The notes under the pieces are model-generated. The model saw only the letters and a program-made list of their open reading frames with translations, had not been told where the DNA came from and ran no database searches. A program made the translations under genes and the position numbers. A stretch of 64,000 nucleotides of DNA from Streptomyces sp. TG1A-60 (GTDB taxonomy: Bacteria; Actinomycetota; Actinomycetes; Streptomycetales; Streptomycetaceae): the NCBI RefSeq assembly GCF_037201975.1, contig NZ_CP147520.1, positions 744,001 through 808,000 of the forward strand, given 5' to 3'. This document shows positions 1 to 64,000 of the stretch, piece after piece; positions within the stretch are counted from its first letter, which is position 1; each line of letters begins with the position of its first letter.

Positions 1-955
1 ACGTGCGTGGCCACCCCCCACTCGGCCAGGTGGGCGCCGAGAGCCTCCCGGTCCTCGGCGAGGACCGTGTACACGTAGAAGCACCGGCCGTCCCGGCCGG
101 ACGGTGGCGGGAGCACGCCATGGTCGGCCAGCGGCGTGAAGCGCTCGGTGTAGTACGCGGCGATCTCCGCCCGCCGCGCCAGCCGCGCCGGGAAACCGGA
201 GTAGCGGTGCGTCTGGAAGGCGGCCTGGATCTCGTCGAAGCGGCTGTTGAGCCCGACGGCGTGGTGGACGAACCGCCGCCCGGTGTACTGGCCGTGGTTG
301 CGCAGCATCCGCACCTTCTCGCCCAGTGCCGGGTCCCTGGTGACGACCACGCCGCCCTCGCCGGGCATGCCGCAGGTCTTGACCTGCACGAAGGAGTAGA
401 GCCCAGCCTCGCCCCACAGCCCGGCCGGGACGCCCCGCAGCACGCCGCCCTGGGCGACCGCCGAGTCCTCCAGCAGGCGCAGTCCGTGCCGCCGGGCCAG
501 TTCGGCGAAGCGTGGCATGTCGGCCATGACGGAGAACATGTGGGCCGGCATCACCGCCTTGGTCCGCTCGGTGACCAGCCGCTCCGCCTCCTCCGGGTCC
601 ATGGTCATGGTGTCCGGCCGGATGTCGGCGAAGACCGGTGCGGCCCCGACGCCGACCACCGAGGCGGCCAGGGGCGCGCAGCCGAACGCGGGCACGATCA
701 CCTCGTCGCCGGGACCGATGTCCATGGCCCGCAGCACCAGCGAGAGCGCCGAGGTGCCGCTGGAGCAGGCGACCACGTCGGCGGCCCCCAGGTCCTCGCG
801 GAGCAGATCCTCGAAGGCGGCGGTGCGCCTGCCCAGGATGAAACGCTGCTCCGGGTCGAGGGCCACCTCGCGAACCAGCCCGATCAGTGCGGGGCGGTCG
901 GCTTCGAAGAGGGCGGGAGGGAAGAACGGGACGGCGGGGGGAGCGATGCGGTCAT
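1..955 (-). CDS. DegT/DnrJ/EryC1/StrS-type aminotransferase, cut by the left window edge, probable frameshift near its start
   Basis: PLP-dependent sugar or cyclitol aminotransferase, fold type I. The visible frame reads VPFFPPALFEADRPALIGLV, then ACSSGTSALSLVL (PLP phosphate region), a central LLEDSAVAQGG stretch (Asp contacts PLP nitrogen) and QVKTCGMPGEGGVVV, where the Lys is the expected Schiff-base residue. The C-terminus lies beyond position 1. The natural ATG (953-955) overlaps the TGA of the upstream aminotransferase as ATGA, but that frame stops after 23 codons. The conserved protein lies in another frame that has no ATG, GTG or TTG nearby. One extra C in the six-base run at 936-941 would give a continuous protein beginning MTASLPPAVPFFPP. 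So there is either a sequencing error or a real frameshift that makes this a pseudogene. It pairs with the second aminotransferase and probably acts on a keto-sugar or keto-cyclitol; the substrate is not visible. Confidence 0.85.
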
Positions 956-2178
956 GCGGTCGTCCTCGTTCCGGCGAGGAAGGAGCGGATGGTGTCGCAG
1001 ACGCGGTCCAGGTCGCCGGATCCGAGATCGGGGTGGAACGGCAGGGCCACGGCGTGCCGGGCCGCCGCCTCGGCGTGGGGGAACTCGCCCGGCCGGTGGC
1101 CCAGGTGGGCGAAGGCGGGCTGGTGGGGCAACGGCACCGGGTAGTAGACCTCGGTGCCGATGCCGTGCCGCTCGAGGTGGGTGACGAGGGCGTCCCGGTG
1201 CTCGGTCTCGATCAGGTAGACGTAGTACACGTCGCGGTCGTCCGGCTTCCCGGCGGTGGTCCGCGGCAGGCGGGCGATCCCCGGCGCGTCCTCCAGGCGG
1301 GCGGTGTAGGCGTCCGCCAGTTCGGCCCGGCGTGCGATGTGCTCCTCCAGGAGGGACAGCTTGGCGAGCAGGACGGCCGCCTGGATGTCGTCCATCTTGC
1401 TGTTCGCGCCCGGCAACGCGCTCTCGGTGGAGATGGCCGGGAAGTCGTTCAGCGTGCGGCCCGTCCTGCCGTGGTGGCGCAGGGCCGCGACGGTGGCCGC
1501 CACCTCCGGGTCGTCGGTGAGCACGGCTCCCGCGTCGCCGAGCGCGCCGAGCGTCTTGGAGGGGAAGAAGGACAGGACGCCGCCGGCCCCGTGCAGGCCC
1601 GCGTGCACGCCGTGCCGGCGCATGCCGATCGCCTCGGCGCTGTCCTCGACGACCGTCAGGCCGTGCCGCCGGGCGACGGCGGTGACGACCGCCATGTCGG
1701 CCATCGTGTGGAACAGATGCACCGGCATCACGAACCGGCTCCGCGGTGTGACGGCCGCCTCCAGCGCCGCGGGGTCCATCGCGTACGTCTCCGGGTCGAT
1801 GTCGACGAACTGTGGTACCCCGCCTGCCAGTACGACGGCCGAGGCTGTGGCGAAGAACGAGTACGCCGGCACCAGGACACCGTCGCCGGGACGGACTCCG
1901 CAGGCGCGCAGCAGCAGCACGAGCGCATCGGTACCGCTGTTGACGCCCATCACGTGCCGGGCGCCGGTGTAGTCCGCGAGCGCCGCCTCGAGCTGCCCGA
2001 CCTGTTGTCCGTGGGAGAACTTGCCGCTGCGGAAAACCTCGTCCAACGCCTTTTCGATAGAAGGCCACAGTCGTTCGAAAGTCGCGGTCTGGGAGAAGAA
2101 GGGAATTCGATCGGCCGTTCCCGGCGCAGTCGGTAATGCGCCCTCGGCGCGCGCCGGAATCTGTCCGCTGGAAGGCAA
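952..2178 (-). CDS. DegT/DnrJ/EryC1/StrS-type PLP aminotransferase
   Basis: A 408-residue aminotransferase of the family that aminates keto-sugars and keto-cyclitols in antibiotic and surface-polysaccharide pathways. Visible signatures are GVNSGTDALVLLL (PLP phosphate binding, about residue 78), VVEDSAEAIGM (Asp to PLP nitrogen) and FFPSKTLGALGDAG with the Schiff-base Lys near residue 205. It has normal family length and is complete. The start chosen is TTG at 2178, preceded by GGTGAGAG; no better start precedes the conserved IPFFSQ region. It overlaps the next aminotransferase by ATGA, so the two are translationally coupled. It is divergent from the MocA dehydrogenase gene at 2402 across a 223-bp region with palindromic sites. 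Function as a transaminase is secure; the substrate is inferred only from neighbours. Confidence 0.93.
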   Translation of the reverse strand: MPSSGQIPARAEGALPTAPGTADRIPFFSQTATFERLWPSIEKALDEVFRSGKFSHGQQVGQLEAALADYTGARHVMGVNSGTDALVLLLRACGVRPGDGVLVPAYSFFATASAVVLAGGVPQFVDIDPETYAMDPAALEAAVTPRSRFVMPVHLFHTMADMAVVTAVARRHGLTVVEDSAEAIGMRRHGVHAGLHGAGGVLSFFPSKTLGALGDAGAVLTDDPEVAATVAALRHHGRTGRTLNDFPAISTESALPGANSKMDDIQAAVLLAKLSLLEEHIARRAELADAYTARLEDAPGIARLPRTTAGKPDDRDVYYVYLIETEHRDALVTHLERHGIGTEVYYPVPLPHQPAFAHLGHRPGEFPHAEAAARHAVALPFHPDLGSGDLDRVCDTIRSFLAGTRTTA

Positions 2179-2322
2179 TCTCTCACCTGTCTCCGTCGTG
2201 TCTGCGGAATGCCCAAGCTAATCGGAATTCCGGTCGACGGAGAAAGGAAAGGATCATCTTCACACGTTCTAGGTAATGGCGCTCCGGACGTCTTGACCAT
2301 TGCCGCACAGGGCCGCAACAGT

Positions 2323-2353
2323 GGTGCGGCGCACCGGAGTTGTGTGCGGCGCA
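2323..2353 (+). promoter_or_regulatory. Tandem palindromic operator-like sites in the divergent promoter region
   Basis: GGTGCGGCGCACC (2323-2335) is a perfect inverted repeat. Its core TGCGGCGCA recurs at 2345-2353. The two cores start exactly 20 bp apart, close to two helical turns, so a dimeric regulator could sit on the same face of both. They lie 50-80 bp upstream of the GTG at 2402 and between the divergent halves of the sugar cassette. A TTGACC hexamer is at 2293-2298. No regulator gene for them is visible in the cassette. Confidence 0.45.
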
Positions 2354-2401
2354 ACGAAATGAGCGCGCCCGTTTCCTTCCCGTTCCCTCTCTGGAGGCCC
2401 T

Positions 2402-3478
2402 GTGCTGCAGCCCCTCGTGGTCGGGCTCGGCCGGTCCGGATCAGGACTGCATCTGAGCACACTCGTCCGTCTGGCCCGGCGGACCGCGGCCACGGGTGGT
2501 CCGCTCGTCGCCCTGCCCGCGGTCGGCTGCGACCCGCGCGCCGGCACTCTGCGGCCCATGGGCATGCCCGGCGAGGTCACGGCCGTCACCACGCTGGAAC
2601 GGGCCCTGCACCACGTGGACCCCGCCACCGCGGTGGTCCACGTGTGCACACCACCCCGGCTGCGATACGACCTCCTCGCGGAACTGGCCGGACACGGCTT
2701 CCGCCGACTGATCGTGGAGAAACCCCTCGCCACGTCCACGGAGGAACTCGACGCCCTGATCCGACTGCGCCAGGACTCCGGCCTCGGTCTCGTGGCCGTC
2801 GCCCACTGGACCACCTCCCGGCTCGCCGGCCGGTTGCGCCGGCTGGTGGGCGGCGGACGACTCGGCTCCCTGCGCCGTATCACCGTCGACCAGCACAAGT
2901 CCCGCTTCCTGCGGTCCCTGGCGACCGACGGGCATCCGACCGCCCTGGACGTGGAGATCCCCCACTCCCTGGCGCTCGCGCTCGACCTGGCCGGTCCGGC
3001 CGAACTCCGCGCCGCGCGCTGCTGGGACCTGCGCTGCGAGGACCGCAGCCTGCCCGGCCTGGGCGGCGCGCACGTCGAACTGGAGCACCGTTCGGGAGTG
3101 GTGACGCTGCTGCGCTCCGACCTCGGCGCACCCGTCCGGCAACGCAGCGTCGTCTGTGAGTTCGAGGGCGGGACGGCCACGGCCCACTTCCCGCTCAGCG
3201 AGGACGACGACCACGCGCAGCTCGTCGTCGCCCCCTTCGACCGCGGTACGGCGCCCCCACCGGCCGGTGTCCTCGACGCGGACGGAGTGCCCGGGGCCAG
3301 GCATCAGGTCTTCCGGGACGACGCCCTGACCGACTTCCTGGACGGCGCCTACCGCGGCTTCGCCTCCGGATCGGCAGGCGTCGGGAACTTCCCGCTCGCC
3401 TGCGCGACCGCCCGGCTGCTGTGCGCGGCCCGGGAGCACTGCGCCGCCACACCGCGCGCCCGCGCCGGGAGCCGCTGA
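2402..3478 (+). CDS. Gfo/Idh/MocA-family NAD(P)-dependent oxidoreductase
   Basis: A 358-residue dehydrogenase of the glucose-fructose oxidoreductase / inositol dehydrogenase family. The N-terminal Rossmann motif is VVGLGRSGSGLH, the middle carries VVHVCTPPRLRYDLL, and LIVEKPLA contains the family's conserved EKP lysine near residue 105. The C-terminal half is the alpha/beta substrate domain. The GTG start follows GGAGG six bases upstream. Such enzymes oxidise or reduce ring hydroxyls of sugars, nucleotide sugars or cyclitols, making the keto group that a DegT aminotransferase then uses. It is the first gene of a plus-strand run with almost no intergenic space. Family assignment is sure; the substrate is unknown. 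Confidence 0.9.
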   Translation: MLQPLVVGLGRSGSGLHLSTLVRLARRTAATGGPLVALPAVGCDPRAGTLRPMGMPGEVTAVTTLERALHHVDPATAVVHVCTPPRLRYDLLAELAGHGFRRLIVEKPLATSTEELDALIRLRQDSGLGLVAVAHWTTSRLAGRLRRLVGGGRLGSLRRITVDQHKSRFLRSLATDGHPTALDVEIPHSLALALDLAGPAELRAARCWDLRCEDRSLPGLGGAHVELEHRSGVVTLLRSDLGAPVRQRSVVCEFEGGTATAHFPLSEDDDHAQLVVAPFDRGTAPPPAGVLDADGVPGARHQVFRDDALTDFLDGAYRGFASGSAGVGNFPLACATARLLCAAREHCAATPRARAGSR

Positions 3479-3479
3479 C

Positions 3480-4385
3480 ATGGCCCGGCACAGCGCCGCC
3501 GGCCCCCGCGTCCGGGGGTTCGGGCCGCTCGCCGGCATCGGCGACGAGGCGGCGCCCGGCACCGACGGACAGCTGGCCGCCCTGCGGCGCCTGGGCTGGA
3601 ACGCCATCGAACTGCGCACGGTCGACGGCACGGCCCTCGCCGACCTCTCCCCGGCCGCCTTCGGCACGCTGGCCCGGCGGCTCGCGGACGCCGGCGTCAC
3701 CGTGACCGCCGTCGCCTCCCGGATCGGCAACTGGTCCCGTCCCATCACCGGCGACCTCGGCCAGGACCTCACCGAACTCGACGTCCTGGCCGAGCGCTGC
3801 GCCGCCCTCGGCTGCCGTCTGGTGCGGATCATGTCGTACCCCAACGACGGTCTGACGGAGACCGAGTGGGCCGATCGCGTCCTGGCCCGCACCGCCGTCC
3901 TGGCGGACCGCGCCGAGCGCGCGGGCCTGGTACTGGTGCACGAGAACTGCGCGGGCTGGGCCGGGGACCGGGCCGACCGCGCGCTACGACTGCTACGCGC
4001 CGTCGGCAGCCCGGCCCTGCGGCTGCTGTTCGACACCGGCAACGGCGTCCCGTACGGCTACCGCGCCCCGGACATGCTCCGCCACCTCGCCCCCCACGTC
4101 GTCCACGTCCACATCAAGGACGCCGTCCGCACCCCGGACGGAGGCACCGCCTACACCCTGCCCGGCGAGGGCGAAGCCGGGGTGCTGGAATGCCTGGAGC
4201 TTCTGGCCGCCCACGGCTACACCGGAGCGCTCTCCCTGGAACCCCATCTCGCCGTGCGTCCCCACGAAGGACTGGCCCGGGCGGGTGAGGACGCCACCGA
4301 CCTCTTCGTACGGGCCGGACAGGCGCTCGCCGGGCTGCTGGGCGCCGAGCAGCCGGTCACCGGCCCCCTGGGCGGCCCGGCGTGA
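3480..4385 (+). CDS. Sugar phosphate isomerase/epimerase-like TIM-barrel protein (xylose isomerase-like, AP endonuclease 2 fold)
   Basis: A 301-residue protein with the metal-dependent TIM barrel shared by IolE/IolI, hydroxypyruvate isomerase and L-xylulose epimerases. Visible metal and acid positions fall in LVLVHENCAGW (Glu and Asn), LLFDTGNGVPYGY (Asp), HVVHVHIKDAV (His and Asp) and ALSLEPHL (Glu). These are the usual barrel-strand ends of the family. It starts one base after the preceding stop. With two MocA dehydrogenases beside it, a keto-sugar or keto-inositol isomerase/epimerase role is likely. The family is sure; the reaction is inferred. Confidence 0.85.
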   Translation: MARHSAAGPRVRGFGPLAGIGDEAAPGTDGQLAALRRLGWNAIELRTVDGTALADLSPAAFGTLARRLADAGVTVTAVASRIGNWSRPITGDLGQDLTELDVLAERCAALGCRLVRIMSYPNDGLTETEWADRVLARTAVLADRAERAGLVLVHENCAGWAGDRADRALRLLRAVGSPALRLLFDTGNGVPYGYRAPDMLRHLAPHVVHVHIKDAVRTPDGGTAYTLPGEGEAGVLECLELLAAHGYTGALSLEPHLAVRPHEGLARAGEDATDLFVRAGQALAGLLGAEQPVTGPLGGPA

Positions 4386-5674
4386 GCGCTCTGTTCACCG
4401 GGCGGCACCGGGAGTTGCTGCTGGACCTGCTGCGCCTGCCGAGCGTCAACCCCCTGGAGGCCGGCCCGGACGATCCGCCGTCGCGGCTGCCCGAGATCCT
4501 CCAGCTGTACGCGACGGCCGCCGCCGAAGCGGGGTTGCGCACCATCCGCCTCGCCAGTCCGCCCGCCGCCTGCCTGGACCGTCCGGGCGTGCCGTTGACG
4601 GTCCGCGCCGCCGCCCGCGATCCGCGCTTCCTCGCGGACCAGCCCAGCCTGCTGCTGCGGCTGGGACCCGAGCGTTCCCGTGCGCACACCGTGATGTTCA
4701 ACGTCCACCTGGACACCGTCGCCGGACACACCCCGCCCGCCTTCCACGGCGTGCGCTTCACCGGCCGGGGCGCGGTCGACGCCAAGGGACCCGCCGTGGC
4801 CCTGCTCGCCGGGGTGCGGGCCGCCGCGTCCCACCCCGCCGTCGGACGGGACGTCACCGTCCTGCTCCAGGCCGTCGCCGGGGAGGAGGGCGGCGCCCTG
4901 GGCACCTACGGCACCCGCCCGCTGCTGGAGGCCGGGCACCACGGCCGCCTCAACGTGTTCTGCGAGCCGACCGGGCTGCGCGCGCTGCCCCGGGCCACCG
5001 CCGCGATGACCGCGCGGATCACCGTCGCGGGCGAGGACGCGGTGGACGACCACCCGGACGCCGGACACAACGCCACCGTGCTGCTTGGATTCCTGGCCCA
5101 GCACCTCGCCGCCCGCCTGGACGGGGCCGTACCCGGTACACGGGTGTGCGTCGCCGGAGTGGACACCGGCCGCACACACAACCGCGTCCACGGCACCGGC
5201 ACTCTGCTGATGAACCTGTCGTACCGCCGCACCTCCGACGGCGACCGCCTGAAGACCGAGGTCACCCGGCACGTCGCCGACGGCCTGCACCGCTTCACCG
5301 AACTCTTCGCCACCAGCCGGGAGTTCGCCCGCACAGCGCGGGACGCGGCACGGATCACCCGGCTCGGCTGGGACAAACAGGGCCTGCCCGCCCTGGACGA
5401 CTCCGACCCGTGGGCCGAGGAGCTCCTGGCCCGCGCGGGAGCCCGGTCGGCGGCCGGCGACCCCGGCTTCACCTGCGACGCCATCTGGGCCGCAGGCCTG
5501 GACGGCGCCTTCACCACCGTGCTCGGACCCGGCTGTCTCGCCGCCAACCGCGCCCACGCGCCCGGTGAGTTCGTCGACCTCGCCGACCTGGAGGACTTCG
5601 CCGGCGTGGTCCACCGGCTCGTCACGTTCTTCGCCGAAGCGGTGCCGGCGCCGTCAGGGCACCGACCCCCGTAG
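4382..5674 (+). CDS. M20/M25/M40-family metallohydrolase (ArgE/DapE/carboxypeptidase G2-like)
   Basis: A 430-residue zinc hydrolase of the family that removes N-acyl groups or cleaves peptides. Motifs are FNVHLDTVAGH (zinc His and Asp), GRGAVDAKGPAVALL (second metal Asp) and AGEEGGALGTYG (catalytic Glu pair). After these comes the inserted dimerisation domain, and a late zinc ligand is expected near the C-terminus. The GTG start overlaps the preceding TGA as GTGA. In this cassette it could remove an N-acetyl or N-acyl group from an amino sugar, or an aminoacyl group; the sequence alone does not decide. Length is normal and the gene appears intact. Confidence 0.88.
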   Translation: MSALFTGRHRELLLDLLRLPSVNPLEAGPDDPPSRLPEILQLYATAAAEAGLRTIRLASPPAACLDRPGVPLTVRAAARDPRFLADQPSLLLRLGPERSRAHTVMFNVHLDTVAGHTPPAFHGVRFTGRGAVDAKGPAVALLAGVRAAASHPAVGRDVTVLLQAVAGEEGGALGTYGTRPLLEAGHHGRLNVFCEPTGLRALPRATAAMTARITVAGEDAVDDHPDAGHNATVLLGFLAQHLAARLDGAVPGTRVCVAGVDTGRTHNRVHGTGTLLMNLSYRRTSDGDRLKTEVTRHVADGLHRFTELFATSREFARTARDAARITRLGWDKQGLPALDDSDPWAEELLARAGARSAAGDPGFTCDAIWAAGLDGAFTTVLGPGCLAANRAHAPGEFVDLADLEDFAGVVHRLVTFFAEAVPAPSGHRPP

Positions 5675-5736
5675 AGCACCGCACCCCAAGCGAACGACCT
5701 CCGAAGAGAACCGCCCCGCCCTGTAAGGAATCCCGT

Positions 5737-6864
5737 ATGACGGCACCCACCGCCCCACGAGCGACGGTCGAGCGCACACCCGTCCTGGTCGACCACGCGG
5801 AGCTGCATGCCTCGCTCACCGGCCTGTTCACCGGCCACGGCATCCCTGATGCACGGGCCCGGCTCGCTGTGGACGCGCTGTGTCACGGCGACCTGACCGG
5901 GCTCGACTCGCACGGCGTGTTCAACCTCACCCGGCTCTACCTGCCGTTGCTGGAGTCGGGCCGCTGCGACCCCGGCGCCGAACCACAGGTCCTCACCGAC
6001 CTGGGCGCCTGCGCGGTCGTCGACGCCCGCCGCGCCCTGGGCCTGTGGGCCGCGGCCGAGGCCATGGACGACGCAGTGGCACGGGCCGGCCGGCACGGGG
6101 TCGGGCTGGTGTCGGTGCGCGGGGCGACCCACTTCGGGTGCGCCGGCTTCCACGCCGTGCGCGCCGCGCACGCCGGGATGATCGGCGTGGTCGCGAGCAA
6201 CTGCGGCGGCCAGCGCATCGCACGCCCCCCGGGCGGCGCGGTGGCGATGCTCGGCACCAACCCGCTGAGCATCGCAGCGCCCGCCCTCGACAAACACCCG
6301 TTCCTGCTGGACATGAGCACCACCGTCGCGCCCACCGGACGGGTCCGCGTCGCCGCCCGCCGCGGCACCCCGGTGCCCTCCGGCTGGCTGGAGGACGCGG
6401 CGGGCGACCCGGTGACCGACCCGTCCGCCTTCGACCGCGGCGAGGCCTTTCTGCGCTGGCTGGGCGGCACGGCCGAGACCGGCGTCCACAAGGGCTACGG
6501 GCTCGGCATCGCCGTGGAACTGCTGGCCGCCGTCGTGTCCGGCGCGGCCGTGGGACCCGCGCCCGCCGCGCTGGAAGGGGACGGCCGAGCGCACGGCAGC
6601 GACGACGACATCGGCTTCTTCCTCCTCGCGATCGCCCCGGGGGTGCTGCGACCCGGCGCGGACCTGACCGCCGCGACCCGGTCCCTGTTCGGCGCGCTCG
6701 TCGACTGCCCGCCGGTGCGCGGCGGCGAGCCGGTGCGCTACCCGGGCTGGCAGGAGGCGGAACTCGCCGCCGAGCGCCGCCGCCACGGCATCCCCCTGCC
6801 CCCGCACCTCCACGCGGAACTGACCGACCAGGGTCTCCTCCGCGGCCCCGGGAGCCCGCGTTGA
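5737..6864 (+). CDS. Ldh-family (YlbC/DlgD-type) malate/lactate-like dehydrogenase
   Basis: A 375-residue member of the NAD(P)-dependent family that includes malate/L-sulfolactate dehydrogenase, 2,3-diketo-L-gulonate reductase and piperideine-2-carboxylate reductase. Typical features are GLDSHGVFNLTRLY near the N-terminus (active-site His), VRGATHFGCAGFH (second conserved His region), MLGTNPLSIAAP, FLLDMSTTV and HKGYGLGIAVELL. AAGGAAT stands about ten bases before the ATG. Family members reduce 2-keto acids or cyclic imines, so a keto-acid sugar derivative is a plausible substrate. It is the only gene in the run preceded by a real gap (62 bp). Confidence 0.88.
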   Translation: MTAPTAPRATVERTPVLVDHAELHASLTGLFTGHGIPDARARLAVDALCHGDLTGLDSHGVFNLTRLYLPLLESGRCDPGAEPQVLTDLGACAVVDARRALGLWAAAEAMDDAVARAGRHGVGLVSVRGATHFGCAGFHAVRAAHAGMIGVVASNCGGQRIARPPGGAVAMLGTNPLSIAAPALDKHPFLLDMSTTVAPTGRVRVAARRGTPVPSGWLEDAAGDPVTDPSAFDRGEAFLRWLGGTAETGVHKGYGLGIAVELLAAVVSGAAVGPAPAALEGDGRAHGSDDDIGFFLLAIAPGVLRPGADLTAATRSLFGALVDCPPVRGGEPVRYPGWQEAELAAERRRHGIPLPPHLHAELTDQGLLRGPGSPR

Positions 6865-7811
6865 CCCGGCCCTTGCGGCTCGGCGTCGTCGGCCTCGGCG
6901 CCATCTCCCCCTACTACCTGGCCGCCGCGGAACGGCTGCCGGAGTGGCAGCTGACCGCCGTCTGCGACGCCCGTGACGAGACACTGGAGCAGTTTCCCGG
7001 CCGGGCCGCACGCTTCCGCGACCACCGCACGCTGCTGGAGCGGGCGCGACCGGACGCCCTGGTCGTGGCCGTGCCCAACGACGTTCACCTGCCCCTGTGC
7101 CGGGACGCCCTGGTCGCCGGTGTGCCGGTCTGCGTCGAGAAACCCCTCGCCCTGACCGCGGCCGAGGGTTCCGTACTGGTGGATCTGGCGCGGCGCTGCG
7201 GGGTCCCGCTGATGACGGCGTTCCACCGCCGCTACAACGCCGCCGTCCGCGCACTGGCGCGCCGGACGGCGGGCCGGGAGATCCGCTCCGTCCGGGTGCG
7301 CTATCTGGAGCGCATCGAGGAGCATCTCGGCGGCGAGGACTGGTACCTGGACCCGGCCCGCTGCGGCGGCGGCTGTGTGGCGGACAACGGTCCCAACGCC
7401 CTCGACCTCGTACGGCTGCTGCTCGGTGAACTCGCCGTCACCGGCTGCGAGATCCACCGCGACGGCGCCGGCGTCGACCGTCAGGCGGTGATCAGCCTGC
7501 ACGGCCGTACCGGAGCGACGGCGTCGGTCGAGCTGGACTGGTCGTACCCGGGAGAACGCAAGGACATCGAGGTGGAGGTGGCCGGCGGAGAGGTGCTGCA
7601 CGCCGACATGCTGGCGGGGCACACCGGCTTCAAGGCGTCGCTGTGGCACGAGTACGAGGCGATCCTCACCGAGTTCGCAGCGCTGGTCCGTACCGGTGCC
7701 CCGGTCGGCCCGGGGGCGCACGGCGGCCTACCCGCGCTGGAACTGGTGGAGTCGGCCTATCGCAGTGCCCGGCCCGCACCGGATGCGACGGCAGCGGAGG
7801 CGGACCGGTGA
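6861..7811 (+). CDS. Second Gfo/Idh/MocA-family oxidoreductase
   Basis: A 316-residue NAD(P)-dependent dehydrogenase with Rossmann motif GVVGLGAISPYYL, VVAVPNDVHLPL and VCVEKPLALT carrying the conserved Lys of the EKP motif. The TTG at 6861 is chosen as start because it overlaps the preceding stop as TTGA and sits directly before the Rossmann strand; longer open frame upstream is antisense-like and lies inside the preceding gene. It is only loosely similar to the first MocA protein of the cassette, so the two probably act on different steps or ring positions. Confidence 0.88.
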   Translation: MTRPLRLGVVGLGAISPYYLAAAERLPEWQLTAVCDARDETLEQFPGRAARFRDHRTLLERARPDALVVAVPNDVHLPLCRDALVAGVPVCVEKPLALTAAEGSVLVDLARRCGVPLMTAFHRRYNAAVRALARRTAGREIRSVRVRYLERIEEHLGGEDWYLDPARCGGGCVADNGPNALDLVRLLLGELAVTGCEIHRDGAGVDRQAVISLHGRTGATASVELDWSYPGERKDIEVEVAGGEVLHADMLAGHTGFKASLWHEYEAILTEFAALVRTGAPVGPGAHGGLPALELVESAYRSARPAPDATAAEADR

Positions 7812-8254
7812 ATCCGGCGGAGGACGGCCCGAAGCGCGTGGTGCGGGGATCACTGGTCAAGGTGCTCGTGCACCGCCGCACGGACCGCGGCATGCGGCTG
7901 GAGGAGCACGCGGCACGCTGCGTGCTCCGGGGCGAGGTGCACGAACTGGTCACCACCGACCAGTGGGACCCGTGCTCCGGCGCCCGGATCGACCGGGTGG
8001 GTTTCCTGGGCTTCGCCGAGCTGCTGTGCGGCGGTGTGATCGACCGGGGTGACCTGGTGCGGATCGGGGACACGACGGTCGGCACGGTGCTCGGCTTCGA
8101 CGCCTGTCACCTTCCGAACCACTACAACATTCTGATCCATGCGGCGCGTCCGGTCAGCGGCCGGGACCTGGGCCTGCGGCCGGAGAGTGCCGTCACCTTC
8201 GTCCAGGGCGGGGCCGGGGACCACGGCGCGGTCCCCGCGCCGCCCGGCTCCTGA
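7808..8254 (+). CDS. Unrecognised 148-residue protein, last gene of the sugar cassette
   Basis: The GTG start overlaps the stop of the preceding dehydrogenase as GTGA, which argues strongly that this is a real coupled gene. The protein is soluble, with no signal peptide or membrane segment. It reads as a compact beta-rich domain: SLVKVLVHRRTDRGMRLEE, then GFLGFAELLCGGVIDRGDLVRIGDTTVGTVLGF, with a late NHYNILIHAAR stretch. I do not recognise the family. Possible roles are an accessory or cupin-like enzyme or a binding protein; nothing decisive is visible. The last residues enter the 27-bp degenerate repeat that follows the gene. Confidence 0.75.
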   Translation: MNPAEDGPKRVVRGSLVKVLVHRRTDRGMRLEEHAARCVLRGEVHELVTTDQWDPCSGARIDRVGFLGFAELLCGGVIDRGDLVRIGDTTVGTVLGFDACHLPNHYNILIHAARPVSGRDLGLRPESAVTFVQGGAGDHGAVPAPPGS

Positions 8255-8260
8255 AGAGCC

Positions 8261-8368
8261 ATCCGCAAAAGCGGTTTCCGCAAGGGTATCCGCAGGTGCC
8301 GGCTCTGAAAGGACATCCGCGGAGGCTGTTTTGGACAGCGCTTCCGCACAAGCGGACGGGCACTTCCG
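8261..8368. repeat. Degenerate 27-bp tandem repeat
   Basis: ATCCGC recurs at 8261, 8288 and 8315, and TTCCGC at 8342, exactly 27 bp apart each time. Read on the minus strand the units encode nine-residue variants such as AEALSKTAS, ADVLSEPAP and ADTLAETAF. The repeat lies between the stop of the 148-residue gene and the terminator hairpins. It may be a decayed coding repeat or a spacer; no start codon or ribosome site supports a gene here. Confidence 0.5.
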
Positions 8369-8386
8369 CGAACAGGCGGTCGCGCA

Positions 8387-8426
8387 CCGGATGGCGCCGA
8401 CCCGCTGAACGGGCGGCGCCATCCGG
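8387..8426. terminator. Bidirectional hairpin terminator between convergent genes
   Basis: CCGGATGGCGCC (8387-8398) pairs perfectly with GGCGCCATCCGG (8415-8426). Inside the loop, CCCG and CGGG can form a second short stem. It lies between the plus-strand cassette ending at 8254 and the minus-strand EF-hand gene ending at 8482. There is no T-run, as is usual for Streptomyces terminators. Confidence 0.75.
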
Positions 8427-8436
8427 TGGCCGTGGA

Positions 8437-8460
8437 ACCCGGGTGGTCGCCCACCCGGGT
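8437..8460. terminator. Second hairpin terminator
   Basis: ACCCGGGTGG (8437-8446) and CCACCCGGGT (8451-8460) form a ten-bp stem with loop TCGC, 21 bp after the end of the EF-hand gene. It probably ends that minus-strand transcript. Confidence 0.65.
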
Positions 8461-8481
8461 CACAGCTGCCGCTCCCGCGGG

Positions 8482-9015
8482 TCAGCCGAGCAACTCGGCC
8501 TCCAGCCGGCCGAAGTGGAAGTCACGGACGACCTGCAGCAGTTCATCCTCGGACAGCCTGCCGTCGCCGTTCCTGTCCACCTTCTGGAACATGTCCCCGG
8601 CCTGGGAGGCCGGCACGCCGACGGCGGACAGCCAGGCCTGGAACTCACGGGCGTCGATCTCGCCGTCGTGGTTGTCGTCGCACAGGCGGATCAGCGCCTT
8701 CACGATGGGCGAGAGCGCCCGGTTGAGACTCGCCTCACCCTCCTTGAACAGCATCTCCCCCGTGGCGTCGAGGAACTGCTCCCGGCTGATGGCGCCACCG
8801 GCCGGGACGCCGGCCTTCTGGGCCAGGTGCTCGTACAGCCCCTGGAAGGCGCTGTGGAGCTCCTGCACTTCCTGGGAGTCGGCGCTCTTGCCGAGGTTCT
8901 GGGCGATCCGGGCGGCCTCGCCCTGGAAGTCGCTCGCCTCCAGGACGCCGTTGCCGTCGGTGTCCCACCTCTCGAAGCGCTTCGCCAGGCGGTCGTTGGC
9001 GACAGCGGTGCTCAT
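8482..9015 (-). CDS. Calerythrin-like EF-hand calcium-binding protein
   Basis: A 177-residue cytosolic calcium-binding protein. Three canonical EF-hand loops are visible: DTDGNGVLEASDF (near residue 18), DDNHDGEIDAREF (near 114) and DRNGDGRLSEDEL (near 147), each with Asp/Asn at 1, 3, 5 and Glu/Asp at 12. A degenerate fourth hand lies around residues 60-90. This matches the four-hand sarcoplasmic calerythrin type found in Saccharopolyspora and Streptomyces, by length and spacing. The ATG is preceded by AGGAGAG. It stands alone, without a membrane segment, so it is a calcium buffer or sensor. A link to the neighbouring sugar genes is not evident. Confidence 0.92.
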   Translation of the reverse strand: MSTAVANDRLAKRFERWDTDGNGVLEASDFQGEAARIAQNLGKSADSQEVQELHSAFQGLYEHLAQKAGVPAGGAISREQFLDATGEMLFKEGEASLNRALSPIVKALIRLCDDNHDGEIDAREFQAWLSAVGVPASQAGDMFQKVDRNGDGRLSEDELLQVVRDFHFGRLEAELLG

Positions 9016-9186
9016 ATGTCTCTCCTAGTCTCGGACGGTGTCCGATGGTGTCGGCTGGTGTCGGGTGGTGACGGACCGCGGCACCTGGGCAGGGCCGCGA
9101 CCGCGCAGGGCGGTGCCGCTGCGCGGGCTCTGGGGCCGGCGGCGGCCGGCAGGAGGGAGGCACCGGCCCAGGCCGGCGCGCGGGGA

Positions 9187-10446
9187 TCAGAGAAGGGTGA
9201 CCCGGCTGCCCACGGCCTTGCCGCGGGTGTCGAGCAGGGCGCAGCGGTCCTGGCCCAGTGCTTCCCTCGCGTAACAGGCGTGGTCCTGCAGCAGGATCGC
9301 CACATCAGCCTGGGCCATGGCTTCCCGGAGGTTCTCGGCGCGCGGCAGGGACCGGCCGCCGACGGTGAACTCGGCTATGTACGGGTCGTGGTAGTACACC
9401 GCGGCACCGGCGGCGAGCAGTCCTGCCGCCACCGGGCGCGCCGGCGTCTCCCGGACGTCGGCCACATCCGCCTTGTAGGTGATTCCGAGCAGCAGGGCCC
9501 GTGCGCCCTCAGGGCGGCCCCGGACCTCGGTGAGCAGGGCCAGCGCTCGGTCCACGACATGGTTCGGCATACGGCCGAGGACCTCGTGGGCGGCTGCCAG
9601 CGTGCGGAAGGCGAAGCCCTGGGAGTCGGCCCGCGCGGCGAGATAGCGGGGGTCGACGGGAATGCAGTGCCCGCCGACGCCGGGTCCGGGCCTGAACGGT
9701 GCGAAGCCGAACGGCTTCGACGCGGCGCAGTGCAGCACGTCCCAGATGTCGATGCCGGTCTCGTGGCAGAACAGTGCCACTTCGTCGACCAGGGCCATGT
9801 TGACGTACCGGTAGGTGTTCTCGAGGATTTTGGCCATCTCCGCCTCCCGCGTGCCGCGGGCGACCACGAGATGGTCCACGAAACGGGAGTAGAACGCGAC
9901 GGCGTACTTGGCGCACAGAGCACTGCAACCGCTCACGACCTTCGGTGTGTTGCGGATGGTCCACGTCTCGTTGCCGGGGTCGATGCGCTGCGGTGAATAC
10001 GCCAGGTGGAAGCCCTCGCCCGCCCGCAGCCCGCTGCCGTGCTCCAGCAGCGGCCTCACGACCTCCTCCGTGGTGCCGGGATAGCTGGTGGACTCCAGGA
10101 CGATGAGCATGCCGGGGCGCAGCCGGGCGGCGACGGCCCGGGCTGCGTCCTCGACCGCGGACAGGTCGGGTAAGCCCTCCGGTGTGAGTCCGGTCGGCAC
10201 ACAGATCACCACGGTCTGCGCGCCGTCCAGGACCGCTGGGTCGGTCGTGGCGTGAAAGCCCGCGTCCAGCATGGCCGCGACCTCGGCGTCGAAGACGCCG
10301 CCGACATGGGAACGGCCTTCGGCGAGTCCGGACACCACCGTGCCGGACACGTCGTAGCCCACGGTCGCCAAGCCGACCGAGACCGCGGCTCTGGAGAGCG
10401 GCAGCCCGACATGCCCCAGCCCGATGACGACGAGATCGGCGGCCAT
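9187..10446 (-). CDS. Nucleotide-sugar (UDP-sugar) 6-dehydrogenase, UDP-ManNAcA/WbpA type
   Basis: A 419-residue enzyme that oxidises C6 of a nucleotide sugar to the uronic acid in two NAD-dependent steps. The N-terminal NAD site is VVIGLGHVGLPLSRA. The central helix region contains EMAKILENTYRYVNMALVDE, the active-site segment GPGVGGHCIPVDP contains the thiohemiacetal Cys, and the C-terminal domain starts at LLLGITYKADVADVRETPA. The segment order and the HCIPVDP motif fit the WbpA/WecC side of the family rather than UDP-glucose dehydrogenase. The ATG at 10446 has GGAG upstream; an in-frame upstream extension has no conserved content. With MocA dehydrogenases and DegT aminotransferases nearby, a WbpA-like role is plausible. 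Confidence 0.9.
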   Translation of the reverse strand: MAADLVVIGLGHVGLPLSRAAVSVGLATVGYDVSGTVVSGLAEGRSHVGGVFDAEVAAMLDAGFHATTDPAVLDGAQTVVICVPTGLTPEGLPDLSAVEDAARAVAARLRPGMLIVLESTSYPGTTEEVVRPLLEHGSGLRAGEGFHLAYSPQRIDPGNETWTIRNTPKVVSGCSALCAKYAVAFYSRFVDHLVVARGTREAEMAKILENTYRYVNMALVDEVALFCHETGIDIWDVLHCAASKPFGFAPFRPGPGVGGHCIPVDPRYLAARADSQGFAFRTLAAAHEVLGRMPNHVVDRALALLTEVRGRPEGARALLLGITYKADVADVRETPARPVAAGLLAAGAAVYYHDPYIAEFTVGGRSLPRAENLREAMAQADVAILLQDHACYAREALGQDRCALLDTRGKAVGSRVTLL

Positions 10447-10496
10447 GTGCGCGTGTTCTCCTCTGTGTGGGGGGGCTGAACGGGAACAGCGGTGGC

Positions 10497-10805
10497 TCAG
10501 GCGGAGAAACTGCCGCTGCCGGGCGCCACGTGCGAGCCGTATCCAGGCTCCACGGTGAGGCCGGGGGTCAAACAGAACGGGTCGGCGTACACGGTGACGG
10601 GACGATCGGAGCGGTTCGTCAGCACGTGCGCGCCGGGCGGCAGCTTCTGGCACCCGTGCGGATCGTGATAAACAGTCAGTGGCGTCACTTCCGTGCTGAA
10701 CACCACAACGTCGCCCTGCTCCGCCGCGGCGGCAGTGCCGGTGGCGGCGCTTGCCGCGAGCAGCGCACCGGCGGCGGCGAGCATGAAGACACGGGTGCGG
10801 CACAT
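10497..10805 (-). CDS. Small secreted protein
   Basis: The product is about 102 residues, starting MCRTRVFMLAAAGALLAA, with a hydrophobic h-region and a signal-peptidase site around ATGTAAAAEQ. The mature part of roughly 75 residues is beta-rich with two Cys (in HGCQKL and DPFCLTP) that could form a disulfide. AAAGGA precedes the chosen ATG at 10805; an in-frame extension to 10859 puts charged residues before the signal and is less likely. Fold and role are unknown. It lies 50 bp upstream of the nucleotide-sugar dehydrogenase gene and may share its transcript. Confidence 0.7.
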   Translation of the reverse strand: MCRTRVFMLAAAGALLAASAATGTAAAAEQGDVVVFSTEVTPLTVYHDPHGCQKLPPGAHVLTNRSDRPVTVYADPFCLTPGLTVEPGYGSHVAPGSGSFSA

Positions 10806-11243
10806 GAGTTGGTCCTTTCGACAGCGTCTTGTCGAGAGGATTCTTTTCTGGGGAGGCACCGGCTAAGCGCGGGCCCACCCTTGTGCGCCCGAACCAGCGA
10901 TGCCGTCAAATGAAGTTGACGTTCCCGGTCGGTGATCCGCGCGCCCCGTCGGTATCGGACTCGCGCGGGGCCGGGCCCGCGCTCACCGCCGCTGCAAGAA
11001 CCGGTTCCGGCTCAGGCGTACCATCGTCGGCTGCCGACCCGCGGCCGCCCGCAGAAGCACGTGTCACCCCGCGGCAGCGTTGTCGGCGAACTCGGCTGCG
11101 TCGAAAAGGCCTTCCTCGGTGCGGCAGCCGCACGAGTTTCTGCCGTGCGTTTCGCCGTGCGTTTCGCCGGGCGTGCGGGGTGACCGTGTCGGAGGCCGGT
11201 GGCTGCGGGGTGACGTTGGGGTGTCAGGTCCCCCGGTGCCCGC
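10806..11243. other. Intergenic region without a supported gene
   Basis: There are 438 bp between two minus-strand genes. Open frames exist on both strands but none has a ribosome site or recognisable content. A 12-bp tandem duplication, CCGTGCGTTTCG, occurs twice at 11143-11166. The segment next to 10860 probably holds the promoter of the secreted protein. Confidence 0.5.
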
Positions 11244-12593
11244 TCAGAAGAGCGCCAGGCCCTCGCCGCTGGTGTCCGCGATGACTGGCCGGGACTGGGT
11301 GGGGAGGCCGTCCACGCGGTCAGGACCGGCCGCGGCGGCCACGGCAGGGGCCGTCTCGGCCAACCAGATGCGAAACAGCTCGACGGCTTCGCGGTAGGGG
11401 ACTCGCGTCAGGACACGGTGCTCGCCGGAGGGGCAGCAGTCGACGGCGACAGTGAGCAGGCAGGAACGGGGGGCGTTCTGACTGCCCGTCCAGGACACGC
11501 GCAGGACACCGCAGGGCGTGCGCCCGCGGGGGGCTCGGTGGGTCGGGCGCAGCGATCGGCAGGCTATGTGGGCGGTCCATGCGGCGAGGTGCGGCAGGGG
11601 CAGGGTGGTGCGTGCGCGGCAGCCGGGGCAGCGGTGCCAGTGGCGGAGCCAGTCGTCGGTGTCGGTGTGGAAGAGGCGTGTGTAGCGGTTCGCCACCCGG
11701 ATGTCGTTGCTGTACAGGTGGTCGGGGCGTTCCAGTGTGTTGCAGGACTGGCAGACGGGGGCGCGGACGTAGCCGTGTTCGTGGCAGTGGTCGAGCACGG
11801 TGGCGGGCGCGGTGCGGCAGACGGCGCACGCCCACCCGGCCACCCTGCGGGAGGTACCGGGCTTCCTGCTGAGCACCGAGTACAGCTGGCCTTCCAGCTC
11901 TGCGTTGTACGGGCGCGGTGAGGCGGTGGGGCCCTCGGGGCTCGTCGTCTGCCGACCGTCGGCGTCTCGGGCCCGCCGGGGGTGGGAGGGCGGCTCGGTG
12001 GCGGTTGCGCCTGCCCGGCGGGTCCGCGCGGCTTGCACCCACTGCGTTTCGGTGTGCTCGGCCGCGTCGAGCAGCCGGACCACGGCGCGCGGCAGCCACC
12101 ACGTCCGCTGCGTCCCGTCGCGGGTCTGCTCCACGAGCATCTGTCGCCAGTCGATCCCCGCCAGATGGTACGGCCGGCCGACTTCACGTCGTGCTGCCCG
12201 CTCGGCGCCGCCCGGCTCCCGCAGTTCACCCGTGATGCGCCGGCGCCAACGCAGCCGCGTCTCCTCGTCGCACTCCTGCCTCGGCGCCACACGAAACGGA
12301 CCGATGCGGACCAGGTCCTGCCGGTCCATCCCCACCGCGTTCAGTTCCGCGGCCGCCCGGCGCACCTCACCCTCCGGGACACTCCACTGACCGCCGCTCG
12401 CCCTCACCGTCGCCACCACATGGCCGCCGAGCAGGACGTACCCCACCCGGGCATGGGCAGGAGAGCAGGTGAACGCCCCAGAAGCCGTCGGCACAGCACT
12501 GCCGGCCGTCAGATCGACCCACAGAGCGTCCGCGGCACCCAGGGTGATCAGGCCGTCCGTGCGACCGGGCATGACACGCTCCGACATGCCCAC
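11244..12593 (-). CDS. Endonuclease VII-type HNH nuclease domain protein
   Basis: The product is 449 residues. The recognisable part is a recombination endonuclease VII (treble-clef HNH) domain near residues 255-300: CAVCRTAP, VLDHCHEHG and APVCQSCNT give the four zinc Cys and the DHCH catalytic core. The N-terminal 200 residues and the C-terminal 130 residues (CPGCRAR and PCGVLRVSW) are uncharacterised and typical of the large Streptomyces endonuclease-domain proteins. The GTG at 12593 or the ATG at 12587 is the start; the product is nearly the same. Likely a DNA-junction or nicking nuclease in defence or a former mobile element. It borders a stretch of decayed defence genes, which supports an accessory origin. 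Confidence 0.8.
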   Translation of the reverse strand: MGMSERVMPGRTDGLITLGAADALWVDLTAGSAVPTASGAFTCSPAHARVGYVLLGGHVVATVRASGGQWSVPEGEVRRAAAELNAVGMDRQDLVRIGPFRVAPRQECDEETRLRWRRRITGELREPGGAERAARREVGRPYHLAGIDWRQMLVEQTRDGTQRTWWLPRAVVRLLDAAEHTETQWVQAARTRRAGATATEPPSHPRRARDADGRQTTSPEGPTASPRPYNAELEGQLYSVLSRKPGTSRRVAGWACAVCRTAPATVLDHCHEHGYVRAPVCQSCNTLERPDHLYSNDIRVANRYTRLFHTDTDDWLRHWHRCPGCRARTTLPLPHLAAWTAHIACRSLRPTHRAPRGRTPCGVLRVSWTGSQNAPRSCLLTVAVDCCPSGEHRVLTRVPYREAVELFRIWLAETAPAVAAAAGPDRVDGLPTQSRPVIADTSGEGLALF

Positions 12594-12739
12594 AGGCTAA
12601 CGGCGCCGACGCGGCAACGGGGTCTCCAAGCGCCTCGGCCAGCCGCCCGTAACTCGGCGGCGACGTCGCGTCGTGCGACTTCCGATCGCAGGGGACGGGG
12701 CGCCCCTCGGACGCGACATGCGGCGACGACGGGGGCGCG

Positions 12740-12909
12740 GTGGAAGAGGACACGACAGCTGGGGCGGACAACCGGGGCCTCTTCGACGGCTTCGGCGCCT
12801 TCCGGACCCCGACCACCGAGGACTTCACCTCCGTACTGACCCACGGTCTGGCCGCCCCGACGCCAACGTCCTGCTGAACCGCCGGGAACCGACCAGCCGT
12901 CGCGGCTGA
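12740..12909 (+). pseudogene. Remnant of a PIN-like domain (DUF4935) protein
   Basis: Starting at GTG 12740 the frame reads RGLFDGFGAFRTPTTEDF, then VLTHGLAAP, the conserved start of the PIN-like DUF4935 family. It then runs to an early TGA (12875-12877). In the next frame the sequence continues as DANVLLNRREPTSRRG, which is the DTNVLLN strand carrying the first catalytic Asp of PIN nucleases. So one frameshift separates two parts of the same gene, and the remaining 350 or so residues are gone. It is a dead toxin- or defence-type nuclease. Confidence 0.65.
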
Positions 12910-12972
12910 CGACGAAGTGAGGGTAGGTCACATCCTTGGGGGCACCGATCCGCACCCGCCCTCCGGAAAACC

Positions 12973-14724
12973 GTGTGGGTGGTCGTGAAGCCGGAGCCAC
13001 CGGCCGCCAGGCGCCGAAGACCGCCGTCAGTCGACTGCCCTGAGGTAGACGCGGCTCTTGCCGTCGTCCAGCCTGTGCATGGCGATCGCCAGGGAGTTCA
13101 GGCCACCGCCGCAGGGGGCACAGACCTGCCCTTCCCGCACGTCCGGCAACGACTCGGGTTCGGGGAGTCCGAGGTGCGAGAAGGGAGCCATGGCCTTCGC
13201 GACACTCTCGCGGGGCTCGTCGCGCTGCCTCAGTTCGCTCTCGGGCCCGAGCTGTTCCACGAAGCCGTCCACGCCGGAGGTGGGGAGGGTGAAGACCAGC
13301 AGCAGCTCGTTGAGGACCTGCACGCCTTCCTCTCCCGTATGAAACCCGGAGACACCGTGTGCACCATCTCCGGCGGTCGGCTGTACGCCGGAGAGATCGC
13401 GGGCGAGGTCGAACAGGTCGCGTCGGACGACGGACGGAGCAACCTGCGTCGACCGGTCGAGTGGGAGGCGGCCGGCTATCCGTACGACGACCTGCCGGAA
13501 GAGCTTCAGCAGAAGCTGTCCGTCCAGCACGATGTCGTCGACCTCACCTCCGTACAAGCACATATCGAAGGACTGGGCCGGTCCGACCAGGAACTGGTCG
13601 CGGAGGCGGAGGCGGTGGAGCGGGACCCGAGCGTGGAGATCCCGGCGCTCACCGCACGCCGAGAGCTGGAGCTTCCCGAGCCCACGGACGAGCTGGCCGC
13701 CGAGTTGCCCATCGTCCGGCTCTTCTTCCTGCTCGGCTACAGCCTTGATCCGAGGCGGAGTTGGCGAGACGGCGAGGTCGAGATGGCCGAGCACCGCGAT
13801 CTGCTGCCCGCGCTCGCCCACGCCGTGGAACGGCAGGTGGACCGGGCCCTGCGGCAGGGCCTGTTGCAGGGCTATCGGGCGACCGAGGAATCCGCGCTCG
13901 TCGTCCGCGGCCGGATCAGGGATGCCGAACAGATCCGGCGGCGCTTCGGGGCGATGCCGCCGATCGAGGTGGCGTACGACGAGTTCACGACCGACATCGC
14001 GGAGAACCGCATCCTCCGTGCGGCCGTCGAACGTCTCCTGCGCCTGCCCGGCATACCGCGCGACGTACGCCGCAGGCTGTTGCACCAGCGCGTCCGCCTG
14101 ACCGACGTCACGGCGATCGTGCGCGGACAGCCGATCCCCGACTGGCGTCCTACACGTCTCAACTCCCGCTACCACCAGGCCCTGCGTCTTGCGCGCGTCG
14201 TCCTGGACGGTGCCTCCGCCGAGCACGGCCCCGGCGGTCTGCGCATCGACGGCTTCCTCTTCGACATGAACAGGCTCTTCGAGGACTTCGTGACAACCGC
14301 CCTACGGGAGACCTTCCACAGCCAAGGCCGGGACCGGGACCGGTGTTCGGGCGGCCACACCGCCCGTCTCCAGGACTCCCACTACCTCGACGAGGCCGCC
14401 GCGATCCGCATGAAGCCGGACTTCGTCCTGTACGGGCCGGGCGGCACCCCGTGCGCGGTCGTCGACGCCAAGTACAAGGCGGAGAAACAGGGCGGCTACC
14501 CGGACGCCGACCTGTACCAGATGCTGGCGTACTGCACGGCCCTCGGCCTGCGCGAAGGGCACCTGGTGTACGCGAAGGGCAATGCTGCGCACGCCGCCCA
14601 CCGGGTGCGCCACGCGGGCATCGTCATCCATCAGCACGCCCTCGATCTTGACCAGGAACCGCCCGGTCTGCTCACGGACATCGAGGAGGTGGCCCAGCGG
14701 CTGGAGAACACCCCGCGCGTATGA
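12973..14724 (+). CDS. McrB N-terminal region fused to McrC nuclease (McrBC-like restriction remnant lacking the AAA+ GTPase)
   Basis: Homology begins near 13300 with FLSRMKPGDTVCTISGGRLY and EDGRSNLRRPVEW, the pre-GTPase region of large actinomycete McrB-like proteins. It runs to TDELAAELP, normally just before the AAA+ domain. It then continues without a break as VRLFFLLGYSLDP, the body of McrC, through VVRGRIRDAEQIRRRFG to the PD-(D/E)xK core MKPDFVLYG ... VVDAKYK near residue 490. No Walker A or B motif is present. McrC normally needs McrB's GTPase to be activated, so this protein should not restrict methylated DNA as McrBC does. The first 100 or so residues of the open frame look non-coding and the true start is uncertain. 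The most likely origin is an in-frame deletion. Confidence 0.6.
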   Translation: MWVVVKPEPPAARRRRPPSVDCPEVDAALAVVQPVHGDRQGVQATAAGGTDLPFPHVRQRLGFGESEVREGSHGLRDTLAGLVALPQFALGPELFHEAVHAGGGEGEDQQQLVEDLHAFLSRMKPGDTVCTISGGRLYAGEIAGEVEQVASDDGRSNLRRPVEWEAAGYPYDDLPEELQQKLSVQHDVVDLTSVQAHIEGLGRSDQELVAEAEAVERDPSVEIPALTARRELELPEPTDELAAELPIVRLFFLLGYSLDPRRSWRDGEVEMAEHRDLLPALAHAVERQVDRALRQGLLQGYRATEESALVVRGRIRDAEQIRRRFGAMPPIEVAYDEFTTDIAENRILRAAVERLLRLPGIPRDVRRRLLHQRVRLTDVTAIVRGQPIPDWRPTRLNSRYHQALRLARVVLDGASAEHGPGGLRIDGFLFDMNRLFEDFVTTALRETFHSQGRDRDRCSGGHTARLQDSHYLDEAAAIRMKPDFVLYGPGGTPCAVVDAKYKAEKQGGYPDADLYQMLAYCTALGLREGHLVYAKGNAAHAAHRVRHAGIVIHQHALDLDQEPPGLLTDIEEVAQRLENTPRV

Positions 14725-14748
14725 TCGACTGCGGAGTGTCCGTCCAGG

Positions 14749-15240
14749 GTGGGGAGTTCACCGGCGCAGGATCTGCACCCCGCGCAGTGGCGTGTCCTGC
14801 GCGGCGCGGTGGCACCCGGCAGCGACGACCTGTTCATCACGGGCGACCCGCACCAGCGCATCTACGACTCGAAGGTGTCGCTCGGCTCCCTGGGCATCCC
14901 GGTGGCCGGCCGCACCCACCGTCGGCACATCAACTACCGCTCCACGGAGGAGATCCTCCTCTGGTCGACCGGCATCCTCAGCCCGGTGTCGATCGACGAC
15001 CTGGGCGGCGAGGGAAGCGACAGCCTGGCCGGATACCGCTCCCTGCTGCACGGCCTCAGGCCCCACGTGGACGGGTACGGCTCCGAGCAGGCGGAGGTCG
15101 CGGCGCTCGTCGAGCGCGTCGAAGGCTGGATCAGCCAAGGCATCCGGCCGTCTGAGATAGGGGTGTGCGCCCGCTTCAACGTGCTGCTCGACAAGGCGTA
15201 CGACAAGCTGACCGCGGCCGGGATCCCGGTGGTCCCAGGC
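14749..15240 (+). pseudogene. Remnant of a UvrD/Rep-like DNA helicase
   Basis: The frame reads AQDLHPAQWRVLRGAV (the segment after the DE of motif II), LFITGDPHQRIYDSK (motif III, GDPxQ), RRHINYRSTEEIL (motif IV region), PSEIGVCARFNVLLDKAYD and AAGIPVV. Everything before motif II and after AGIPVV is missing. Motifs Ia, V and VI are not found in any frame nearby. The fragment ends where unrelated sequence before the SDR gene begins. Together with the McrBC fusion it suggests a superfamily I helicase/McrBC defence locus that has been shredded. Confidence 0.7.
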
Positions 15241-15459
15241 GGTGGCCGGACTGGAGGACCGGGGCCAGTTGGAGCGCAGGCCGCACCCACGCCACCGGCA
15301 TGCGCAGGAACTCCATCTCGCCGAGGCCGGCCGCGACGCCCGCACGAGAGCGACGCCGCGCTGTCAGAGCGTGGCCTGTCTTTAGCGGGCGGTGGGGGCT
15401 ACTGCTCGTCCGCGTTCACGGTCGTCCGGCACCAGGGAACGGTGCATCAAGGGTTCATC

Positions 15460-15489
15460 TTGATACTGCGTATCAGTTTGCCGTATGGT
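15460..15489 (+). promoter_or_regulatory. Promoter and palindromic operator of the SDR gene
   Basis: TGATAC (15461-15466) and GTATCA (15470-15475) form a perfect 15-bp palindrome with spacer TGC. It overlaps a TTGATA -35-like hexamer (15460-15465). A TATGGT -10-like hexamer lies 18 bp downstream (15484-15489), 36 bp before the ATG. Binding by a TetR- or MarR-type repressor there would block transcription. No such regulator gene is adjacent. Confidence 0.55.
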
Positions 15490-15525
15490 CTCTCTGCGAT
15501 ACTTCATTTCGAACGGAGCGTTTCC

Positions 15526-16350
15526 ATGAGCAAGGTCTGGTTCATCACCGGCTCCTCCCGCGGCTTCGGCCGCCGGTTCGCCCAGGCGGCCCTCGAGCGC
15601 GGCGACAGGGTCGCGGCCACCGCCCGCGACACCGACTCCCTCGCGGACCTGGTGGCCGCCCACGGCGAGGCGCTCCTGCCGCTGAAGCTGGACGTCACCG
15701 ACAAGGCCGCCGCGTTCGAGGCCGTCCAGAGCGCGCACGACCACTTCGGCCGCCTGGACGTCGTCGTCAACAACGCCGGCTACGGACTGTTCGGTGCGGT
15801 CGAGGAGCTGACGGAGCAGCAGGTCCGCCAGCAAATGGAGACCAACTTCTACGGCGCCCTGTGGGTCACCCAGGCCGCCCTGCCCCTCCTGCGGGCCCAG
15901 GCCGGCGGCCACATCGTGCAGATCTCCACGGTCGGCGGCGTCGTCTCCTTCCCCAACCTGGGCGGTTACAACGCCTCCAAGTGGGCCCTGGAGGGCCTGA
16001 CCGAGGCCCTCGCCCAGGAGGTCGCCGACTTCGGCATCAAGGTCACCCTCGTCGAGCCCGGCGGCTTCGAGACCGACTGGGCCGGCTCCTCCGCCACCTT
16101 CGCCGAACAACTTCCCGTCTACGACGACCTGCGCACGGCCGTGGCCGCCGCCTGGGGCGACGTCAAGTCCGGCGACCCGGCCGCAACCGGCCCGGCCCTG
16201 CTGAAGATCGTCGACGCGGACAACCCCCCGCTGCGCGTCTTCTTCGGCACCGCCCCCCTCCACTTCGTCCCCCAGGCCTACGCCGAGCGACTGAAGACCT
16301 GGGAGGAATGGGCCGACATCTCCACTCAGGCCCAGGGCGACGCCGCGTAA
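15526..16350 (+). CDS. Short-chain dehydrogenase/reductase
   Basis: A 274-residue classical SDR. The NAD(P) site is FITGSSRGFGRRFAQ, the NNAG motif is VVVNNAGYGLFG, and the catalytic residues are Ser in IVQISTVGG and Tyr-x-x-x-Lys in YNASKWAL. The Arg in the glycine-rich loop (SSRGFG) favours NADPH. ACGGAG lies 8 bp before the ATG. Members of this subfamily are usually annotated as oxidoreductases of unknown substrate and are often under a TetR-type repressor; the operator-like palindrome upstream fits that. Confidence 0.92.
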   Translation: MSKVWFITGSSRGFGRRFAQAALERGDRVAATARDTDSLADLVAAHGEALLPLKLDVTDKAAAFEAVQSAHDHFGRLDVVVNNAGYGLFGAVEELTEQQVRQQMETNFYGALWVTQAALPLLRAQAGGHIVQISTVGGVVSFPNLGGYNASKWALEGLTEALAQEVADFGIKVTLVEPGGFETDWAGSSATFAEQLPVYDDLRTAVAAAWGDVKSGDPAATGPALLKIVDADNPPLRVFFGTAPLHFVPQAYAERLKTWEEWADISTQAQGDAA

Positions 16351-16674
16351 CCGGACGCCGGACAGCGCCGGTCAGAGCCGGCGCCGTCCGGCGACGCGGC
16401 ACCGCACCACGCCGCAGCTGTCCGGTTTCCCCTTCCTTTGTCTGTACGAGTCAGGAGACCTCCGAAACCGCCCTGCCGTTCCGCCCGCCGCCCCGCACAT
16501 CCCCCATGCCGGCGCGGCGGCGGGCTCCCCCATCCACGCCCGGAAGGACACCTCTCATGCTGAACATCGCGGGAGGACCAACTGGCGTCCTCATGCCCAG
16601 ACCGAGCGACGGCAAGGCCCCGGACCTGCTCGCCTGGACGACGGAGCACGACCACAAGCGCCGAGTGAAGGCGT
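16351..16674. other. Intergenic region without a supported gene
   Basis: This is the 324 bp between the SDR gene (plus) and the universal stress protein gene (minus). A frame from ATG 16558 reads LNIAGGPTGVLMPRPSDG but runs without a stop into the antisense of the next gene; I do not recognise it. No clear hairpin terminator was found. Confidence 0.4.
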
Positions 16675-17154
16675 TCACGACGGTTGACCCGGCTGCCCGC
16701 CGGGCACGACGACGACCGGGAGATGGGCGTGATGCACGACCTCGGTGCTGGTGGAGCCCAGGGTGAGGCGCCCCCATACACCCGAGCCCCGGCTACCGAC
16801 CACCAGGAGGCATGCGTCTTCGCTCGCGTCCAGCAGGACCTGCGACGGGCGTCCCCTCTCGACCCTGACCTCCACCTCCACCGGCGCGCCACCGACCTGC
16901 TCCCGGGCCTCCTCCAGCGCCTTGGTGACAGCTTCCAGCGTCGTGTCGCGCAGTTGCGTGTCCAGATCGCGGAAACCGGAGGCGGCGGGCCATTCGAAAC
17001 CGCTGTACCTGGTGGTGAAGTCGTACGCGCAAACCGCGCGCAGTCCGGTCCCGCGTAGTTGGGACTCCTGAAGGGCGAAGCGTACGGCCGGCCCGGAGGC
17101 GGGAGAGCCGTCGGTGCCTACCACGATCGGTGCGGGAGGGGCGGCGTTCGTCAT
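16675..17154 (-). CDS. Universal stress protein (UspA family)
   Basis: A 159-residue single Usp domain. It starts PIVVGTDGSPASGPAVRFA, where the first Asp contacts the nucleotide. It ends with the ATP-binding loop LVVGSRGSGVWGRLTLGS, the G-2x-G-9x-G(S/T) signature that marks ATP-binding Usp proteins, followed by PVVVVPGG. The ATG at 17154 is preferred over one five codons upstream because GGAGG stands eight bases before it. In actinomycetes such genes are often under dormancy or redox control. The tail of a regulatory phosphatase lies next to it. Confidence 0.9.
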   Translation of the reverse strand: MTNAAPPAPIVVGTDGSPASGPAVRFALQESQLRGTGLRAVCAYDFTTRYSGFEWPAASGFRDLDTQLRDTTLEAVTKALEEAREQVGGAPVEVEVRVERGRPSQVLLDASEDACLLVVGSRGSGVWGRLTLGSTSTEVVHHAHLPVVVVPGGQPGQPS

Positions 17155-17206
17155 TGCTGATGCCTCCAAGCCGTGGCGGTGGTGTGCTGCCGTGACGGAG
17201 AACCAT

Positions 17207-17536
17207 TCAGCCGGTCCCGCGGACGGCGAGCGCGGTCATGTCGTCCCGGTGTTCTCCGGCGGTGTGGCGGTTCAGGTCTTCGGTCAGGTGGTCGGCGACT
17301 TCCCAGGGCGAGATGCGCGCCGAGGCTCCCATGCGCTCTTCAAGGGGGATGGAAGGAGCCAGGTAGTCCATCGGGGCCTTGCCCGCACCGCAGGGAGCCG
17401 ACTCGACACCGCTCTCGGCGCGCGACGTCAGTGGCGTGCCGGGCGCAAGGGCCACCACACGCCGACGAATCACCTCTTCAGACTCCCGCGGCCCACGCGC
17501 CGCCGCAAAACGAAGGGCTTGGTGTCGTCCCGGCAC
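17207..17536 (-). pseudogene. Possible C-terminal remnant of a PP2C/SpoIIE-type phosphatase
   Basis: The only recognisable part is the end, HLTEDLNRHTAGEHRDDMTA, which resembles the last helix and the DDxT(A/V)L strand of RsbU/SpoIIE phosphatases in Streptomyces. The metal-binding N-terminal motifs (for example the DGxxE region) are absent. The upstream part reads like low-conservation sequence. It may be a decayed anti-anti-sigma regulatory phosphatase; the call rests on one short motif. Confidence 0.35.
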
Positions 17537-17922
17537 GAATGGTGACTGCCGCTCGGCAGTCGCCGAGCGCGGCGCGCTTGGAACACCCGGTCACGGATTT
17601 GGCAGCCGTGGATGGTCGACGACTTCGCCCGCCGCCCTCAGGTGCGGGAGCGGCTCACCCAGCAGGTCGCCGATCGGCTCCGGGCCCCTGCGACCCAGGC
17701 GTCGGCGTGGCCATCCAGGCCGAGCACACGTGCGGGACGCGCCGCGGCGTCAGGCCCCCGCCGTGACGACCACGGCCTCCACGCCTTTCGGTTCGCTGCG
17801 CACCGACGCCCGCCCCCCGCAGCGAATTCCTCGCCCTGACCGGCCTGCCCCGCCGCCCCGCACAGCCGAGCGGGGCGGGATCGGACGGTGCGACGCCGGC
17901 CTGGAGCTGCTGCACTCGATGT
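17537..17922. other. Intergenic region without a supported gene
   Basis: These 386 bp hold a short frame, VDDFARRPQVRERLTQQVAD, near 17612-17680 that reads like a helical protein fragment, but it has no ribosome site and soon becomes low-complexity Arg/Pro. I can assign nothing. The promoter of the DUF488 gene presumably lies at its right end. Confidence 0.35.
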
Positions 17923-18507
17923 ATGGCCCATGACCGGACCGCCCCCGCAGACGGGTTTCCGACGCGCCGGTTCGAACTGATCACCTTCGGCCACAGCACC
18001 GCGGACCGGGGAACGCTGACAGAACTCCTTCGGGGAGCCGGCGTTGTCGCCGTCGTGGACGTCAGGACCGCTCCCGGCAGCCGCCGTGACCCGAACCTGT
18101 CACGACAGCGGCTCGCCCGGTGGATGCCCGAAGAGGGCATCGCCTACCGGTGGGAGCCGCGACTGGGCGGCTTCCGCAAACCGGCGCCGGACTCTCCCGA
18201 CACGGTCTGGCGCAACACGTCCTTCCGCGGCTACGCCGCTCATACCCGCAGCTCGGAGTTCGTCACCGCCATGGATGCCCTCATGCGCCAAGCGGGTCAG
18301 GAGCGCACCGCGGTGATGTGCAGCGAAGCGGTGTGGTGGCGATGCCACCGGCGCCTCATCGCCGACTTCGCCGTCCTGGCCCGCGGGATGCTCGTCCACC
18401 ACCTGATGCACGATGGACGCCTCACAGCGCACCGTCCGACGCCGGGCGTGCGCCTTCGCGGTGACCGCCTTCTTGTGTACGACGACGCCGGCTCGGCGCT
18501 CCCCTAA
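17923..18507 (+). CDS. DUF488-family protein
   Basis: A 194-residue protein of the DUF488 family, whose function is uncharacterised. Diagnostic segments are ITFGHSTADRGTLTELLR, VVAVVDVRTAPGSRRDPNL, a central YRWEPRLGGFRKP and VMCSEAVWWRCHRRLIAD. The last is the conserved CxE...CHR site that could be a catalytic or metal-binding centre. The protein is soluble. Its neighbours do not suggest a pathway. Confidence 0.85.
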   Translation: MAHDRTAPADGFPTRRFELITFGHSTADRGTLTELLRGAGVVAVVDVRTAPGSRRDPNLSRQRLARWMPEEGIAYRWEPRLGGFRKPAPDSPDTVWRNTSFRGYAAHTRSSEFVTAMDALMRQAGQERTAVMCSEAVWWRCHRRLIADFAVLARGMLVHHLMHDGRLTAHRPTPGVRLRGDRLLVYDDAGSALP

Positions 18508-18608
18508 CGGCTCGCGTGGTCACGCAGGCGCCCGGACGGCGCCCACGCCGGGGAGGTGACCAACGGCAGAGGGCAGTTCAGGGCCGCCGCGGTCGGCGGA
18601 CCCCTGAT

Positions 18609-18643
18609 CCCGGCTCCCGGCTCCCGGCTCCCGGCTCCCGGCT
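18609..18643. repeat. Five perfect copies of the heptamer CCCGGCT
   Basis: The heptamer repeats without interruption five times in the intergenic region between the DUF488 gene and the nucleotidyltransferase gene. Such short tandem repeats change length by slippage. It lies about 140 bp before the ATG at 18782, so an effect on expression is possible but unproven. Confidence 0.85.
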
Positions 18644-18781
18644 TCACTGGAGTCCAGCTGGAACTTCTCGCGGTCCACCGCCCCAGACGCGGTGCGGACC
18701 ACCGACATCGGTCGCCTCGCCGGTCACCGTGAGCCGCGTTGCCCGTCTGGCCATCGGCCGGAGCCGCACTATCGTGGAGAC

Positions 18782-19399
18782 ATGGGCGATCTGGCCGACC
18801 CGGACGACGACGGACTCCCTCGCGACCGCACCCAGGCCATTCTCGAAGCGGCCAAAGAGGTCGCTTCGCTGCTCAAGGCCGGCGGACATCCCTTCGCGCT
18901 GGCGGGCGGTGTCGCCGTGTACGCCCACGGCGGCCCGGGGACGCTCCAGCACGACGTCGACTTCTGTGTGCTGCCGGAGGACATCGACGCCGTCACCGGC
19001 ACGCTGGACGCCGCGGGGCTGAAGGTGGCCCAGCCGTCCGAGGACTGGCTGCTGAAGACCCGGAGCCAGGGCCAGGAGGTCGACCTGATCTTCCGGCCGT
19101 CCCGGGCGCCGGTCAGCCGCGAACTGCTGGACCGGGCGGAGGTGCTCTCGGTCCAGTCCGTGTGGATGCCCGTGCTGGCGGCGACTGATCTGCTCGTCGG
19201 ACGTCTCCTGGCGTTCTCCGAGCACTACTGCGACTTCGGTGCCGTGCTGCCGATCGCCCGCACCCTGCGGGAGAAGATCGACTGGAGCCGGGTACGGCGC
19301 GAGTGCGGCGGCGAACCGATGCCGGCCGCCTTCCTCTATCTGCTGGAGCGCCTCCATGTGATCGACCCTGAGGAGACCGGCGATGGCGACAGGACATGA
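18782..19399 (+). CDS. Nucleotidyltransferase-fold protein (AbiEii/MNT-like)
   Basis: A 205-residue protein with the nucleotidyltransferase fold seen in MNT- and AbiEii-type proteins. FALAGGVAVYAHG supplies the GG loop and TLQHDVDFCVLPED the paired Asp (DVD) that bind metal and nucleotide. QEVDLIFRP gives the third acidic strand. The ATG at 18782 has GGAG seven bases upstream; upstream in-frame sequence is not conserved. It overlaps the next gene and is coupled to a metallophosphoesterase two genes on. That suggests a small RNA- or nucleotide-modifying operon rather than a toxin-antitoxin pair, because no partner antitoxin is visible. Confidence 0.82.
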   Translation: MGDLADPDDDGLPRDRTQAILEAAKEVASLLKAGGHPFALAGGVAVYAHGGPGTLQHDVDFCVLPEDIDAVTGTLDAAGLKVAQPSEDWLLKTRSQGQEVDLIFRPSRAPVSRELLDRAEVLSVQSVWMPVLAATDLLVGRLLAFSEHYCDFGAVLPIARTLREKIDWSRVRRECGGEPMPAAFLYLLERLHVIDPEETGDGDRT

Positions 19400-19688
19400 A
19401 GGCCCACCGGTGGACGGGCCCAGCGACGGTGGCACCCGCCCGCCGGCGAGTACCGAGTACCGCATAGCCCACCTCGGGGAGCGGCTCGCCCGGGGTGATC
19501 TGGCCGAGCTCGGGATGCGGATCGAGGCGCGCGGCGACGCCGTGCACATCACCGGCACGGCGTCCACCGCGGCCGATCGCGAGGCGATCCTGCGGATCGC
19601 GGCGGCGGAGCTGCCGGGCGTAGCCGTCCGGGCGGACATCGCACTGGCCGACGTCACCGCGCCCGACCGTTCCGAGGACCTGTCGTGA
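19383..19688 (+). CDS. Small BON-like domain protein
   Basis: The product is 101 residues. The N-terminal 25 are Pro/Gly-rich. The rest, from YRIAHLGERLARGDLAELGMRI through VHITGTASTAADREAIL, has the pattern of a BON domain: an amphipathic helix, then a strand with V.ITG.., a helix and a final strand. No signal peptide is present, so it is cytosolic. It overlaps the genes on both sides (17 bp upstream, GTGA downstream), which supports translation as part of a three-gene operon. Confidence 0.7.
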   Translation: MATGHEGPPVDGPSDGGTRPPASTEYRIAHLGERLARGDLAELGMRIEARGDAVHITGTASTAADREAILRIAAAELPGVAVRADIALADVTAPDRSEDLS

Positions 19689-20428
19689 TCCGGGTCGCGG
19701 CCGTCGGGGACATCCATCTGGGGCCGGACAGCCGGGGTCTGCTCCGTCCGGCGTTCGACACGCTGCCCGGCCACGCCGACATCCTGCTGCTCGCCGGGGA
19801 TCTCACCCGCCACGGCACCCCGGAGGAGGTGCGGGTCGTCGCCGACGAGGTGGCGGGGCTGCCGGTGCCGGTCGTCGCCGTACTGGGCAACCACGACCAC
19901 CACGCCGAGCGCCCGGGGGAGGTGACGGAGGTGCTGCGGGACGCGGGGGTGACCGTGCTGGAGGGCGAGGGAACCGTCGTCCAGGTCGACGGGGTGCGGG
20001 TCGGTGTCGCCGGGACCAAGGGGTTCGGCGGCGGCTTCGCCGGGCGCAGCGGCAGCGAGTTCGGTGAACCCGAGATGAAGGCCTTCGTCCGCCACACCCG
20101 GGGCCTCGCCGACGGACTGCGCCGCGCCCTCGACGAGTTGGCGGAGGACGGCTGCGCGGTCCGTATCGCGCTCACGCACTTCTCGCCCGTAGCGGACACG
20201 CTCGTCGGCGAGCCGCTGGAGATCTACCCCTTCCTCGGCAGCTATCTGCTGGCCGAGGCGATGGACGAGTCCGGCGCCGACCTGGCCGTGCACGGCCATG
20301 CCCACCTGGGCACCGAGCACGGCATCACGAGCGGCGGTGTCCGGGTGCGCAATGTCGCCCAGCCGGTCATCCGGCGCGCCTTCGCCGTGTACGCGCTGCC
20401 GGTGGACAGCGCCCGGACCGCCTCGTAG
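19685..20428 (+). CDS. Calcineurin-like metallophosphoesterase
   Basis: A 247-residue cytosolic phosphoesterase. All five family motifs are visible: VGDIHLG (D-x-H), LLAGDLTRHG (GD), VLGNHDHHAE (GNHD), IALTHFSPV (TH) and VHGHAHLG (GHxH). Together they ligate two metals. The GTG start overlaps the preceding stop as GTGA. The substrate cannot be told from sequence. It is the third gene of the nucleotidyltransferase/BON-like/phosphoesterase unit. Confidence 0.9.
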   Translation: MIRVAAVGDIHLGPDSRGLLRPAFDTLPGHADILLLAGDLTRHGTPEEVRVVADEVAGLPVPVVAVLGNHDHHAERPGEVTEVLRDAGVTVLEGEGTVVQVDGVRVGVAGTKGFGGGFAGRSGSEFGEPEMKAFVRHTRGLADGLRRALDELAEDGCAVRIALTHFSPVADTLVGEPLEIYPFLGSYLLAEAMDESGADLAVHGHAHLGTEHGITSGGVRVRNVAQPVIRRAFAVYALPVDSARTAS

Positions 20429-20622
20429 AGCCGTGGGCGAACAGGGGGCCGTCGTCGCCCCGTGCGGCCCGTTGCGTACGACGGTCCCGGACGCGACCCT
20501 CGACGTCGAGCGGGCACTGGGTGCGAGGTCGAGACCTCGGGGTGGCCCTGCGCCCGCCTGCCCTCACGGGCGGTCCTCGACGACCGGTGCGGAGGACCGG
20601 ACCCCGGCGAACCGCCCCGTTC

Positions 20623-22515
20623 CTACGCCGCCGCCACGCTGGGAGCCTCGGCCTCCGCCTTCTCGAACTGCGTCCGGTACAGCTCCGCGTAGCGTCCGCC
20701 CTCCGCCAGCAACTCCTCGTGCCGGCCGCGCTCCACGATCCGGCCGGCCTCGACGACGAGGATCTGGTCGGCGGACCGTACGGTCGACAGGCGGTGGGCG
20801 ATGACCACGGCGGTCCTGCCCTCCAGCGCCTCCACGAGGGCCTCCTGGACAGCCGCCTCCGAGGTGTTGTCGAGGTGGGCGGTGGCCTCGTCGAGGATGA
20901 CGACGCGCTGGCGGGCCAGGAGCAGCCGGGCGATGGTCATGCGCTGGCGTTCGCCGCCGGAGAGCCGGTACCCGCGCTCCCCGACCATGGTGTCCAGGCC
21001 GTCGGGCAGGGAACGTACGAGGTCGTCGAGGCGGGCCCGGCGCAGAACGTCCCACAGGTCGTGGTCCGTGGCGTCGGGGCGGGCGAGGAGAAGGTTGGCG
21101 CGGACGGTGTCGTGGAAGAGGTGGCCGTCCTGGGTGACCATGCCGAGGGTGCCGCGCAGCGACCGCGCGCTCAGGTCGCGCACGTCGACGCCGCCGACGC
21201 GGACGGTGCCCGCGTCCGTGTCGTACAGCCGGGGCAGCAGCTGGGCGACGGTCGACTTGCCGGCGCCGGAGGAACCGACGAGGGCGACGGTCTGGCCGGG
21301 CTCGGCGCGGAAGGAGACGCCGTGGAGGACCTCGGTGCCGCCGCGGGTGTCGAGGGAGGCCACCTCCTCCAGGGAGGCGAGGGAAACCTTGTCGGCGGAC
21401 GGGTAGCCGAAGCGGACGTCGTCGAACTCGACGGTCACCGGGCCGTCGGGCACCTCGCGGGCGTCCGGTTTCTCCTCGATGAGCGGCTTCAGGTCCAGCA
21501 CCTCGAAGACGCGCTCGAAGCTCACCAGGGCGCTCATGATCTCCACGCGGGCTCCGGCCAGCGCGGTCAGCGGCGCGTACAGCCTGGTCAGCAGCAGCGC
21601 CAGGGAGACGATCGCGCCCGCCTCCAGGGTGCCGCGCAGGGCGAACCAGCCGCCGAGGCCGTACACCAGGGCGAGCGCGAGGGCCGAGACGAGGGTGAGG
21701 GCGGTGATGAACGCCGACTGCGCCCTCGCCGTCCGCACGCCGATGTCCCGTACCCGGCGGGCCCGTTCGGCGAACTCGGCGGACTCCTCGTCAGGCCGTC
21801 CGAAGAGCTTGACCAGGGTGGCGCCGGGCGCCGAGAACCGCTCGGTCATCCGGGTGCCCATCGCCGCGTTGAGGTCGGCCGCCTCCCGCTGGAGCCGGGC
21901 CATACGACGGCCCATGCGCCGGGCCGGGATCACGAACACGGGCAGCAGGACGAGCGAGAGCAGGGTGATCTGCCACGAGAGGGTGAGCATCACGGCGAGC
22001 GTGAGCAGCAGGGTGACCAGGTTGCTCACCACTCCGGACAGGGTGTTGCTGAAGGCCCGTTGGGCGCCGATGACGTCGTTGTTGAGACGGCTGACGAGCG
22101 CTCCCGTACGTGTACGTGTGAAGAACGCGACCGGCATGCGCTGCACATGATCGAAGACCGCGGTCCTCAGATCGAGGATGAGTCCCTCGCCGAGCGTCGC
22201 CGACAGGCGCCGGCCCCACAGCCCGAGCGCCGCCTCGGCTACCGCGATGAGGGCGATCAGCACGGCAAAGCGGACGACGAGTGCCTCGTCCCCGTCCGAC
22301 ACGATCACGTCCACGACGGCCCCCGCGAGCACCGGCGTCGCCACGGCGAGCAGCGCGGTCAGGACACTGAGGGCGACGAACCACGCGATACGGCGACGAT
22401 GTGGACGGGCGAAGGCGCCGATACGGCGTAGCGTCGTCCGGGCGAGGGGGCGGCTGTGCTGCCGGGCGGTCATCATGCCCTGCAGCTGGGTCCAGGCGGT
22501 GGTCTCCATACTCAT
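20623..22515 (-). CDS. ABC exporter half-transporter (membrane and ATPase domains fused), SoxR-type promoter
   Basis: A 630-residue type IV ABC exporter. The membrane domain has six segments in about residues 40-330. The C-terminal ATPase carries Walker A LVGSSGAGKSTVAQLL, the signature LSGGERQRMTIA, Walker B VVILDEATAHLD and the H-loop AHRLSTV. It should act as a homodimer in drug or metabolite efflux. The ATG at 22515 is chosen because the predicted transcription start of the upstream 19-bp-spacer promoter falls on or within a base or two of it, so the message is probably leaderless. In S. coelicolor the SoxR regulon includes an ABC transporter (SCO7008), so this is likely its equivalent, induced by redox-active compounds. 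Confidence 0.9.
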   Translation of the reverse strand: MSMETTAWTQLQGMMTARQHSRPLARTTLRRIGAFARPHRRRIAWFVALSVLTALLAVATPVLAGAVVDVIVSDGDEALVVRFAVLIALIAVAEAALGLWGRRLSATLGEGLILDLRTAVFDHVQRMPVAFFTRTRTGALVSRLNNDVIGAQRAFSNTLSGVVSNLVTLLLTLAVMLTLSWQITLLSLVLLPVFVIPARRMGRRMARLQREAADLNAAMGTRMTERFSAPGATLVKLFGRPDEESAEFAERARRVRDIGVRTARAQSAFITALTLVSALALALVYGLGGWFALRGTLEAGAIVSLALLLTRLYAPLTALAGARVEIMSALVSFERVFEVLDLKPLIEEKPDAREVPDGPVTVEFDDVRFGYPSADKVSLASLEEVASLDTRGGTEVLHGVSFRAEPGQTVALVGSSGAGKSTVAQLLPRLYDTDAGTVRVGGVDVRDLSARSLRGTLGMVTQDGHLFHDTVRANLLLARPDATDHDLWDVLRRARLDDLVRSLPDGLDTMVGERGYRLSGGERQRMTIARLLLARQRVVILDEATAHLDNTSEAAVQEALVEALEGRTAVVIAHRLSTVRSADQILVVEAGRIVERGRHEELLAEGGRYAELYRTQFEKAEAEAPSVAAA

Positions 22516-22522
22516 GCGGAGG

Positions 22523-22553
22523 ACGCTAGAACCTCGACCAAGCTTGAGGTCAA
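22523..22553 (-). promoter_or_regulatory. SoxR-box promoter
   Basis: On the minus strand TTGACC (22553-22548) and TAGCGT (22528-22523) are spaced 19 bp, too long for a normal promoter but typical of MerR/SoxR-activated ones. The 18-bp CCTCGACCAAGCTTGAGG (22532-22549), an imperfect palindrome, fills the spacer and closely resembles the SoxR box. The soxR gene itself is not in the window. Confidence 0.7.
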
Positions 22554-23003
22554 CACCCGTGGTGAGATGTGCCCGCGTACGGCGGAGTCCCCCGCCGGTC
22601 GACCGCCGTCCCGCTGCCCGCGACCGGGGCGACGTGTACCGGATCATCACGCTCTGGATGCCGTTGCCGCCGGGCGCGTTGACGCTCGTCGCGCCGGTCC
22701 GGCTGAATGCGATCTGACCGCCGGGTGCCTGCCGGCCCGAGGCTGAAGAGGAGGCCTTCGTACCGGCGGTGCACATCCGGACATTCCCGTGGGCCCGTGG
22801 CCTGTCGTCGGCCGATCCGTGCCGGTCCGGTGCCGATCAGCCTGGCGGATACGGCAGGATGAGCGGTCGCGCCCGACGCCGTCCGCACGTCCGGGCCGGC
22901 GTGATCGTGCATGACGGATTCGAGCAGGTGGCAAGGTGACGACACATCACATACGGCCCGCGGGGCCTGACATACGGCCCGTCGGCCGCTCCCCACTTCC
23001 CTC
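22554..23003. other. Divergent intergenic region without a supported gene
   Basis: Some 450 bp separate the SoxR-type promoter from the ribosome site of mscS. I find no gene, RNA or strong hairpin. The upstream promoter of the mechanosensitive channel gene must lie here but is not obvious. Confidence 0.4.
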
Positions 23004-23015
23004 GGGAGGCGGCCG

Positions 23016-24104
23016 ATGACCCGGGGCCTCGTCCTCGACGACTTCCTCGTGGCCGGAATCACTCTGGCGGCGGGCCTGTTGGCCTCGTTCCTGCTGCGCC
23101 TGCTGCTGCGCTGGCTCGGCGGCCACGCGACGAAGACCCGTTGGGGCGGTGACGACGTCATCGTCGACGCGCTGCGCTCCCTGTTGCCCTGGGGCACGTT
23201 CGTCGGCGGCGCGGCGGCAGCGGCGGCGGTGCTGCCGCTGACGAAGACGGTGCAGCACACCGTGAACCAGTCCCTGACGGTGCTGTTCATCCTCATCGCC
23301 ACGATCACGGCCGCCAGGGTGATCGCCGGTCTGGTGCGTTCGGTCACCCAGTCCCGGGCCGGGGTCGCGGGCTCGGTCACCATCTTCGTGAACATCACCC
23401 GGGTCGCCGTCCTCGCTATCGGCTGCCTGGTGATCCTCCAGACCCTGGGCATCCCGATCGCCCCGCTGGTCACCGCCCTCGGTGTCGGCGGTCTCGCGGT
23501 GGCCCTGGCCTTGCAGGACACCCTCGCCAACCTCTTCGCCGGCATCCACATCCTCGCCTCCAAGACGGTCCAGCCGGGCGACTACATCCGGCTGAGCAGC
23601 GGCGAGGAGGGCTATGTCGTCGACATCAACTGGCGGCAGACGACGGTCAGGTCGCTCTCCAACAACCTGGTGATCATCCCCAACGGCCAGCTCGCCGGCA
23701 CGAACATGACCAACTTCAACCAGCCCGAGCAGGACATGACCCTGCTGGTGCAGGTGGGCGTCGGCTACGACAGCGATCTGGAGCATGTCGAGCGGGTGAC
23801 CAACGAGGTCATCGCTCAGGTCATGAAGGACGTCGAGGGCGCGGTCCCCGACCACGAGCCCGCCGTCCGCTTCCACACCTTCGGCGACTCCCGCATAGGC
23901 ATGACCGTGATCCTCGGGGTCGGGGAGTTCAGCGACCAGTACCGCATCAAGCACGAGTTCATCAAGCGCCTGCACCGGCGGTACCGGACAGAAGGCATCA
24001 CCATGCCGGCGCCCCGGCGGACGATCACGGTCCAGCCCGGCGGCAGTCTGGAGATCCCGCACCAGCGGGAGGCGTCGATCCCGTCCGTCGAGGTGGCTTC
24101 CTAG
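23016..24104 (+). CDS. Small-conductance mechanosensitive channel (MscS family)
   Basis: A 362-residue membrane protein. There are four or so membrane segments in residues 5-170. The pore helix region GVGGLAVALALQDTLANLFAG (from about residue 160) is rich in Gly/Ala as in MscS TM3. The cytoplasmic beta domain begins at VQPGDYIRL, with the conserved NNLVIIPNGQLAGTNMTNF. The ATG follows GGGAGG. It releases solutes when membrane tension rises on osmotic downshock. No operon partner is evident. Confidence 0.92.
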   Translation: MTRGLVLDDFLVAGITLAAGLLASFLLRLLLRWLGGHATKTRWGGDDVIVDALRSLLPWGTFVGGAAAAAAVLPLTKTVQHTVNQSLTVLFILIATITAARVIAGLVRSVTQSRAGVAGSVTIFVNITRVAVLAIGCLVILQTLGIPIAPLVTALGVGGLAVALALQDTLANLFAGIHILASKTVQPGDYIRLSSGEEGYVVDINWRQTTVRSLSNNLVIIPNGQLAGTNMTNFNQPEQDMTLLVQVGVGYDSDLEHVERVTNEVIAQVMKDVEGAVPDHEPAVRFHTFGDSRIGMTVILGVGEFSDQYRIKHEFIKRLHRRYRTEGITMPAPRRTITVQPGGSLEIPHQREASIPSVEVAS

Positions 24105-26450
<2,346 letters not shown>

Positions 26451-26490
26451 TCCTCGCCGCACACCCCTGCGGGCCGACCGGTCCGCACAG

Positions 26491-26528
26491 CACCGCCCCG
26501 GCCGGGGTCGCTCCCGGCCGGGGCGGTG
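26491..26528. terminator. Terminator of icd
   Basis: CACCGCCCCGGCCGGG (26491-26506) pairs perfectly over 16 bp with CCCGGCCGGGGCGGTG (26513-26528), loop of six bases, starting 41 bp after the icd stop. There is no T-run, as is normal in Streptomyces. Confidence 0.85.
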
Positions 26529-26608
26529 TGCTTCGAAGGGGCGGTGGCCCCTGACGGCGGTTGCACCAGAATACGTCGCAGACCACCGATGCAGCGAGGA
26601 GCGACAGC

Positions 26609-27082
26609 GTGAGTACAGCCGGCGACATCGCGAACACGGCCGGAGCGGCACCGGGACCCAGCCTGCTCCTCGACGACCAGCTCTGCTTCGCCCTGTACGC
26701 CGCCTCACGCGCGGTCACGGCCCGGTACCGCCCGCTGCTCGACGAGCTGGGGCTGACCTATCCGCAGTACCTGGTCATGCTGGTCCTCTGGGAACAGGAC
26801 TCGATCTCCGTACGCGACCTGGGGGCCGCGCTCCACCTGGAGTCCAGCACCCTCTCCCCGCTCCTGAAGCGCCTGGAGGCCGGTGGGCTGCTCCGCCGCG
26901 AACGCCGTCAGGACGACGAGCGCTCCGTCGCCATCCTCCTCACCGCATCCGGGGCCCAGCTCAAGGACCGGGCCCGGAACGTCCCCGTGGACATCGGCCA
27001 GGCCCTGGGGCTGACCCCCGAACAGCACACCATGGCCCAGCAGTTGCTGCGCCTGCTCACAGCGAACGTGGATCAGGGCTGA
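26609..27082 (+). CDS. ohrR: OhrR-type MarR-family peroxide sensor
   Basis: A 157-residue winged-helix repressor. It has the one-Cys OhrR pattern: LCFALYAASRAVT carries the reactive Cys close to the N-terminal helix, with the conserved Tyr seven residues later as part of the sensing site. LGLTYPQYLVMLVLWE follows, and the DNA-binding helix and wing are STLSPLLKRLEAGGLLRRER. OhrR releases DNA when this Cys is oxidised by organic peroxides. The GTG start has GAGGAG seven bases upstream. The usual partner gene ohr is not adjacent: upstream is icd and downstream no gene is recognised. Confidence 0.85.
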   Translation: MSTAGDIANTAGAAPGPSLLLDDQLCFALYAASRAVTARYRPLLDELGLTYPQYLVMLVLWEQDSISVRDLGAALHLESSTLSPLLKRLEAGGLLRRERRQDDERSVAILLTASGAQLKDRARNVPVDIGQALGLTPEQHTMAQQLLRLLTANVDQG

Positions 27083-27286
27083 CCGGCAGGGGACGCTCGC
27101 GGACCCGGCGGACCTCGTCACCACGGTTCGGTGCGCGGCGTCGAGTCTGACCCCGCTGCTCCTCCGCCAGCTCCAGCTCCACCGCCCCCGGTCTCCCGCG
27201 CCATCTCGTCCAGCGCCTTCAGACGTGCGGGGGCGCCCCGGTGGTCGCACTCCGGCCGCAGCCTGTCCGGCCGTGCGTAACCGCCC

Positions 27287-27324
27287 GTGAGCAGCGGTGA
27301 GCAGCGGTGAGCAGCGGTGAGCAG
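27287..27324. repeat. Tandem decamer repeat GTGAGCAGCG (3.8 copies)
   Basis: Three perfect copies at 27287-27316 are followed by GTGAGCAG. It lies in non-coding DNA about 200 bp after the ohrR-like gene. Confidence 0.85.
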
Positions 27325-27459
27325 GCTACGAGGGTGAGGTCGGCTCGTGGCCTCCTGATAGCCCAGCCGTTCGGCGGTGGTGGCCCCGAGGGTGCCGTCC
27401 GCCCAGATGGCGCTGGGCGGGTCGGTGCGCGGGCACAGACAGCTGTGGTGGTACTGGTG

Positions 27460-27500
27460 CCAGCACCTCGTGGCCCGGCTGCCCGGCCACGAGGTGCTGG
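27460..27500. repeat. Perfect 16-bp inverted repeat
   Basis: CCAGCACCTCGTGGCC (27460-27475) and GGCCACGAGGTGCTGG (27485-27500) flank a nine-base loop. It could be a terminator or the end of a decayed mobile element. It sits in the middle of the non-coding region, not directly after a gene, so its role is unclear. Confidence 0.7.
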
Positions 27501-27745
27501 GCGCGGGCCCGCTCCACCCGCCGCAGCACGGCGTGGGTGCTCCACCGAACAGACCGACCGTGGCCGTCCGCGACGAGTTCCGCGACCCCTCGACGGTCTC
27601 GCGACGTCCGTCGCGGGTCCGGTCGGTGGCCGCAGCCGGCGAGCCGGGGGGAAGCGTCTCGTCGGGCGGCCATCGAGGCCGAGCCTGCGCACGCAGGACC
27701 GGCGGAACGGCGGTCGGCTCGGCAGCTCGGCAGCGAGCCACCGTC

Positions 27746-28807
27746 TCAGGATCCGAGGCGGCGGCGCTCCTCCTCGTCCCACTTCCGGGTGTCGCGCGGT
27801 TCGACGTACGGCTCCTCGTCCGCGGGATGGCCGCCCTCGATCGCACGCTGGCGCGCCATCTCCGCGTCGAACTCCAGGCCCAGCAGGATCGCGAGGTTCG
27901 TGATCCACAGCCACACCAGGAAGATGACCACGCCGGCGAGCGTGCCGTAGGTCTTGTTGTACGAGCCGAAGTTCGCCACGTACAACGCGAACCCGGCCGA
28001 AGCGATCATCCAGATCAACAGGGCGAGGAGACCGCCCGGTGTGATCCATCGGAAGCCGCGGACCTTCGCGTTCGGTGTGGCCCAGTACAGAATGGCGATC
28101 ATGATCGTGACCAGGAGCACCAGCACGGGCCACTTCGCGATCGACCACACGGTGAGCGCCGTGTCGCCGACACCGAGCGCGGCGCCCACCTCCCGCGCGA
28201 GGCCGCCGGTGAACACCACGATCAGCGAGCTGATGATGGCCATGACCATGAGCGCCACCGTCACGCCGACCCGGACCGGCAGCACCTTCCACACCGGCCG
28301 GCCCTCGGGAACGTCGTACACCGCGTTCGCACTCCGGATGAACGCCGCGACATAGCCGGAGGCCGACCACACCGCGAGCGCCAGCCCTACTATCGCCATG
28401 ACCGAGCCGAGCCCGGCGTTGCCCTGCAGCTGCTGGACCGCGTTGGTGAGGACATCCCGCGCCGCGCCTGGGGCGAGGTTCTGGATGTTGTCCAGCACCT
28501 GCTGCGTCGCCGACTGCCCGATGACTCCCAGCAGGGACACGAGCGCCAGCAGAGCCGGGAACAGCGACAGGATCCCGTAGTAGGTCAGCGCCGCCGCCCG
28601 GTCGATCAGCTCGTCCTTCTTGAACCCCCTCAGGGTGCCTTTCAGGACCGAGCCCCAGGAGCCCTTGGTCAGATCCGTAGGACTGTCGGGCGCCTGCCGC
28701 TCCACCCGCTCATCCGGTCCGGCGCTCGGCGCCCGCGCGTTCTCGTCCTCCTGACCGACCGGGGCGTGCCCGCCGTTCTTCTCATGCCGCTTCAACGTTC
28801 GTCTCAT
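27746..28807 (-). CDS. YihY/BrkB-family inner membrane protein
   Basis: A 353-residue membrane protein (389 if the upstream start at 28915 is used). A charged N-terminal 70 residues precedes DELIDRAAALTYYGILSLFPALL, the family signature. About six membrane segments end at VVIFLVWLWITNLAILLGLEFD, and an acidic tail follows. It was once annotated as ribonuclease BN or Bordetella resistance to killing factor, but its real function is unknown. I prefer the ATG at 28807 because the longer form adds a Cys-containing stretch, ICPKCAYKWLPVG, that reads like a zinc-ribbon; that extension could nevertheless be real. Confidence 0.88.
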   Translation of the reverse strand: MRRTLKRHEKNGGHAPVGQEDENARAPSAGPDERVERQAPDSPTDLTKGSWGSVLKGTLRGFKKDELIDRAAALTYYGILSLFPALLALVSLLGVIGQSATQQVLDNIQNLAPGAARDVLTNAVQQLQGNAGLGSVMAIVGLALAVWSASGYVAAFIRSANAVYDVPEGRPVWKVLPVRVGVTVALMVMAIISSLIVVFTGGLAREVGAALGVGDTALTVWSIAKWPVLVLLVTIMIAILYWATPNAKVRGFRWITPGGLLALLIWMIASAGFALYVANFGSYNKTYGTLAGVVIFLVWLWITNLAILLGLEFDAEMARQRAIEGGHPADEEPYVEPRDTRKWDEEERRRLGS

Positions 28808-28919
28808 GCGCCACGGGTATCCGACCGGCAGCCACTTATACGCACATTTGGGGCATATTATGCGGAGGCCCGCGAGGTGGCCCCACCCGGTGGCCGTTTC
28901 CGTGTCCACGGCCACGCAC

Positions 28920-29204
28920 CTACGCGCCGGCCGTCGCCTGGAAGTCGTCCGCGTGCTCCGTCGCCCACTGGGCGAATGTGCGGGCCGGGCGGCCGGTGAC
29001 CTTCTCGACGGTGCCGACGGCCGTACGGCCCGCCTCCGGGGTGTCCCCGTAGGTCTGGAGCAGGAAGTCGATCACGTCCTGCGGATGGCCCATCATCGCC
29101 GTCTGCCGCCGGGCCGGCGCCCGCTTCTCCCTCGCCACCGGCATGAGCCCCTCCATCAGACGGGCCATCGCCGCCATCCCCGACACCGCGTGGCAGCAGA
29201 TCAC
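28920..29204 (-). pseudogene. C-terminal remnant of an NmrA/SDR-type NAD(P)-binding protein
   Basis: Only the end of the family is present: DVIDFLLQTYGDTPEAGRT, then VEKVTGRPARTFAQWATEHAD, the tail typical of actinomycete NAD(P)H-binding (NmrA-like) proteins. The Rossmann part with GxTGxxG is absent. The break coincides with the beginning of the integrase tail on the other strand near 29205, so insertion or excision of an element may have cut this gene. Confidence 0.65.
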
Positions 29205-29206
29205 CT

Positions 29207-29419
29207 CTCCGGCACACCGGACTGACGTGGTTTGCCGACGCCGGAGTCCAGGTCCACGTCCTGCGCGGAGTCGCCGGCCACGGATCGCTGACCACCACCC
29301 AGCGCTACCTCCACCCGGACGAACACAAGATCACGGCCGCCGGCGCAGCACTCTCGGCGCACCTCAGCGTGCTCCGCGCACCGCGCTCCCTGCCGAGCCC
29401 GGTCGTCATGACTCGCTGA
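29207..29419 (+). pseudogene. C-terminal remnant of a tyrosine integrase
   Basis: The frame reads LRHTGLTWFADAGVQVHVLR then GVAGHGSLTTTQRYLHPD, the box II region of phage-type tyrosine recombinases: catalytic Arg in LRHT, His in GHGS, and Tyr nucleophile in TQRYLH. About 70 residues remain and end in a normal TGA. No start or core-binding domain is left. It lies 100 bp from the 3' end of a tRNA-Pro gene, the classic attachment position for such elements. Confidence 0.8.
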
Positions 29420-29465
29420 CGCCGGTCAAGGACGCCGGCCCCCAACCGGTCCCCAGGAATGGCCA

Positions 29466-29499
29466 AGGGCCGGTTTCGGATGTCTCCGAAACCGGCCCT
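29466..29499. terminator. Strong hairpin terminator
   Basis: GGGCCGGTTTCGGA (29467-29480) pairs over 14 bp with TCCGAAACCGGCCC (29485-29498), loop TGTC. It lies 20 bp after the 3' end of the tRNA (minus strand) and would end the tRNA transcript. Confidence 0.8.
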
Positions 29500-29518
29500 G
29501 ACCTGTGACTGTCTCCAG

Positions 29519-29592
<74 letters not shown>

Positions 29593-29639
29593 ATGCGCTG
29601 CACACGGGGAACCGCGTGAACGCGCAGGTAAACCCTACC

Positions 29640-30050
29640 CTACGTGCCTCTGACATCCAGTTCTGACAGGCCCCGTGGGGCTCTGGTGAACGGCCCATCG
29701 GAAGCCGGGGCTTGGTACAGGCGACCACGAATATCCGGACGTGGTCGGTCAGTTCCGACACCTCGTTGGACCGGGAAACAGCCCCGGACCGTCGCGAGGT
29801 CGAAGGCGGGAGGTTCGTCGGCGGGCAGGTTGAGCGGATCCACCGCATGACGCACCCGCCGGGCCAGTTCCTCGACGACATGCCGGTACGCGGCACCCCC
29901 GGGGTCCGACTGCGTCAGTTGCAGCGGGCCGTGCTTGAGGTACGCCTCCCCCAACCCCGGCTCGGTGTACTGCACGGCCCTGGCCCCGGCGGGCATCCTG
30001 CGCTGCGACACGGGCTCCCAGATCACCGGGACCAGCGCCCTCGGCTGCAC
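29640..30050 (-). pseudogene. Remnant of a TIR-like (FxsC-type) domain protein
   Basis: ALVPVIWEPVSQRRMPAGAR, then YLKHGPLQLTQ and YRHVVEELARRV, match the second half of the TIR-like domain found in actinomycete FxsC proteins and related conflict proteins. The N-terminal strand with the catalytic or interaction residues is missing. After GCFPVQR the homology appears to continue in another frame as HVRIFVVACTKPRLPMGRSP, so there is a frameshift as well. It is dead. The gene may have come with the element that used the nearby tRNA. Confidence 0.55.
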
Positions 30051-30077
30051 CGGATCGTGGCCCCGTGTGGTGCGTCG

Positions 30078-31265
30078 TCAGTCCCCTCTCACCGGATGCG
30101 TCAGGTTCGCTCCGGTCGCCGGGTCGAACACGTGAGCCTTGGCCATGTCGATTTGCAGCTCCACGGGTTCGCCCTCGCGGGCACGCGTGGCGGCGTCCAG
30201 GCGGGCCACGATGTGTCGGGTGGCGGCGCCCGTGTCGGGCACGCCCGAGTCCTTGGCGAGCTCCTCCAGTTCGGTGGTCGTGGCGGGCCCGCCCTCCGCG
30301 GTGAAGTAGACGTACGCATCGGAACCCAGCGACTCCAGTACCTCCACGGTGGCGGTGAAGACCGGGCCCGTCCGGTCCCGGTCATGTGACAGTGCCACGT
30401 CCTCGAATGCCTCCGGTCGCAGCCCGACGATGACCTCGCGGGGCGCGTTCCGGCGTTCCAGCGCCTGCCTCGTGCGGTCGTCGAGGGTCAGGTCTCCCAG
30501 GGACGAGCGCAGCGCGCCCCCCTCCACAGAGGCGTTCAGGAAGTTCATCGCCGGGGAGCCGATGAAGCCCGCGACGAAGATGTTGCGCGGCGAGTCGTAC
30601 AGCTCGGCAGGTGCGCCGATCTGCTGGACCAGGCCCTGTCTCATGACCACGACCCGGTCGCCGAGCGTCATCGCCTCGGTCTGGTCGTGGGTGACGTAGA
30701 CGGTGGTCGTGCCGAGGCTCCGCTGCAGCCGGGAGATCTGGGTGCGCATCTGTACCCGGAGTTTGGCGTCCAGGTTGGACAGCGGCTCGTCCATCAAGAA
30801 CGCCTTGGGATCACGGACGATCGCCCGCCCCATGGCCACCCGCTGGCGCTGACCGCCCGAGAGGTTGGCGGGCTTGCGGTCCAGGTGCTCGGTCAGGTCA
30901 AGGATCCCGGCGGCCTCCGTCACCTTGGCGTTGACGGTGGCCTTGTCCACCCTGGCCAGGCGCAGCGGGAAGCCCATGTTCTCCCGGACGTTCATGTGCG
31001 GGTACAGGGCGTAGCTCTGGAACACCATGGCGACGTCGCGTTCCTTGGGAGCCAGGTCGTTGACGACTCGGTCTCCGATACGCAGGGTGCCCTCGGTGAT
31101 GTCCTCGAGTCCGGCGATCATGTTCAGCGTGGTGGACTTGCCGCATCCCGACGGACCGACCAGGATCACGAACTCGCCGTCGGCGATCTCTAGGTCCACG
31201 TCCTTCACGGCGAGGGCCCCGTCGGGAAAACGTTTGGTGACTCCCTCAAGGATGATCTCGGCCAT
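30078..31265 (-). CDS. sugC: ABC importer ATPase, SugC/MsiK-like
   Basis: A 395-residue carbohydrate-importer ATPase. It carries Walker A LVGPSGCGKSTTLNMIAGLE, Q-loop VFQSYALYPHMNV, signature LSGGQRQRVAMGRA, Walker B FLMDEPLSNLD and H-loop VYVTHDQTEA. After these comes the C-terminal regulatory OB-type domain with FVAGFIGSPAMNFL, characteristic of the UgpC/SugC/MalK group. Permeases and a lipoprotein follow in the same direction. The close resemblance of the set to mycobacterial LpqY-SugABC points to trehalose or a related alpha-glucoside as substrate. Streptomyces often share one ATPase (MsiK) among importers, so having a dedicated ATPase here is worth noting. Confidence 0.9.
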   Translation of the reverse strand: MAEIILEGVTKRFPDGALAVKDVDLEIADGEFVILVGPSGCGKSTTLNMIAGLEDITEGTLRIGDRVVNDLAPKERDVAMVFQSYALYPHMNVRENMGFPLRLARVDKATVNAKVTEAAGILDLTEHLDRKPANLSGGQRQRVAMGRAIVRDPKAFLMDEPLSNLDAKLRVQMRTQISRLQRSLGTTTVYVTHDQTEAMTLGDRVVVMRQGLVQQIGAPAELYDSPRNIFVAGFIGSPAMNFLNASVEGGALRSSLGDLTLDDRTRQALERRNAPREVIVGLRPEAFEDVALSHDRDRTGPVFTATVEVLESLGSDAYVYFTAEGGPATTTELEELAKDSGVPDTGAATRHIVARLDAATRAREGEPVELQIDMAKAHVFDPATGANLTHPVRGD

Positions 31266-31355
31266 GGATGGTGCCTCCTTGCCTTCATGCCTTCCGGGTC
31301 CGGGTCATGCCGTTGGGGTCCCGGACCGGTGGCCTGTCCCCCGCGGTCGGCCCGT

Positions 31356-32189
31356 TCACCCCTTGACCGCCCCGGAGGTCAGTCCGGCGACGATCCGCCG
31401 CTGGAAGAGCAGGACGAAAACGATGATCGGGATGGTGATGACCACAGCGGCGGCGGCGATCGACCCTGTCGGCTGCTGGAACTGGGAGCTCCCGGTGAAG
31501 AACGCGATCGCGGCAGGCACGGTGCGCGCGGACTCGGTGGACGTCAGCGAGATCGCGAACAGGAAGTCGTTCCAGCAGAAGATGAACACGAGAATGGCCG
31601 TGGTGAACACGCCCGGCGCGGCCAGCGGCACGATGACCATCCGGAAGGCCTGCGCGGGCGTCGCCCCGTCGACCTTGGCGGCCTTCTCCAGATCCCAGGG
31701 GATCTCCCGGAAGAACGCCGACAGGGTGTAGATCGCCAGCGGCAGCGAGAAGGTCATGTACGGGATGATCAGCCCGATCCAGGTGTCGAAGATCCCGATG
31801 ATCCGCTCGATGTCGAACAGCGGTGACACCAGGGAGATCGGCGGGAACATGGCGATCAGCAACGACATGCCGATGAGCACCCGCTTGCCGGGGAAGCGGA
31901 GCCTGGCCACCGCGTAGGCGGCCATGGTGCCCAGCGCCACCGCGACCACCGTGGCGATCAGGGCGATACCGATCGAGTTGATCAGCGCACGGGTGAACTC
32001 GGCGGTCTCGAAGATGCCCCGGTAGTTCTCCCAGGTCCAGTCCGTGGGGATGTAGTTGCCGTCCGTCAGGGTGGTGGGGTCCTTGAACGACAGCGCGGCG
32101 ATCCACCACACCGGGAACAGGGCGTACAGCACCACCACCACATTCAGGACACCCCATCGGGCTGCATGCGTCCTTCCCGCCGCGGCCAT
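31356..32189 (-). CDS. sugB: ABC importer permease, SugB-like
   Basis: A 277-residue inner-membrane permease with six segments. The EAA loop that contacts the ATPase reads [20 protein letters not shown]. Long stretches such as [20 protein letters not shown] and the end [15 protein letters not shown] match the SugB subfamily very closely. The ATG overlaps or abuts the stop of the upstream permease gene at 32189. It forms the translocation pore with the SugA-like protein. Confidence 0.9.
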
Positions 32190-33163
32190 CAGCGCCTCAC
32201 CTCCGCGCCGGGTGCGGCGGTGCCGAACAGTCCGACGAAGGTGAAGGCGATGATCGCGACGCAGATGAAGATCAGGACCGAGATCGCCGAGCCGATGCCC
32301 AGGTTCAGCGCGGTGAACAGGTTGTCGTACCCGAGGATCGACAGAGAACCGGTCCCGTGGGCGCCCGCGGTGAGGATGAAGATGTTGTCGAAGATCCGGA
32401 ACGCGTCAAGTGTCCGGAAGAGCAGTGCCACCAGAATGGCCGGCTTCATCAGCGGCAGCATGATCTTGGTGAAGCGCTGCCAGGCGGTGGCACCGTCCAC
32501 CATGGCCGCCTTCAGAGTCTCCTCCGGGACCAGCGCGAGGCCCGCGAGCAGCAGCAGGGCCATGAAGGGCGTCGTCTTCCACACCTCGGCGAGGATGATC
32601 AGCCAGAGGGCGGGCCACTTCTCGGTCAACGGGGCTTCCCCGCTGGGCAACAGCTCGGCGAGGTATCCGAGCTCCGGGGTCCAGGCGTACTGCCAGGAGA
32701 AGGCGGCGACCACGGTGACGATCCCGTACGGAACGAGGACCGACGTGCGGACGACGCCGCGCCAGAGGATCGTGCGGTGCATCACCAGGGCGAGCCCCAT
32801 TCCGAGGACCAGTTCGATCGCCACGGACACGGCGGTGATGAACAGCGTGACCCAGAAGGCGTCCCACCAGAACGGGGAGGACAGCACCGCCCCGTAGTTG
32901 CTCAGGCCCACGAACTCCGCCCGTCCGGGAAAGCGCAGGTCGTACCGCTGGAGAGACAGATAGACGGCGTACCCGATGGGGTAGGCGGTCACGGCGACCA
33001 TGACGACGACCGCGGGCGCGCAGAGCAGCCAGCCGAGCCGCCGCTCCTGCCTGGCGCCCGCCGAGAGAGCCGCCCGGCCCGGCCCCGCCTGCTCCGTCTC
33101 CGACTGCTCCGTCTCTGCCTCGGGGGGCGGCGGGGTTCCGGCCGGTTGCGCCCGCGTGCTCAT
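32189..33163 (-). CDS. sugA: ABC importer permease, SugA-like
   Basis: A 324-residue permease with six membrane segments after a Pro/Glu-rich cytosolic start of about 45 residues. [20 protein letters not shown] is the first segment. The EAA loop reads [18 protein letters not shown]. It is the partner of the SugB-like permease in the importer and is overlapped by its start. The extended acidic N-terminus is longer than usual for the family. Confidence 0.9.
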
Positions 33164-33233
33164 CTCGGGCCGTCCGAGGACGAGGTCCGCGCACCACGGC
33201 GCCGACGGACGGAGTGGTGCCGGAGGAGGCGGT

Positions 33234-34616
33234 TCACGGGATCACACCCTCTGATCGCAGGGCATCGTCGATCTGCTCCCTGATGGTGTCGACGGAGCTC
33301 TCCGGTTTGATCCCGGACGGCGGAGACAGCGTGTGGGAGACGGCGATCGACACGTTCTGGTAGGCCGGAGTGAGCGGGCGTACGCTCGCCGACTCCAGGG
33401 CGGCCAGCACCTCCCCGGAGAAGGGGTACTCCTTCATGAACGCGGGATCGTCGTACAGGGCGCGCAGGGTGGGCGGCAGACCGCCCTCGAGCGCGGCGGT
33501 GAGCTGGTTCTCCCGGTTGCGCAGGCACAGTGCCGCCTCGAAGGCCAGATCGGGGTGGCGCGAGTAGGCGCTCACCGCCAGATCGATGCCGCCGATGGTG
33601 GGCCGTGCCGGGCGGTTCGCGTCGACCCGAGGGTACGGCGCCCAGCGGAAGTGCTTGAACAGCTCGGGGTTGTTCGCCTTCATCGACGGATAGACGAACG
33701 GGTAGTTGAGCTCGAACGCCGCCACCCCCGACTCCATGGCGAGGCGGTTCTGGTCCTCCATCTGGTTGGGCAGGGAGGGGTCCGCGGCCGGGGACTTCGC
33801 CAGATCACGCATGATCTGGGCGGCCCGCACTGCAGGAGGACCGAGGGAAGGCTCGGTCGCGCTCGCGTTGAGGATGGAGCCGCCCGCGCTGTTGATCAGC
33901 GTGTTGAACCAGACGGTCAGGCCCTCGTACTGGGCGCCCTGGATCTCCACGAAGTGCGGTTCGCCCTGCCGGGCGAGAGCGCCGGCCATGTCCAGCATCT
34001 CTGCCCAGGTCCTGGGTGGGGTGGGCACCAGGTCCTGCCGATACCACAGGAGCTGGGTGTTGGTGTTGTACGGGACGGCGTACAGCTTGCCCTCCCAGGT
34101 CGAGGTCTGCAGCGGTACGCGCAGAGTGCCCTCGGTGGCCTGCCGCTTCGCCGTCCCCGTCCATTCCCGGATCCAGCGTGCCTCGGCGAACTCCGCCGCC
34201 CAGGTGACGTCCAGACCCAGGATGTCGAGCGAGTCGTCTTCAGCGGCGAGTCTGCGGACGAGCTGCTGGCGCTGGCCGTCCGCGGCACGCGGGAGCTTGT
34301 TGTAGCTGATCCTGTAGCGGCCGCCCGACGCCCGGCCGCACCGGTCGGCCGCCTTCTGGAGCGCACCGGAGTCGTCAGGGAAGTTGTACCAGTTGAGGGT
34401 GGGCCTACCGGAGTCCTCGTCACTGCCGCAAGCGGCGAGCACCGACGCCAGCAACGGCAGTACGGCAAACGCCCGTAGCCATCGCGTCCCTCTGGGACGT
34501 CCCTTCTGGCCCGAAACCGGCCGACAGCCGCACCTCGCGTGCACGCGCTCCAACACCTCGCTTCCGGACGGTGGCACGGGACTCGGACCTCGCAGCGCTT
34601 TCCTCCCGGCGAACAC
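33234..34616 (-). CDS. Carbohydrate-binding lipoprotein of the ABC importer (LpqY-like)
   Basis: An extracellular solute-binding protein family 1 member of up to 460 residues. The lipobox LLASVLAACGS has the lipidated Cys near residue 62 of the longest form. The signal is normally close to the start, so the real start is probably the GTG at 34544 or later. The mature part begins PTLNWYNFPDDSGALQKAA, as in LpqY-type proteins, and contains FVEIQGAQYEGLTVWFNTLI near the sugar site. It is the first gene of the four-gene importer operon and captures sugar outside the membrane. Confidence 0.88.
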   Translation of the reverse strand: MFAGRKALRGPSPVPPSGSEVLERVHARCGCRPVSGQKGRPRGTRWLRAFAVLPLLASVLAACGSDEDSGRPTLNWYNFPDDSGALQKAADRCGRASGGRYRISYNKLPRAADGQRQQLVRRLAAEDDSLDILGLDVTWAAEFAEARWIREWTGTAKRQATEGTLRVPLQTSTWEGKLYAVPYNTNTQLLWYRQDLVPTPPRTWAEMLDMAGALARQGEPHFVEIQGAQYEGLTVWFNTLINSAGGSILNASATEPSLGPPAVRAAQIMRDLAKSPAADPSLPNQMEDQNRLAMESGVAAFELNYPFVYPSMKANNPELFKHFRWAPYPRVDANRPARPTIGGIDLAVSAYSRHPDLAFEAALCLRNRENQLTAALEGGLPPTLRALYDDPAFMKEYPFSGEVLAALESASVRPLTPAYQNVSIAVSHTLSPPSGIKPESSVDTIREQIDDALRSEGVIP

Positions 34617-34697
34617 TAAAGACCACGCAAAGTAACATCAAGTACATATCGCATCGAATCGCCGACCGGTCGCTGCCCAGCCAACGAGCTGACCTCC

Positions 34698-34844
34698 GTG
34701 TCACTGCACGAGGAGTTCCGGTTCGGCCCGGACCTGCTCCTCGACGGTCTGGAACAGGCCAAGCGCAATGACCCTCGAAGACTCTGGAGATTGCGCCAGG
34801 TCCTGACCCCGGGATCACGCACGGCGCAGGATCCCGGCCACTGA
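34698..34844 (+). pseudogene. C-terminal remnant of a TetR-family regulator
   Basis: A frame of 48 codons reads VSLHEEFRFGPDLLLDGLEQ and ends PGSRTAQDPGH. The FRFGPDLLLDGLE stretch is the last helix of the TetR C-terminal dimerisation domain. No DNA-binding part is present. It lies in the 492-bp region between the importer operon (minus) and the intact TetR gene (plus); the rest of that region shows only promoter-like DNA. Confidence 0.5.
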
Positions 34845-35074
34845 CATGTGCCTCCCCCACGGGATCCGCTGCGGCGGCCGCCCAGCGCGTGGGACTCTCG
34901 TGTTCGCCGGCTGCCGTCCGGGGAGCGGGAACTCGCCGTAGGCGGGGAATTCGGACTGGCCGCCGTCAACGACGGCCGAGATCCTGTGCTCCACGCCTGG
35001 GCGGGGGTAGTTCGTGGCCCGGCGCCGAATCGAGGGCGGGTCAGGGAGGGTGGATCGCCATGCGGGGGAAGTTG

Positions 35075-35091
35075 ACGTACCTTCAGTACGT
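35075..35091 (+). promoter_or_regulatory. Operator-like palindrome before the TetR gene
   Basis: ACGTAC (35075-35080) and GTACGT (35086-35091) form a perfect palindrome with spacer CTTCA, 17 bp before the ATG. It overlaps a TTGACG hexamer (35072-35077). The position fits autorepression by the TetR protein. Confidence 0.6.
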
Positions 35092-35108
35092 GAAGGGCGG
35101 GGGAGAGA

Positions 35109-35699
35109 ATGACCCAAGGGGTTCGGGCACAGCAGCGGGAGCGGACTCGGCAGGCGCTGGTGCGGGAGAGCAGACGGTTGTTCTCCACGCTGGGGTACGG
35201 AGCCGTGGGGCTGTCGGAGATCGTACGCGCGGCGGGGGTCACCAAGGGCGCGCTGTACCACCACTTCTCCAGCAAGGCCGAGCTGTTCCGGGCCGTGCTG
35301 GAACAGGTGCAGCAGGAGGTGGCCGAGCGGATCGCGGAGACAGCGGACGCCCGGGAGGACACATGGGACCAACTCGTCTCCGGATGCCAGGCGTTCCTCA
35401 CCGTATCCACCGATCCGGTGATCCAGCGCATCATGCTCGTCGACGGTCCCGCGGTCCTCGGGTGGAGCGAGTGGCGGGCGATGAACGAGACGACTTCCGG
35501 TCGGCACCTGGCACAGGTCCTCGGGGATCTGATCGGTGAGGGGACGATCGCCGCGCAGCCGGTCGAGCCGCTCACCCATCTGCTGTCGGGCGCGATGAAC
35601 GAGGCGGCGCTGTGGCTGGCCGCTTCGACGAACCCCCGCGATCTGGATGACACCCAGGTCGCACTGGTGGCGATGCTGGAAGCCCTGCGGGTCAAGTGA
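35109..35699 (+). CDS. TetR/AcrR-family transcriptional regulator
   Basis: A 196-residue repressor. The helix-turn-helix is YGAVGLSEIVRAAGVTKGAL then YHHFSSKAELFRAVLEQV, within the first 65 residues. The rest is the helical ligand-binding and dimer domain with DGPAVLGWSEWRAM, a variant common in small TetR proteins. It probably binds the palindrome just upstream of its own start. A hairpin terminator follows. Targets other than itself are unknown. It lies between the importer operon and the PKS cluster but points to neither clearly. Confidence 0.92.
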   Translation: MTQGVRAQQRERTRQALVRESRRLFSTLGYGAVGLSEIVRAAGVTKGALYHHFSSKAELFRAVLEQVQQEVAERIAETADAREDTWDQLVSGCQAFLTVSTDPVIQRIMLVDGPAVLGWSEWRAMNETTSGRHLAQVLGDLIGEGTIAAQPVEPLTHLLSGAMNEAALWLAASTNPRDLDDTQVALVAMLEALRVK

Positions 35700-35740
35700 C
35701 GGCAGAGGCGCCCCGCTACGTGCGGGGGCGCCTCTGCCGT
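35699..35740. terminator. Bidirectional terminator between convergent genes
   Basis: ACGGCAGAGGCGCCCC (35699-35714) pairs perfectly over 16 bp with GGGGCGCCTCTGCCGT (35725-35740), ten-base loop. It starts at the TGA of the TetR gene and ends 17 bp before the stop of the convergent zinc-ribbon gene. Confidence 0.88.
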
Positions 35741-35757
35741 AGGTGCGAGCGAGCTCG

Positions 35758-36363
35758 TCAGCTCGCACGGAGGGGGCGGTCGGCGCGGTGTGCGCAGCCA
35801 TAGCAGCCGCCCTGGCCGCGGCGGATGTTGTTGAGAGTGGGGGTACCGATGTGACCGCATGTCATGCAGCGGCACCTCCACCTGTCACGCACACGGCCGG
35901 GGAAAGGTTGCAGCGGTTCCATGCCGATCGCACGCATCTCCGCCTCGGCGGCCTCGCAGTCCACCGGCACCCGCCCCGCGCAGGCACGGCAGCCGCCCTT
36001 CCCGGCGCGGATCTTGAAGAGCCGCGGCTGGACGGTACGACCGCAGACAACGTGTCGGCAGGACCATCGGAACCTGGACCCCGGGTACGGCTCCAGCGGT
36101 TCGAATCCCGCGGCACGCATGTCCGCCTCGGCCTGCGCCCGGCCGGCAGCCCGTCGCCGCTCCCCGGCGGCGATGCGTCCGCAGTAGCGGCATCCCCCGC
36201 TCGTGCCGATGCGCACCGAGGTGAAGGTGGGCGCGACATGGTGCGCGTTCTTGGTGCAGCGGCTGTTCCAGGCCACATTCGCCCCGGGATAAGGCTCCAA
36301 CGGTTCGAGTCCGGCGGCGCGCATGACCGCGACCGCCGCCCCGGGATCGATTCTTCCGGGCAT
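35758..36363 (-). CDS. Triple-repeat zinc-ribbon protein
   Basis: A 201-residue protein made of three copies of a unit of about 60 residues. Each begins MRAAGLEPLEPYPG or a close variant and ends with a Cys pair, GGCRYCGR, GGCRACAG and GGCYGCAH. Units two and three also have an upstream Cys pair (CRHVVCG and CRCMTCG), making a four-Cys treble-clef or ribbon; unit one has only one such Cys and may be degenerate. The ATG at 36363 has GGGGGGAGGG upstream and is preferred over a longer start. Proteins of this type are common in Streptomyces; their role is unknown, with nucleic-acid binding a guess. Confidence 0.75.
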   Translation of the reverse strand: MPGRIDPGAAVAVMRAAGLEPLEPYPGANVAWNSRCTKNAHHVAPTFTSVRIGTSGGCRYCGRIAAGERRRAAGRAQAEADMRAAGFEPLEPYPGSRFRWSCRHVVCGRTVQPRLFKIRAGKGGCRACAGRVPVDCEAAEAEMRAIGMEPLQPFPGRVRDRWRCRCMTCGHIGTPTLNNIRRGQGGCYGCAHRADRPLRAS

Positions 36364-36410
36364 GACTGCCCTCCCCCCTTGGCTGCCGATCTCGCGCGAG
36401 CACCGATGGG

Positions 36411-36782
36411 TCATTTCGGTGCCGCGACGCGGATCTGCACTCCATTCGGATCGGTGACGACCAAGTCGTTCCCTTCGGGTCCTCCGGTGCCGAGCAAGCG
36501 CCTTCCGACCGATTCGCCGCAGGCGGCTATGCGTTCCAGTTCCCCTTCTCCCTCCACTTCGAGGGTGACGCGCACCATGCGCACCGGCCGTCTCAGTGAT
36601 TCCGGGAGGGCCGGGTGCGTGTGGTCGAGAAGAGCGAGTTCACCAGGCGGCAGCCCGGGTCGGCCGAGGCCGATGTACCAATCCGTTTCGTGAATGACCT
36701 TGAAACCGAACAGGCGGGTGTAGAACTCGCGGGACTCCTCGAGGCGTGAGGTGCAGATCACCGGACAGAGGCTGGTCAGCAT
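36411..36782 (-). CDS. VOC-family (glyoxalase/bleomycin-resistance fold) protein
   Basis: A 123-residue single VOC domain: LCPVICTSRLEESREFYTRL starts the first beta-alpha-beta-beta-beta module and LVVTDPNGVQIRVAAPK ends the second. It could be a metal enzyme or a drug-binding protein that sequesters a toxic metabolite. It is a close relative of the VOC protein at 37732; both share PVICTxRxxESxEFYTxLxGF. The ATG at 36782 is chosen because it directly precedes the fold and follows a clear promoter with two operators. It lies at the edge of the PKS cluster, so self-resistance is possible. Confidence 0.85.
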   Translation of the reverse strand: MLTSLCPVICTSRLEESREFYTRLFGFKVIHETDWYIGLGRPGLPPGELALLDHTHPALPESLRRPVRMVRVTLEVEGEGELERIAACGESVGRRLLGTGGPEGNDLVVTDPNGVQIRVAAPK

Positions 36783-36800
36783 GGAGCGCCATCTCCAGTC

Positions 36801-36851
36801 ACGTACCGAAGGTATGCGAGTGAACTTAGTGACATACCATCGGTATGTCAA
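36801..36851 (-). promoter_or_regulatory. Promoter with two operator copies before the VOC gene
   Basis: On the minus strand TTGACA (36851-36846) and TAAGTT (36828-36823) are spaced 17 bp. GACATACC (36831-36838) and GGTATGTC (36842-36849) form a perfect palindrome over the -35. A second, weaker copy, GTACC-GAA-GGTAT, lies at 36803-36815 by the transcription start. Two sites in these positions indicate repression by a dimeric regulator, unidentified here. Confidence 0.7.
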
Positions 36852-36857
36852 CACGGG

Positions 36858-37619
36858 TCACCACCGGCCGACCGCTGCTTGCTCCTGCAAGTCGTCCTGG
36901 AAGACACGCCAGTTCAGTTCGCGTGGCCCGCCGGGTACGCGGGTGCCCGCCGGGACGGCCAGGGCCGCGGAGTGGGTGCCGTTCAAAGGGCCGTACGGCA
37001 GGTTCCGGACGGTCCAGCCGGACGGGCGCGGCGGCGCCCCCGGCCCCTCACGGTCCCCCAGATAGTCCCGCTCCAGTCCGCGGCCGAGCCCGGTCCCGAG
37101 TGCCTTCAGATAGGCCTCCTTGCGTGCCCAGAGGCGGCAGAACCACAGGAGCCGCTCCCCTTCCGGGACAGCCAGCGCCTCGCGTCGCTCCTCCGGATGC
37201 AGGCGTTCCAGGCACAACTCGACGGTCCTGCGGCCGGGTACGCGCTCGGCGTCCACCCCGACGGGCACGCCGGCGACCGCGACGAGGGACAGGCCCGGGG
37301 AGTGGGAGAGCGAGAAGTGCAGGGCCGCCGCGCGATCGAGGAGAACGGGCCGGCCGTGCGAGCCTCCGCACCGCGCGCACGGCTCCCGTCCGAAGAGAAC
37401 GTCAATGGGATGGCATTCAAGGTGCGCGGCCAGCAGCAGGCGGAGTGCCGCGTGCGCCGCGATGTAACGGGAACGATCCGGCTCGCGCCGGAAGGTGAGA
37501 GCCTTCCGCCTTTCTCCCGCGTCCAGCAGGGAAAAGCTCAGCGCCTCGCTCCACGGAGGTGCATTCCGCACGGCCCACACCTGCGGATATTCCGGTTCCC
37601 TCGGTGCTCGCGCCGTCAT
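36858..37619 (-). CDS. 4'-Phosphopantetheinyl transferase (Sfp type)
   Basis: A 253-residue enzyme that attaches the phosphopantetheine arm of CoA to Ser of carrier proteins. Motifs are LHFSLSHSPGLSLVAVA (P1/P2 region), VGVDAERV with the metal Asp/Glu, and WARKEAYLKALGTGL with the catalytic Glu and Lys. Length is that of the Sfp/Gsp group. Its position beside the PKS genes and the number of ACP domains there make activation of those ACPs the likely job. The Arg-rich N-terminal CoA-binding part (REPDRSRYIAAHAAL) is intact. Confidence 0.93.
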   Translation of the reverse strand: MTARAPREPEYPQVWAVRNAPPWSEALSFSLLDAGERRKALTFRREPDRSRYIAAHAALRLLLAAHLECHPIDVLFGREPCARCGGSHGRPVLLDRAAALHFSLSHSPGLSLVAVAGVPVGVDAERVPGRRTVELCLERLHPEERREALAVPEGERLLWFCRLWARKEAYLKALGTGLGRGLERDYLGDREGPGAPPRPSGWTVRNLPYGPLNGTHSAALAVPAGTRVPGGPRELNWRVFQDDLQEQAAVGRW

Positions 37620-37653
37620 GTCTCCCCCGCTTTCACACCCGGCGGACGTGACG

Positions 37654-37693
37654 GCGGGTGGCGCTCCTCGTTGACACGACGAGCGCCACCCGC
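37654..37693. other. 18-bp hairpin in the divergent leader between the PPTase and VOC genes
   Basis: Positions 37654-37671 pair with 37676-37693 with one mismatch and a loop TGAC. The hairpin lies 35 bp from the PPTase start and 39 bp from the VOC start, so it is in the leader of both. It is too far from any upstream gene end to be a plain terminator and could be an attenuator or operator. Confidence 0.6.
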
Positions 37694-37731
37694 GCTCAGA
37701 CGACCTGCGCCCACCTCAGAACGGTGACCCG

Positions 37732-38166
37732 ATGACGTCCTCCGCCATGACGAGCTTCTACCCGGTGATCTGCACCCCGCGGATCCGGGAATCCCTGGAG
37801 TTCTACACGGCTCTGCTCGGATTCGAGACGACCTTCGACAACGACTGGTACGTCAGCCTCCGGCGGCCCGAGCCGCCGCACTACGAACTCGCCCTGGTCG
37901 ACGCGGCCCACGAAACGATCCCGCAGGCGTTCCGCCGCCCCGCCCAGGGTGTCCTGCTCAACTTCGAGGTGACCGACGTCGACGCAGAGTACGCCCGACT
38001 CGTGGACGACCACGGCCTGAATCCCGAACTCCCCCTGCGCAGCGAGGACTTCGGACAACGTCACTTCATCGTGGCCGCCCCCGACGGCGTACTCATCGAC
38101 GTGATCACACCCATCGCCCCCACCGCCGAGTACGCCGCCGCCTACACGGAGCGCCCCGACGCGTGA
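37732..38166 (+). CDS. Second VOC-family protein
   Basis: A 144-residue VOC domain protein related to the one at 36411: [20 protein letters not shown] at the start and [17 protein letters not shown] at the end, with a C-terminal tail of about 15 residues. Two ATGs, at 37732 and 37747, are possible. It is the only plus-strand gene inside the PKS cluster and faces the exporter gene, whose end is 21 bp away. Two paralogous VOC genes flank the PPTase, one divergent, one downstream, as if duplicated around it. Drug binding or modification is possible; neither substrate is known. Confidence 0.85.
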
Positions 38167-38187
38167 GGGTGGCAGCCCGCTCCCGCG

Positions 38188-39759
38188 TCAGGATGCGGGC
38201 TGCTCCGCGGGCGCGACAGGGCTCTCGGCGGACTCTCCGGCCGGCTCCTCGGCCGCGCCCGTGGGCGGGCTCTTGATGACGACCGCCACGAGCACGGCCG
38301 TCCCGAGTGCGATCAGCGCGCCGATGACACCGATGACGTTCATGCCCTCGGTGAACGCGGCCCGGCCAGAGTCGACGAACGCGGCGGCCACGTCCGAGGA
38401 CAGGCCCTTCGCCGCCTCCAGCGCTCCGGCGAGCGTGTCGCCGGCACCGCCCTGGACCTGGGCGGGAACGTCCACCTCACTGCGGTACACGGCGGTGCCG
38501 ACGCTGCCGAGGATCGCCACGCCGAGCGCCATGCCCAGCTCGGTGCTGGTCTCCGAGATGGCCGCGGCGGATCCGGCCTGCTCGGGCGGCGCCGATCCGA
38601 CCACGATGTCGGTGCCCAGCGCGATGAGCGGGCCGCCACCGGCGTACACGAAGGCGAAGCCGGTCACGACCTGCGCGATCCCGGACGTGCTGTCCGCGAG
38701 GGCCAGCATGACGTGGCCCAGCGCCGATACGGCCAGACCGACCGCGACGACGTACGCGGGCCGCACCTTGCTCGCGGCGATCGGGGACACGACGGCCGTC
38801 ACGATCAGCGCGAAGGCCGCGGGGAGCAGGTACAGACCGGCCTTCAACGGCGACAGCCCGCCGACGAGTTGCAGGTACTGCGTCACGAACAGGTACGTGC
38901 CGCCCGCGACCAGCATGCTCAGCAGCAGCGTCACCAGGGACGTACGGAACGCGGGGTTGCGGAACAGGCGGAAGTCCAGCAGCGGGCTCTCCAGGCCGCG
39001 CTGCCGACGGACGAACACGACGCCCACGAGCAGGCCCGCGACGAGGGCCAGCAGCGGGAGCGCGGACACCCCGTCGTTGGCGATCTCCTTCAGGCCGTAG
39101 ATCACCGACAGGATCGTCGCCAGGGACAGGGCCACGCTGACCAGATCGACCCGGCCGGCCTGCTCGTCGCGGTACTCCGGCAGCAGCATCGGACCGGCCA
39201 CCAGCAGCAGCGCCATGATGGGCACCCCGAGCAGGAAGACCGAACCCCACCAGAAGTACTCCAGCATCGCCCCGCCGACCACCGGGCCGAGCGCGATACC
39301 CACGGAGAACATGGTGACCCAGACGGCGATGGCCACCCCGCGCTGCCGGGCGTCACGGAACATGTTGGTGAGCAGTGCCAGGGTGGACGGCATCAGGGTG
39401 GCACCGGCGACGCCGAGCGCCGCGCGCGCCGCGATCAGCGCGGCAGGGCCGTTGGCGTAGGCGGCGGCCACCGAGGCCACGCCGAAGGCGGCGGCGCCGA
39501 TCAGCAGCAGCTTCCGGCGGCCGATGCGGTCGCCCAGCGAGCCCATGGTCACCAGGAAGCCGGCGATCAGAAAGCCGTAGATGTCGATGATCCACAACAT
39601 CTGGGAGCCCGAGGGGTTCAGGCCCTCACTGATGTGCGGGACCGCCAGGTGCAGCACGCTCACGTCGATCGACAGCAGCAGCGTGGGAAGCGCCAGCACG
39701 GCCAGGCCCAGCCACTGCCGTGGCCCGGCCTGGTGGGGGGTATCGGTGATGGTGCTCAA
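38188..39759 (-). CDS. DHA2-family MFS exporter (EmrB/QacA type, 14 segments)
   Basis: A 523-residue proton-driven drug exporter. TLLLSIDVSVLHLAVPHI is the first segment with the conserved Asp, LVTMGSLGDRIGRRKLLLIG is motif A, and later segments extend to about residue 490. The TTG at 39759 is the start: AAGGAGAC precedes it, and it overlaps the TGA of the thioesterase gene as TTGA, so it is part of the PKS operon. A Pro/Glu-rich tail follows the last helix. It probably exports the polyketide and provides resistance. Confidence 0.92.
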   Translation of the reverse strand: MSTITDTPHQAGPRQWLGLAVLALPTLLLSIDVSVLHLAVPHISEGLNPSGSQMLWIIDIYGFLIAGFLVTMGSLGDRIGRRKLLLIGAAAFGVASVAAAYANGPAALIAARAALGVAGATLMPSTLALLTNMFRDARQRGVAIAVWVTMFSVGIALGPVVGGAMLEYFWWGSVFLLGVPIMALLLVAGPMLLPEYRDEQAGRVDLVSVALSLATILSVIYGLKEIANDGVSALPLLALVAGLLVGVVFVRRQRGLESPLLDFRLFRNPAFRTSLVTLLLSMLVAGGTYLFVTQYLQLVGGLSPLKAGLYLLPAAFALIVTAVVSPIAASKVRPAYVVAVGLAVSALGHVMLALADSTSGIAQVVTGFAFVYAGGGPLIALGTDIVVGSAPPEQAGSAAAISETSTELGMALGVAILGSVGTAVYRSEVDVPAQVQGGAGDTLAGALEAAKGLSSDVAAAFVDSGRAAFTEGMNVIGVIGALIALGTAVLVAVVIKSPPTGAAEEPAGESAESPVAPAEQPAS

Positions 39760-40604
39760 CTTGTCTCCTTCAGAGGGTACTTCGAACCGCCGCCCGGAAC
39801 GGATGCCGGGTGGCCGGACGCACGAGGGACATGGCCCTCGTACGGGAGGCCCGCGTGCGGTGGGCCGGGGCGGCCGGCCACCAGGCGGTGGACGACGACC
39901 GCAGCGTGCGCGGGCTCGTAGAGGTAGAAATGGCCGCCGGTGAACATCCGCCGGCTGAAGCCGCCGGTCGTCTCCAGAGACCACAGGTGCAGCCGTTCGG
40001 CGACGACGACGGGGTCGTCGACCGCTCCGAGCGCGAGGATGGGCACGCCGGTGCCCGACAGCGGCCGCTCATAGCGCTCCATCGCCTCCAGGTCCGCGCG
40101 GATGGCGCGCAGCGACGGCCGGACCAGCTCGGTCCGGTTCATCAGCTGGGGCGTCATGCCGCCGATGTCGAGCAGGTGCTCCAGCAGCTCGGCGTCGCTC
40201 CGGAGGTGGGCGAAGGGCGGCTCGCTGGGGAAGCACGGGGGCTGACGCGCCGAGACGGCGAGCAGCCCCGGCGCGAAGCCCTTCTGCTCCATCGCGCGGG
40301 TCAGTTCGTACGCCAGCACGCTGCCAAAGCTGTGCCCGATGACCGTGTACGGCAGCTCGGGCAGGTCCGCGAGACCCCGGCTGAGCGCGTCGACGAGGGG
40401 TTCGACGCGGGTCAGCGGCGGCTCGTTGATACGGGCACCCCGGCCCGGCAACTGAGCGACGACCAGTTCGACGTCCTCGGGCAGGACCTGCCACCAGGAA
40501 CGGAACGCGGAGGGCCACCCGCCGGCGTGTGGAAAGGCCACCACGCGGAACCGGGGCGCCGGGCGGGAGCCGACGGTCATCCACCAGTCACGCATCGGTC
40601 GCAC
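39756..40604 (-). CDS. Type II thioesterase
   Basis: An alpha/beta-hydrolase of up to 282 residues that clears aberrant acyl groups from carrier proteins. FPHAGGWPSAFRSW is the oxyanion region, VIGHSFGSVLAYEL has the nucleophile Ser, ALGAVDDPVV the Asp and FTGGHFYLYEP the His. Starts at 40604 (GTG), 40595 and 40580 are all possible; the first two overlap the preceding deacetylase gene. The C-terminal 35 residues after the last helix are Pro/Gly-rich. It is coupled to the exporter gene downstream. No thioesterase domain is seen on the PKS itself, so release is not by this enzyme. Confidence 0.93.
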   Translation of the reverse strand: MRPMRDWWMTVGSRPAPRFRVVAFPHAGGWPSAFRSWWQVLPEDVELVVAQLPGRGARINEPPLTRVEPLVDALSRGLADLPELPYTVIGHSFGSVLAYELTRAMEQKGFAPGLLAVSARQPPCFPSEPPFAHLRSDAELLEHLLDIGGMTPQLMNRTELVRPSLRAIRADLEAMERYERPLSGTGVPILALGAVDDPVVVAERLHLWSLETTGGFSRRMFTGGHFYLYEPAHAAVVVHRLVAGRPGPPHAGLPYEGHVPRASGHPASVPGGGSKYPLKETS

Positions 40605-41736
40605 CCCGCCCCGGATCTGCGGTGGTCAGGTGACGGGCCAGTAGCGGGTGATGAGCCCGAAGGTGCTCGATCACCCGGCTCTGGTGGCGTTGCAGGCGCT
40701 GGCCCGGCAGGTGGTCCAACGAGTGCAGGAAAGGGTCCTGCGGCGCGGGCAGGCCGGCGATCGCGCTCGCCGTGCCCAGCACGCACATCGGCTGGTACCA
40801 CGCCGAGTAGCCGCCCTCGTGGACCAGGACGATCCGGCCCCCGGTCAGTTCGTCGGCGAGGTCGCACATCGCGGACGTCATGGCGTGGAACGTCCGGCTG
40901 GTGCACATCATCCGGCCCATCGGGTCGTGACCGCTCGCGTCGACGCCCGCCGCGACCAGGATCAGATCAGGGCCGAACGCCCGGGCCGCGGGTTCCACGA
41001 CGCGGCTGACGACGGCGAGGTAGGCGTCGTGTCCCGTGCCCGGAGGCAGCGGGACATTGAGCGTGCTGCCCGTGCCGGCACCCACCCCTGTCTCCATGAC
41101 GAGGCCGGACGCCGCCGGGAACAGCCCGTCCTGGTGGATCGACACGTACAGCACGCCGGGGTCGTCGTAGAACACCCGCTGGATGCCGTTGCCGTGGTGC
41201 ACGTCCCAGTCCAGGATCATCACCCGGCGCACCCCACGGCGTTGCGCGGCCCGCGCGGCGACGGCGACGTTGTTGTAGAGGCAAAGAGCCATCGCCCGAT
41301 CGGGTTCCGCGTGGTGGCCGGGCGGGCGGACCAGGCAGTACGCGCGCCGGAACCTCCCGTCCAGGACCTGCTCGGTGGCCTGCACCGAGGCGCCCACGGC
41401 GAGTCTCGCGGCCTGTGCGCTGTGGTAGTTCACCTGCGCGTACACACCGGCGTCACCCCCGCCGGACGCCGACACCGCCTCGACGCGCTCGATGTGCTCC
41501 GGCACATGCACCAGCAGCAGGTCCTCGTCCGAGACCGGCGTCGGCGTGACACAGGTGTACCGGTCCATCACGCCGGACGCCTTGACCAGCCCTTCGGCCC
41601 GGCGCAGATCGGGGTCGACCGCGAACTGGCGGAGCGGTTCGACACCCGGCCCCACCGGCACGTACCCCGATCCGGGCCCGGGGTCGTGCCAGAAGCACAT
41701 CTCGTGGCTGTACCACGCGAGGTCGGACGTGTTCAC
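40588..41736 (-). CDS. Class II histone-deacetylase-like amidohydrolase
   Basis: The product is 382 residues with the full zinc deacetylase signature: YCLVRPPGHHAEPDRAM (catalytic His pair), ILDWDVHHGNGIQRVFY (zinc Asp and His) and VAAGVDASGHDPMGRM (third zinc Asp). LVHEGGYSAWY near the end includes the transition-state Tyr region. The family removes acetyl groups from lysine, polyamines or small molecules. The GTG start overlaps the upstream stop as GTGA. Inside a PKS operon it most likely deacylates a biosynthetic intermediate or protected product, or is a resistant target; acting on chromatin proteins is less likely in a bacterium. Confidence 0.92.
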   Translation of the reverse strand: MNTSDLAWYSHEMCFWHDPGPGSGYVPVGPGVEPLRQFAVDPDLRRAEGLVKASGVMDRYTCVTPTPVSDEDLLLVHVPEHIERVEAVSASGGGDAGVYAQVNYHSAQAARLAVGASVQATEQVLDGRFRRAYCLVRPPGHHAEPDRAMALCLYNNVAVAARAAQRRGVRRVMILDWDVHHGNGIQRVFYDDPGVLYVSIHQDGLFPAASGLVMETGVGAGTGSTLNVPLPPGTGHDAYLAVVSRVVEPAARAFGPDLILVAAGVDASGHDPMGRMMCTSRTFHAMTSAMCDLADELTGGRIVLVHEGGYSAWYQPMCVLGTASAIAGLPAPQDPFLHSLDHLPGQRLQRHQSRVIEHLRAHHPLLARHLTTADPGRGATDA

Positions 41737-42041
41737 CAGGCGGACACACCCAACGAGGCCCGGCTGACGCCGGAGACCTTCTCGATGTACTGGAGGTAGT
41801 ACTCCCGCTCCTCGTCCGGGGTGCGCTTGGCGCGGAAGGTGGTCTCCAGCAGGTCCAGCACCTCACCGGTCTGGCCGGAGGTGAGCTGCCTCTCTCCGAT
41901 CTCCTCCTCGACGGCGCGGATGCGCGCGGCCGGCTCCACCACTCCCTTGGTGTGCTCGTCCCGGTCGGTGCCGTGGTTGCGGGTCGAGGCGATGGTCTTC
42001 AGTACCGCCGAGAAGAATGCCGTCTTGTCGATGTCCGTCAT
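41733..42041 (-). CDS. Unrecognised 102-residue protein of the PKS operon
   Basis: It starts MTDIDKTAFFSAVLKTIAST and ends VSRASLGVSAW. It is highly charged, mostly helical, with no Cys, membrane segment or carrier-protein Ser motif; a DEREYYLQYIEK stretch lies near the end. GGGGGAACGG precedes the ATG. It is translationally coupled to the deacetylase gene and lies 35 bp after the PKS. I do not recognise the family. It may be a docking or accessory protein for the synthase. Confidence 0.75.
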   Translation of the reverse strand: MTDIDKTAFFSAVLKTIASTRNHGTDRDEHTKGVVEPAARIRAVEEEIGERQLTSGQTGEVLDLLETTFRAKRTPDEEREYYLQYIEKVSGVSRASLGVSAW

Positions 42042-42076
42042 GTCCGTTCCCCCTTGGTCGTCATGTGGTCGTGCGG

Positions 42077-45000
42077 TCAGGTGATGAGGCCGCAGGCACG
42101 GCCGGCCTTCTCCAGCGTCGCCACGGCCGTGTCCAGGTCGGCCTCGGAGTGGCTGAGGTTGACGATGGTCCGCAGCCGGGGCAGCGTCCGTGGCACCGCC
42201 GGATAGACGATCGGCTGGACGAACAGTCCGTCGAGCTGGCACGCGCGGGCCATGGCACCCGCCTGCTCGGCGCTGCGGCAGATGATCGGCACGACCGGCG
42301 TCTCACCGGTGAGCGTGTCGAAACCCAGCGCTCGCAGCTGCTCCCGGTAGCGGGCGGTCCTGGCCCGCAGTTCCCCGGGCAGTCCCGGCGCGGCGTCGAT
42401 CACCTCGATCGCCGCCCTGGCCGCCGCCACCTGGGCCGGGGTCGCGGCCGCGGAGAACATCCAGCCGCGCGCGTTGTTCTTCAGCGCGAAGACGAGGTCG
42501 CTCGATCCGGCGACGTAACCGCCCGCGCTGGGCACGGTCTTGGACAGCGTGCCCATCTTCACGTCGACGCGGGCCGGGTCGATGCCGAAGTGCTCGGTGA
42601 TGCCGCGCCCGGTGCGGCCGAGTACGCCGAGGCTGTGCGCCTCGTCCACCATGAGCGGGGCGTCGTACCGCTCGCACAGCTCGACGATGCCCGGCAGGTC
42701 GGCCACGTCGCCGTCCATGCTGAAGACGGCGTCGGTGACCACCAGTCTGCCCGCGTCCCCCGCCTTCTTCAGCGCGCGCTCGAGATCGGCGAGGTCGTTG
42801 TGCGCGTATGTGATGACCTTGGCGCCCGAGAGCCGGTAGCCGTCGAGAATGCTGGCGTGGTTGTAGACGTCACCGATGATGACGTCGCCGGAGCCGACCA
42901 GCGCGCCCACGGTCGCCACGTTCGTCATGTAGCCGCTGGAGAAGACGACGGCGTCCTCCGCGCCCAGGAACCGGGCGAGCGCGAGTTCCAGTTCACGGTG
43001 CAGGTGGAGGGTGCCCGCGAGGAGCCGCACACCGTGGGCTCCGGTCCCGTGCCGCTCCACGGCACGCAGCGCCTGCTGCTCGATGTAGTCGTGCCCGATG
43101 AGTCCGAGGTAGCTGTAGGAGGCGAAGTTGAGGAACCAGCGGCCGTCGAACTTGATGTGGGCGCCCCGGGCCTCCTCGATGACGGGCTCGTAGAAGTACT
43201 CGTCCTTGGCTACGACGACACGGTCCTCCACGGAGAGGGCGTCGATGCGCCGCTCCAGGAAGGTGCCGTCCGGCCTGCCGGAGAGACGGCCGGGGAGGGA
43301 GCGTCGGGGAGTGCGGGTGGTGGGGCGGGGCGCCTCGGTGGTCGGGGCCGCTGCCGGGGCCGTCAGAGACGTCGCCGCCACGGGCGTCGGGGCCTGCGCG
43401 GGATGCGGGGTGTGTGTGGCCGCCGGGAGCGGGCGGGCCGGGGCCGGGCCGTCCTCGCGGCGGGCGGGTGCCGGGTCGCGGAAACGGTCCCAGTCGGGGA
43501 CGAAGGAGTCGGCCGTGCTCCGGTGCGCGGCGGCGGGCGCCGGCCGTTCCGGCTCCGGGGCCGCGGGTATGGAGGCCAGGGGCACCAGGGCCGGGGCCCC
43601 GGAGGCCCCGATCGGCGCGATGCCCACGGTCGTCGGGGGCGGGGCCGGGGCCTTGGCCGCCTCGGTCGTACGGTCCGCCGGTTCGAGGTGGCCGGCCAAC
43701 GCGCCGACCGTGCTGTGCTCGAAGAAGACCATCGGGTCGACCTCGAAGCCGTCGGCGGTCAGGGACGCGGCCAGCTCGACCGCCATCATCGAGTCGAGGC
43801 CCAGCTCCAGCAGATCGTCCTCGGGCACCACGTCGTCGACGTGCAGGACGTTCTTCAGAGCCGTGGTCAGCGACAGCCACAGCCCGCGTTCCGGTGTCAC
43901 AGCGGTCATGGGTTCTTCCTTCGCGTTGGCGTCGGCGCACAGGACGTAGTGCGCGGGAGGACGGCCGAGGACGGTGCGCAGCAGGGCGACACCGCTGTCC
44001 GCCGTGAGAACCGGCACGCCGTGGGCGGCGGCCTTCGGGGCGATGCCCTCGCCCATGCCGATGCTCCACAGCCCCCAGCCGAGGCTGAACCAGGGCTCTT
44101 TGTCGGCGCGCCTGCGGGCGGCGTAGCCGTCCAGGTAGGCGTTGGCCGTGGCGTAGGAGCTCTGCCCGAGGTTGGCGCACACGGAAGCGACGGACGAGAA
44201 GAGGGCGACGAAGTCCGGTGGGCCGCTCCCTGCGATCAGGTCGGCGATCGCGTGCACCCCGCCGACCTTGGGGCCGAGGACGTCCTCGACCTGGTCCGGC
44301 GTCAGGTTGCGGGCCAGGCCGTCCCGAAGCACTCCCGCGGCGTGGAACACGCCGTCGTAGCGTTCGGCACCGTCGAGCACCTTCGGCAGGGAACGGACAT
44401 CCGCGGCCACGGTGTGCAGGTCGCAGAGGGCACCGAGCCGGTCGAGCCGCGCCCGGGCCTCCCCCGCGTCCGGGACGGTCCGGCCCACGAGCGTCAGATG
44501 GGCACAGCCCTCGGCCGCGAGGAACTCCGCGACCCGCAGACCGATGCCGCCCATGCCTCCGGTGACGAGGAAGCGTCCGTCACGGAAGCGGGGAGGCCGC
44601 GCGCAGCCGTCGGTCGGCGGTCGCGGTGTGCGCTCGCTCGATTCCAGTGCCGGCCGGTACCAGCCGGTCGCGCGTCGGGCGAGCTCCGGCTCGGCGTGTC
44701 CGAGCACGTCCTCGAGCGCGCTCGCCGTGAGGTCGGCGCCGGCCTCCAGGTCCACCAGGCGCACGCTGGTGCGGGGGTGTTCCACGCGCAGGGTGCGGCC
44801 GAGACCCCACAGGGAGGTCATGAAGGGGTCGACGGCCTCCTCCCCCGCCACCTGGTGGGCCCCGCAGGTGACGAGCAGCAGATCCGGCATGGGCGGACGT
44901 GCCGTGAGCCGCCGTACCAGGGTGAAGACACCCTGGAGGGCTTCCCTCACCCGGTCCTCGCCCACCAGGCCGCGCGGAGCCGCGTACGCCACCGCGCCCA

Positions 45001-46000
45001 CGGGCGTGCCGTCGAGAACGTCGTCGAGGCGCTCCCGGGTCAGCTCCGCCGGCGTCAGGTGGACGACGGACCGGCCTTCCGGCGTCGGGAGCCGCTGCGG
45101 CGAGACCAGCAGCAGAGGGCCTTCGAACGCCCGTGGTGCGCGGGCCGGTTCGGCCTCCCGCCAGACGACGGTCTCGATCGAACCCGCCGCGGATCGGCCC
45201 TGCTCCTCCGCCGCCCTGGCGGGCGCTTGTACCGAGGGGGACTTGAGCGTGATGCGGTCCAGTTCGAGCAGCACCTCGCCCTGCTGGTTGCAGACGGTGG
45301 CCCTCCCCCGTACGCCACCGCCCCGGGACCCGGCCGTCGCGTCGCGCTCGACATGGGCGAGGACCGTGCCGGAGATCCGCCGACGGGCCACGAGCCGACC
45401 CACGTACCAGGGCAGGCACATCCCGGCCGCCCCGCCGTCGAGCATGCCCAGCACCTGGAAGACGCTGTCGAGCAGCGGTGGCGGCACGAACCTGGTCCCG
45501 TGCAGGTCGTCGTCCGCGCGCAGGACCACCAGCATGCGGTCCTGTCCCCGGTGCGCGGAACGGATGACCCGATAGGCGGGCCCGTACGTGATGCCGCTGG
45601 CCTGCCGCCAAGCCGCCACGTCCGTCAGCGCGACGGACTGCGCGCAGCCGGCCCGCAGTCCGGCCAGGTCGACGTAGCGGGGCGGCGGCAGAGGCACCCC
45701 ACGGGCGCGCGCCGTGCTGTGCTCGACCGGCGCGCCGCCCGCATCGGCGTCGAACGACAGGAGGGAGCACCGCCCGTCGTCGGCCGTGACCACTCGCAGG
45801 TCGACTCCGGGCCCGGTCATCCTCAGCGGTGCGCGGAAGGTGACGTTCTCCAGTGTCCACACGCGGTCTGGCCGTCGGGCGTCGCAGGCGGTCAGAACGG
45901 CGTCGATCTGGGCGGCGGCCGGGACGACGGGTGTGTCACCGATCCGGTGGTCGCGGACCAGCGGATCGGTGACGCCGAGGTGGATGCGGGCGCCGCTCAT
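42077..46000 (-). CDS. Polyketide synthase, DH-KR-ACP followed by a PLP-dependent alpha-oxoamine synthase
   Basis: A 1,307-residue protein. The DH (about 1-270) has DHRIGDTPVVPAA with the catalytic His and LLDSVFQVL with the Asp. The KR (about 290-650) has FLVTGGMGGIGLRVAEF, LRD (B-type) and SSYATANAYLD. The ACP (about 700-760) has LGLDSMMAVEL, with the pantetheine Ser. A Pro/Ala linker follows. Residues 930-1307 are an alpha-oxoamine synthase of the 8-amino-7-oxononanoate/serine palmitoyltransferase type: GSGDVIIGDVYNHAS, VDEAHSLGVLG and MGTLSKTVPSAGG with the PLP Lys. It should condense the ACP-bound chain with an amino acid and lose CO2, releasing an alpha-amino ketone. No KS or AT is present; these are at the end of the neighbouring PKS. 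The ATG overlaps the alkylation-repair gene as ATGA. Confidence 0.93.
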   Translation of the reverse strand: MSGARIHLGVTDPLVRDHRIGDTPVVPAAAQIDAVLTACDARRPDRVWTLENVTFRAPLRMTGPGVDLRVVTADDGRCSLLSFDADAGGAPVEHSTARARGVPLPPPRYVDLAGLRAGCAQSVALTDVAAWRQASGITYGPAYRVIRSAHRGQDRMLVVLRADDDLHGTRFVPPPLLDSVFQVLGMLDGGAAGMCLPWYVGRLVARRRISGTVLAHVERDATAGSRGGGVRGRATVCNQQGEVLLELDRITLKSPSVQAPARAAEEQGRSAAGSIETVVWREAEPARAPRAFEGPLLLVSPQRLPTPEGRSVVHLTPAELTRERLDDVLDGTPVGAVAYAAPRGLVGEDRVREALQGVFTLVRRLTARPPMPDLLLVTCGAHQVAGEEAVDPFMTSLWGLGRTLRVEHPRTSVRLVDLEAGADLTASALEDVLGHAEPELARRATGWYRPALESSERTPRPPTDGCARPPRFRDGRFLVTGGMGGIGLRVAEFLAAEGCAHLTLVGRTVPDAGEARARLDRLGALCDLHTVAADVRSLPKVLDGAERYDGVFHAAGVLRDGLARNLTPDQVEDVLGPKVGGVHAIADLIAGSGPPDFVALFSSVASVCANLGQSSYATANAYLDGYAARRRADKEPWFSLGWGLWSIGMGEGIAPKAAAHGVPVLTADSGVALLRTVLGRPPAHYVLCADANAKEEPMTAVTPERGLWLSLTTALKNVLHVDDVVPEDDLLELGLDSMMAVELAASLTADGFEVDPMVFFEHSTVGALAGHLEPADRTTEAAKAPAPPPTTVGIAPIGASGAPALVPLASIPAAPEPERPAPAAAHRSTADSFVPDWDRFRDPAPARREDGPAPARPLPAATHTPHPAQAPTPVAATSLTAPAAAPTTEAPRPTTRTPRRSLPGRLSGRPDGTFLERRIDALSVEDRVVVAKDEYFYEPVIEEARGAHIKFDGRWFLNFASYSYLGLIGHDYIEQQALRAVERHGTGAHGVRLLAGTLHLHRELELALARFLGAEDAVVFSSGYMTNVATVGALVGSGDVIIGDVYNHASILDGYRLSGAKVITYAHNDLADLERALKKAGDAGRLVVTDAVFSMDGDVADLPGIVELCERYDAPLMVDEAHSLGVLGRTGRGITEHFGIDPARVDVKMGTLSKTVPSAGGYVAGSSDLVFALKNNARGWMFSAAATPAQVAAARAAIEVIDAAPGLPGELRARTARYREQLRALGFDTLTGETPVVPIICRSAEQAGAMARACQLDGLFVQPIVYPAVPRTLPRLRTIVNLSHSEADLDTAVATLEKAGRACGLIT

Positions 46001-47118
46001 GTGCGGAGGTCGAACCGCTCAGTGGCCTTGACCAGGCCGTTCACCTGAATCTCGACGACGTGCTCGCCCGCGTAGTACCGGCGGGTCTGTACCTCCTTGA
46101 GGGCGTGGGTCTTGCGCACGACCCGCCGTTCGCCGGCGGCGAGTTCGAGGGTCGTCAGCTTGAAGACCTTCGGGATGCTGCGGCCGTTCCTGCGCACGTG
46201 GTGGACCACGTAGTCGACGGTGACGCTGTGCGCCCGGTCGTCGGCGTTCTCGACGGTGAAGTCGATGACGAGGCTGTCTCCGACGGCCACGACCCCAGGG
46301 GTGACGCGCAGGTCGGACACATGGGCGAGCTCGCCGCCCGTCGCCCCGAGCATGGCCAGGGCCTGCTGGTCGCCCTTCTTCACCAGGGTGCGCAAAGCGT
46401 GCTTCACGATCCAGTTGGTCTCGGGGGTGGGGCTCTCCTCCAGCCAGCGCAGCGCGGTGGCGAGCGCGATGTCGGGGGTGTCCTTGGAAATGTCGTTGAG
46501 GTTGTTGGCGACGGACTTGCGCACGTACTCGGAAGGGTCACTACGCAGTGGTTCGAGGATCTCCAGGACGGGCTGCGGGTCCTTCACGAAGACGTCGAGG
46601 GTGCGGGCCCAGGGCAGGCGCGGGCGGATTCCCTCGCTGGCGAGGCGCCGTACGTTGTGGCTCGGGCTGTGGGCCCACCGCTCCACGCGCTTCATCGTCA
46701 TCGCGTAGTGGTCCTCGACGAAGGGCCTGATGGCGTACTCGCCGGTGTGGCGCCGGGTGATTTCCTCAATGGCGTCCAGGGACACCTCGGGGTGGTTCCG
46801 GCCGTACTCCTCCACGAACCTGGCCACCGGCATGAGGAACCAGCTGGTGTTGAACATGCCCTCGCCCTCGGCGAGTTCGTCCCCGAGGATCGACACGAGC
46901 ACGGCCACGGCGGTCGGGTAGTCCTCGGGGAGCCGGGTGCGCAGTCCCTCGGTCAGGACGAGGACGCGGTCCTTCAGTTCCTTGCCGGGGATGCGCTGTT
47001 CCACTTCGGCGGCGTAGCCCTCGATGTCGAACTCGGGGTGGACGGCGCGGACCTTGCCGCCGATGAGGCGCGCGGCCTCACCGTTGAAGTGTCGCTTCAG
47101 TCCGTATTCGCTAGCCAT
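45997..47118 (-). CDS. DNA alkylation repair glycosylase, AlkC-like HEAT-repeat protein with C-terminal Ig-like domain
   Basis: A 373-residue protein. Residues 1-250 are HEAT-like repeats of the AlkC/AlkD superfamily: EFAIRPF-type YAIRPFVEDH, NVRRLASEGIRPRLPWA, EYVRKSVANNLNDISKD and ETNWIVKHALRTLVKKGD. The last 110 residues, from VSDLRVTPGVVAVGD to AGEHVVEIQVNGLV, form the Ig-like beta domain that separates AlkC from AlkD. The family removes positively charged or bulky N3/N7-alkyl purines from DNA. The gene overlaps both neighbouring PKS genes (8 bp and ATGA), so it is made with the synthase. AlkD-type YtkR2 protects the yatakemycin producer, and by analogy this is likely self-resistance to a DNA-alkylating product. 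Confidence 0.9.
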   Translation of the reverse strand: MASEYGLKRHFNGEAARLIGGKVRAVHPEFDIEGYAAEVEQRIPGKELKDRVLVLTEGLRTRLPEDYPTAVAVLVSILGDELAEGEGMFNTSWFLMPVARFVEEYGRNHPEVSLDAIEEITRRHTGEYAIRPFVEDHYAMTMKRVERWAHSPSHNVRRLASEGIRPRLPWARTLDVFVKDPQPVLEILEPLRSDPSEYVRKSVANNLNDISKDTPDIALATALRWLEESPTPETNWIVKHALRTLVKKGDQQALAMLGATGGELAHVSDLRVTPGVVAVGDSLVIDFTVENADDRAHSVTVDYVVHHVRRNGRSIPKVFKLTTLELAAGERRVVRKTHALKEVQTRRYYAGEHVVEIQVNGLVKATERFDLRT

Positions 47119-50100
47119 GGTGCTCGGGCCTCTTCGTCTCGTGCGGATGAGTGCTGTCGGTGGTCGTGGGGTCGGGGCCCGAGGCCTCGGGCGCGCCGGG
47201 GGTGATCCAGAACCGGCGGCGCCTGAAGGGGTAGCCGGGGAGGGTGGTGACGCTCTGGCGTTTGCCGTGGTGGAGCCCGGTCCAGTTCAGGTCCGTGCCG
47301 GTGTGGTTGTGGTGGGCCGTCAACGCGGCGTGGAACTGTGGCTGGTCCTCGCGGCCCCGCTGGAGCGTGGTGATCCACGCGGGGTCGAGATCGGGGCGCG
47401 CCTCGGTGAGCGTTGCGCGGGCGAGCGGGATCAGCTGCGGATGCGGACCGATCTCCCAGACGGTGTGGGGGCCGGTCTCGGCCAGCGTGGTGACGGCCTG
47501 GCTGAACCGGACGGCGCGGCGGATCGCCTGGGCCCAGTGCCCGGGATCGGTGGCGGTGACGTCGCTGTGCCAGGTGCCGGTGAGAGTGCTGGCGAAGGGG
47601 ATCTCGGGCGGCGCGAGCGGGGTGGCGGCGACGGCGTCCGCGAAGGGGGCGAGGGCCGCTTCCATCACCGCGGAGTGGAAGGCGTGGCTGACCGTCAGGG
47701 GCCGCACGCGGAAGGAGCTCTGCTCGCGGAACCGGGCCAGCATTCCTTCCGGGCCGCTGATGGTGTGGACGCGCGGCGCGTTGTGGGCGGCGATCTCGAT
47801 GCCGGGATACGCCTCCAGCTCGGCCGTGAGCGAATGGATGTCGGTGTGGACCACGGCCATCGTGCCGTTGGCGGGCCGGGCCTGCATCAGCTCGCCGCGG
47901 AGCACGGTCAGCCGCAGCAGGTCGGGCAGGGTGAGCACGCCGGCCGCCCAGGCTGCGGTCAGCTCGCCCAGGCTGTGCCCGGCGACGACGTCGGGCCGTA
48001 CCCCGGCCGCCCGCAGGGACGCGACCAGAGCGACCTGGACGCTGACGATGCCGATCTGCGCGTACCGGGTCTGGTCCAGCAGGTGCCGGGCGTCGCCGTA
48101 CAGCAGGTCCAGCAGGGGCACGTCGGTCCAGTGGGTGAGCAGATCGGCGCATTCGTGGAGCGTGTCGCGGAAGTGCGGCTCGGTCGCCTTCAGGCCCTGG
48201 CCCATGCCCGCGTACTGCGAGCCCTGTCCGGTGAAGAGGAAGGCGGTGGTCGTCGCCGTTCGGATGTGCCGGGTCGGTGAGGTGGCTCCGGAGGCGACCT
48301 CCGTCAGCCGGGCGGCCAGTTCGGCGGCGGTGGTGCCGTGCACGGCGGTGCGGTAGCGGTGGGCGGCTCGCGCGGTGTTGGCGGTACGTGCGAAGTCGCC
48401 GAGCCGGTCCTCGTCGGTGCCGGTCAGGTGGGCGGCGTAGGCACTGGCCAGGTCGCGCAGGGTGGTCTCGTCCGCCGCGCTGACCCGCACGATGTGGCTG
48501 TCCTGGGGCAGAGGGGTGTCCTGCGGCGCCGTCGGTGGTTCCTCGACGATGACGTGAGCGTTGACACCGCCCATGCCGAACGCGCTGATCGCGGCCCGCC
48601 GCGGATGCCCCCCACGCGGCCAGGGCCGCGCACGGTCAGCCAGATAGAACGGAGTCTCCTCGAAACGGATGTGGTCATTGGGACGCGTCACATGCAGCGT
48701 CGGCGGAATCACCCCATGCTCCATCGCCAACAGCGCCTTCACCAGCCCCGCCAGACCCGCCGCCGGCTCCAGATGACCGATGTTCGACTTCAACGACCCG
48801 ATCGCACAGAACTGCGCACGACCGGTATGCCCCCGCCACGCCCGAGTCAGCCCGTCGATCTCGATCGGATCCCCCAGACTCGTCCCCGTACCATGCGCCT
48901 CCAACAACCCGATCGTCTCCGGCTCAACCCCCGCATCCCGCAAAGCCTCGGCGATCACGTCCCCTTGTGCGCGAGCGCTCGGGGCGGAGTAACGGGTGGT
49001 ACGGCCACCGTGGTTAACGGCCGCGCCCTTGACGAGCCCCCGGATCCGGTCGCCGTCCCGTCGGGCGTCGTCGTGGCGTCGCAGGACTACTGCGACCGCG
49101 CCCTCTCCGGGGACGAAGCCGTCGGCGGTGCTGTCGAAGGCACGGCAGCGGTGCCTCGGTGACAGGGCCATCAGATCGCCCATCGAGCGGAAGTACTCGG
49201 GGCTGATGGCGGCGTGCACGGCGCCGATCACCGCCGTGTCGATGTCTCCGGCGCGCAGGTGCTGCAGAGCCGTGTGCACCGCCACCAGCGAGGACGAGCA
49301 GAGGGTGTTGACGAGTCCGCTCGGGCCGTGCCAGTCCATCAGGTAGGACAGCCGGTTCGCGATCATCGCCTCCAGGCCCAGGCCCCGGCCGTCGGATACG
49401 CCGTGGCGGGCGCGCTCCTCGTGGTAGTGGTCGTGGCTGTAGCCGATCCACAGACCGGTCCGGCTGCCCTCGGCCCGCTCGCCGGCCCGTCCCCCGTCCT
49501 CCAGGGCCTCCCAGATCGTTTCGTACACGATCCTCGCCTGAGGGTCGATCAGGGGCGCTTCCCGGGGTGAGATCCGGAACGGGCCCGGGTCGAACTCGTC
49601 CACGGCCTCCAGGAACGAGGCGTACGGGGCGGGCCCGTGCGGCGGCTGACTCCAGCGGCTGTCGGGCAGCGGGCGTACGGTGTCCCGCCCTTGGCGCAGA
49701 AGGTCGGCGAAGTCGGTCAGGGTGTGTGCGGTGGGGAGGCGGACCGCCGCGCCGACGACGGCGATGTCGCGGGAGCGGATGGTCTCGGGCGTCGGCACGG
49801 ACGGGGTGGGCACGGCCCGGGCCGCGGCCGTCGTGGTGGGTGGGCGAGGGGCCGGGGTCGAGTCCGCGGGTGCTCCGGGTGCGGTGGGCGCCTCGTCAAC
49901 CGCTGTCGGCTCGGCGGGCGTTGACGTCTCGTCGGCCGGGCGGGGCGAAGGGATCAGCGTGGCGGCCAGCTCCGGGGCCTCGGTCAGGACGAAGTCGGCG
50001 AACTGGCGGGGCGTCGGGTACTCGAAGAAGACCGTCGGGTAGAGGGACAGCCCGAACTCCTGGGAGATCCGCTCGCTCAGCGACACGAGGCCGACCGAGT

Positions 50101-53100
50101 CGAACCCGGCGGACAGGAACTCCGTGTCGGCGTCGTCCGCGGAGGTGCCCGTCAGCTCCAGGAACCAGGCGAGCACCCGCCCGGGTGTCGGCGGTTGGTC
50201 GCAGCGCGTCGCGGGGGCGGGGCGGGTGGAAGGCACCGAGGCGGTGTCGCGGGGCCCGGCCGCGGCCGTAGGGCCGGCAGTGGTCTCCGTCGTACCGGCG
50301 GTCGCCGCCGCGGCCGTGTCGCCGGCCCTGGCCGCTGTCGTACCGTCGGTCCCCGTTGCCGCACCGGCGGTCGCCGGCGCGGTCGTAGCGCCGAGTCCCG
50401 CCGCAGTCGTACGGCCGGGTGCCGCAGCCGCCGTACCCGGGGGCGCCCCCGTCCGGTCCAGCGGCAGCGTCGCCGCGGCGGGCTGCGCCGGCGCCCCCTC
50501 CCCGCTGAACGCCTCCAGCGGCACCCGCTTGGACGACATGTCGCCGAAGACCAGCAACGGCCGGCCCTCCGCGTCGGTCACCGTCTGCGTGACGCGGCAG
50601 GCCTCCTCGTTCCAGAAGGCGATCTCCGTGCGGACGTAGGCCGCGTCGTCCAGCGGGCCGTGGACGTCCGCCCTGGCCGCCGAGAGCGGTATGAACGCGG
50701 ACGCGTCGGCGGCGCCGAAGACCGGGTTGTCCGGGGCGATCGCGGCGATGGTGACGCTGTCGAGGAGCCCTGGGAACAGCTGGGTACCGGGCGCGTTCAT
50801 CTCCCGCTGGCGCCGCCCCTCGATGCGGGCGAGCGTGCCGCCGTCCGGGAGGCCCGCCACCCACGAGATGTTCCGGTAGTAGCGGCCGTGGTGGTAGCCG
50901 ATCCGCCGCAGCCACCGGTAGAGACCCGAGCCGGCGTGCACCTGTGCGCAGGAACCGAGCAGCGAGGCGACCGGTACGGGGACCGGCTCGGCGGCCGGCT
51001 CGCGCAGCAGTCGACCGGTGACGAAGGGGCCCCCGTTCCGGTCGTCCTCCACCGTGAACTGCCCCCGCGCATCGACGCGGCACACCACGCGGCACGCGCC
51101 GGAGGGGATCAGCGGGCGGTGGAACAGCAGGTCCCGTACTCCGTGGAAGGGTTCGCCGCGCAACGCGGCACCCTCGCGCAGGAACTCGAACCACGCCACA
51201 CCCGGCAGCATGATCCTGCGGTACACGGCATGTTGGGCGAGGGGCACCTCGCCCGGCCCGAAGACCCGCGCGAAGACGTATCCGGCGGCTCCCCCGTCCC
51301 GCACGAGCTCCGCGGGCGCACCGGGTTCGGGCGAGCGCAGGGGCTCGCGCAGGTCCAGGGCCCGGCCGCGCGGCTGGGACGATGGCAGCAGGCGCTTGCG
51401 CCACGCCGTGTCCCGTTGGTACGCGTTCCAGTCGATGTCCTGGCCCGCACGGAAGAGGTCGGTGGTGACCGCGGCGAGCTCCGCGGTCACCTCCCGGCCG
51501 TCGTGTGCCCCAACCAGACGTGCGCACAGCTCGCCCTCGGCAGTGGGCTCGTGCGCGGGCCCGGGGAGCGGGTCGCCATCGTGACGGAGGACGTCGGCCA
51601 GCGCCTCCTCGAGCGGTACACGGCCCCAGGCGAAGTCCCGGACCGCCTCCCACCCCGGGGGCAGGTCCACCGCGCTTTCCGGCAGTCCCGCGTCGCGCAG
51701 CGCCACTGTGAGGGCGATTCCCTCGCTGATGCGCAGCAGTTCGCCGGAGAAATCGGCCAGGCGCGCACCGGTCGCCGTCTCGAAGAGACCGATGATCTCG
51801 TGCACGGGAGGCACCGAGCGATCGAGGGCGACGAGCCAGGCGGGGGGTGTTCCGTCCGCCTCGGGACGGACCCGTACGGTGGGTTCCCCGGGCGCGGCGG
51901 AGTCAGGAGCGTCGTACCGGAGAAGCCATGTGCGAAGGGCGGACGTCAGCTCCCTCGCGTCGGCCCCGCTTACGGCCACCCGCTCGGAGCGGTGCGGACG
52001 CGCCAGTCGCGCGGTGGCGCACACGTCGTCGAGGTCGTCGGCCACGGTGGGCAGGAACTCAATCCACTGCGCGACCAGTTCCCGCAGCGCGTACGGGGTG
52101 TCGGCCGACAGGGGCAGGATGTGGACCGCGCGGGACGGCCCGTCGGCGCGGCCCCGCCCGTGCGGAGCCGGGGGTACGGCTTCGGCGACGACGTGCGCGT
52201 TCGTCCCGCCGAAGCCGAAACCGCTCACCGCGGCCCGCCGCACGGGCACTTCGGGCCACTGGCTGTGCGTGGCGGGGAGGCGGAAGGGGCTGTCGGCCAG
52301 GTCGAGGCGGGGATTGGGCTCCTCGACGGTGAGTGCCGGGACGATGCCGTCGCGCAGCATGACGATCACCTTGGCCAGGCCCGCCAGGCCCGACGCCGAG
52401 TGCAGATGGCCGATGCGGCGCTTGAGGGAGCCGAGCGCCACGGAGTTGCGGGGGACGCCGAGCCGGCCGAACACCTCGGTGAGCGCCCGCGCTTCGATCG
52501 GGTCGCCGATGGCGGTACCGGTGCCGTGGGCCTCGACGTACTGGACGGTCGCCGGGTCGATCCGCTCGTACACCTTGCCCAGCAGTTCGATCTGGGCGTC
52601 CAGGTTCGGCGAGGTGACGCCCATCGTGCGGCCGTCGTTGTTGACCTCGGTCGCGGCGATGGCTCCGAGGACCAGGTCGCCGTCGGCCAGTGCCGTCCCC
52701 ATCGGCTTCAGGACGAGGGCGACGGCTCCCTCACCGGGCACGTAGCCGTTGGCCCTGCGGTCGAAGGTCCGGCACAGGCCGTCCGGGGACAGGGCTCCGG
52801 TGCGGGAGAGCAGGACGAACGTCAGGGGGTCGATCAGCAGGTCGACCGCGCCGACGACGGCCAGCTCGCAGGCCCCCGCCGTCAGGCTCTGGCAAGCCAG
52901 CCAGACGGCCGACAGGGCGGACGAGCACGCGGTGTCGACGACAAGGCTCGGGCCCGCCAGGTCGAACCGGTCGGACAGCCAGGCCGCCATGAAGTTCTGC
53001 GACCGTCCCCAGAGGGAGGCGGCCCGAGGCCCGCCGCCAAGGCCGGTTGCCTGGGCGCCGGCCGGGCCCTGTGTGCCGTCGGCGCCCAGGCCCCGCCCGT

Positions 53101-53521
53101 GGTCGAATCCGTACGCGTTCATGCGGGCCCCGACGAACACGCCCGCGTCGAGCCGCCGACGCGCCCTCAGGTAACCGGAGTCCTCCAGGGCCCGGGCACC
53201 GACCTCGAGCATCACGCGCTGCTGCGGGTCGAGGAGGACGGCGTCCTCGGCGGTCAGGCCGAACGCCTCGTGGTCGAAGGAGAACGGGTCCAGCAGGAAG
53301 GCACCCCGGTGATGCGTGCCCTGGTGGGCGCTGTCCCCGAGGTACAGCTTGCGGTCCCAGCGGCTCGGCGGGACCTCGTCGACCTCGATCCCGTCGTGCC
53401 TCAGCTGGGTTCCGAAGTCCATGACGTCCTCGGCCCCCGGGAGCCGCACCGCCATGCCGATCACGGCGATGCGGCTGTCGAGCTCGCTCACAGCAGTCCT
53501 CTCGTTCGGCTCCGTCGTCAT
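47111..53521 (-). CDS. Modular PKS: KS-(no AT)-DH-like-ACP, KS-AT
   Basis: The product is about 2,136 residues. KS1 (about 15-445) has VVDTACSSALSAVWLA, EAHGTGT and RRIGHLHSASG: the Cys-His-His triad is intact. No AT follows. A DH-like domain (about 760-1000) has LAQHAVYRRIMLPGVAW, where the Gly of HxxxGxxxxP is Arg, and FPGLLDSVTI, so it may isomerise or be inactive. An Ala/Thr-rich linker, then an ACP near 1140 (SAGFDSVGLVSL). KS2 (about 1250-1660) has VNTLCSSSLVAVHTAL. The AT (about 1760-2080) has FLFTGQGSQYAGMG, AGHSLGELTAAW and VSHAFHSAVM; HAFH indicates malonyl-CoA. The protein ends after the AT, leaving its module to be completed by the next PKS. The ATG at 53521 lies 4 bp past the previous stop; a GTG 21 bp upstream is also possible. 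Confidence 0.92.
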   Translation of the reverse strand: MTTEPNERTAVSELDSRIAVIGMAVRLPGAEDVMDFGTQLRHDGIEVDEVPPSRWDRKLYLGDSAHQGTHHRGAFLLDPFSFDHEAFGLTAEDAVLLDPQQRVMLEVGARALEDSGYLRARRRLDAGVFVGARMNAYGFDHGRGLGADGTQGPAGAQATGLGGGPRAASLWGRSQNFMAAWLSDRFDLAGPSLVVDTACSSALSAVWLACQSLTAGACELAVVGAVDLLIDPLTFVLLSRTGALSPDGLCRTFDRRANGYVPGEGAVALVLKPMGTALADGDLVLGAIAATEVNNDGRTMGVTSPNLDAQIELLGKVYERIDPATVQYVEAHGTGTAIGDPIEARALTEVFGRLGVPRNSVALGSLKRRIGHLHSASGLAGLAKVIVMLRDGIVPALTVEEPNPRLDLADSPFRLPATHSQWPEVPVRRAAVSGFGFGGTNAHVVAEAVPPAPHGRGRADGPSRAVHILPLSADTPYALRELVAQWIEFLPTVADDLDDVCATARLARPHRSERVAVSGADARELTSALRTWLLRYDAPDSAAPGEPTVRVRPEADGTPPAWLVALDRSVPPVHEIIGLFETATGARLADFSGELLRISEGIALTVALRDAGLPESAVDLPPGWEAVRDFAWGRVPLEEALADVLRHDGDPLPGPAHEPTAEGELCARLVGAHDGREVTAELAAVTTDLFRAGQDIDWNAYQRDTAWRKRLLPSSQPRGRALDLREPLRSPEPGAPAELVRDGGAAGYVFARVFGPGEVPLAQHAVYRRIMLPGVAWFEFLREGAALRGEPFHGVRDLLFHRPLIPSGACRVVCRVDARGQFTVEDDRNGGPFVTGRLLREPAAEPVPVPVASLLGSCAQVHAGSGLYRWLRRIGYHHGRYYRNISWVAGLPDGGTLARIEGRRQREMNAPGTQLFPGLLDSVTIAAIAPDNPVFGAADASAFIPLSAARADVHGPLDDAAYVRTEIAFWNEEACRVTQTVTDAEGRPLLVFGDMSSKRVPLEAFSGEGAPAQPAAATLPLDRTGAPPGTAAAAPGRTTAAGLGATTAPATAGAATGTDGTTAARAGDTAAAATAGTTETTAGPTAAAGPRDTASVPSTRPAPATRCDQPPTPGRVLAWFLELTGTSADDADTEFLSAGFDSVGLVSLSERISQEFGLSLYPTVFFEYPTPRQFADFVLTEAPELAATLIPSPRPADETSTPAEPTAVDEAPTAPGAPADSTPAPRPPTTTAAARAVPTPSVPTPETIRSRDIAVVGAAVRLPTAHTLTDFADLLRQGRDTVRPLPDSRWSQPPHGPAPYASFLEAVDEFDPGPFRISPREAPLIDPQARIVYETIWEALEDGGRAGERAEGSRTGLWIGYSHDHYHEERARHGVSDGRGLGLEAMIANRLSYLMDWHGPSGLVNTLCSSSLVAVHTALQHLRAGDIDTAVIGAVHAAISPEYFRSMGDLMALSPRHRCRAFDSTADGFVPGEGAVAVVLRRHDDARRDGDRIRGLVKGAAVNHGGRTTRYSAPSARAQGDVIAEALRDAGVEPETIGLLEAHGTGTSLGDPIEIDGLTRAWRGHTGRAQFCAIGSLKSNIGHLEPAAGLAGLVKALLAMEHGVIPPTLHVTRPNDHIRFEETPFYLADRARPWPRGGHPRRAAISAFGMGGVNAHVIVEEPPTAPQDTPLPQDSHIVRVSAADETTLRDLASAYAAHLTGTDEDRLGDFARTANTARAAHRYRTAVHGTTAAELAARLTEVASGATSPTRHIRTATTTAFLFTGQGSQYAGMGQGLKATEPHFRDTLHECADLLTHWTDVPLLDLLYGDARHLLDQTRYAQIGIVSVQVALVASLRAAGVRPDVVAGHSLGELTAAWAAGVLTLPDLLRLTVLRGELMQARPANGTMAVVHTDIHSLTAELEAYPGIEIAAHNAPRVHTISGPEGMLARFREQSSFRVRPLTVSHAFHSAVMEAALAPFADAVAATPLAPPEIPFASTLTGTWHSDVTATDPGHWAQAIRRAVRFSQAVTTLAETGPHTVWEIGPHPQLIPLARATLTEARPDLDPAWITTLQRGREDQPQFHAALTAHHNHTGTDLNWTGLHHGKRQSVTTLPGYPFRRRRFWITPGAPEASGPDPTTTDSTHPHETKRPEHHG
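48524..48982. repeat. 459-bp perfect direct repeat, copy 1 (KS2 of the 2,136-residue PKS)
   Basis: Identical base for base to 55815-56273, same orientation, 7,291 bp apart. It covers the C-terminal half of a KS from SARAQGDVIAEA to VNAHVIVEEPPTAP. Flanking DNA is homologous but clearly diverged, so the edges are sharp. Codons in the block (many CAT, GGT, CGT, TTG) differ from the surrounding usage. Confidence 0.98.
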
Positions 53522-53525
53522 GGCG

Positions 53526-56500
53526 TCACCGGTCCCGGTCACGGGTGAGCAGCGGATGCAGCAGGGCGCTCAGGGCCGAGACGCGCTGGTCGTCAAAGGC
53601 CACGGAGCGAATCGGGGACGCCTCCTTGGCGGGGGCCGCGGACCGGCTCGCAGTGGTCGCGGCGAGACCGGTCGCGATGTCGTCGGCCGTACCGGCCCGC
53701 ATCAGCATGGACGGATCGACGGTGAGGCCTCCGCGTTGTTCCAGGGCGGTGGTCAGCTCGGCGATGACCAGGGAGTCCAGTCCCAGTGCCTGGAGCGGGC
53801 GGTCACCGGGGTCCTCGCCCAGCACCTGCACAAAGGCGTCCCGCACATGACCGCGCATCACCTCGTGGTCCCGTTCGCCGGTCGGCGGTACGGGAATCAC
53901 GGTACGGATCTCCGTGGCCCCGCCGTGCGTCCCGGACCGCGCCGCGCCCCGTGCCGGCGCGGCGGGAGCTTCAGGCCCCGCGGGCGTGGGAGCGGTGCCG
54001 GGGAAGACGACCGCGCCGCCCGACCGTATGTGGTCGAGGAACGCGTCCGCCGCCTCGTCGGTGCCGATGGAGTGCGCGGCGGAGTAGGACGCGTCCGCCT
54101 CCATGCCGGTGCCCGTCCAGTTGGGCCACGCGTGCGCGGTGACCGTGGTGGCGGTGCCGTTCTCGGCCTCGGCCAGCGCCAGTTGGTAGGCGTTGGCCAG
54201 GCTGTAGTCGACCAGGCCCCGGCCGGCCCCGGCCCGCGTGCCCGCGATCGAGGACACCAGGACCGCGAAGTCGGCCCCCCGCTCCTGAGCCAGGCGCACG
54301 GCGTTCAGCGAGCCGGGGATCTTCGGGGCGACCACCTTCGCGGCGTCGCTCCAGGGCCTGCGGTGCATCGCGCCGAACGGGTTGACCCCGCCGGAACAGT
54401 GCACGACACCCAGCAGGCGGCCCCAGCGCGCCCCTAACTCCCGCGCCACGGCGGCCAGAGTTGACGCGTCGGAGACATCACAGGGCAGGTACTTCACCTC
54501 GGCCCGCCTCGCCAGCTCCCGCAGCTGTACGGGGTGGGCCTCGTCGATCACGGACCGCCCGACCACGCCGATGCGACGCGCTCCCCGGTCGACGAGCCGC
54601 CGGACCAGATGCCGTCCGACCGCGCCGAGTCCGCCGGTCACCAGGTAGTACCCGTCTCCGGACGGCTCGTAGGACGGACCGGGCGGGGCGGCGACCGTCT
54701 TCGGCACGTACCTGATGCCGTGGCGGTAGGCCGCGAAGGTGCCGGTGAGCGGGTCCGTGCCCGGTCCGGCGTCGGGGCCGTGGAGCAGGGCCGCGTATTC
54801 GGCGGCGATCTGCCGGGCGCGGACGTCGGCCGGGTCCGCCGGGTCCAGGTCGAGGACGGCGGAGTGCTTCCGGCTCTCCGCACAGGCCGCACGTACGGCC
54901 ATGGCCATGGCGGCGGCCTCCGGACGAAGCCGTCGGCGTTCCGACGCGTGCACGGCCGCGCCGTGGTGTCCCGCCCAGAGCAGCTGCCCGTGTACGGGCA
55001 ACGTCTTGACCAGGGCACCGAGTTCGGACCAGAACGCCCTCAGGTCGTACGGCTCGGCGTCCCGTCGGCTCGGGGTGTTCACCACGACGACCGTGTCCGC
55101 GCTCGGCCCGGTCTCCTTGACGACCGCGCCCCGGTCGCGGAGTGCGGCCGTGAGCGCGTCCCGCAGGGCGGGGTCCGTGGTGACGAGGCGCACCGAGCCA
55201 TGCCGCAACGAAGGGACGGGAAGCGGGAGTTCGGCGGCGCGCCACTCGACGCGGAGGGCTTCGGGGCGGCGCCCGGCGGTTGCCGTCGTGCCTCCGGCCG
55301 TGGCGGCGGTTCCGGCTGCGGCTGCGGCTGCTTCAGGGACGGTCGATGCCGCGGCCTCGTGCCTGTGCCAGTGCTTCTGTGCGGCGAACGGGTAGGTCGG
55401 CAGGTCCGTGACGCGTGCTCCGGGCGCGGAGAGCGCCGCCCAGTCGACGTGCGCGTATCCGGCTCTCACCATGGCGGCGACGGCCGTGTGGCGGTGCGGT
55501 TCCCCGTCCGGAACGATGTCCCCCAGGGCCTGTTCGGCCGTCAAGCCGCTGTCGACACGGGCGATCGGCACACTGCCGGCTGCGAGGGCACGCAGCGCCG
55601 TCGCGAGCTCGGCGGCGTCATGCCCGCTCACAGCCGTCTGGAATTCCAGGGGCGAGCGGCCGACATTGGCCGTGTGGCAGAGGTCTGCTGTCTCCCAGTC
55701 CTCGCGTGCCGGGTCGAAGCGGTCGGCGTAGGCGGTGGCGAGGGCGCGCACGGCGGCCTCGTCGGCACCGGTCACCCGGACCAGATGGCCGTCCTGGACC
55801 GCCCCCGCGCGGGCCGGCGCCGTCGGTGGTTCCTCGACGATGACGTGAGCGTTGACACCGCCCATGCCGAACGCGCTGATCGCGGCCCGCCGCGGATGCC
55901 CCCCACGCGGCCAGGGCCGCGCACGGTCAGCCAGATAGAACGGAGTCTCCTCGAAACGGATGTGGTCATTGGGACGCGTCACATGCAGCGTCGGCGGAAT
56001 CACCCCATGCTCCATCGCCAACAGCGCCTTCACCAGCCCCGCCAGACCCGCCGCCGGCTCCAGATGACCGATGTTCGACTTCAACGACCCGATCGCACAG
56101 AACTGCGCACGACCGGTATGCCCCCGCCACGCCCGAGTCAGCCCGTCGATCTCGATCGGATCCCCCAGACTCGTCCCCGTACCATGCGCCTCCAACAACC
56201 CGATCGTCTCCGGCTCAACCCCCGCATCCCGCAAAGCCTCGGCGATCACGTCCCCTTGTGCGCGAGCGCTCGGCACCGTCAGCCCGCTGGTGCGGCCCCC
56301 GTGGTTGACCGCGCTCCCCCGGATCACACCGCGCACCCGGTCCCCGTCACGCAGCGCCGCCGCCAACGGCTTCACCACCACCGACACCACACCCTCACCC
56401 GGCACGAATCCGTCCGCCGCGGAGTCAAAAGCACGCGACGCGCCCGAAGGTGACAGGGCCCGAAGGTTCCTCATGGCCACGTAGTGCAACGGCGACAGGG

Positions 56501-59500
56501 CCACCCGGGCACCTGCGACGATGGCCTGTTCGCACTCGCCGTTGCTGATGCTGCGCACCGCCGTGTGCAGGGCCACCAGCGACGACGAGCACAAGGTGTC
56601 CACCGTCATGCTCGGACCGCGCAGGTCCAGGAAGTGGCTGAGCCGATTGGCGAGGAAGGCGTTGTGGTTGCCGAGACCGCTGTGGGCGTCCAGTTCCGGC
56701 GCGATGTTGTAGTCGCGGTAGTGCTGGTAGCTGGCGCCTACGAACACGCCCGTGGACGAGGGCAGTTGACGCGGCGGGAGGCCGGCCGACTCCAATGCCT
56801 CCCAGGTCGTCCGCAACAGCCAGCGGGCCTGGGGGTCGAGCACCTCCGCCTGCTTGGGGAAGAAGTCGAAGAAGCGGGCGTCGAACTCCTCGACGTTGTC
56901 GAGGAAGCCGCCGACGTCGGACTCCGAGCCCTCGGTGTACGTCCCCCAGCGGTGGGAGGGAGCGGGGCCGATCTCCGTTCCTCCCCGGGTGAGCAGCGAC
57001 CACAGCTCCGTCGGGTTCTGGGCGCCGGGCAGGGCCAGCGCGAGGCCGATGACGGCCACGTCCTTCGGGCCGGGCGTGGGTTCGACGGTGACGCCGGGCG
57101 TGGCGAGTGCGGCCGTCCGCCCGGCTTCGGTCTGCTCGGCGACACGTGCGGCCAGGGTGCGGCAGTCCGCCGCGTCCAGGACGTCCGTGGGGCTCAGCCT
57201 TACGCCGTGGGTCTCCTCGATGTCGGCTGCGACGGCCGTCGCGAGCATGGAGTCGAGCCCGGCGGAGGACAGCGAGGTGGTGGGCGTGATGCTCGGATCG
57301 TGCAGGGCGTGCCGCACGACGGCGACCACCGAAGCCTCGATTCCGGCCCCGTGTGGGGGCGAGGACGCGGTCACGGCCGGCCGGGGCACGCCCTGCAGCG
57401 GCTCCTCGGCCGCTTCGGGTGCGCCTTTCCCCGCCGCCGTCCGGTACTCCACGTCCTCGAGGCGCACCAGCACCCTGCCGTCCGCGGACAGCAGGGTGGC
57501 GTGCCCGCGCCGTACCCCGTCCGGCGCGGTGTCGTCGGCGTCGAGCAGCACGTACGCCGTCCGCGCAGGATCGTCCCGTCGTACCACCCGCCCGATGGAC
57601 ACCGGCAGATACGTCGCGGACGCCGCGGCCGGGTCGGCCAGGGTCAGGACGGCCATGCTCTGCAGCGCGGCGTCGAGGGCGATCGCGGCCCGTTCCAGGT
57701 CGTCGCCGGTGGAGCCGTCGACCCGGGCCAGCACGCGGGCCGGCCCGAAGCGCACTTCGGCGAGCGACCGCAGGGGGGCGGCGAAGTCCATCCCCTTGGC
57801 CGCGAACCAGGCGTACAGGCCCGTGGGTTCCAGCGTCCGGTCGAGCCCTGCGCGCAGGGCGTCGATGTCCTGGTCGCCGGAGGTGTCGCACAGAACCTCG
57901 TCCGCGCGGCCCGTTTCGAGACGGGCGACGATCCGGCCGCCGTGCCGGAAGGTGACCGGCCCCGTGCGGGCGGAATCGTCCAGGTCGCTGGTGAGCGTAT
58001 GGAGTCCGGTGCCCCGACCCACGAACGCGATCCGCCGCAGGACGTCGGCGCTCCCGAGTGCCAGGGCCAGTGTCAGCGCCCCCGGCAGGGTCTCCTCACC
58101 GAACACATGGTGGGCGCGGGACAGCCGGTGGACGGTTCCGGTCACGTCGACCGTGCCCTCCGACCCCGCTGGGGCCGCCCGCAAGGGCCGGCCCCGGAAG
58201 GGGTAGGGCGGCAGAGTGACCCGTCGGGTCGGCGTCCCCTCGTACACCCGGCGCCAGTCGACGGTTCCGCCGCCGACGTGGAAGAAGGCCAGTCCGGTGC
58301 TCAACCGGTCGTCGGGGACGTGCAGTTGGATCGCCAGCCGCTCGGCCGTGTGGGACGTGAAGGGCGCCAGGCGGGCGGCGAGCACGGCGTCGGCCGCACG
58401 GGCTCCGCTCCGAAGGACCGTCCCGTCGCGCAGGACGGACCCGTGGACCTCGCCGTCCCGGCGCGCGGTCCACGCCAGTCCGGCCAGCAGGGCGTCGGCC
58501 GTGGAGCCCAGGACCGCGACGCGGTACCGGAGGTGGTCGCGCCCCACGGCGGCCGAGCGGCACAGCGCGTCCGCGGCCGACGGCTCGGCCCGCAGCACCT
58601 GTTCCAGGTCCGCCGCGCGCCGGACCAGTCCCTCCGACGTGTGCGCGGACAGAAGCAGGAGGCGTTCACCCAGGTGGGAGGGCACAGGGGCGTCCGCGGC
58701 CGGTGGTGCGGCGGGGTACTCCTCCACGACGATGTGCGCGTTGGTGCCCCCCATGCCGAAGGCGCTGATCCCCGCACGGCGCGGCCCGTCGGAGGGCCAA
58801 GGCCGCGGTTTCGTGGGGATCACGAAGTGTCCGCCGGTGAGGTCGAGGTGCGCGCCGGGGGTCTCGTAGCCCGCGACGGGCGGGATCTCCCCGTGCCGCA
58901 GGCACAGCAGGACCTTGACCAGTCCGGCGAGCCCGGCGGCCGGTTCCAGATGGCCGATGTTGGCCTTCACCGAGCCGATGTGCACCGGCGTACGGCGGTC
59001 CGGGTGGTCGCCGAACACCTCGGTGAGCGCGGCGATCTCGATCGGGTCGCCCAGCCGGGTCGCCGTGCCGTGGCTCTCGATCAGGGTGATGTCCGCCGGG
59101 GCCACGCCGGCGTCGTCGAGGGCGGCGCGGATGACGGCGGTCTGGGCCTCGCTGCGGGGTACGGGCAGGGCGCTGCCGCGGCCTCCGTGGTTGACGGCCG
59201 TCCCGCGGATCACGCCCCAGATCCGGTCACCGTCGCGCTCGGCGTCCTCGAGGCGCTTGAGCATGACGGCGACCGCTCCCTCACCGGGGACGAAGCCGTC
59301 GGCGCGGTCGTCGAAGGGGCGTGGCAGGGTCTGCGACAGGGCCCCGAGCTGGCTGAGGCTGCGGTAGTACCAGGGGGTGAGCCCGACGTGGCAGGCCGCC
59401 ACGATCGCGGCGCCGCAGGTACCGGCGCGCAGTGCGGCGACCGCCTGCTGGACGGCGACGAGGGAAGAGGAGCACAGGGTGTCGACGGTCTGCGAAGGGC

Positions 59501-62500
59501 CCGTCAGATCGAGTGTGTAAGAGATGCGGTTGGCCAGCACGGCGTTCAGGGAGCCGAGCGCGGTGTGCGGTCCGACGGTGTCCAGGCCCCGGGCGTCGCG
59601 GTGGTGGGTGTATGTGGCGCCGACGAAGACGCCGATGTCGCGGCGATCGGCGAGACCGCTCTCGTCGCGTACCGCCCAGGCGTGTTCGAGCAGCAGCTTC
59701 TGCTGGGCGTCCATCTCCTCCGCCTCGCGCACGGAGATGCCGAAGAACGAAGGATCGAATCGGTCGATGTCGTCGAGGAAGGCGCCGGTGCGGCAGTAGG
59801 TGCCCGTCATGTGGGGGCCGCGCTCCTCGAAGTGCGCGTCGACGTCCCAGCGTTCGGCCGGGATCTCGGTGAACGCGTGTCCGCCGGAACGCAGCAGCGG
59901 CCACAGCCCGGCCACGTCGGTCGCTCCGGGCAGGTCGCCCGAGACGGCTACCAGGGCCACGTCCGTGCCCCGCCGGGTGCCCGCCAACTGCGCAGCGGCA
60001 GCCGAGGCGGTCTCCGGCTCGGGCAACCGCATGTCCTGTTCCGCCGATGCCGCCGGTTCCCGGGTCTCCGGTGCGGCCGGCGCCCGCACCGCGCCGGCCG
60101 CGCCGTACCGGTCCGTCAGCGCCCGTGCGAGTTCCGCGAAGCCGCCGTGTTCCAGGAAGAGGGTGGCCGGGAGGTGGAGGCCCCACCGGCGGGACAGCTC
60201 CTCCGACAGCTCGACGCTCATGATGGAGCTCATGCCGTAGTCGGCGAGGGGGGTACGGCGGTCGAAGGAGGCCACGCCGAGCCGTTCGGCGAGGAAGCGC
60301 TCCAGCTCGTCCTCCACCCGTTCCCGGCCCTCGTCGGCGTGCACGCCGCCCAGGTCGTCGAGTTCCGGGCCGGTCGGCATCCGTGCGGCCGTGGCGGCGG
60401 GCGGTTCGCCGGCGTGGGGCACTGGCTCCGTGCCGTCGGGGTGGGCGACGACCACCTGGCGGGCGTCCCCACCCAGGACGGCGATCAACGCGTCCAGGGC
60501 CTCAGCCGTACCCAGCGGCCGGACGCCACGGCACCGGAGCTGGTCCGCGACCGCCGCGCCCATGCCGACCTCGCCCCACAGGCCCCAGTCGACGCTGATC
60601 CAGGGCGTGCCGCGTGCGTGGGCGAAGGCGTCCAGGTAGGCGTTGGCGGCGGCGTACCCTCCCTGGCCGAGATTGCCGAAGGTGCCGGAGACGGAGGCGA
60701 ACAGGACGGCGAAGTCGAGGTCCGTTCCGGCGACGGCGGCGGCGAGTTCGCGGACGCCGTCGGTCTTGGGCCGCATGACCGCGGTGATGTCCTCGGCGGT
60801 GGTGGACCGGATCAGTCCGTCCCTGAGGGTGCCCGCCGCGTGGACCACGCCGTGCAGTTCGCCGTGCTCGCCGCGGATGCGTTCCACGACGGCCCGGAGC
60901 TCACCGGGGGCGGTGATGTCGGCGGCGTACGACACCACGGCGCATCCCGCCGGTCCGATCCCGGCCAGGCGGGAAGGGTCGGCGCCCGCCGCGCCGCTCC
61001 GGCTGACCAGCGCGACGAGTCCGGCGCCCTCCGCGGCGAACCGGCGGGTCACCTCCAGGCCCAGTCCCCCGTGTCCGCCGAGGACGAGATAGCGGCCGCC
61101 CTGCCTGACGGGCCGTCTCGCGGGGCGGGCCTGTGCGTCGAACAGGCGGACGGGCTCGTGGCGGACGCCGTCCCGGTAGCCGATCTCCGTGGGACCGTCG
61201 CCGAGTTCCGCCGTGAGCGCGTCGTCGGCGGTGTCGTCGAGGTCGACGAGCCGGGGGCGCAGGCCGGGGTACTCGATGGCAGCCGTGCGGACGAGACCCC
61301 ACAGGGCCGCGCGGGCGGGCACGGGCGCGTCGTCGTCCGCCACCGGCTGGGCGTGCCGTGTCACCACGAGGAAGCGGGACTTGCGCTGCCGCTCGCCGAG
61401 CGTCTTCAGAGCGGCGAAGCACCCGTACAGTCCGGTGCGGAGTTCGGTGTCCTCCGTGCCGGCGTCGGCCGCTTCGGTGGCGTTCCACAGGTGCACGACT
61501 CCGGCCACCGGGTCCTCGACGTCCTCCCACAGCCGCCGTAGTCCGTCCTCGTCGGCGTGCGGCAGGACGAGGTGGTCGCGGTCCTGAGCCGGGTGCGCCA
61601 CGGACGTGCCGAGGCCGACCTCCACCACGCGGGCGCCCTCGGCGCGCAGGTGCCGGGCGGTGCGCTCGCCCAGGGCGTCGCCGTGGTGGAGGACCACCCA
61701 GGTGCCTTGCGCGGGCTCGCGCTCCGGGGCGGGCGCGTGCTGCCAGTGGATGCGGGAGACGGGCTGCGCGGCCTGCCCCGACGGCTCGGTGTTCCGCGCC
61801 ACCGCGATCGTACGGCGCATGCGGACACCGTCGAACTCCGCGGCGACCGCGCCCGACGGCCCGAGGACCACGGCGTCGGCCGTCGAGTAGGCGCCCTCGA
61901 CACCGGTCCGGCGGGCCAGGACGGTGGCCCCGGACGACAGGGCGGACAGATCGCTGTGGACGGCGATGCGCGCCACGCCGATCGGCAGCATGGGCTGCGG
62001 CGCGGTGGCTCCCAGGAGGTCCTGGAGCGCGCAGCTCACGACCTGGAACACACCGTCCGTCAGCAGGGGGTGGGCGAACCACGGCATGGGCTCGGCGTCG
62101 CTGCGCAGGACGGCTCGGGCGGCGCCCTCCCCGACGGTGAGCTCCCGGACCGTGCGGAAGTCGGGCCCGTACCGTAGACCGGCGCGCGACCAGTTGTCGT
62201 ACAGGTCGCCGGGGGTGATCGTGCGCGTGCCGGTCACCTGCGGGACGGCCCTGGGCGTGGAGCCGTCCGGGAGCGGCCGACCGCGGCCGGTGGACAGCTG
62301 TTTGTGTTCCCCGCCCACGACAGTGCTCAGTTCGAAGCGGGTGTCCGGGTCGTGGCTGACGTCGAGCCGGACGGCCGCCGTGGCGTCGTCGGCGATGGTG
62401 AGGGGCCTGAGGAAGGCCACGGCGGTCAGTTCCAGCGGTGTGAACGGCCCGAGCCGGGCGACGCCCGCCATCGCCATCTCCAACTGCACCGCGGCGGGAA

Positions 62501-62588
62501 GCAGTCCGGTGCCCGCGGCGCGGTGCTGGCCGATGAGTGGCTCGTGTCCCGCGAAGGTCTTCTCGTAGGTCTCGGCTCGGTGCGTCAC
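53526..62588 (-). CDS. Modular PKS: DH-KR-ACP, KS-(no AT)-DH-ACP, KS-(no AT)-KR-ACP
   Basis: A 3,020-residue protein. DH1 (1-270): GHEPLIGQHRAAGTGLLPAA and LLTDGVFQVV. KR1 (core near 500): YLVLGGHGGLGLEV, LRDGLI (B-type), YAAANAYLD. ACP1 near 785: YGMSSIMSVEL. KS1 (about 880-1290): VDTLCSSSLVAVQQAV, ESHGTAT, KANIGHLEPAAG. DH2 (about 1480-1720): HHVFGEETLPGAL with ALDAALQSM. ACP2 near 1778: SSAGLDSMLATA. KS2 (about 1840-2250): VDTLCSSSLVALHTAV. KR2 (core near 2650): YYLVTGGLGAVGRHLV with DYSLANAYQLAL but no LxD. ACP3 near 2936: LGLDSLVIAEL. No AT is present anywhere; extension units must come from ATs on other proteins. KS active sites (DTLCSSSL) look like trans-AT types. The GTG start overlaps the upstream PKS stop. 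Reduction and dehydration in the modules predict a partly unsaturated chain. Confidence 0.93.
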   Translation of the reverse strand: MTHRAETYEKTFAGHEPLIGQHRAAGTGLLPAAVQLEMAMAGVARLGPFTPLELTAVAFLRPLTIADDATAAVRLDVSHDPDTRFELSTVVGGEHKQLSTGRGRPLPDGSTPRAVPQVTGTRTITPGDLYDNWSRAGLRYGPDFRTVRELTVGEGAARAVLRSDAEPMPWFAHPLLTDGVFQVVSCALQDLLGATAPQPMLPIGVARIAVHSDLSALSSGATVLARRTGVEGAYSTADAVVLGPSGAVAAEFDGVRMRRTIAVARNTEPSGQAAQPVSRIHWQHAPAPEREPAQGTWVVLHHGDALGERTARHLRAEGARVVEVGLGTSVAHPAQDRDHLVLPHADEDGLRRLWEDVEDPVAGVVHLWNATEAADAGTEDTELRTGLYGCFAALKTLGERQRKSRFLVVTRHAQPVADDDAPVPARAALWGLVRTAAIEYPGLRPRLVDLDDTADDALTAELGDGPTEIGYRDGVRHEPVRLFDAQARPARRPVRQGGRYLVLGGHGGLGLEVTRRFAAEGAGLVALVSRSGAAGADPSRLAGIGPAGCAVVSYAADITAPGELRAVVERIRGEHGELHGVVHAAGTLRDGLIRSTTAEDITAVMRPKTDGVRELAAAVAGTDLDFAVLFASVSGTFGNLGQGGYAAANAYLDAFAHARGTPWISVDWGLWGEVGMGAAVADQLRCRGVRPLGTAEALDALIAVLGGDARQVVVAHPDGTEPVPHAGEPPAATAARMPTGPELDDLGGVHADEGRERVEDELERFLAERLGVASFDRRTPLADYGMSSIMSVELSEELSRRWGLHLPATLFLEHGGFAELARALTDRYGAAGAVRAPAAPETREPAASAEQDMRLPEPETASAAAAQLAGTRRGTDVALVAVSGDLPGATDVAGLWPLLRSGGHAFTEIPAERWDVDAHFEERGPHMTGTYCRTGAFLDDIDRFDPSFFGISVREAEEMDAQQKLLLEHAWAVRDESGLADRRDIGVFVGATYTHHRDARGLDTVGPHTALGSLNAVLANRISYTLDLTGPSQTVDTLCSSSLVAVQQAVAALRAGTCGAAIVAACHVGLTPWYYRSLSQLGALSQTLPRPFDDRADGFVPGEGAVAVMLKRLEDAERDGDRIWGVIRGTAVNHGGRGSALPVPRSEAQTAVIRAALDDAGVAPADITLIESHGTATRLGDPIEIAALTEVFGDHPDRRTPVHIGSVKANIGHLEPAAGLAGLVKVLLCLRHGEIPPVAGYETPGAHLDLTGGHFVIPTKPRPWPSDGPRRAGISAFGMGGTNAHIVVEEYPAAPPAADAPVPSHLGERLLLLSAHTSEGLVRRAADLEQVLRAEPSAADALCRSAAVGRDHLRYRVAVLGSTADALLAGLAWTARRDGEVHGSVLRDGTVLRSGARAADAVLAARLAPFTSHTAERLAIQLHVPDDRLSTGLAFFHVGGGTVDWRRVYEGTPTRRVTLPPYPFRGRPLRAAPAGSEGTVDVTGTVHRLSRAHHVFGEETLPGALTLALALGSADVLRRIAFVGRGTGLHTLTSDLDDSARTGPVTFRHGGRIVARLETGRADEVLCDTSGDQDIDALRAGLDRTLEPTGLYAWFAAKGMDFAAPLRSLAEVRFGPARVLARVDGSTGDDLERAAIALDAALQSMAVLTLADPAAASATYLPVSIGRVVRRDDPARTAYVLLDADDTAPDGVRRGHATLLSADGRVLVRLEDVEYRTAAGKGAPEAAEEPLQGVPRPAVTASSPPHGAGIEASVVAVVRHALHDPSITPTTSLSSAGLDSMLATAVAADIEETHGVRLSPTDVLDAADCRTLAARVAEQTEAGRTAALATPGVTVEPTPGPKDVAVIGLALALPGAQNPTELWSLLTRGGTEIGPAPSHRWGTYTEGSESDVGGFLDNVEEFDARFFDFFPKQAEVLDPQARWLLRTTWEALESAGLPPRQLPSSTGVFVGASYQHYRDYNIAPELDAHSGLGNHNAFLANRLSHFLDLRGPSMTVDTLCSSSLVALHTAVRSISNGECEQAIVAGARVALSPLHYVAMRNLRALSPSGASRAFDSAADGFVPGEGVVSVVVKPLAAALRDGDRVRGVIRGSAVNHGGRTSGLTVPSARAQGDVIAEALRDAGVEPETIGLLEAHGTGTSLGDPIEIDGLTRAWRGHTGRAQFCAIGSLKSNIGHLEPAAGLAGLVKALLAMEHGVIPPTLHVTRPNDHIRFEETPFYLADRARPWPRGGHPRRAAISAFGMGGVNAHVIVEEPPTAPARAGAVQDGHLVRVTGADEAAVRALATAYADRFDPAREDWETADLCHTANVGRSPLEFQTAVSGHDAAELATALRALAAGSVPIARVDSGLTAEQALGDIVPDGEPHRHTAVAAMVRAGYAHVDWAALSAPGARVTDLPTYPFAAQKHWHRHEAAASTVPEAAAAAAGTAATAGGTTATAGRRPEALRVEWRAAELPLPVPSLRHGSVRLVTTDPALRDALTAALRDRGAVVKETGPSADTVVVVNTPSRRDAEPYDLRAFWSELGALVKTLPVHGQLLWAGHHGAAVHASERRRLRPEAAAMAMAVRAACAESRKHSAVLDLDPADPADVRARQIAAEYAALLHGPDAGPGTDPLTGTFAAYRHGIRYVPKTVAAPPGPSYEPSGDGYYLVTGGLGAVGRHLVRRLVDRGARRIGVVGRSVIDEAHPVQLRELARRAEVKYLPCDVSDASTLAAVARELGARWGRLLGVVHCSGGVNPFGAMHRRPWSDAAKVVAPKIPGSLNAVRLAQERGADFAVLVSSIAGTRAGAGRGLVDYSLANAYQLALAEAENGTATTVTAHAWPNWTGTGMEADASYSAAHSIGTDEAADAFLDHIRSGGAVVFPGTAPTPAGPEAPAAPARGAARSGTHGGATEIRTVIPVPPTGERDHEVMRGHVRDAFVQVLGEDPGDRPLQALGLDSLVIAELTTALEQRGGLTVDPSMLMRAGTADDIATGLAATTASRSAAPAKEASPIRSVAFDDQRVSALSALLHPLLTRDRDR
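55815..56273. repeat. 459-bp perfect direct repeat, copy 2 (KS2 of the 3,020-residue PKS)
   Basis: Partner of 48524-48982, with no mismatch in 459 bp. The left edge is in the linker directly after the KS (codons for PPTAP) and the right edge is within the KS at the PSARAQGD segment. Confidence 0.98.
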
Positions 62589-64000
62589 TGTCCCTCGCTC
62601 CGGTGCTCGTAGTGGCGGTCGAACAGCGGGTGGCTGACGGCGTTCGTCACGGCGCGGCGGCGAGCGGGGGGCGCGGCCAGCGGCTCTCGGTGGAACGGAT
62701 AGGTGGGGATGGTGGTCGTGCGGTGCTGCTTGCCCTCGTGGAGGGCGCTCCAGTTCAGTTCGGCGCCCGTGCGGTTGTGGTGGTCGGCCAGGGCGGTGTG
62801 GAGCTGGACCTGGTCCTCGCGTCCTCGGTGGAGGGTGGTGAGCCAGACGGGGTGCGGCTCGGCGAGGGTCGTGCGGGCCAGGGGCGTGAGCTGGGGGTGG
62901 GGGCCGATCTCCCAGACGGCCCGCGGGTGTGTCTCGGCGAGGGCGCTCAGGGCCTGGGTGAAGCGGACGGGCCGGCGGATGGCCTCGGCCCAGTGTCCGG
63001 CGTCGACGGCGGAGTCCGGGGTGTGCCAGGTGCCGGTGAGGGTGGCCGCCAACGGGATGGCGGGCGGCTTGAGGGATGTGGCGGCCACGGCCTCGGCGAA
63101 GGGCGCGACGGCCGGTTCCATGTCGGCGGAGTGGAAGGCGTGGCTGACCGTGAGGAGCTGGGTCCGGTGCGAGGTCTCCTCACCGAAGCGGGCGAGCGCG
63201 TCGGCGGGGCCCGTGACGGTGTGGATCCGGGGCGCGTTGTAAGCGGCGATCTCCAGACCTGGGTGGGCTCGCAGCGCGGCGGTGAGGGTGTCGGTGTCGG
63301 TGTGGACGACCGCCATGGCGCCGGTCGCGGGCTGGTCCTGCATGAGCCGTCCGCGCAGGGCGGTCAGGCGGAGCAGGTCGGGCAGGGAGAGCACGCCGGC
63401 GGACCAGGCGGCGGTGAGCTCGCCGAGGCTGTGCCCGGCGACGGCGTCGGGGCGCACCCCGGCGGCCTCCAGGTACCGGGCCAGGGCCACCTCGACGCTG
63501 ACGATGGCGGGCTGTGCGTACCGGGTCTGGTCCAGCAGCTGTTGGGCGTCGCCCCACAGCAGGTCGAGCAAGGGGACGTCGATGTGCGGGACGAGGAGGT
63601 CGGCGCACTCGTGCAGCGCGTCGTGGAAGTGCGGTTCCGTGGTGTACAGGTCCCGGCCCATGCCGGGGTACTGGGAGCCCTGGCCGGTGAAGAGGAAAGC
63701 CGTGGTGGCGGGCTTGCCGGTGTGCCGGACGACGGGTGTACGGCCGGCGGCGACGTCGGTGAGCCGGTCGGCCAGCTCCTGAGCCGTGGCACCGTGCACG
63801 GCGACCCGGTGGCGCTGGGCGGCGCGGCCGGCGTTCGCGGTGAAGGCGACGTGTCCCAGCTGGTCCTCGGGCGTGACGGCCACGTGGTCGGCGTAGGCGG
63901 CGGCGAGGGCGCGCACCGCGGCCTCGTCGGCGCCGGTGACCCGTACCAGATGGCTGCCCTGCACCGGGCCCGCAGGGGCGGGCACGTCGGGTGCCTCTTC
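62585..64000 (-). CDS. C-terminal end of a further modular PKS (KS tail-AT), cut by the right window edge
   Basis: About 470 residues are visible. The frame enters at EEAPDVPAPAGPVQG, the usual end of a KS, and continues through the post-KS linker to an AT with FLFTGQGSQYPGMG, AGHSLGELTAAW and VSHAFHSADM; HAFH indicates malonyl-CoA. YAQPAIVSVEVAL is also of the malonyl type. The last residues, PTYPFHREPLAAPP to HYEHRSEGQ, look like a docking tail. The protein stops after the AT, and the next gene begins with DH-KR-ACP, so a module is split between the two proteins. The stop overlaps the next GTG. The N-terminal part, including the KS, lies beyond position 64000. Confidence 0.92.
   Translation of the reverse strand, partial: EEAPDVPAPAGPVQGSHLVRVTGADEAAVRALAAAYADHVAVTPEDQLGHVAFTANAGRAAQRHRVAVHGATAQELADRLTDVAAGRTPVVRHTGKPATTAFLFTGQGSQYPGMGRDLYTTEPHFHDALHECADLLVPHIDVPLLDLLWGDAQQLLDQTRYAQPAIVSVEVALARYLEAAGVRPDAVAGHSLGELTAAWSAGVLSLPDLLRLTALRGRLMQDQPATGAMAVVHTDTDTLTAALRAHPGLEIAAYNAPRIHTVTGPADALARFGEETSHRTQLLTVSHAFHSADMEPAVAPFAEAVAATSLKPPAIPLAATLTGTWHTPDSAVDAGHWAEAIRRPVRFTQALSALAETHPRAVWEIGPHPQLTPLARTTLAEPHPVWLTTLHRGREDQVQLHTALADHHNRTGAELNWSALHEGKQHRTTTIPTYPFHREPLAAPPARRRAVTNAVSHPLFDRHYEHRSEGQ

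Follow-up and report, generated by a model that had tools for sequence, protein, structure and literature searches.

An AlkC-family DNA glycosylase gene inside a formylglycine-started, AOS-terminated PKS operon of Streptomyces: a candidate for producer self-resistance

In a stretch of 64,000 nucleotides from Streptomyces sp. TG1A-60 (hereafter the window), a gene of the AlkC family of DNA glycosylases lies inside a PKS operon that ends in an alpha-oxoamine synthase (AOS) release domain. Its linkage to this operon across genomes supports well the conclusion that it is a dedicated, cluster-bound AlkC. We propose, with a probability of about 60%, that the enzyme is dedicated to protecting its producer against a polyketide that starts from formylglycine and is terminated by the AOS. 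Self-resistance genes hint at what a hidden molecule does, and from the resistance gene by itself we infer that the product of this cluster alkylates DNA. The original reading of the gene is supported in part.

The AlkC gene and its place in the PKS operon

The AlkC reading frame (Table 1) starts with ATG and contains no internal stops. The protein matches the Pfam family DNA_alkylation (PF08713; 27.6 bits, cut-off 21), and with phmmer its residues 6-372 align with the whole of Pseudomonas fluorescens AlkC (PfAlkC; E of 2.6e-67 to 5vi0/5vhv), so that the C-terminal Ig-like part is included in the similarity. An AlphaFold model puts beta strands at residues 265-372 after a helical repeat, suggesting a HEAT-like fold with an Ig-like tail. 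These results bear out the original prediction of an intact HEAT-repeat AlkC with an Ig-like tail. Glu127 and Glu162 align with Glu121 and Glu156 of PfAlkC, which are named as the catalytic residues in the accessible part of a review. The pair was invariant in all 30 AlkC sequences aligned, and so were Arg158 and Asp209. The full-length similarity, the predicted HEAT-like-repeat fold with its Ig-like domain and the catalytic pair place the protein in the AlkC family, whose activity is the excision of 3-methyladenine, 3-methylcytosine and 1-methyladenine; it is not of the AlkD type, as it scores far higher as AlkC than as AlkD in both sequence and fold comparison and has the Ig-like tail. The genome of the window strain holds one AlkC, which is the cluster copy. 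A filter for cluster-specific residues (23 cluster sequences against 19 core and 12 outer sequences) returned 21 differing positions, including Tyr128 (Phe in PfAlkC), which adjoins Glu127; because Tyr128 is also common to close orphan copies and multiple testing was left uncorrected, no argument here rests on these positions.

The gene overlaps its PKS neighbours at both ends, by 8 nt with PKS C and by an ATGA with PKS D. Because PKS C, upstream, ends in KS-AT and PKS D, downstream, begins with DH-KR-ACP, AlkC divides one module. The double overlap and the parted module had both been read from the window beforehand, and both stand. The PKS A/B junction (62585-62588) likewise splits a module at AT/DH with no gene in between, which indicates that splitting modules is a habit of this PKS. 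PKS A runs 6.4 kb past the window end. Several modules of PKS B and PKS C have no AT (KS-DH-ACP, KS-KR-ACP) and stand alongside cis-AT modules.

Table 1. Positions of the AlkC gene, the PKS genes and the accessory genes in the window
Feature	Position	Strand	Remarks
TetR-family regulator	35109..35699	+	cluster edge
ORF, 218 aa, without Pfam match	35758..36414	-	6/11 cluster loci; some loci end early
Second VOC protein	36411..36854	-	
4'-Phosphopantetheinyl transferase	36858..37619	-	4/11 cluster loci
VOC / glyoxalase-bleomycin-resistance fold protein	37732..38166	+	weak match to mitomycin-binding protein
MFS drug exporter, QepA/LfrA-like	38188..39984	-	under the cut-offs of those models; start codon uncertain
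Free-standing thioesterase	39756..40604	-	
Class II histone-deacetylase-type (HDAC) amidohydrolase	40588..41736	-	
ORF, 169 aa, without Pfam match	41733..42242	-	matched in 11/11 cluster loci
PKS D	42077..46000	-	DH-KR-ACP-AOS
AlkC/PKS D overlap (stop/start)	45997..46000	-	4 nt, ATGA
AlkC-type DNA glycosylase (predicted activity)	45997..47118	-	373 aa; HEAT-like repeats and Ig-like C-terminal domain
PKS C/AlkC overlap (stop/start)	47111..47118	-	8 nt
PKS C	47111..53542	-	KS-DH-ACP-KS-AT; single AT found
PKS B	53526..62588	-	DH-KR-ACP-KS-DH-ACP-KS-KR-ACP; AT not found
PKS A, 3' part (AT)	62585..64000	-	gene extends past window to L002:8369; A-PCP-KS-DH-ACP-KS-AT

Linkage of AlkC to the AOS cluster

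In GTDB genome contigs 20 AlkC relatives were found, of which 12, all actinomycete loci, are 71-91% identical and the remaining 8 do not exceed 44%. In 11 of these actinomycete loci AlkC is flanked by the AT of PKS C and the DH of PKS D, and the AOS is visible in 8 of those 11, i.e. where the contig DNA reaches far enough. In the twelfth locus, from Micromonospora andamanensis, there is no PKS around AlkC and no such AOS in the genome. An AlkC match was present in 48 plasmid records, one of them cluster-type (81.5%) and the remaining 47 below 60%. Because these first loci had been found through AlkC, the AOS was also searched for alone. Among 392 Streptomyces genomes it was present in 14 (E<=1e-120), all of which fall among the 15 genomes with a close AlkC, and in 13 of the 14 the two genes share one contig and strand and lie a few kb apart. 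In G139 they are on separate contigs, with the AlkC piece still flanked by PKS C and PKS D; in G375, whose assembly is 55% complete, AlkC is in three pieces. A search of 394 genomes from the class found the AOS in G000, G638 and G597, the last two newly found and both with AlkC beside it; G597 belongs to another genus and family, and its AlkC is 68% identical. PKS-linked relatives of the gene, sought by genome search, were thus found: all 16 AOS carriers, from two genera and two families, have the cluster AlkC (adjoining the AOS in 15, on a different contig in 1). Since the operon can be transferred as a unit, these 16 genomes do not amount to 16 independent events.

The arrangement is conserved to the level of the gene junctions, with AlkC overlapping both PKS genes in 26/26 cluster loci (about 22 distinct at 1.5% in AlkC; in L010 and L037 the end of the contig DNA cuts the upstream frame short). 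The upstream overlap is 8 nt in 20 loci, 11 nt in 3 and 22 nt in 3, and the downstream one is ATGA in 25 loci and GTGA in 1. AlkC is under purifying selection, with dN/dS of 0.13-0.31 over 11 pairs. When 13 cluster pieces were compared over the 11 loci with long flanks, only the AOS (76-95% identity) and the HDAC-type protein (74-92%) were better conserved than AlkC (68-91%). The HDAC-type, thioesterase and MFS genes were present in 11/11 loci and the first VOC gene in 10, some loci ending early.

The cluster type may extend further. Among 120 listed AlkC protein clusters (the best 120 of 7922 matches) and 120 listed AOS protein clusters (the best 120 of 164), 26 of the AlkC clusters match an AOS cluster by exact longest-contig size, against 0.2 on average at shifted sizes; up to two or three of these 26 pairs are not true neighbours (P0052 lies as a further, distant copy on the same contig as P0008, and P0085 and P0099 share one AOS size). 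Among the matches listed, AlkC identity in the size-matched clusters falls as low as about 52%. Two names occur in one list each: Acanthopleuribacter among the AOS matches, with a similar AOS (60%), and Pragia fontium among the AlkC matches, with a similar AlkC (54%). S. albidoflavus apparently also carries this cluster type (protein clusters P0020 and P0136).

An AlkC match at E<=1e-30 was found in 50/392 Streptomyces genomes, 35 of which have only distant copies of 45% identity or less. The non-cluster copies in Streptomyces are all at or below 45%, save an orphan in G386 (76%) that stands alone, and the 20-kb stretches around nine distant AlkCs (31-44%; eight from Streptomyces, one from another family) gave no PKS match in 9/9. 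In a quick tree, in which most rows have no assigned genomic context, 22 of 23 cluster rows fall in one starred group of 46, which also holds the orphan L038 and 23 rows without assigned context. The cluster copy of G597, from genus g34, is on another branch, and the core copies of g34 form a starred clade of their own. A careful tree of 46 rows, which omits the long-branch rows O_L086, O_L016, O_L017 and O_L083, separates the whole cluster subfamily from other AlkCs with support of 99/99, although the bootstrap had not settled. On this tree the linked or free state needs 4 changes versus a shuffled mean of 12.1 (0/500 as low), 18 of the 31 'linked' rows being labelled by matching contig size alone. 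The original prediction would have been refuted by a grouping with housekeeping AlkC next to unrelated genes in most Streptomyces; the trees instead part the subfamily from the distant copies, and the linkage is 16/16.

Orphan members, and core copies in g34, show that the link between subfamily and product does not hold everywhere. Close relatives without a surrounding cluster are L015, L038 and L093 (a second copy in G638), and in three g34 loci (L098, L099, L100) an AlkC at 57-62% sits, without the cluster, in a shared, core-looking neighbourhood, adjoining succinate dehydrogenase and carboxylase genes as judged by eye. Cluster-subfamily genes standing without the cluster lie at L101:9057-10178 (the L038 copy, which the quick tree places within the cluster copies), L015:9998-11152 and L095:9825-10937. 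Such orphans could possibly represent acquired immunity in non-producers. The cluster copy is the sole AlkC at E<=1e-30 in 14 of the 16 cluster genomes (G266 and G638 have another), and it may therefore also serve general repair.

Starter unit and accessory genes

The A domain of PKS A carries the residues DILQLGLIWK (positions mapped by eye), which we take to be a glycine code. Ahead of this domain are a formyltransferase domain, a Rieske oxygenase and a flavin oxidoreductase. In Streptomyces sp. NBC_00158 the formyltransferase and A-PKS are fused in one protein of 3120 aa. In the window strain the formyltransferase/A-domain starter gene (L002:7806-9867, beyond the window end) is split over three reading frames, perhaps through a sequencing error, perhaps through a genuine lesion, and the window strain may therefore not make the product. 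The formyltransferase and the glycine A domain also led us to consider an oxazole starter as in oxazolomycin-type clusters; no cyclodehydratase gene was found in the subset of proteins scanned. The HDAC-type amidohydrolase could strip the N-formyl or another acyl group, and drug-binding resistance is a possible role for the two VOC-fold proteins.

The literature on AOS PKSs, strain J1074, N-formylglycine starters and oxazole or trans-AT clusters gave no match to the cluster product. The nearest description is that of an AOS-type PKS of Streptomyces albus J1074 (UniProt D6B3S9), given in the available text as KR-CP-PLP(AOS) with a predicted Gly-Mal-Mal. This agrees with PKS D and the glycine A domain of the present cluster; the likeness is one of description, and identity is a lead. 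According to the accessible part of a 2014 survey, PKS-NRPS clusters 1 and 3 of S. albus J1074 had no assigned product.

Proposed function and alternative explanations

That DNA-alkylating products are co-encoded with glycosylases, as had been argued for this gene from YtkR2 (AlkD-type) and AlkZ (azinomycin), is confirmed by the literature as far as its accessible text goes, which describes cluster-borne self-resistance glycosylases of the AlkD/YtkR2 and AlkZ kinds (PMC8626424, PMC8934636, PMC9040887, PMC9570651). The precedents in these texts are YtkR2, C10R5, AlkZ, HedH4, TxnU2/U4 and LldU1/U5. YtkR2 and C10R5 (yatakemycin, CC-1065) resemble the present case in that a HEAT-like-repeat glycosylase lies in the cluster of a DNA-alkylating product. 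AlkZ, HedH4, TxnU2/U4 and LldU1/U5 (azinomycin, hedamycin, trioxacarcin, LL-D49194) are likewise cluster-borne self-resistance glycosylases, and HedH4 sits between two PKS genes just as the window AlkC does; these proteins, however, are of the HTH_42 family, unrelated to the HEAT-like-repeat AlkC. In the literature outside subscription papers we found no cluster-borne AlkC-type glycosylase. The alkylpurine DNA glycosylases AlkC of P. fluorescens and Bacillus cereus are not described as cluster-borne in the accessible texts, unlike the window AlkC, which overlaps PKS genes on both sides. The same texts describe AlkC as acting on small methyl adducts, and B. cereus AlkC failed to remove hedamycin or trioxacarcin adducts.

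In the proposed mechanism, the PKS would make a molecule that, as such or in an activated form, alkylates ring nitrogens of DNA bases. The lesion would thus stem from the cluster's own product and be excised by AlkC, whose production would be kept in step with that of the flanking PKS proteins by translational coupling through the overlapping genes. AlkC would open the damaged helix without base flipping, and Glu127 and Glu162 would serve to cleave the glycosidic bond to the charged alkyl base by hydrolysis, leaving an abasic site for ordinary base-excision repair. The MFS pump and the VOC proteins would hold the free product low. Points that count against this reading are the preference of AlkC for small lesions, the failure of the B. 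cereus enzyme on hedamycin and trioxacarcin adducts, the orphan copies and the apparently damaged starter gene of the window strain.

It is also conceivable, though we consider it unlikely, that AlkC guards against a reactive intermediate or by-product, such as alpha-aminoketones or alpha-oxoaldehydes at the AOS step, and that the final product hits another target. The AOS yields alpha-aminoketones, the cluster encodes two glyoxalase-fold VOC proteins, and the conserved linkage fits this explanation equally well. The VOC proteins, however, are as similar to drug-binding members as to glyoxalases (3vcx; the weak match to the mitomycin-binding protein), and the accessible texts do not list alpha-oxoaldehyde adducts among the substrates of AlkC. 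Much less probable is that the protein acts without glycosylase chemistry, as a scaffold for the divided module or as a product-binding protein. HEAT-like repeats are a common scaffold form and AlkC lies between the two module halves, but a module is split likewise at the A/B junction, where AlkC is absent, orphan copies persist without a PKS, and a pure scaffold would not need the invariant Glu127, Glu162, Arg158 and Asp209. That an ordinary repair gene drifted into the operon and hitchhikes there is the least probable of all: although it is the sole AlkC of the window genome and has relatives outside clusters, for example in the g34 core neighbourhood, genome searches, gene context and trees, with 16/16 linkage, both overlaps in 26/26 loci and a separate subfamily, led us to judge a housekeeping or hitchhiking origin unlikely.

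Returning to self-resistance by a dedicated glycosylase, we extend it tentatively, at a little under even odds, to the subfamily as a whole. The subfamily would be the self-resistance glycosylase of one widespread class of DNA-alkylating polyketides with an N-formylglycine start and an AOS end. It would then be the third family, after AlkD/YtkR2 and AlkZ, to have been enlisted for protecting a producer, and in some non-producers the gene without the cluster would confer acquired immunity. Its range would comprise Streptomyces, Nonomuraea and genus g34 and probably reach farther, given linked sequences down to about 52% identity. If the window AlkC does protect against the product of its own cluster, a cluster type found in Streptomyces, Nonomuraea, another genus and apparently S. 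albidoflavus makes a genotoxin, AlkC joins AlkD and AlkZ as the third glycosylase family for producer immunity, and AlkC, so far tied to small methyl lesions, gains a possible natural bulky substrate.

Elsewhere in the window, a small EF-hand calcium-binding protein is encoded at 8482-9015 and an McrBC-component gene (PF10117) lies at 12973-14724. The next ORF in the same frame after the latter, at 14749-16350, contains a short-chain dehydrogenase joined to other sequence.
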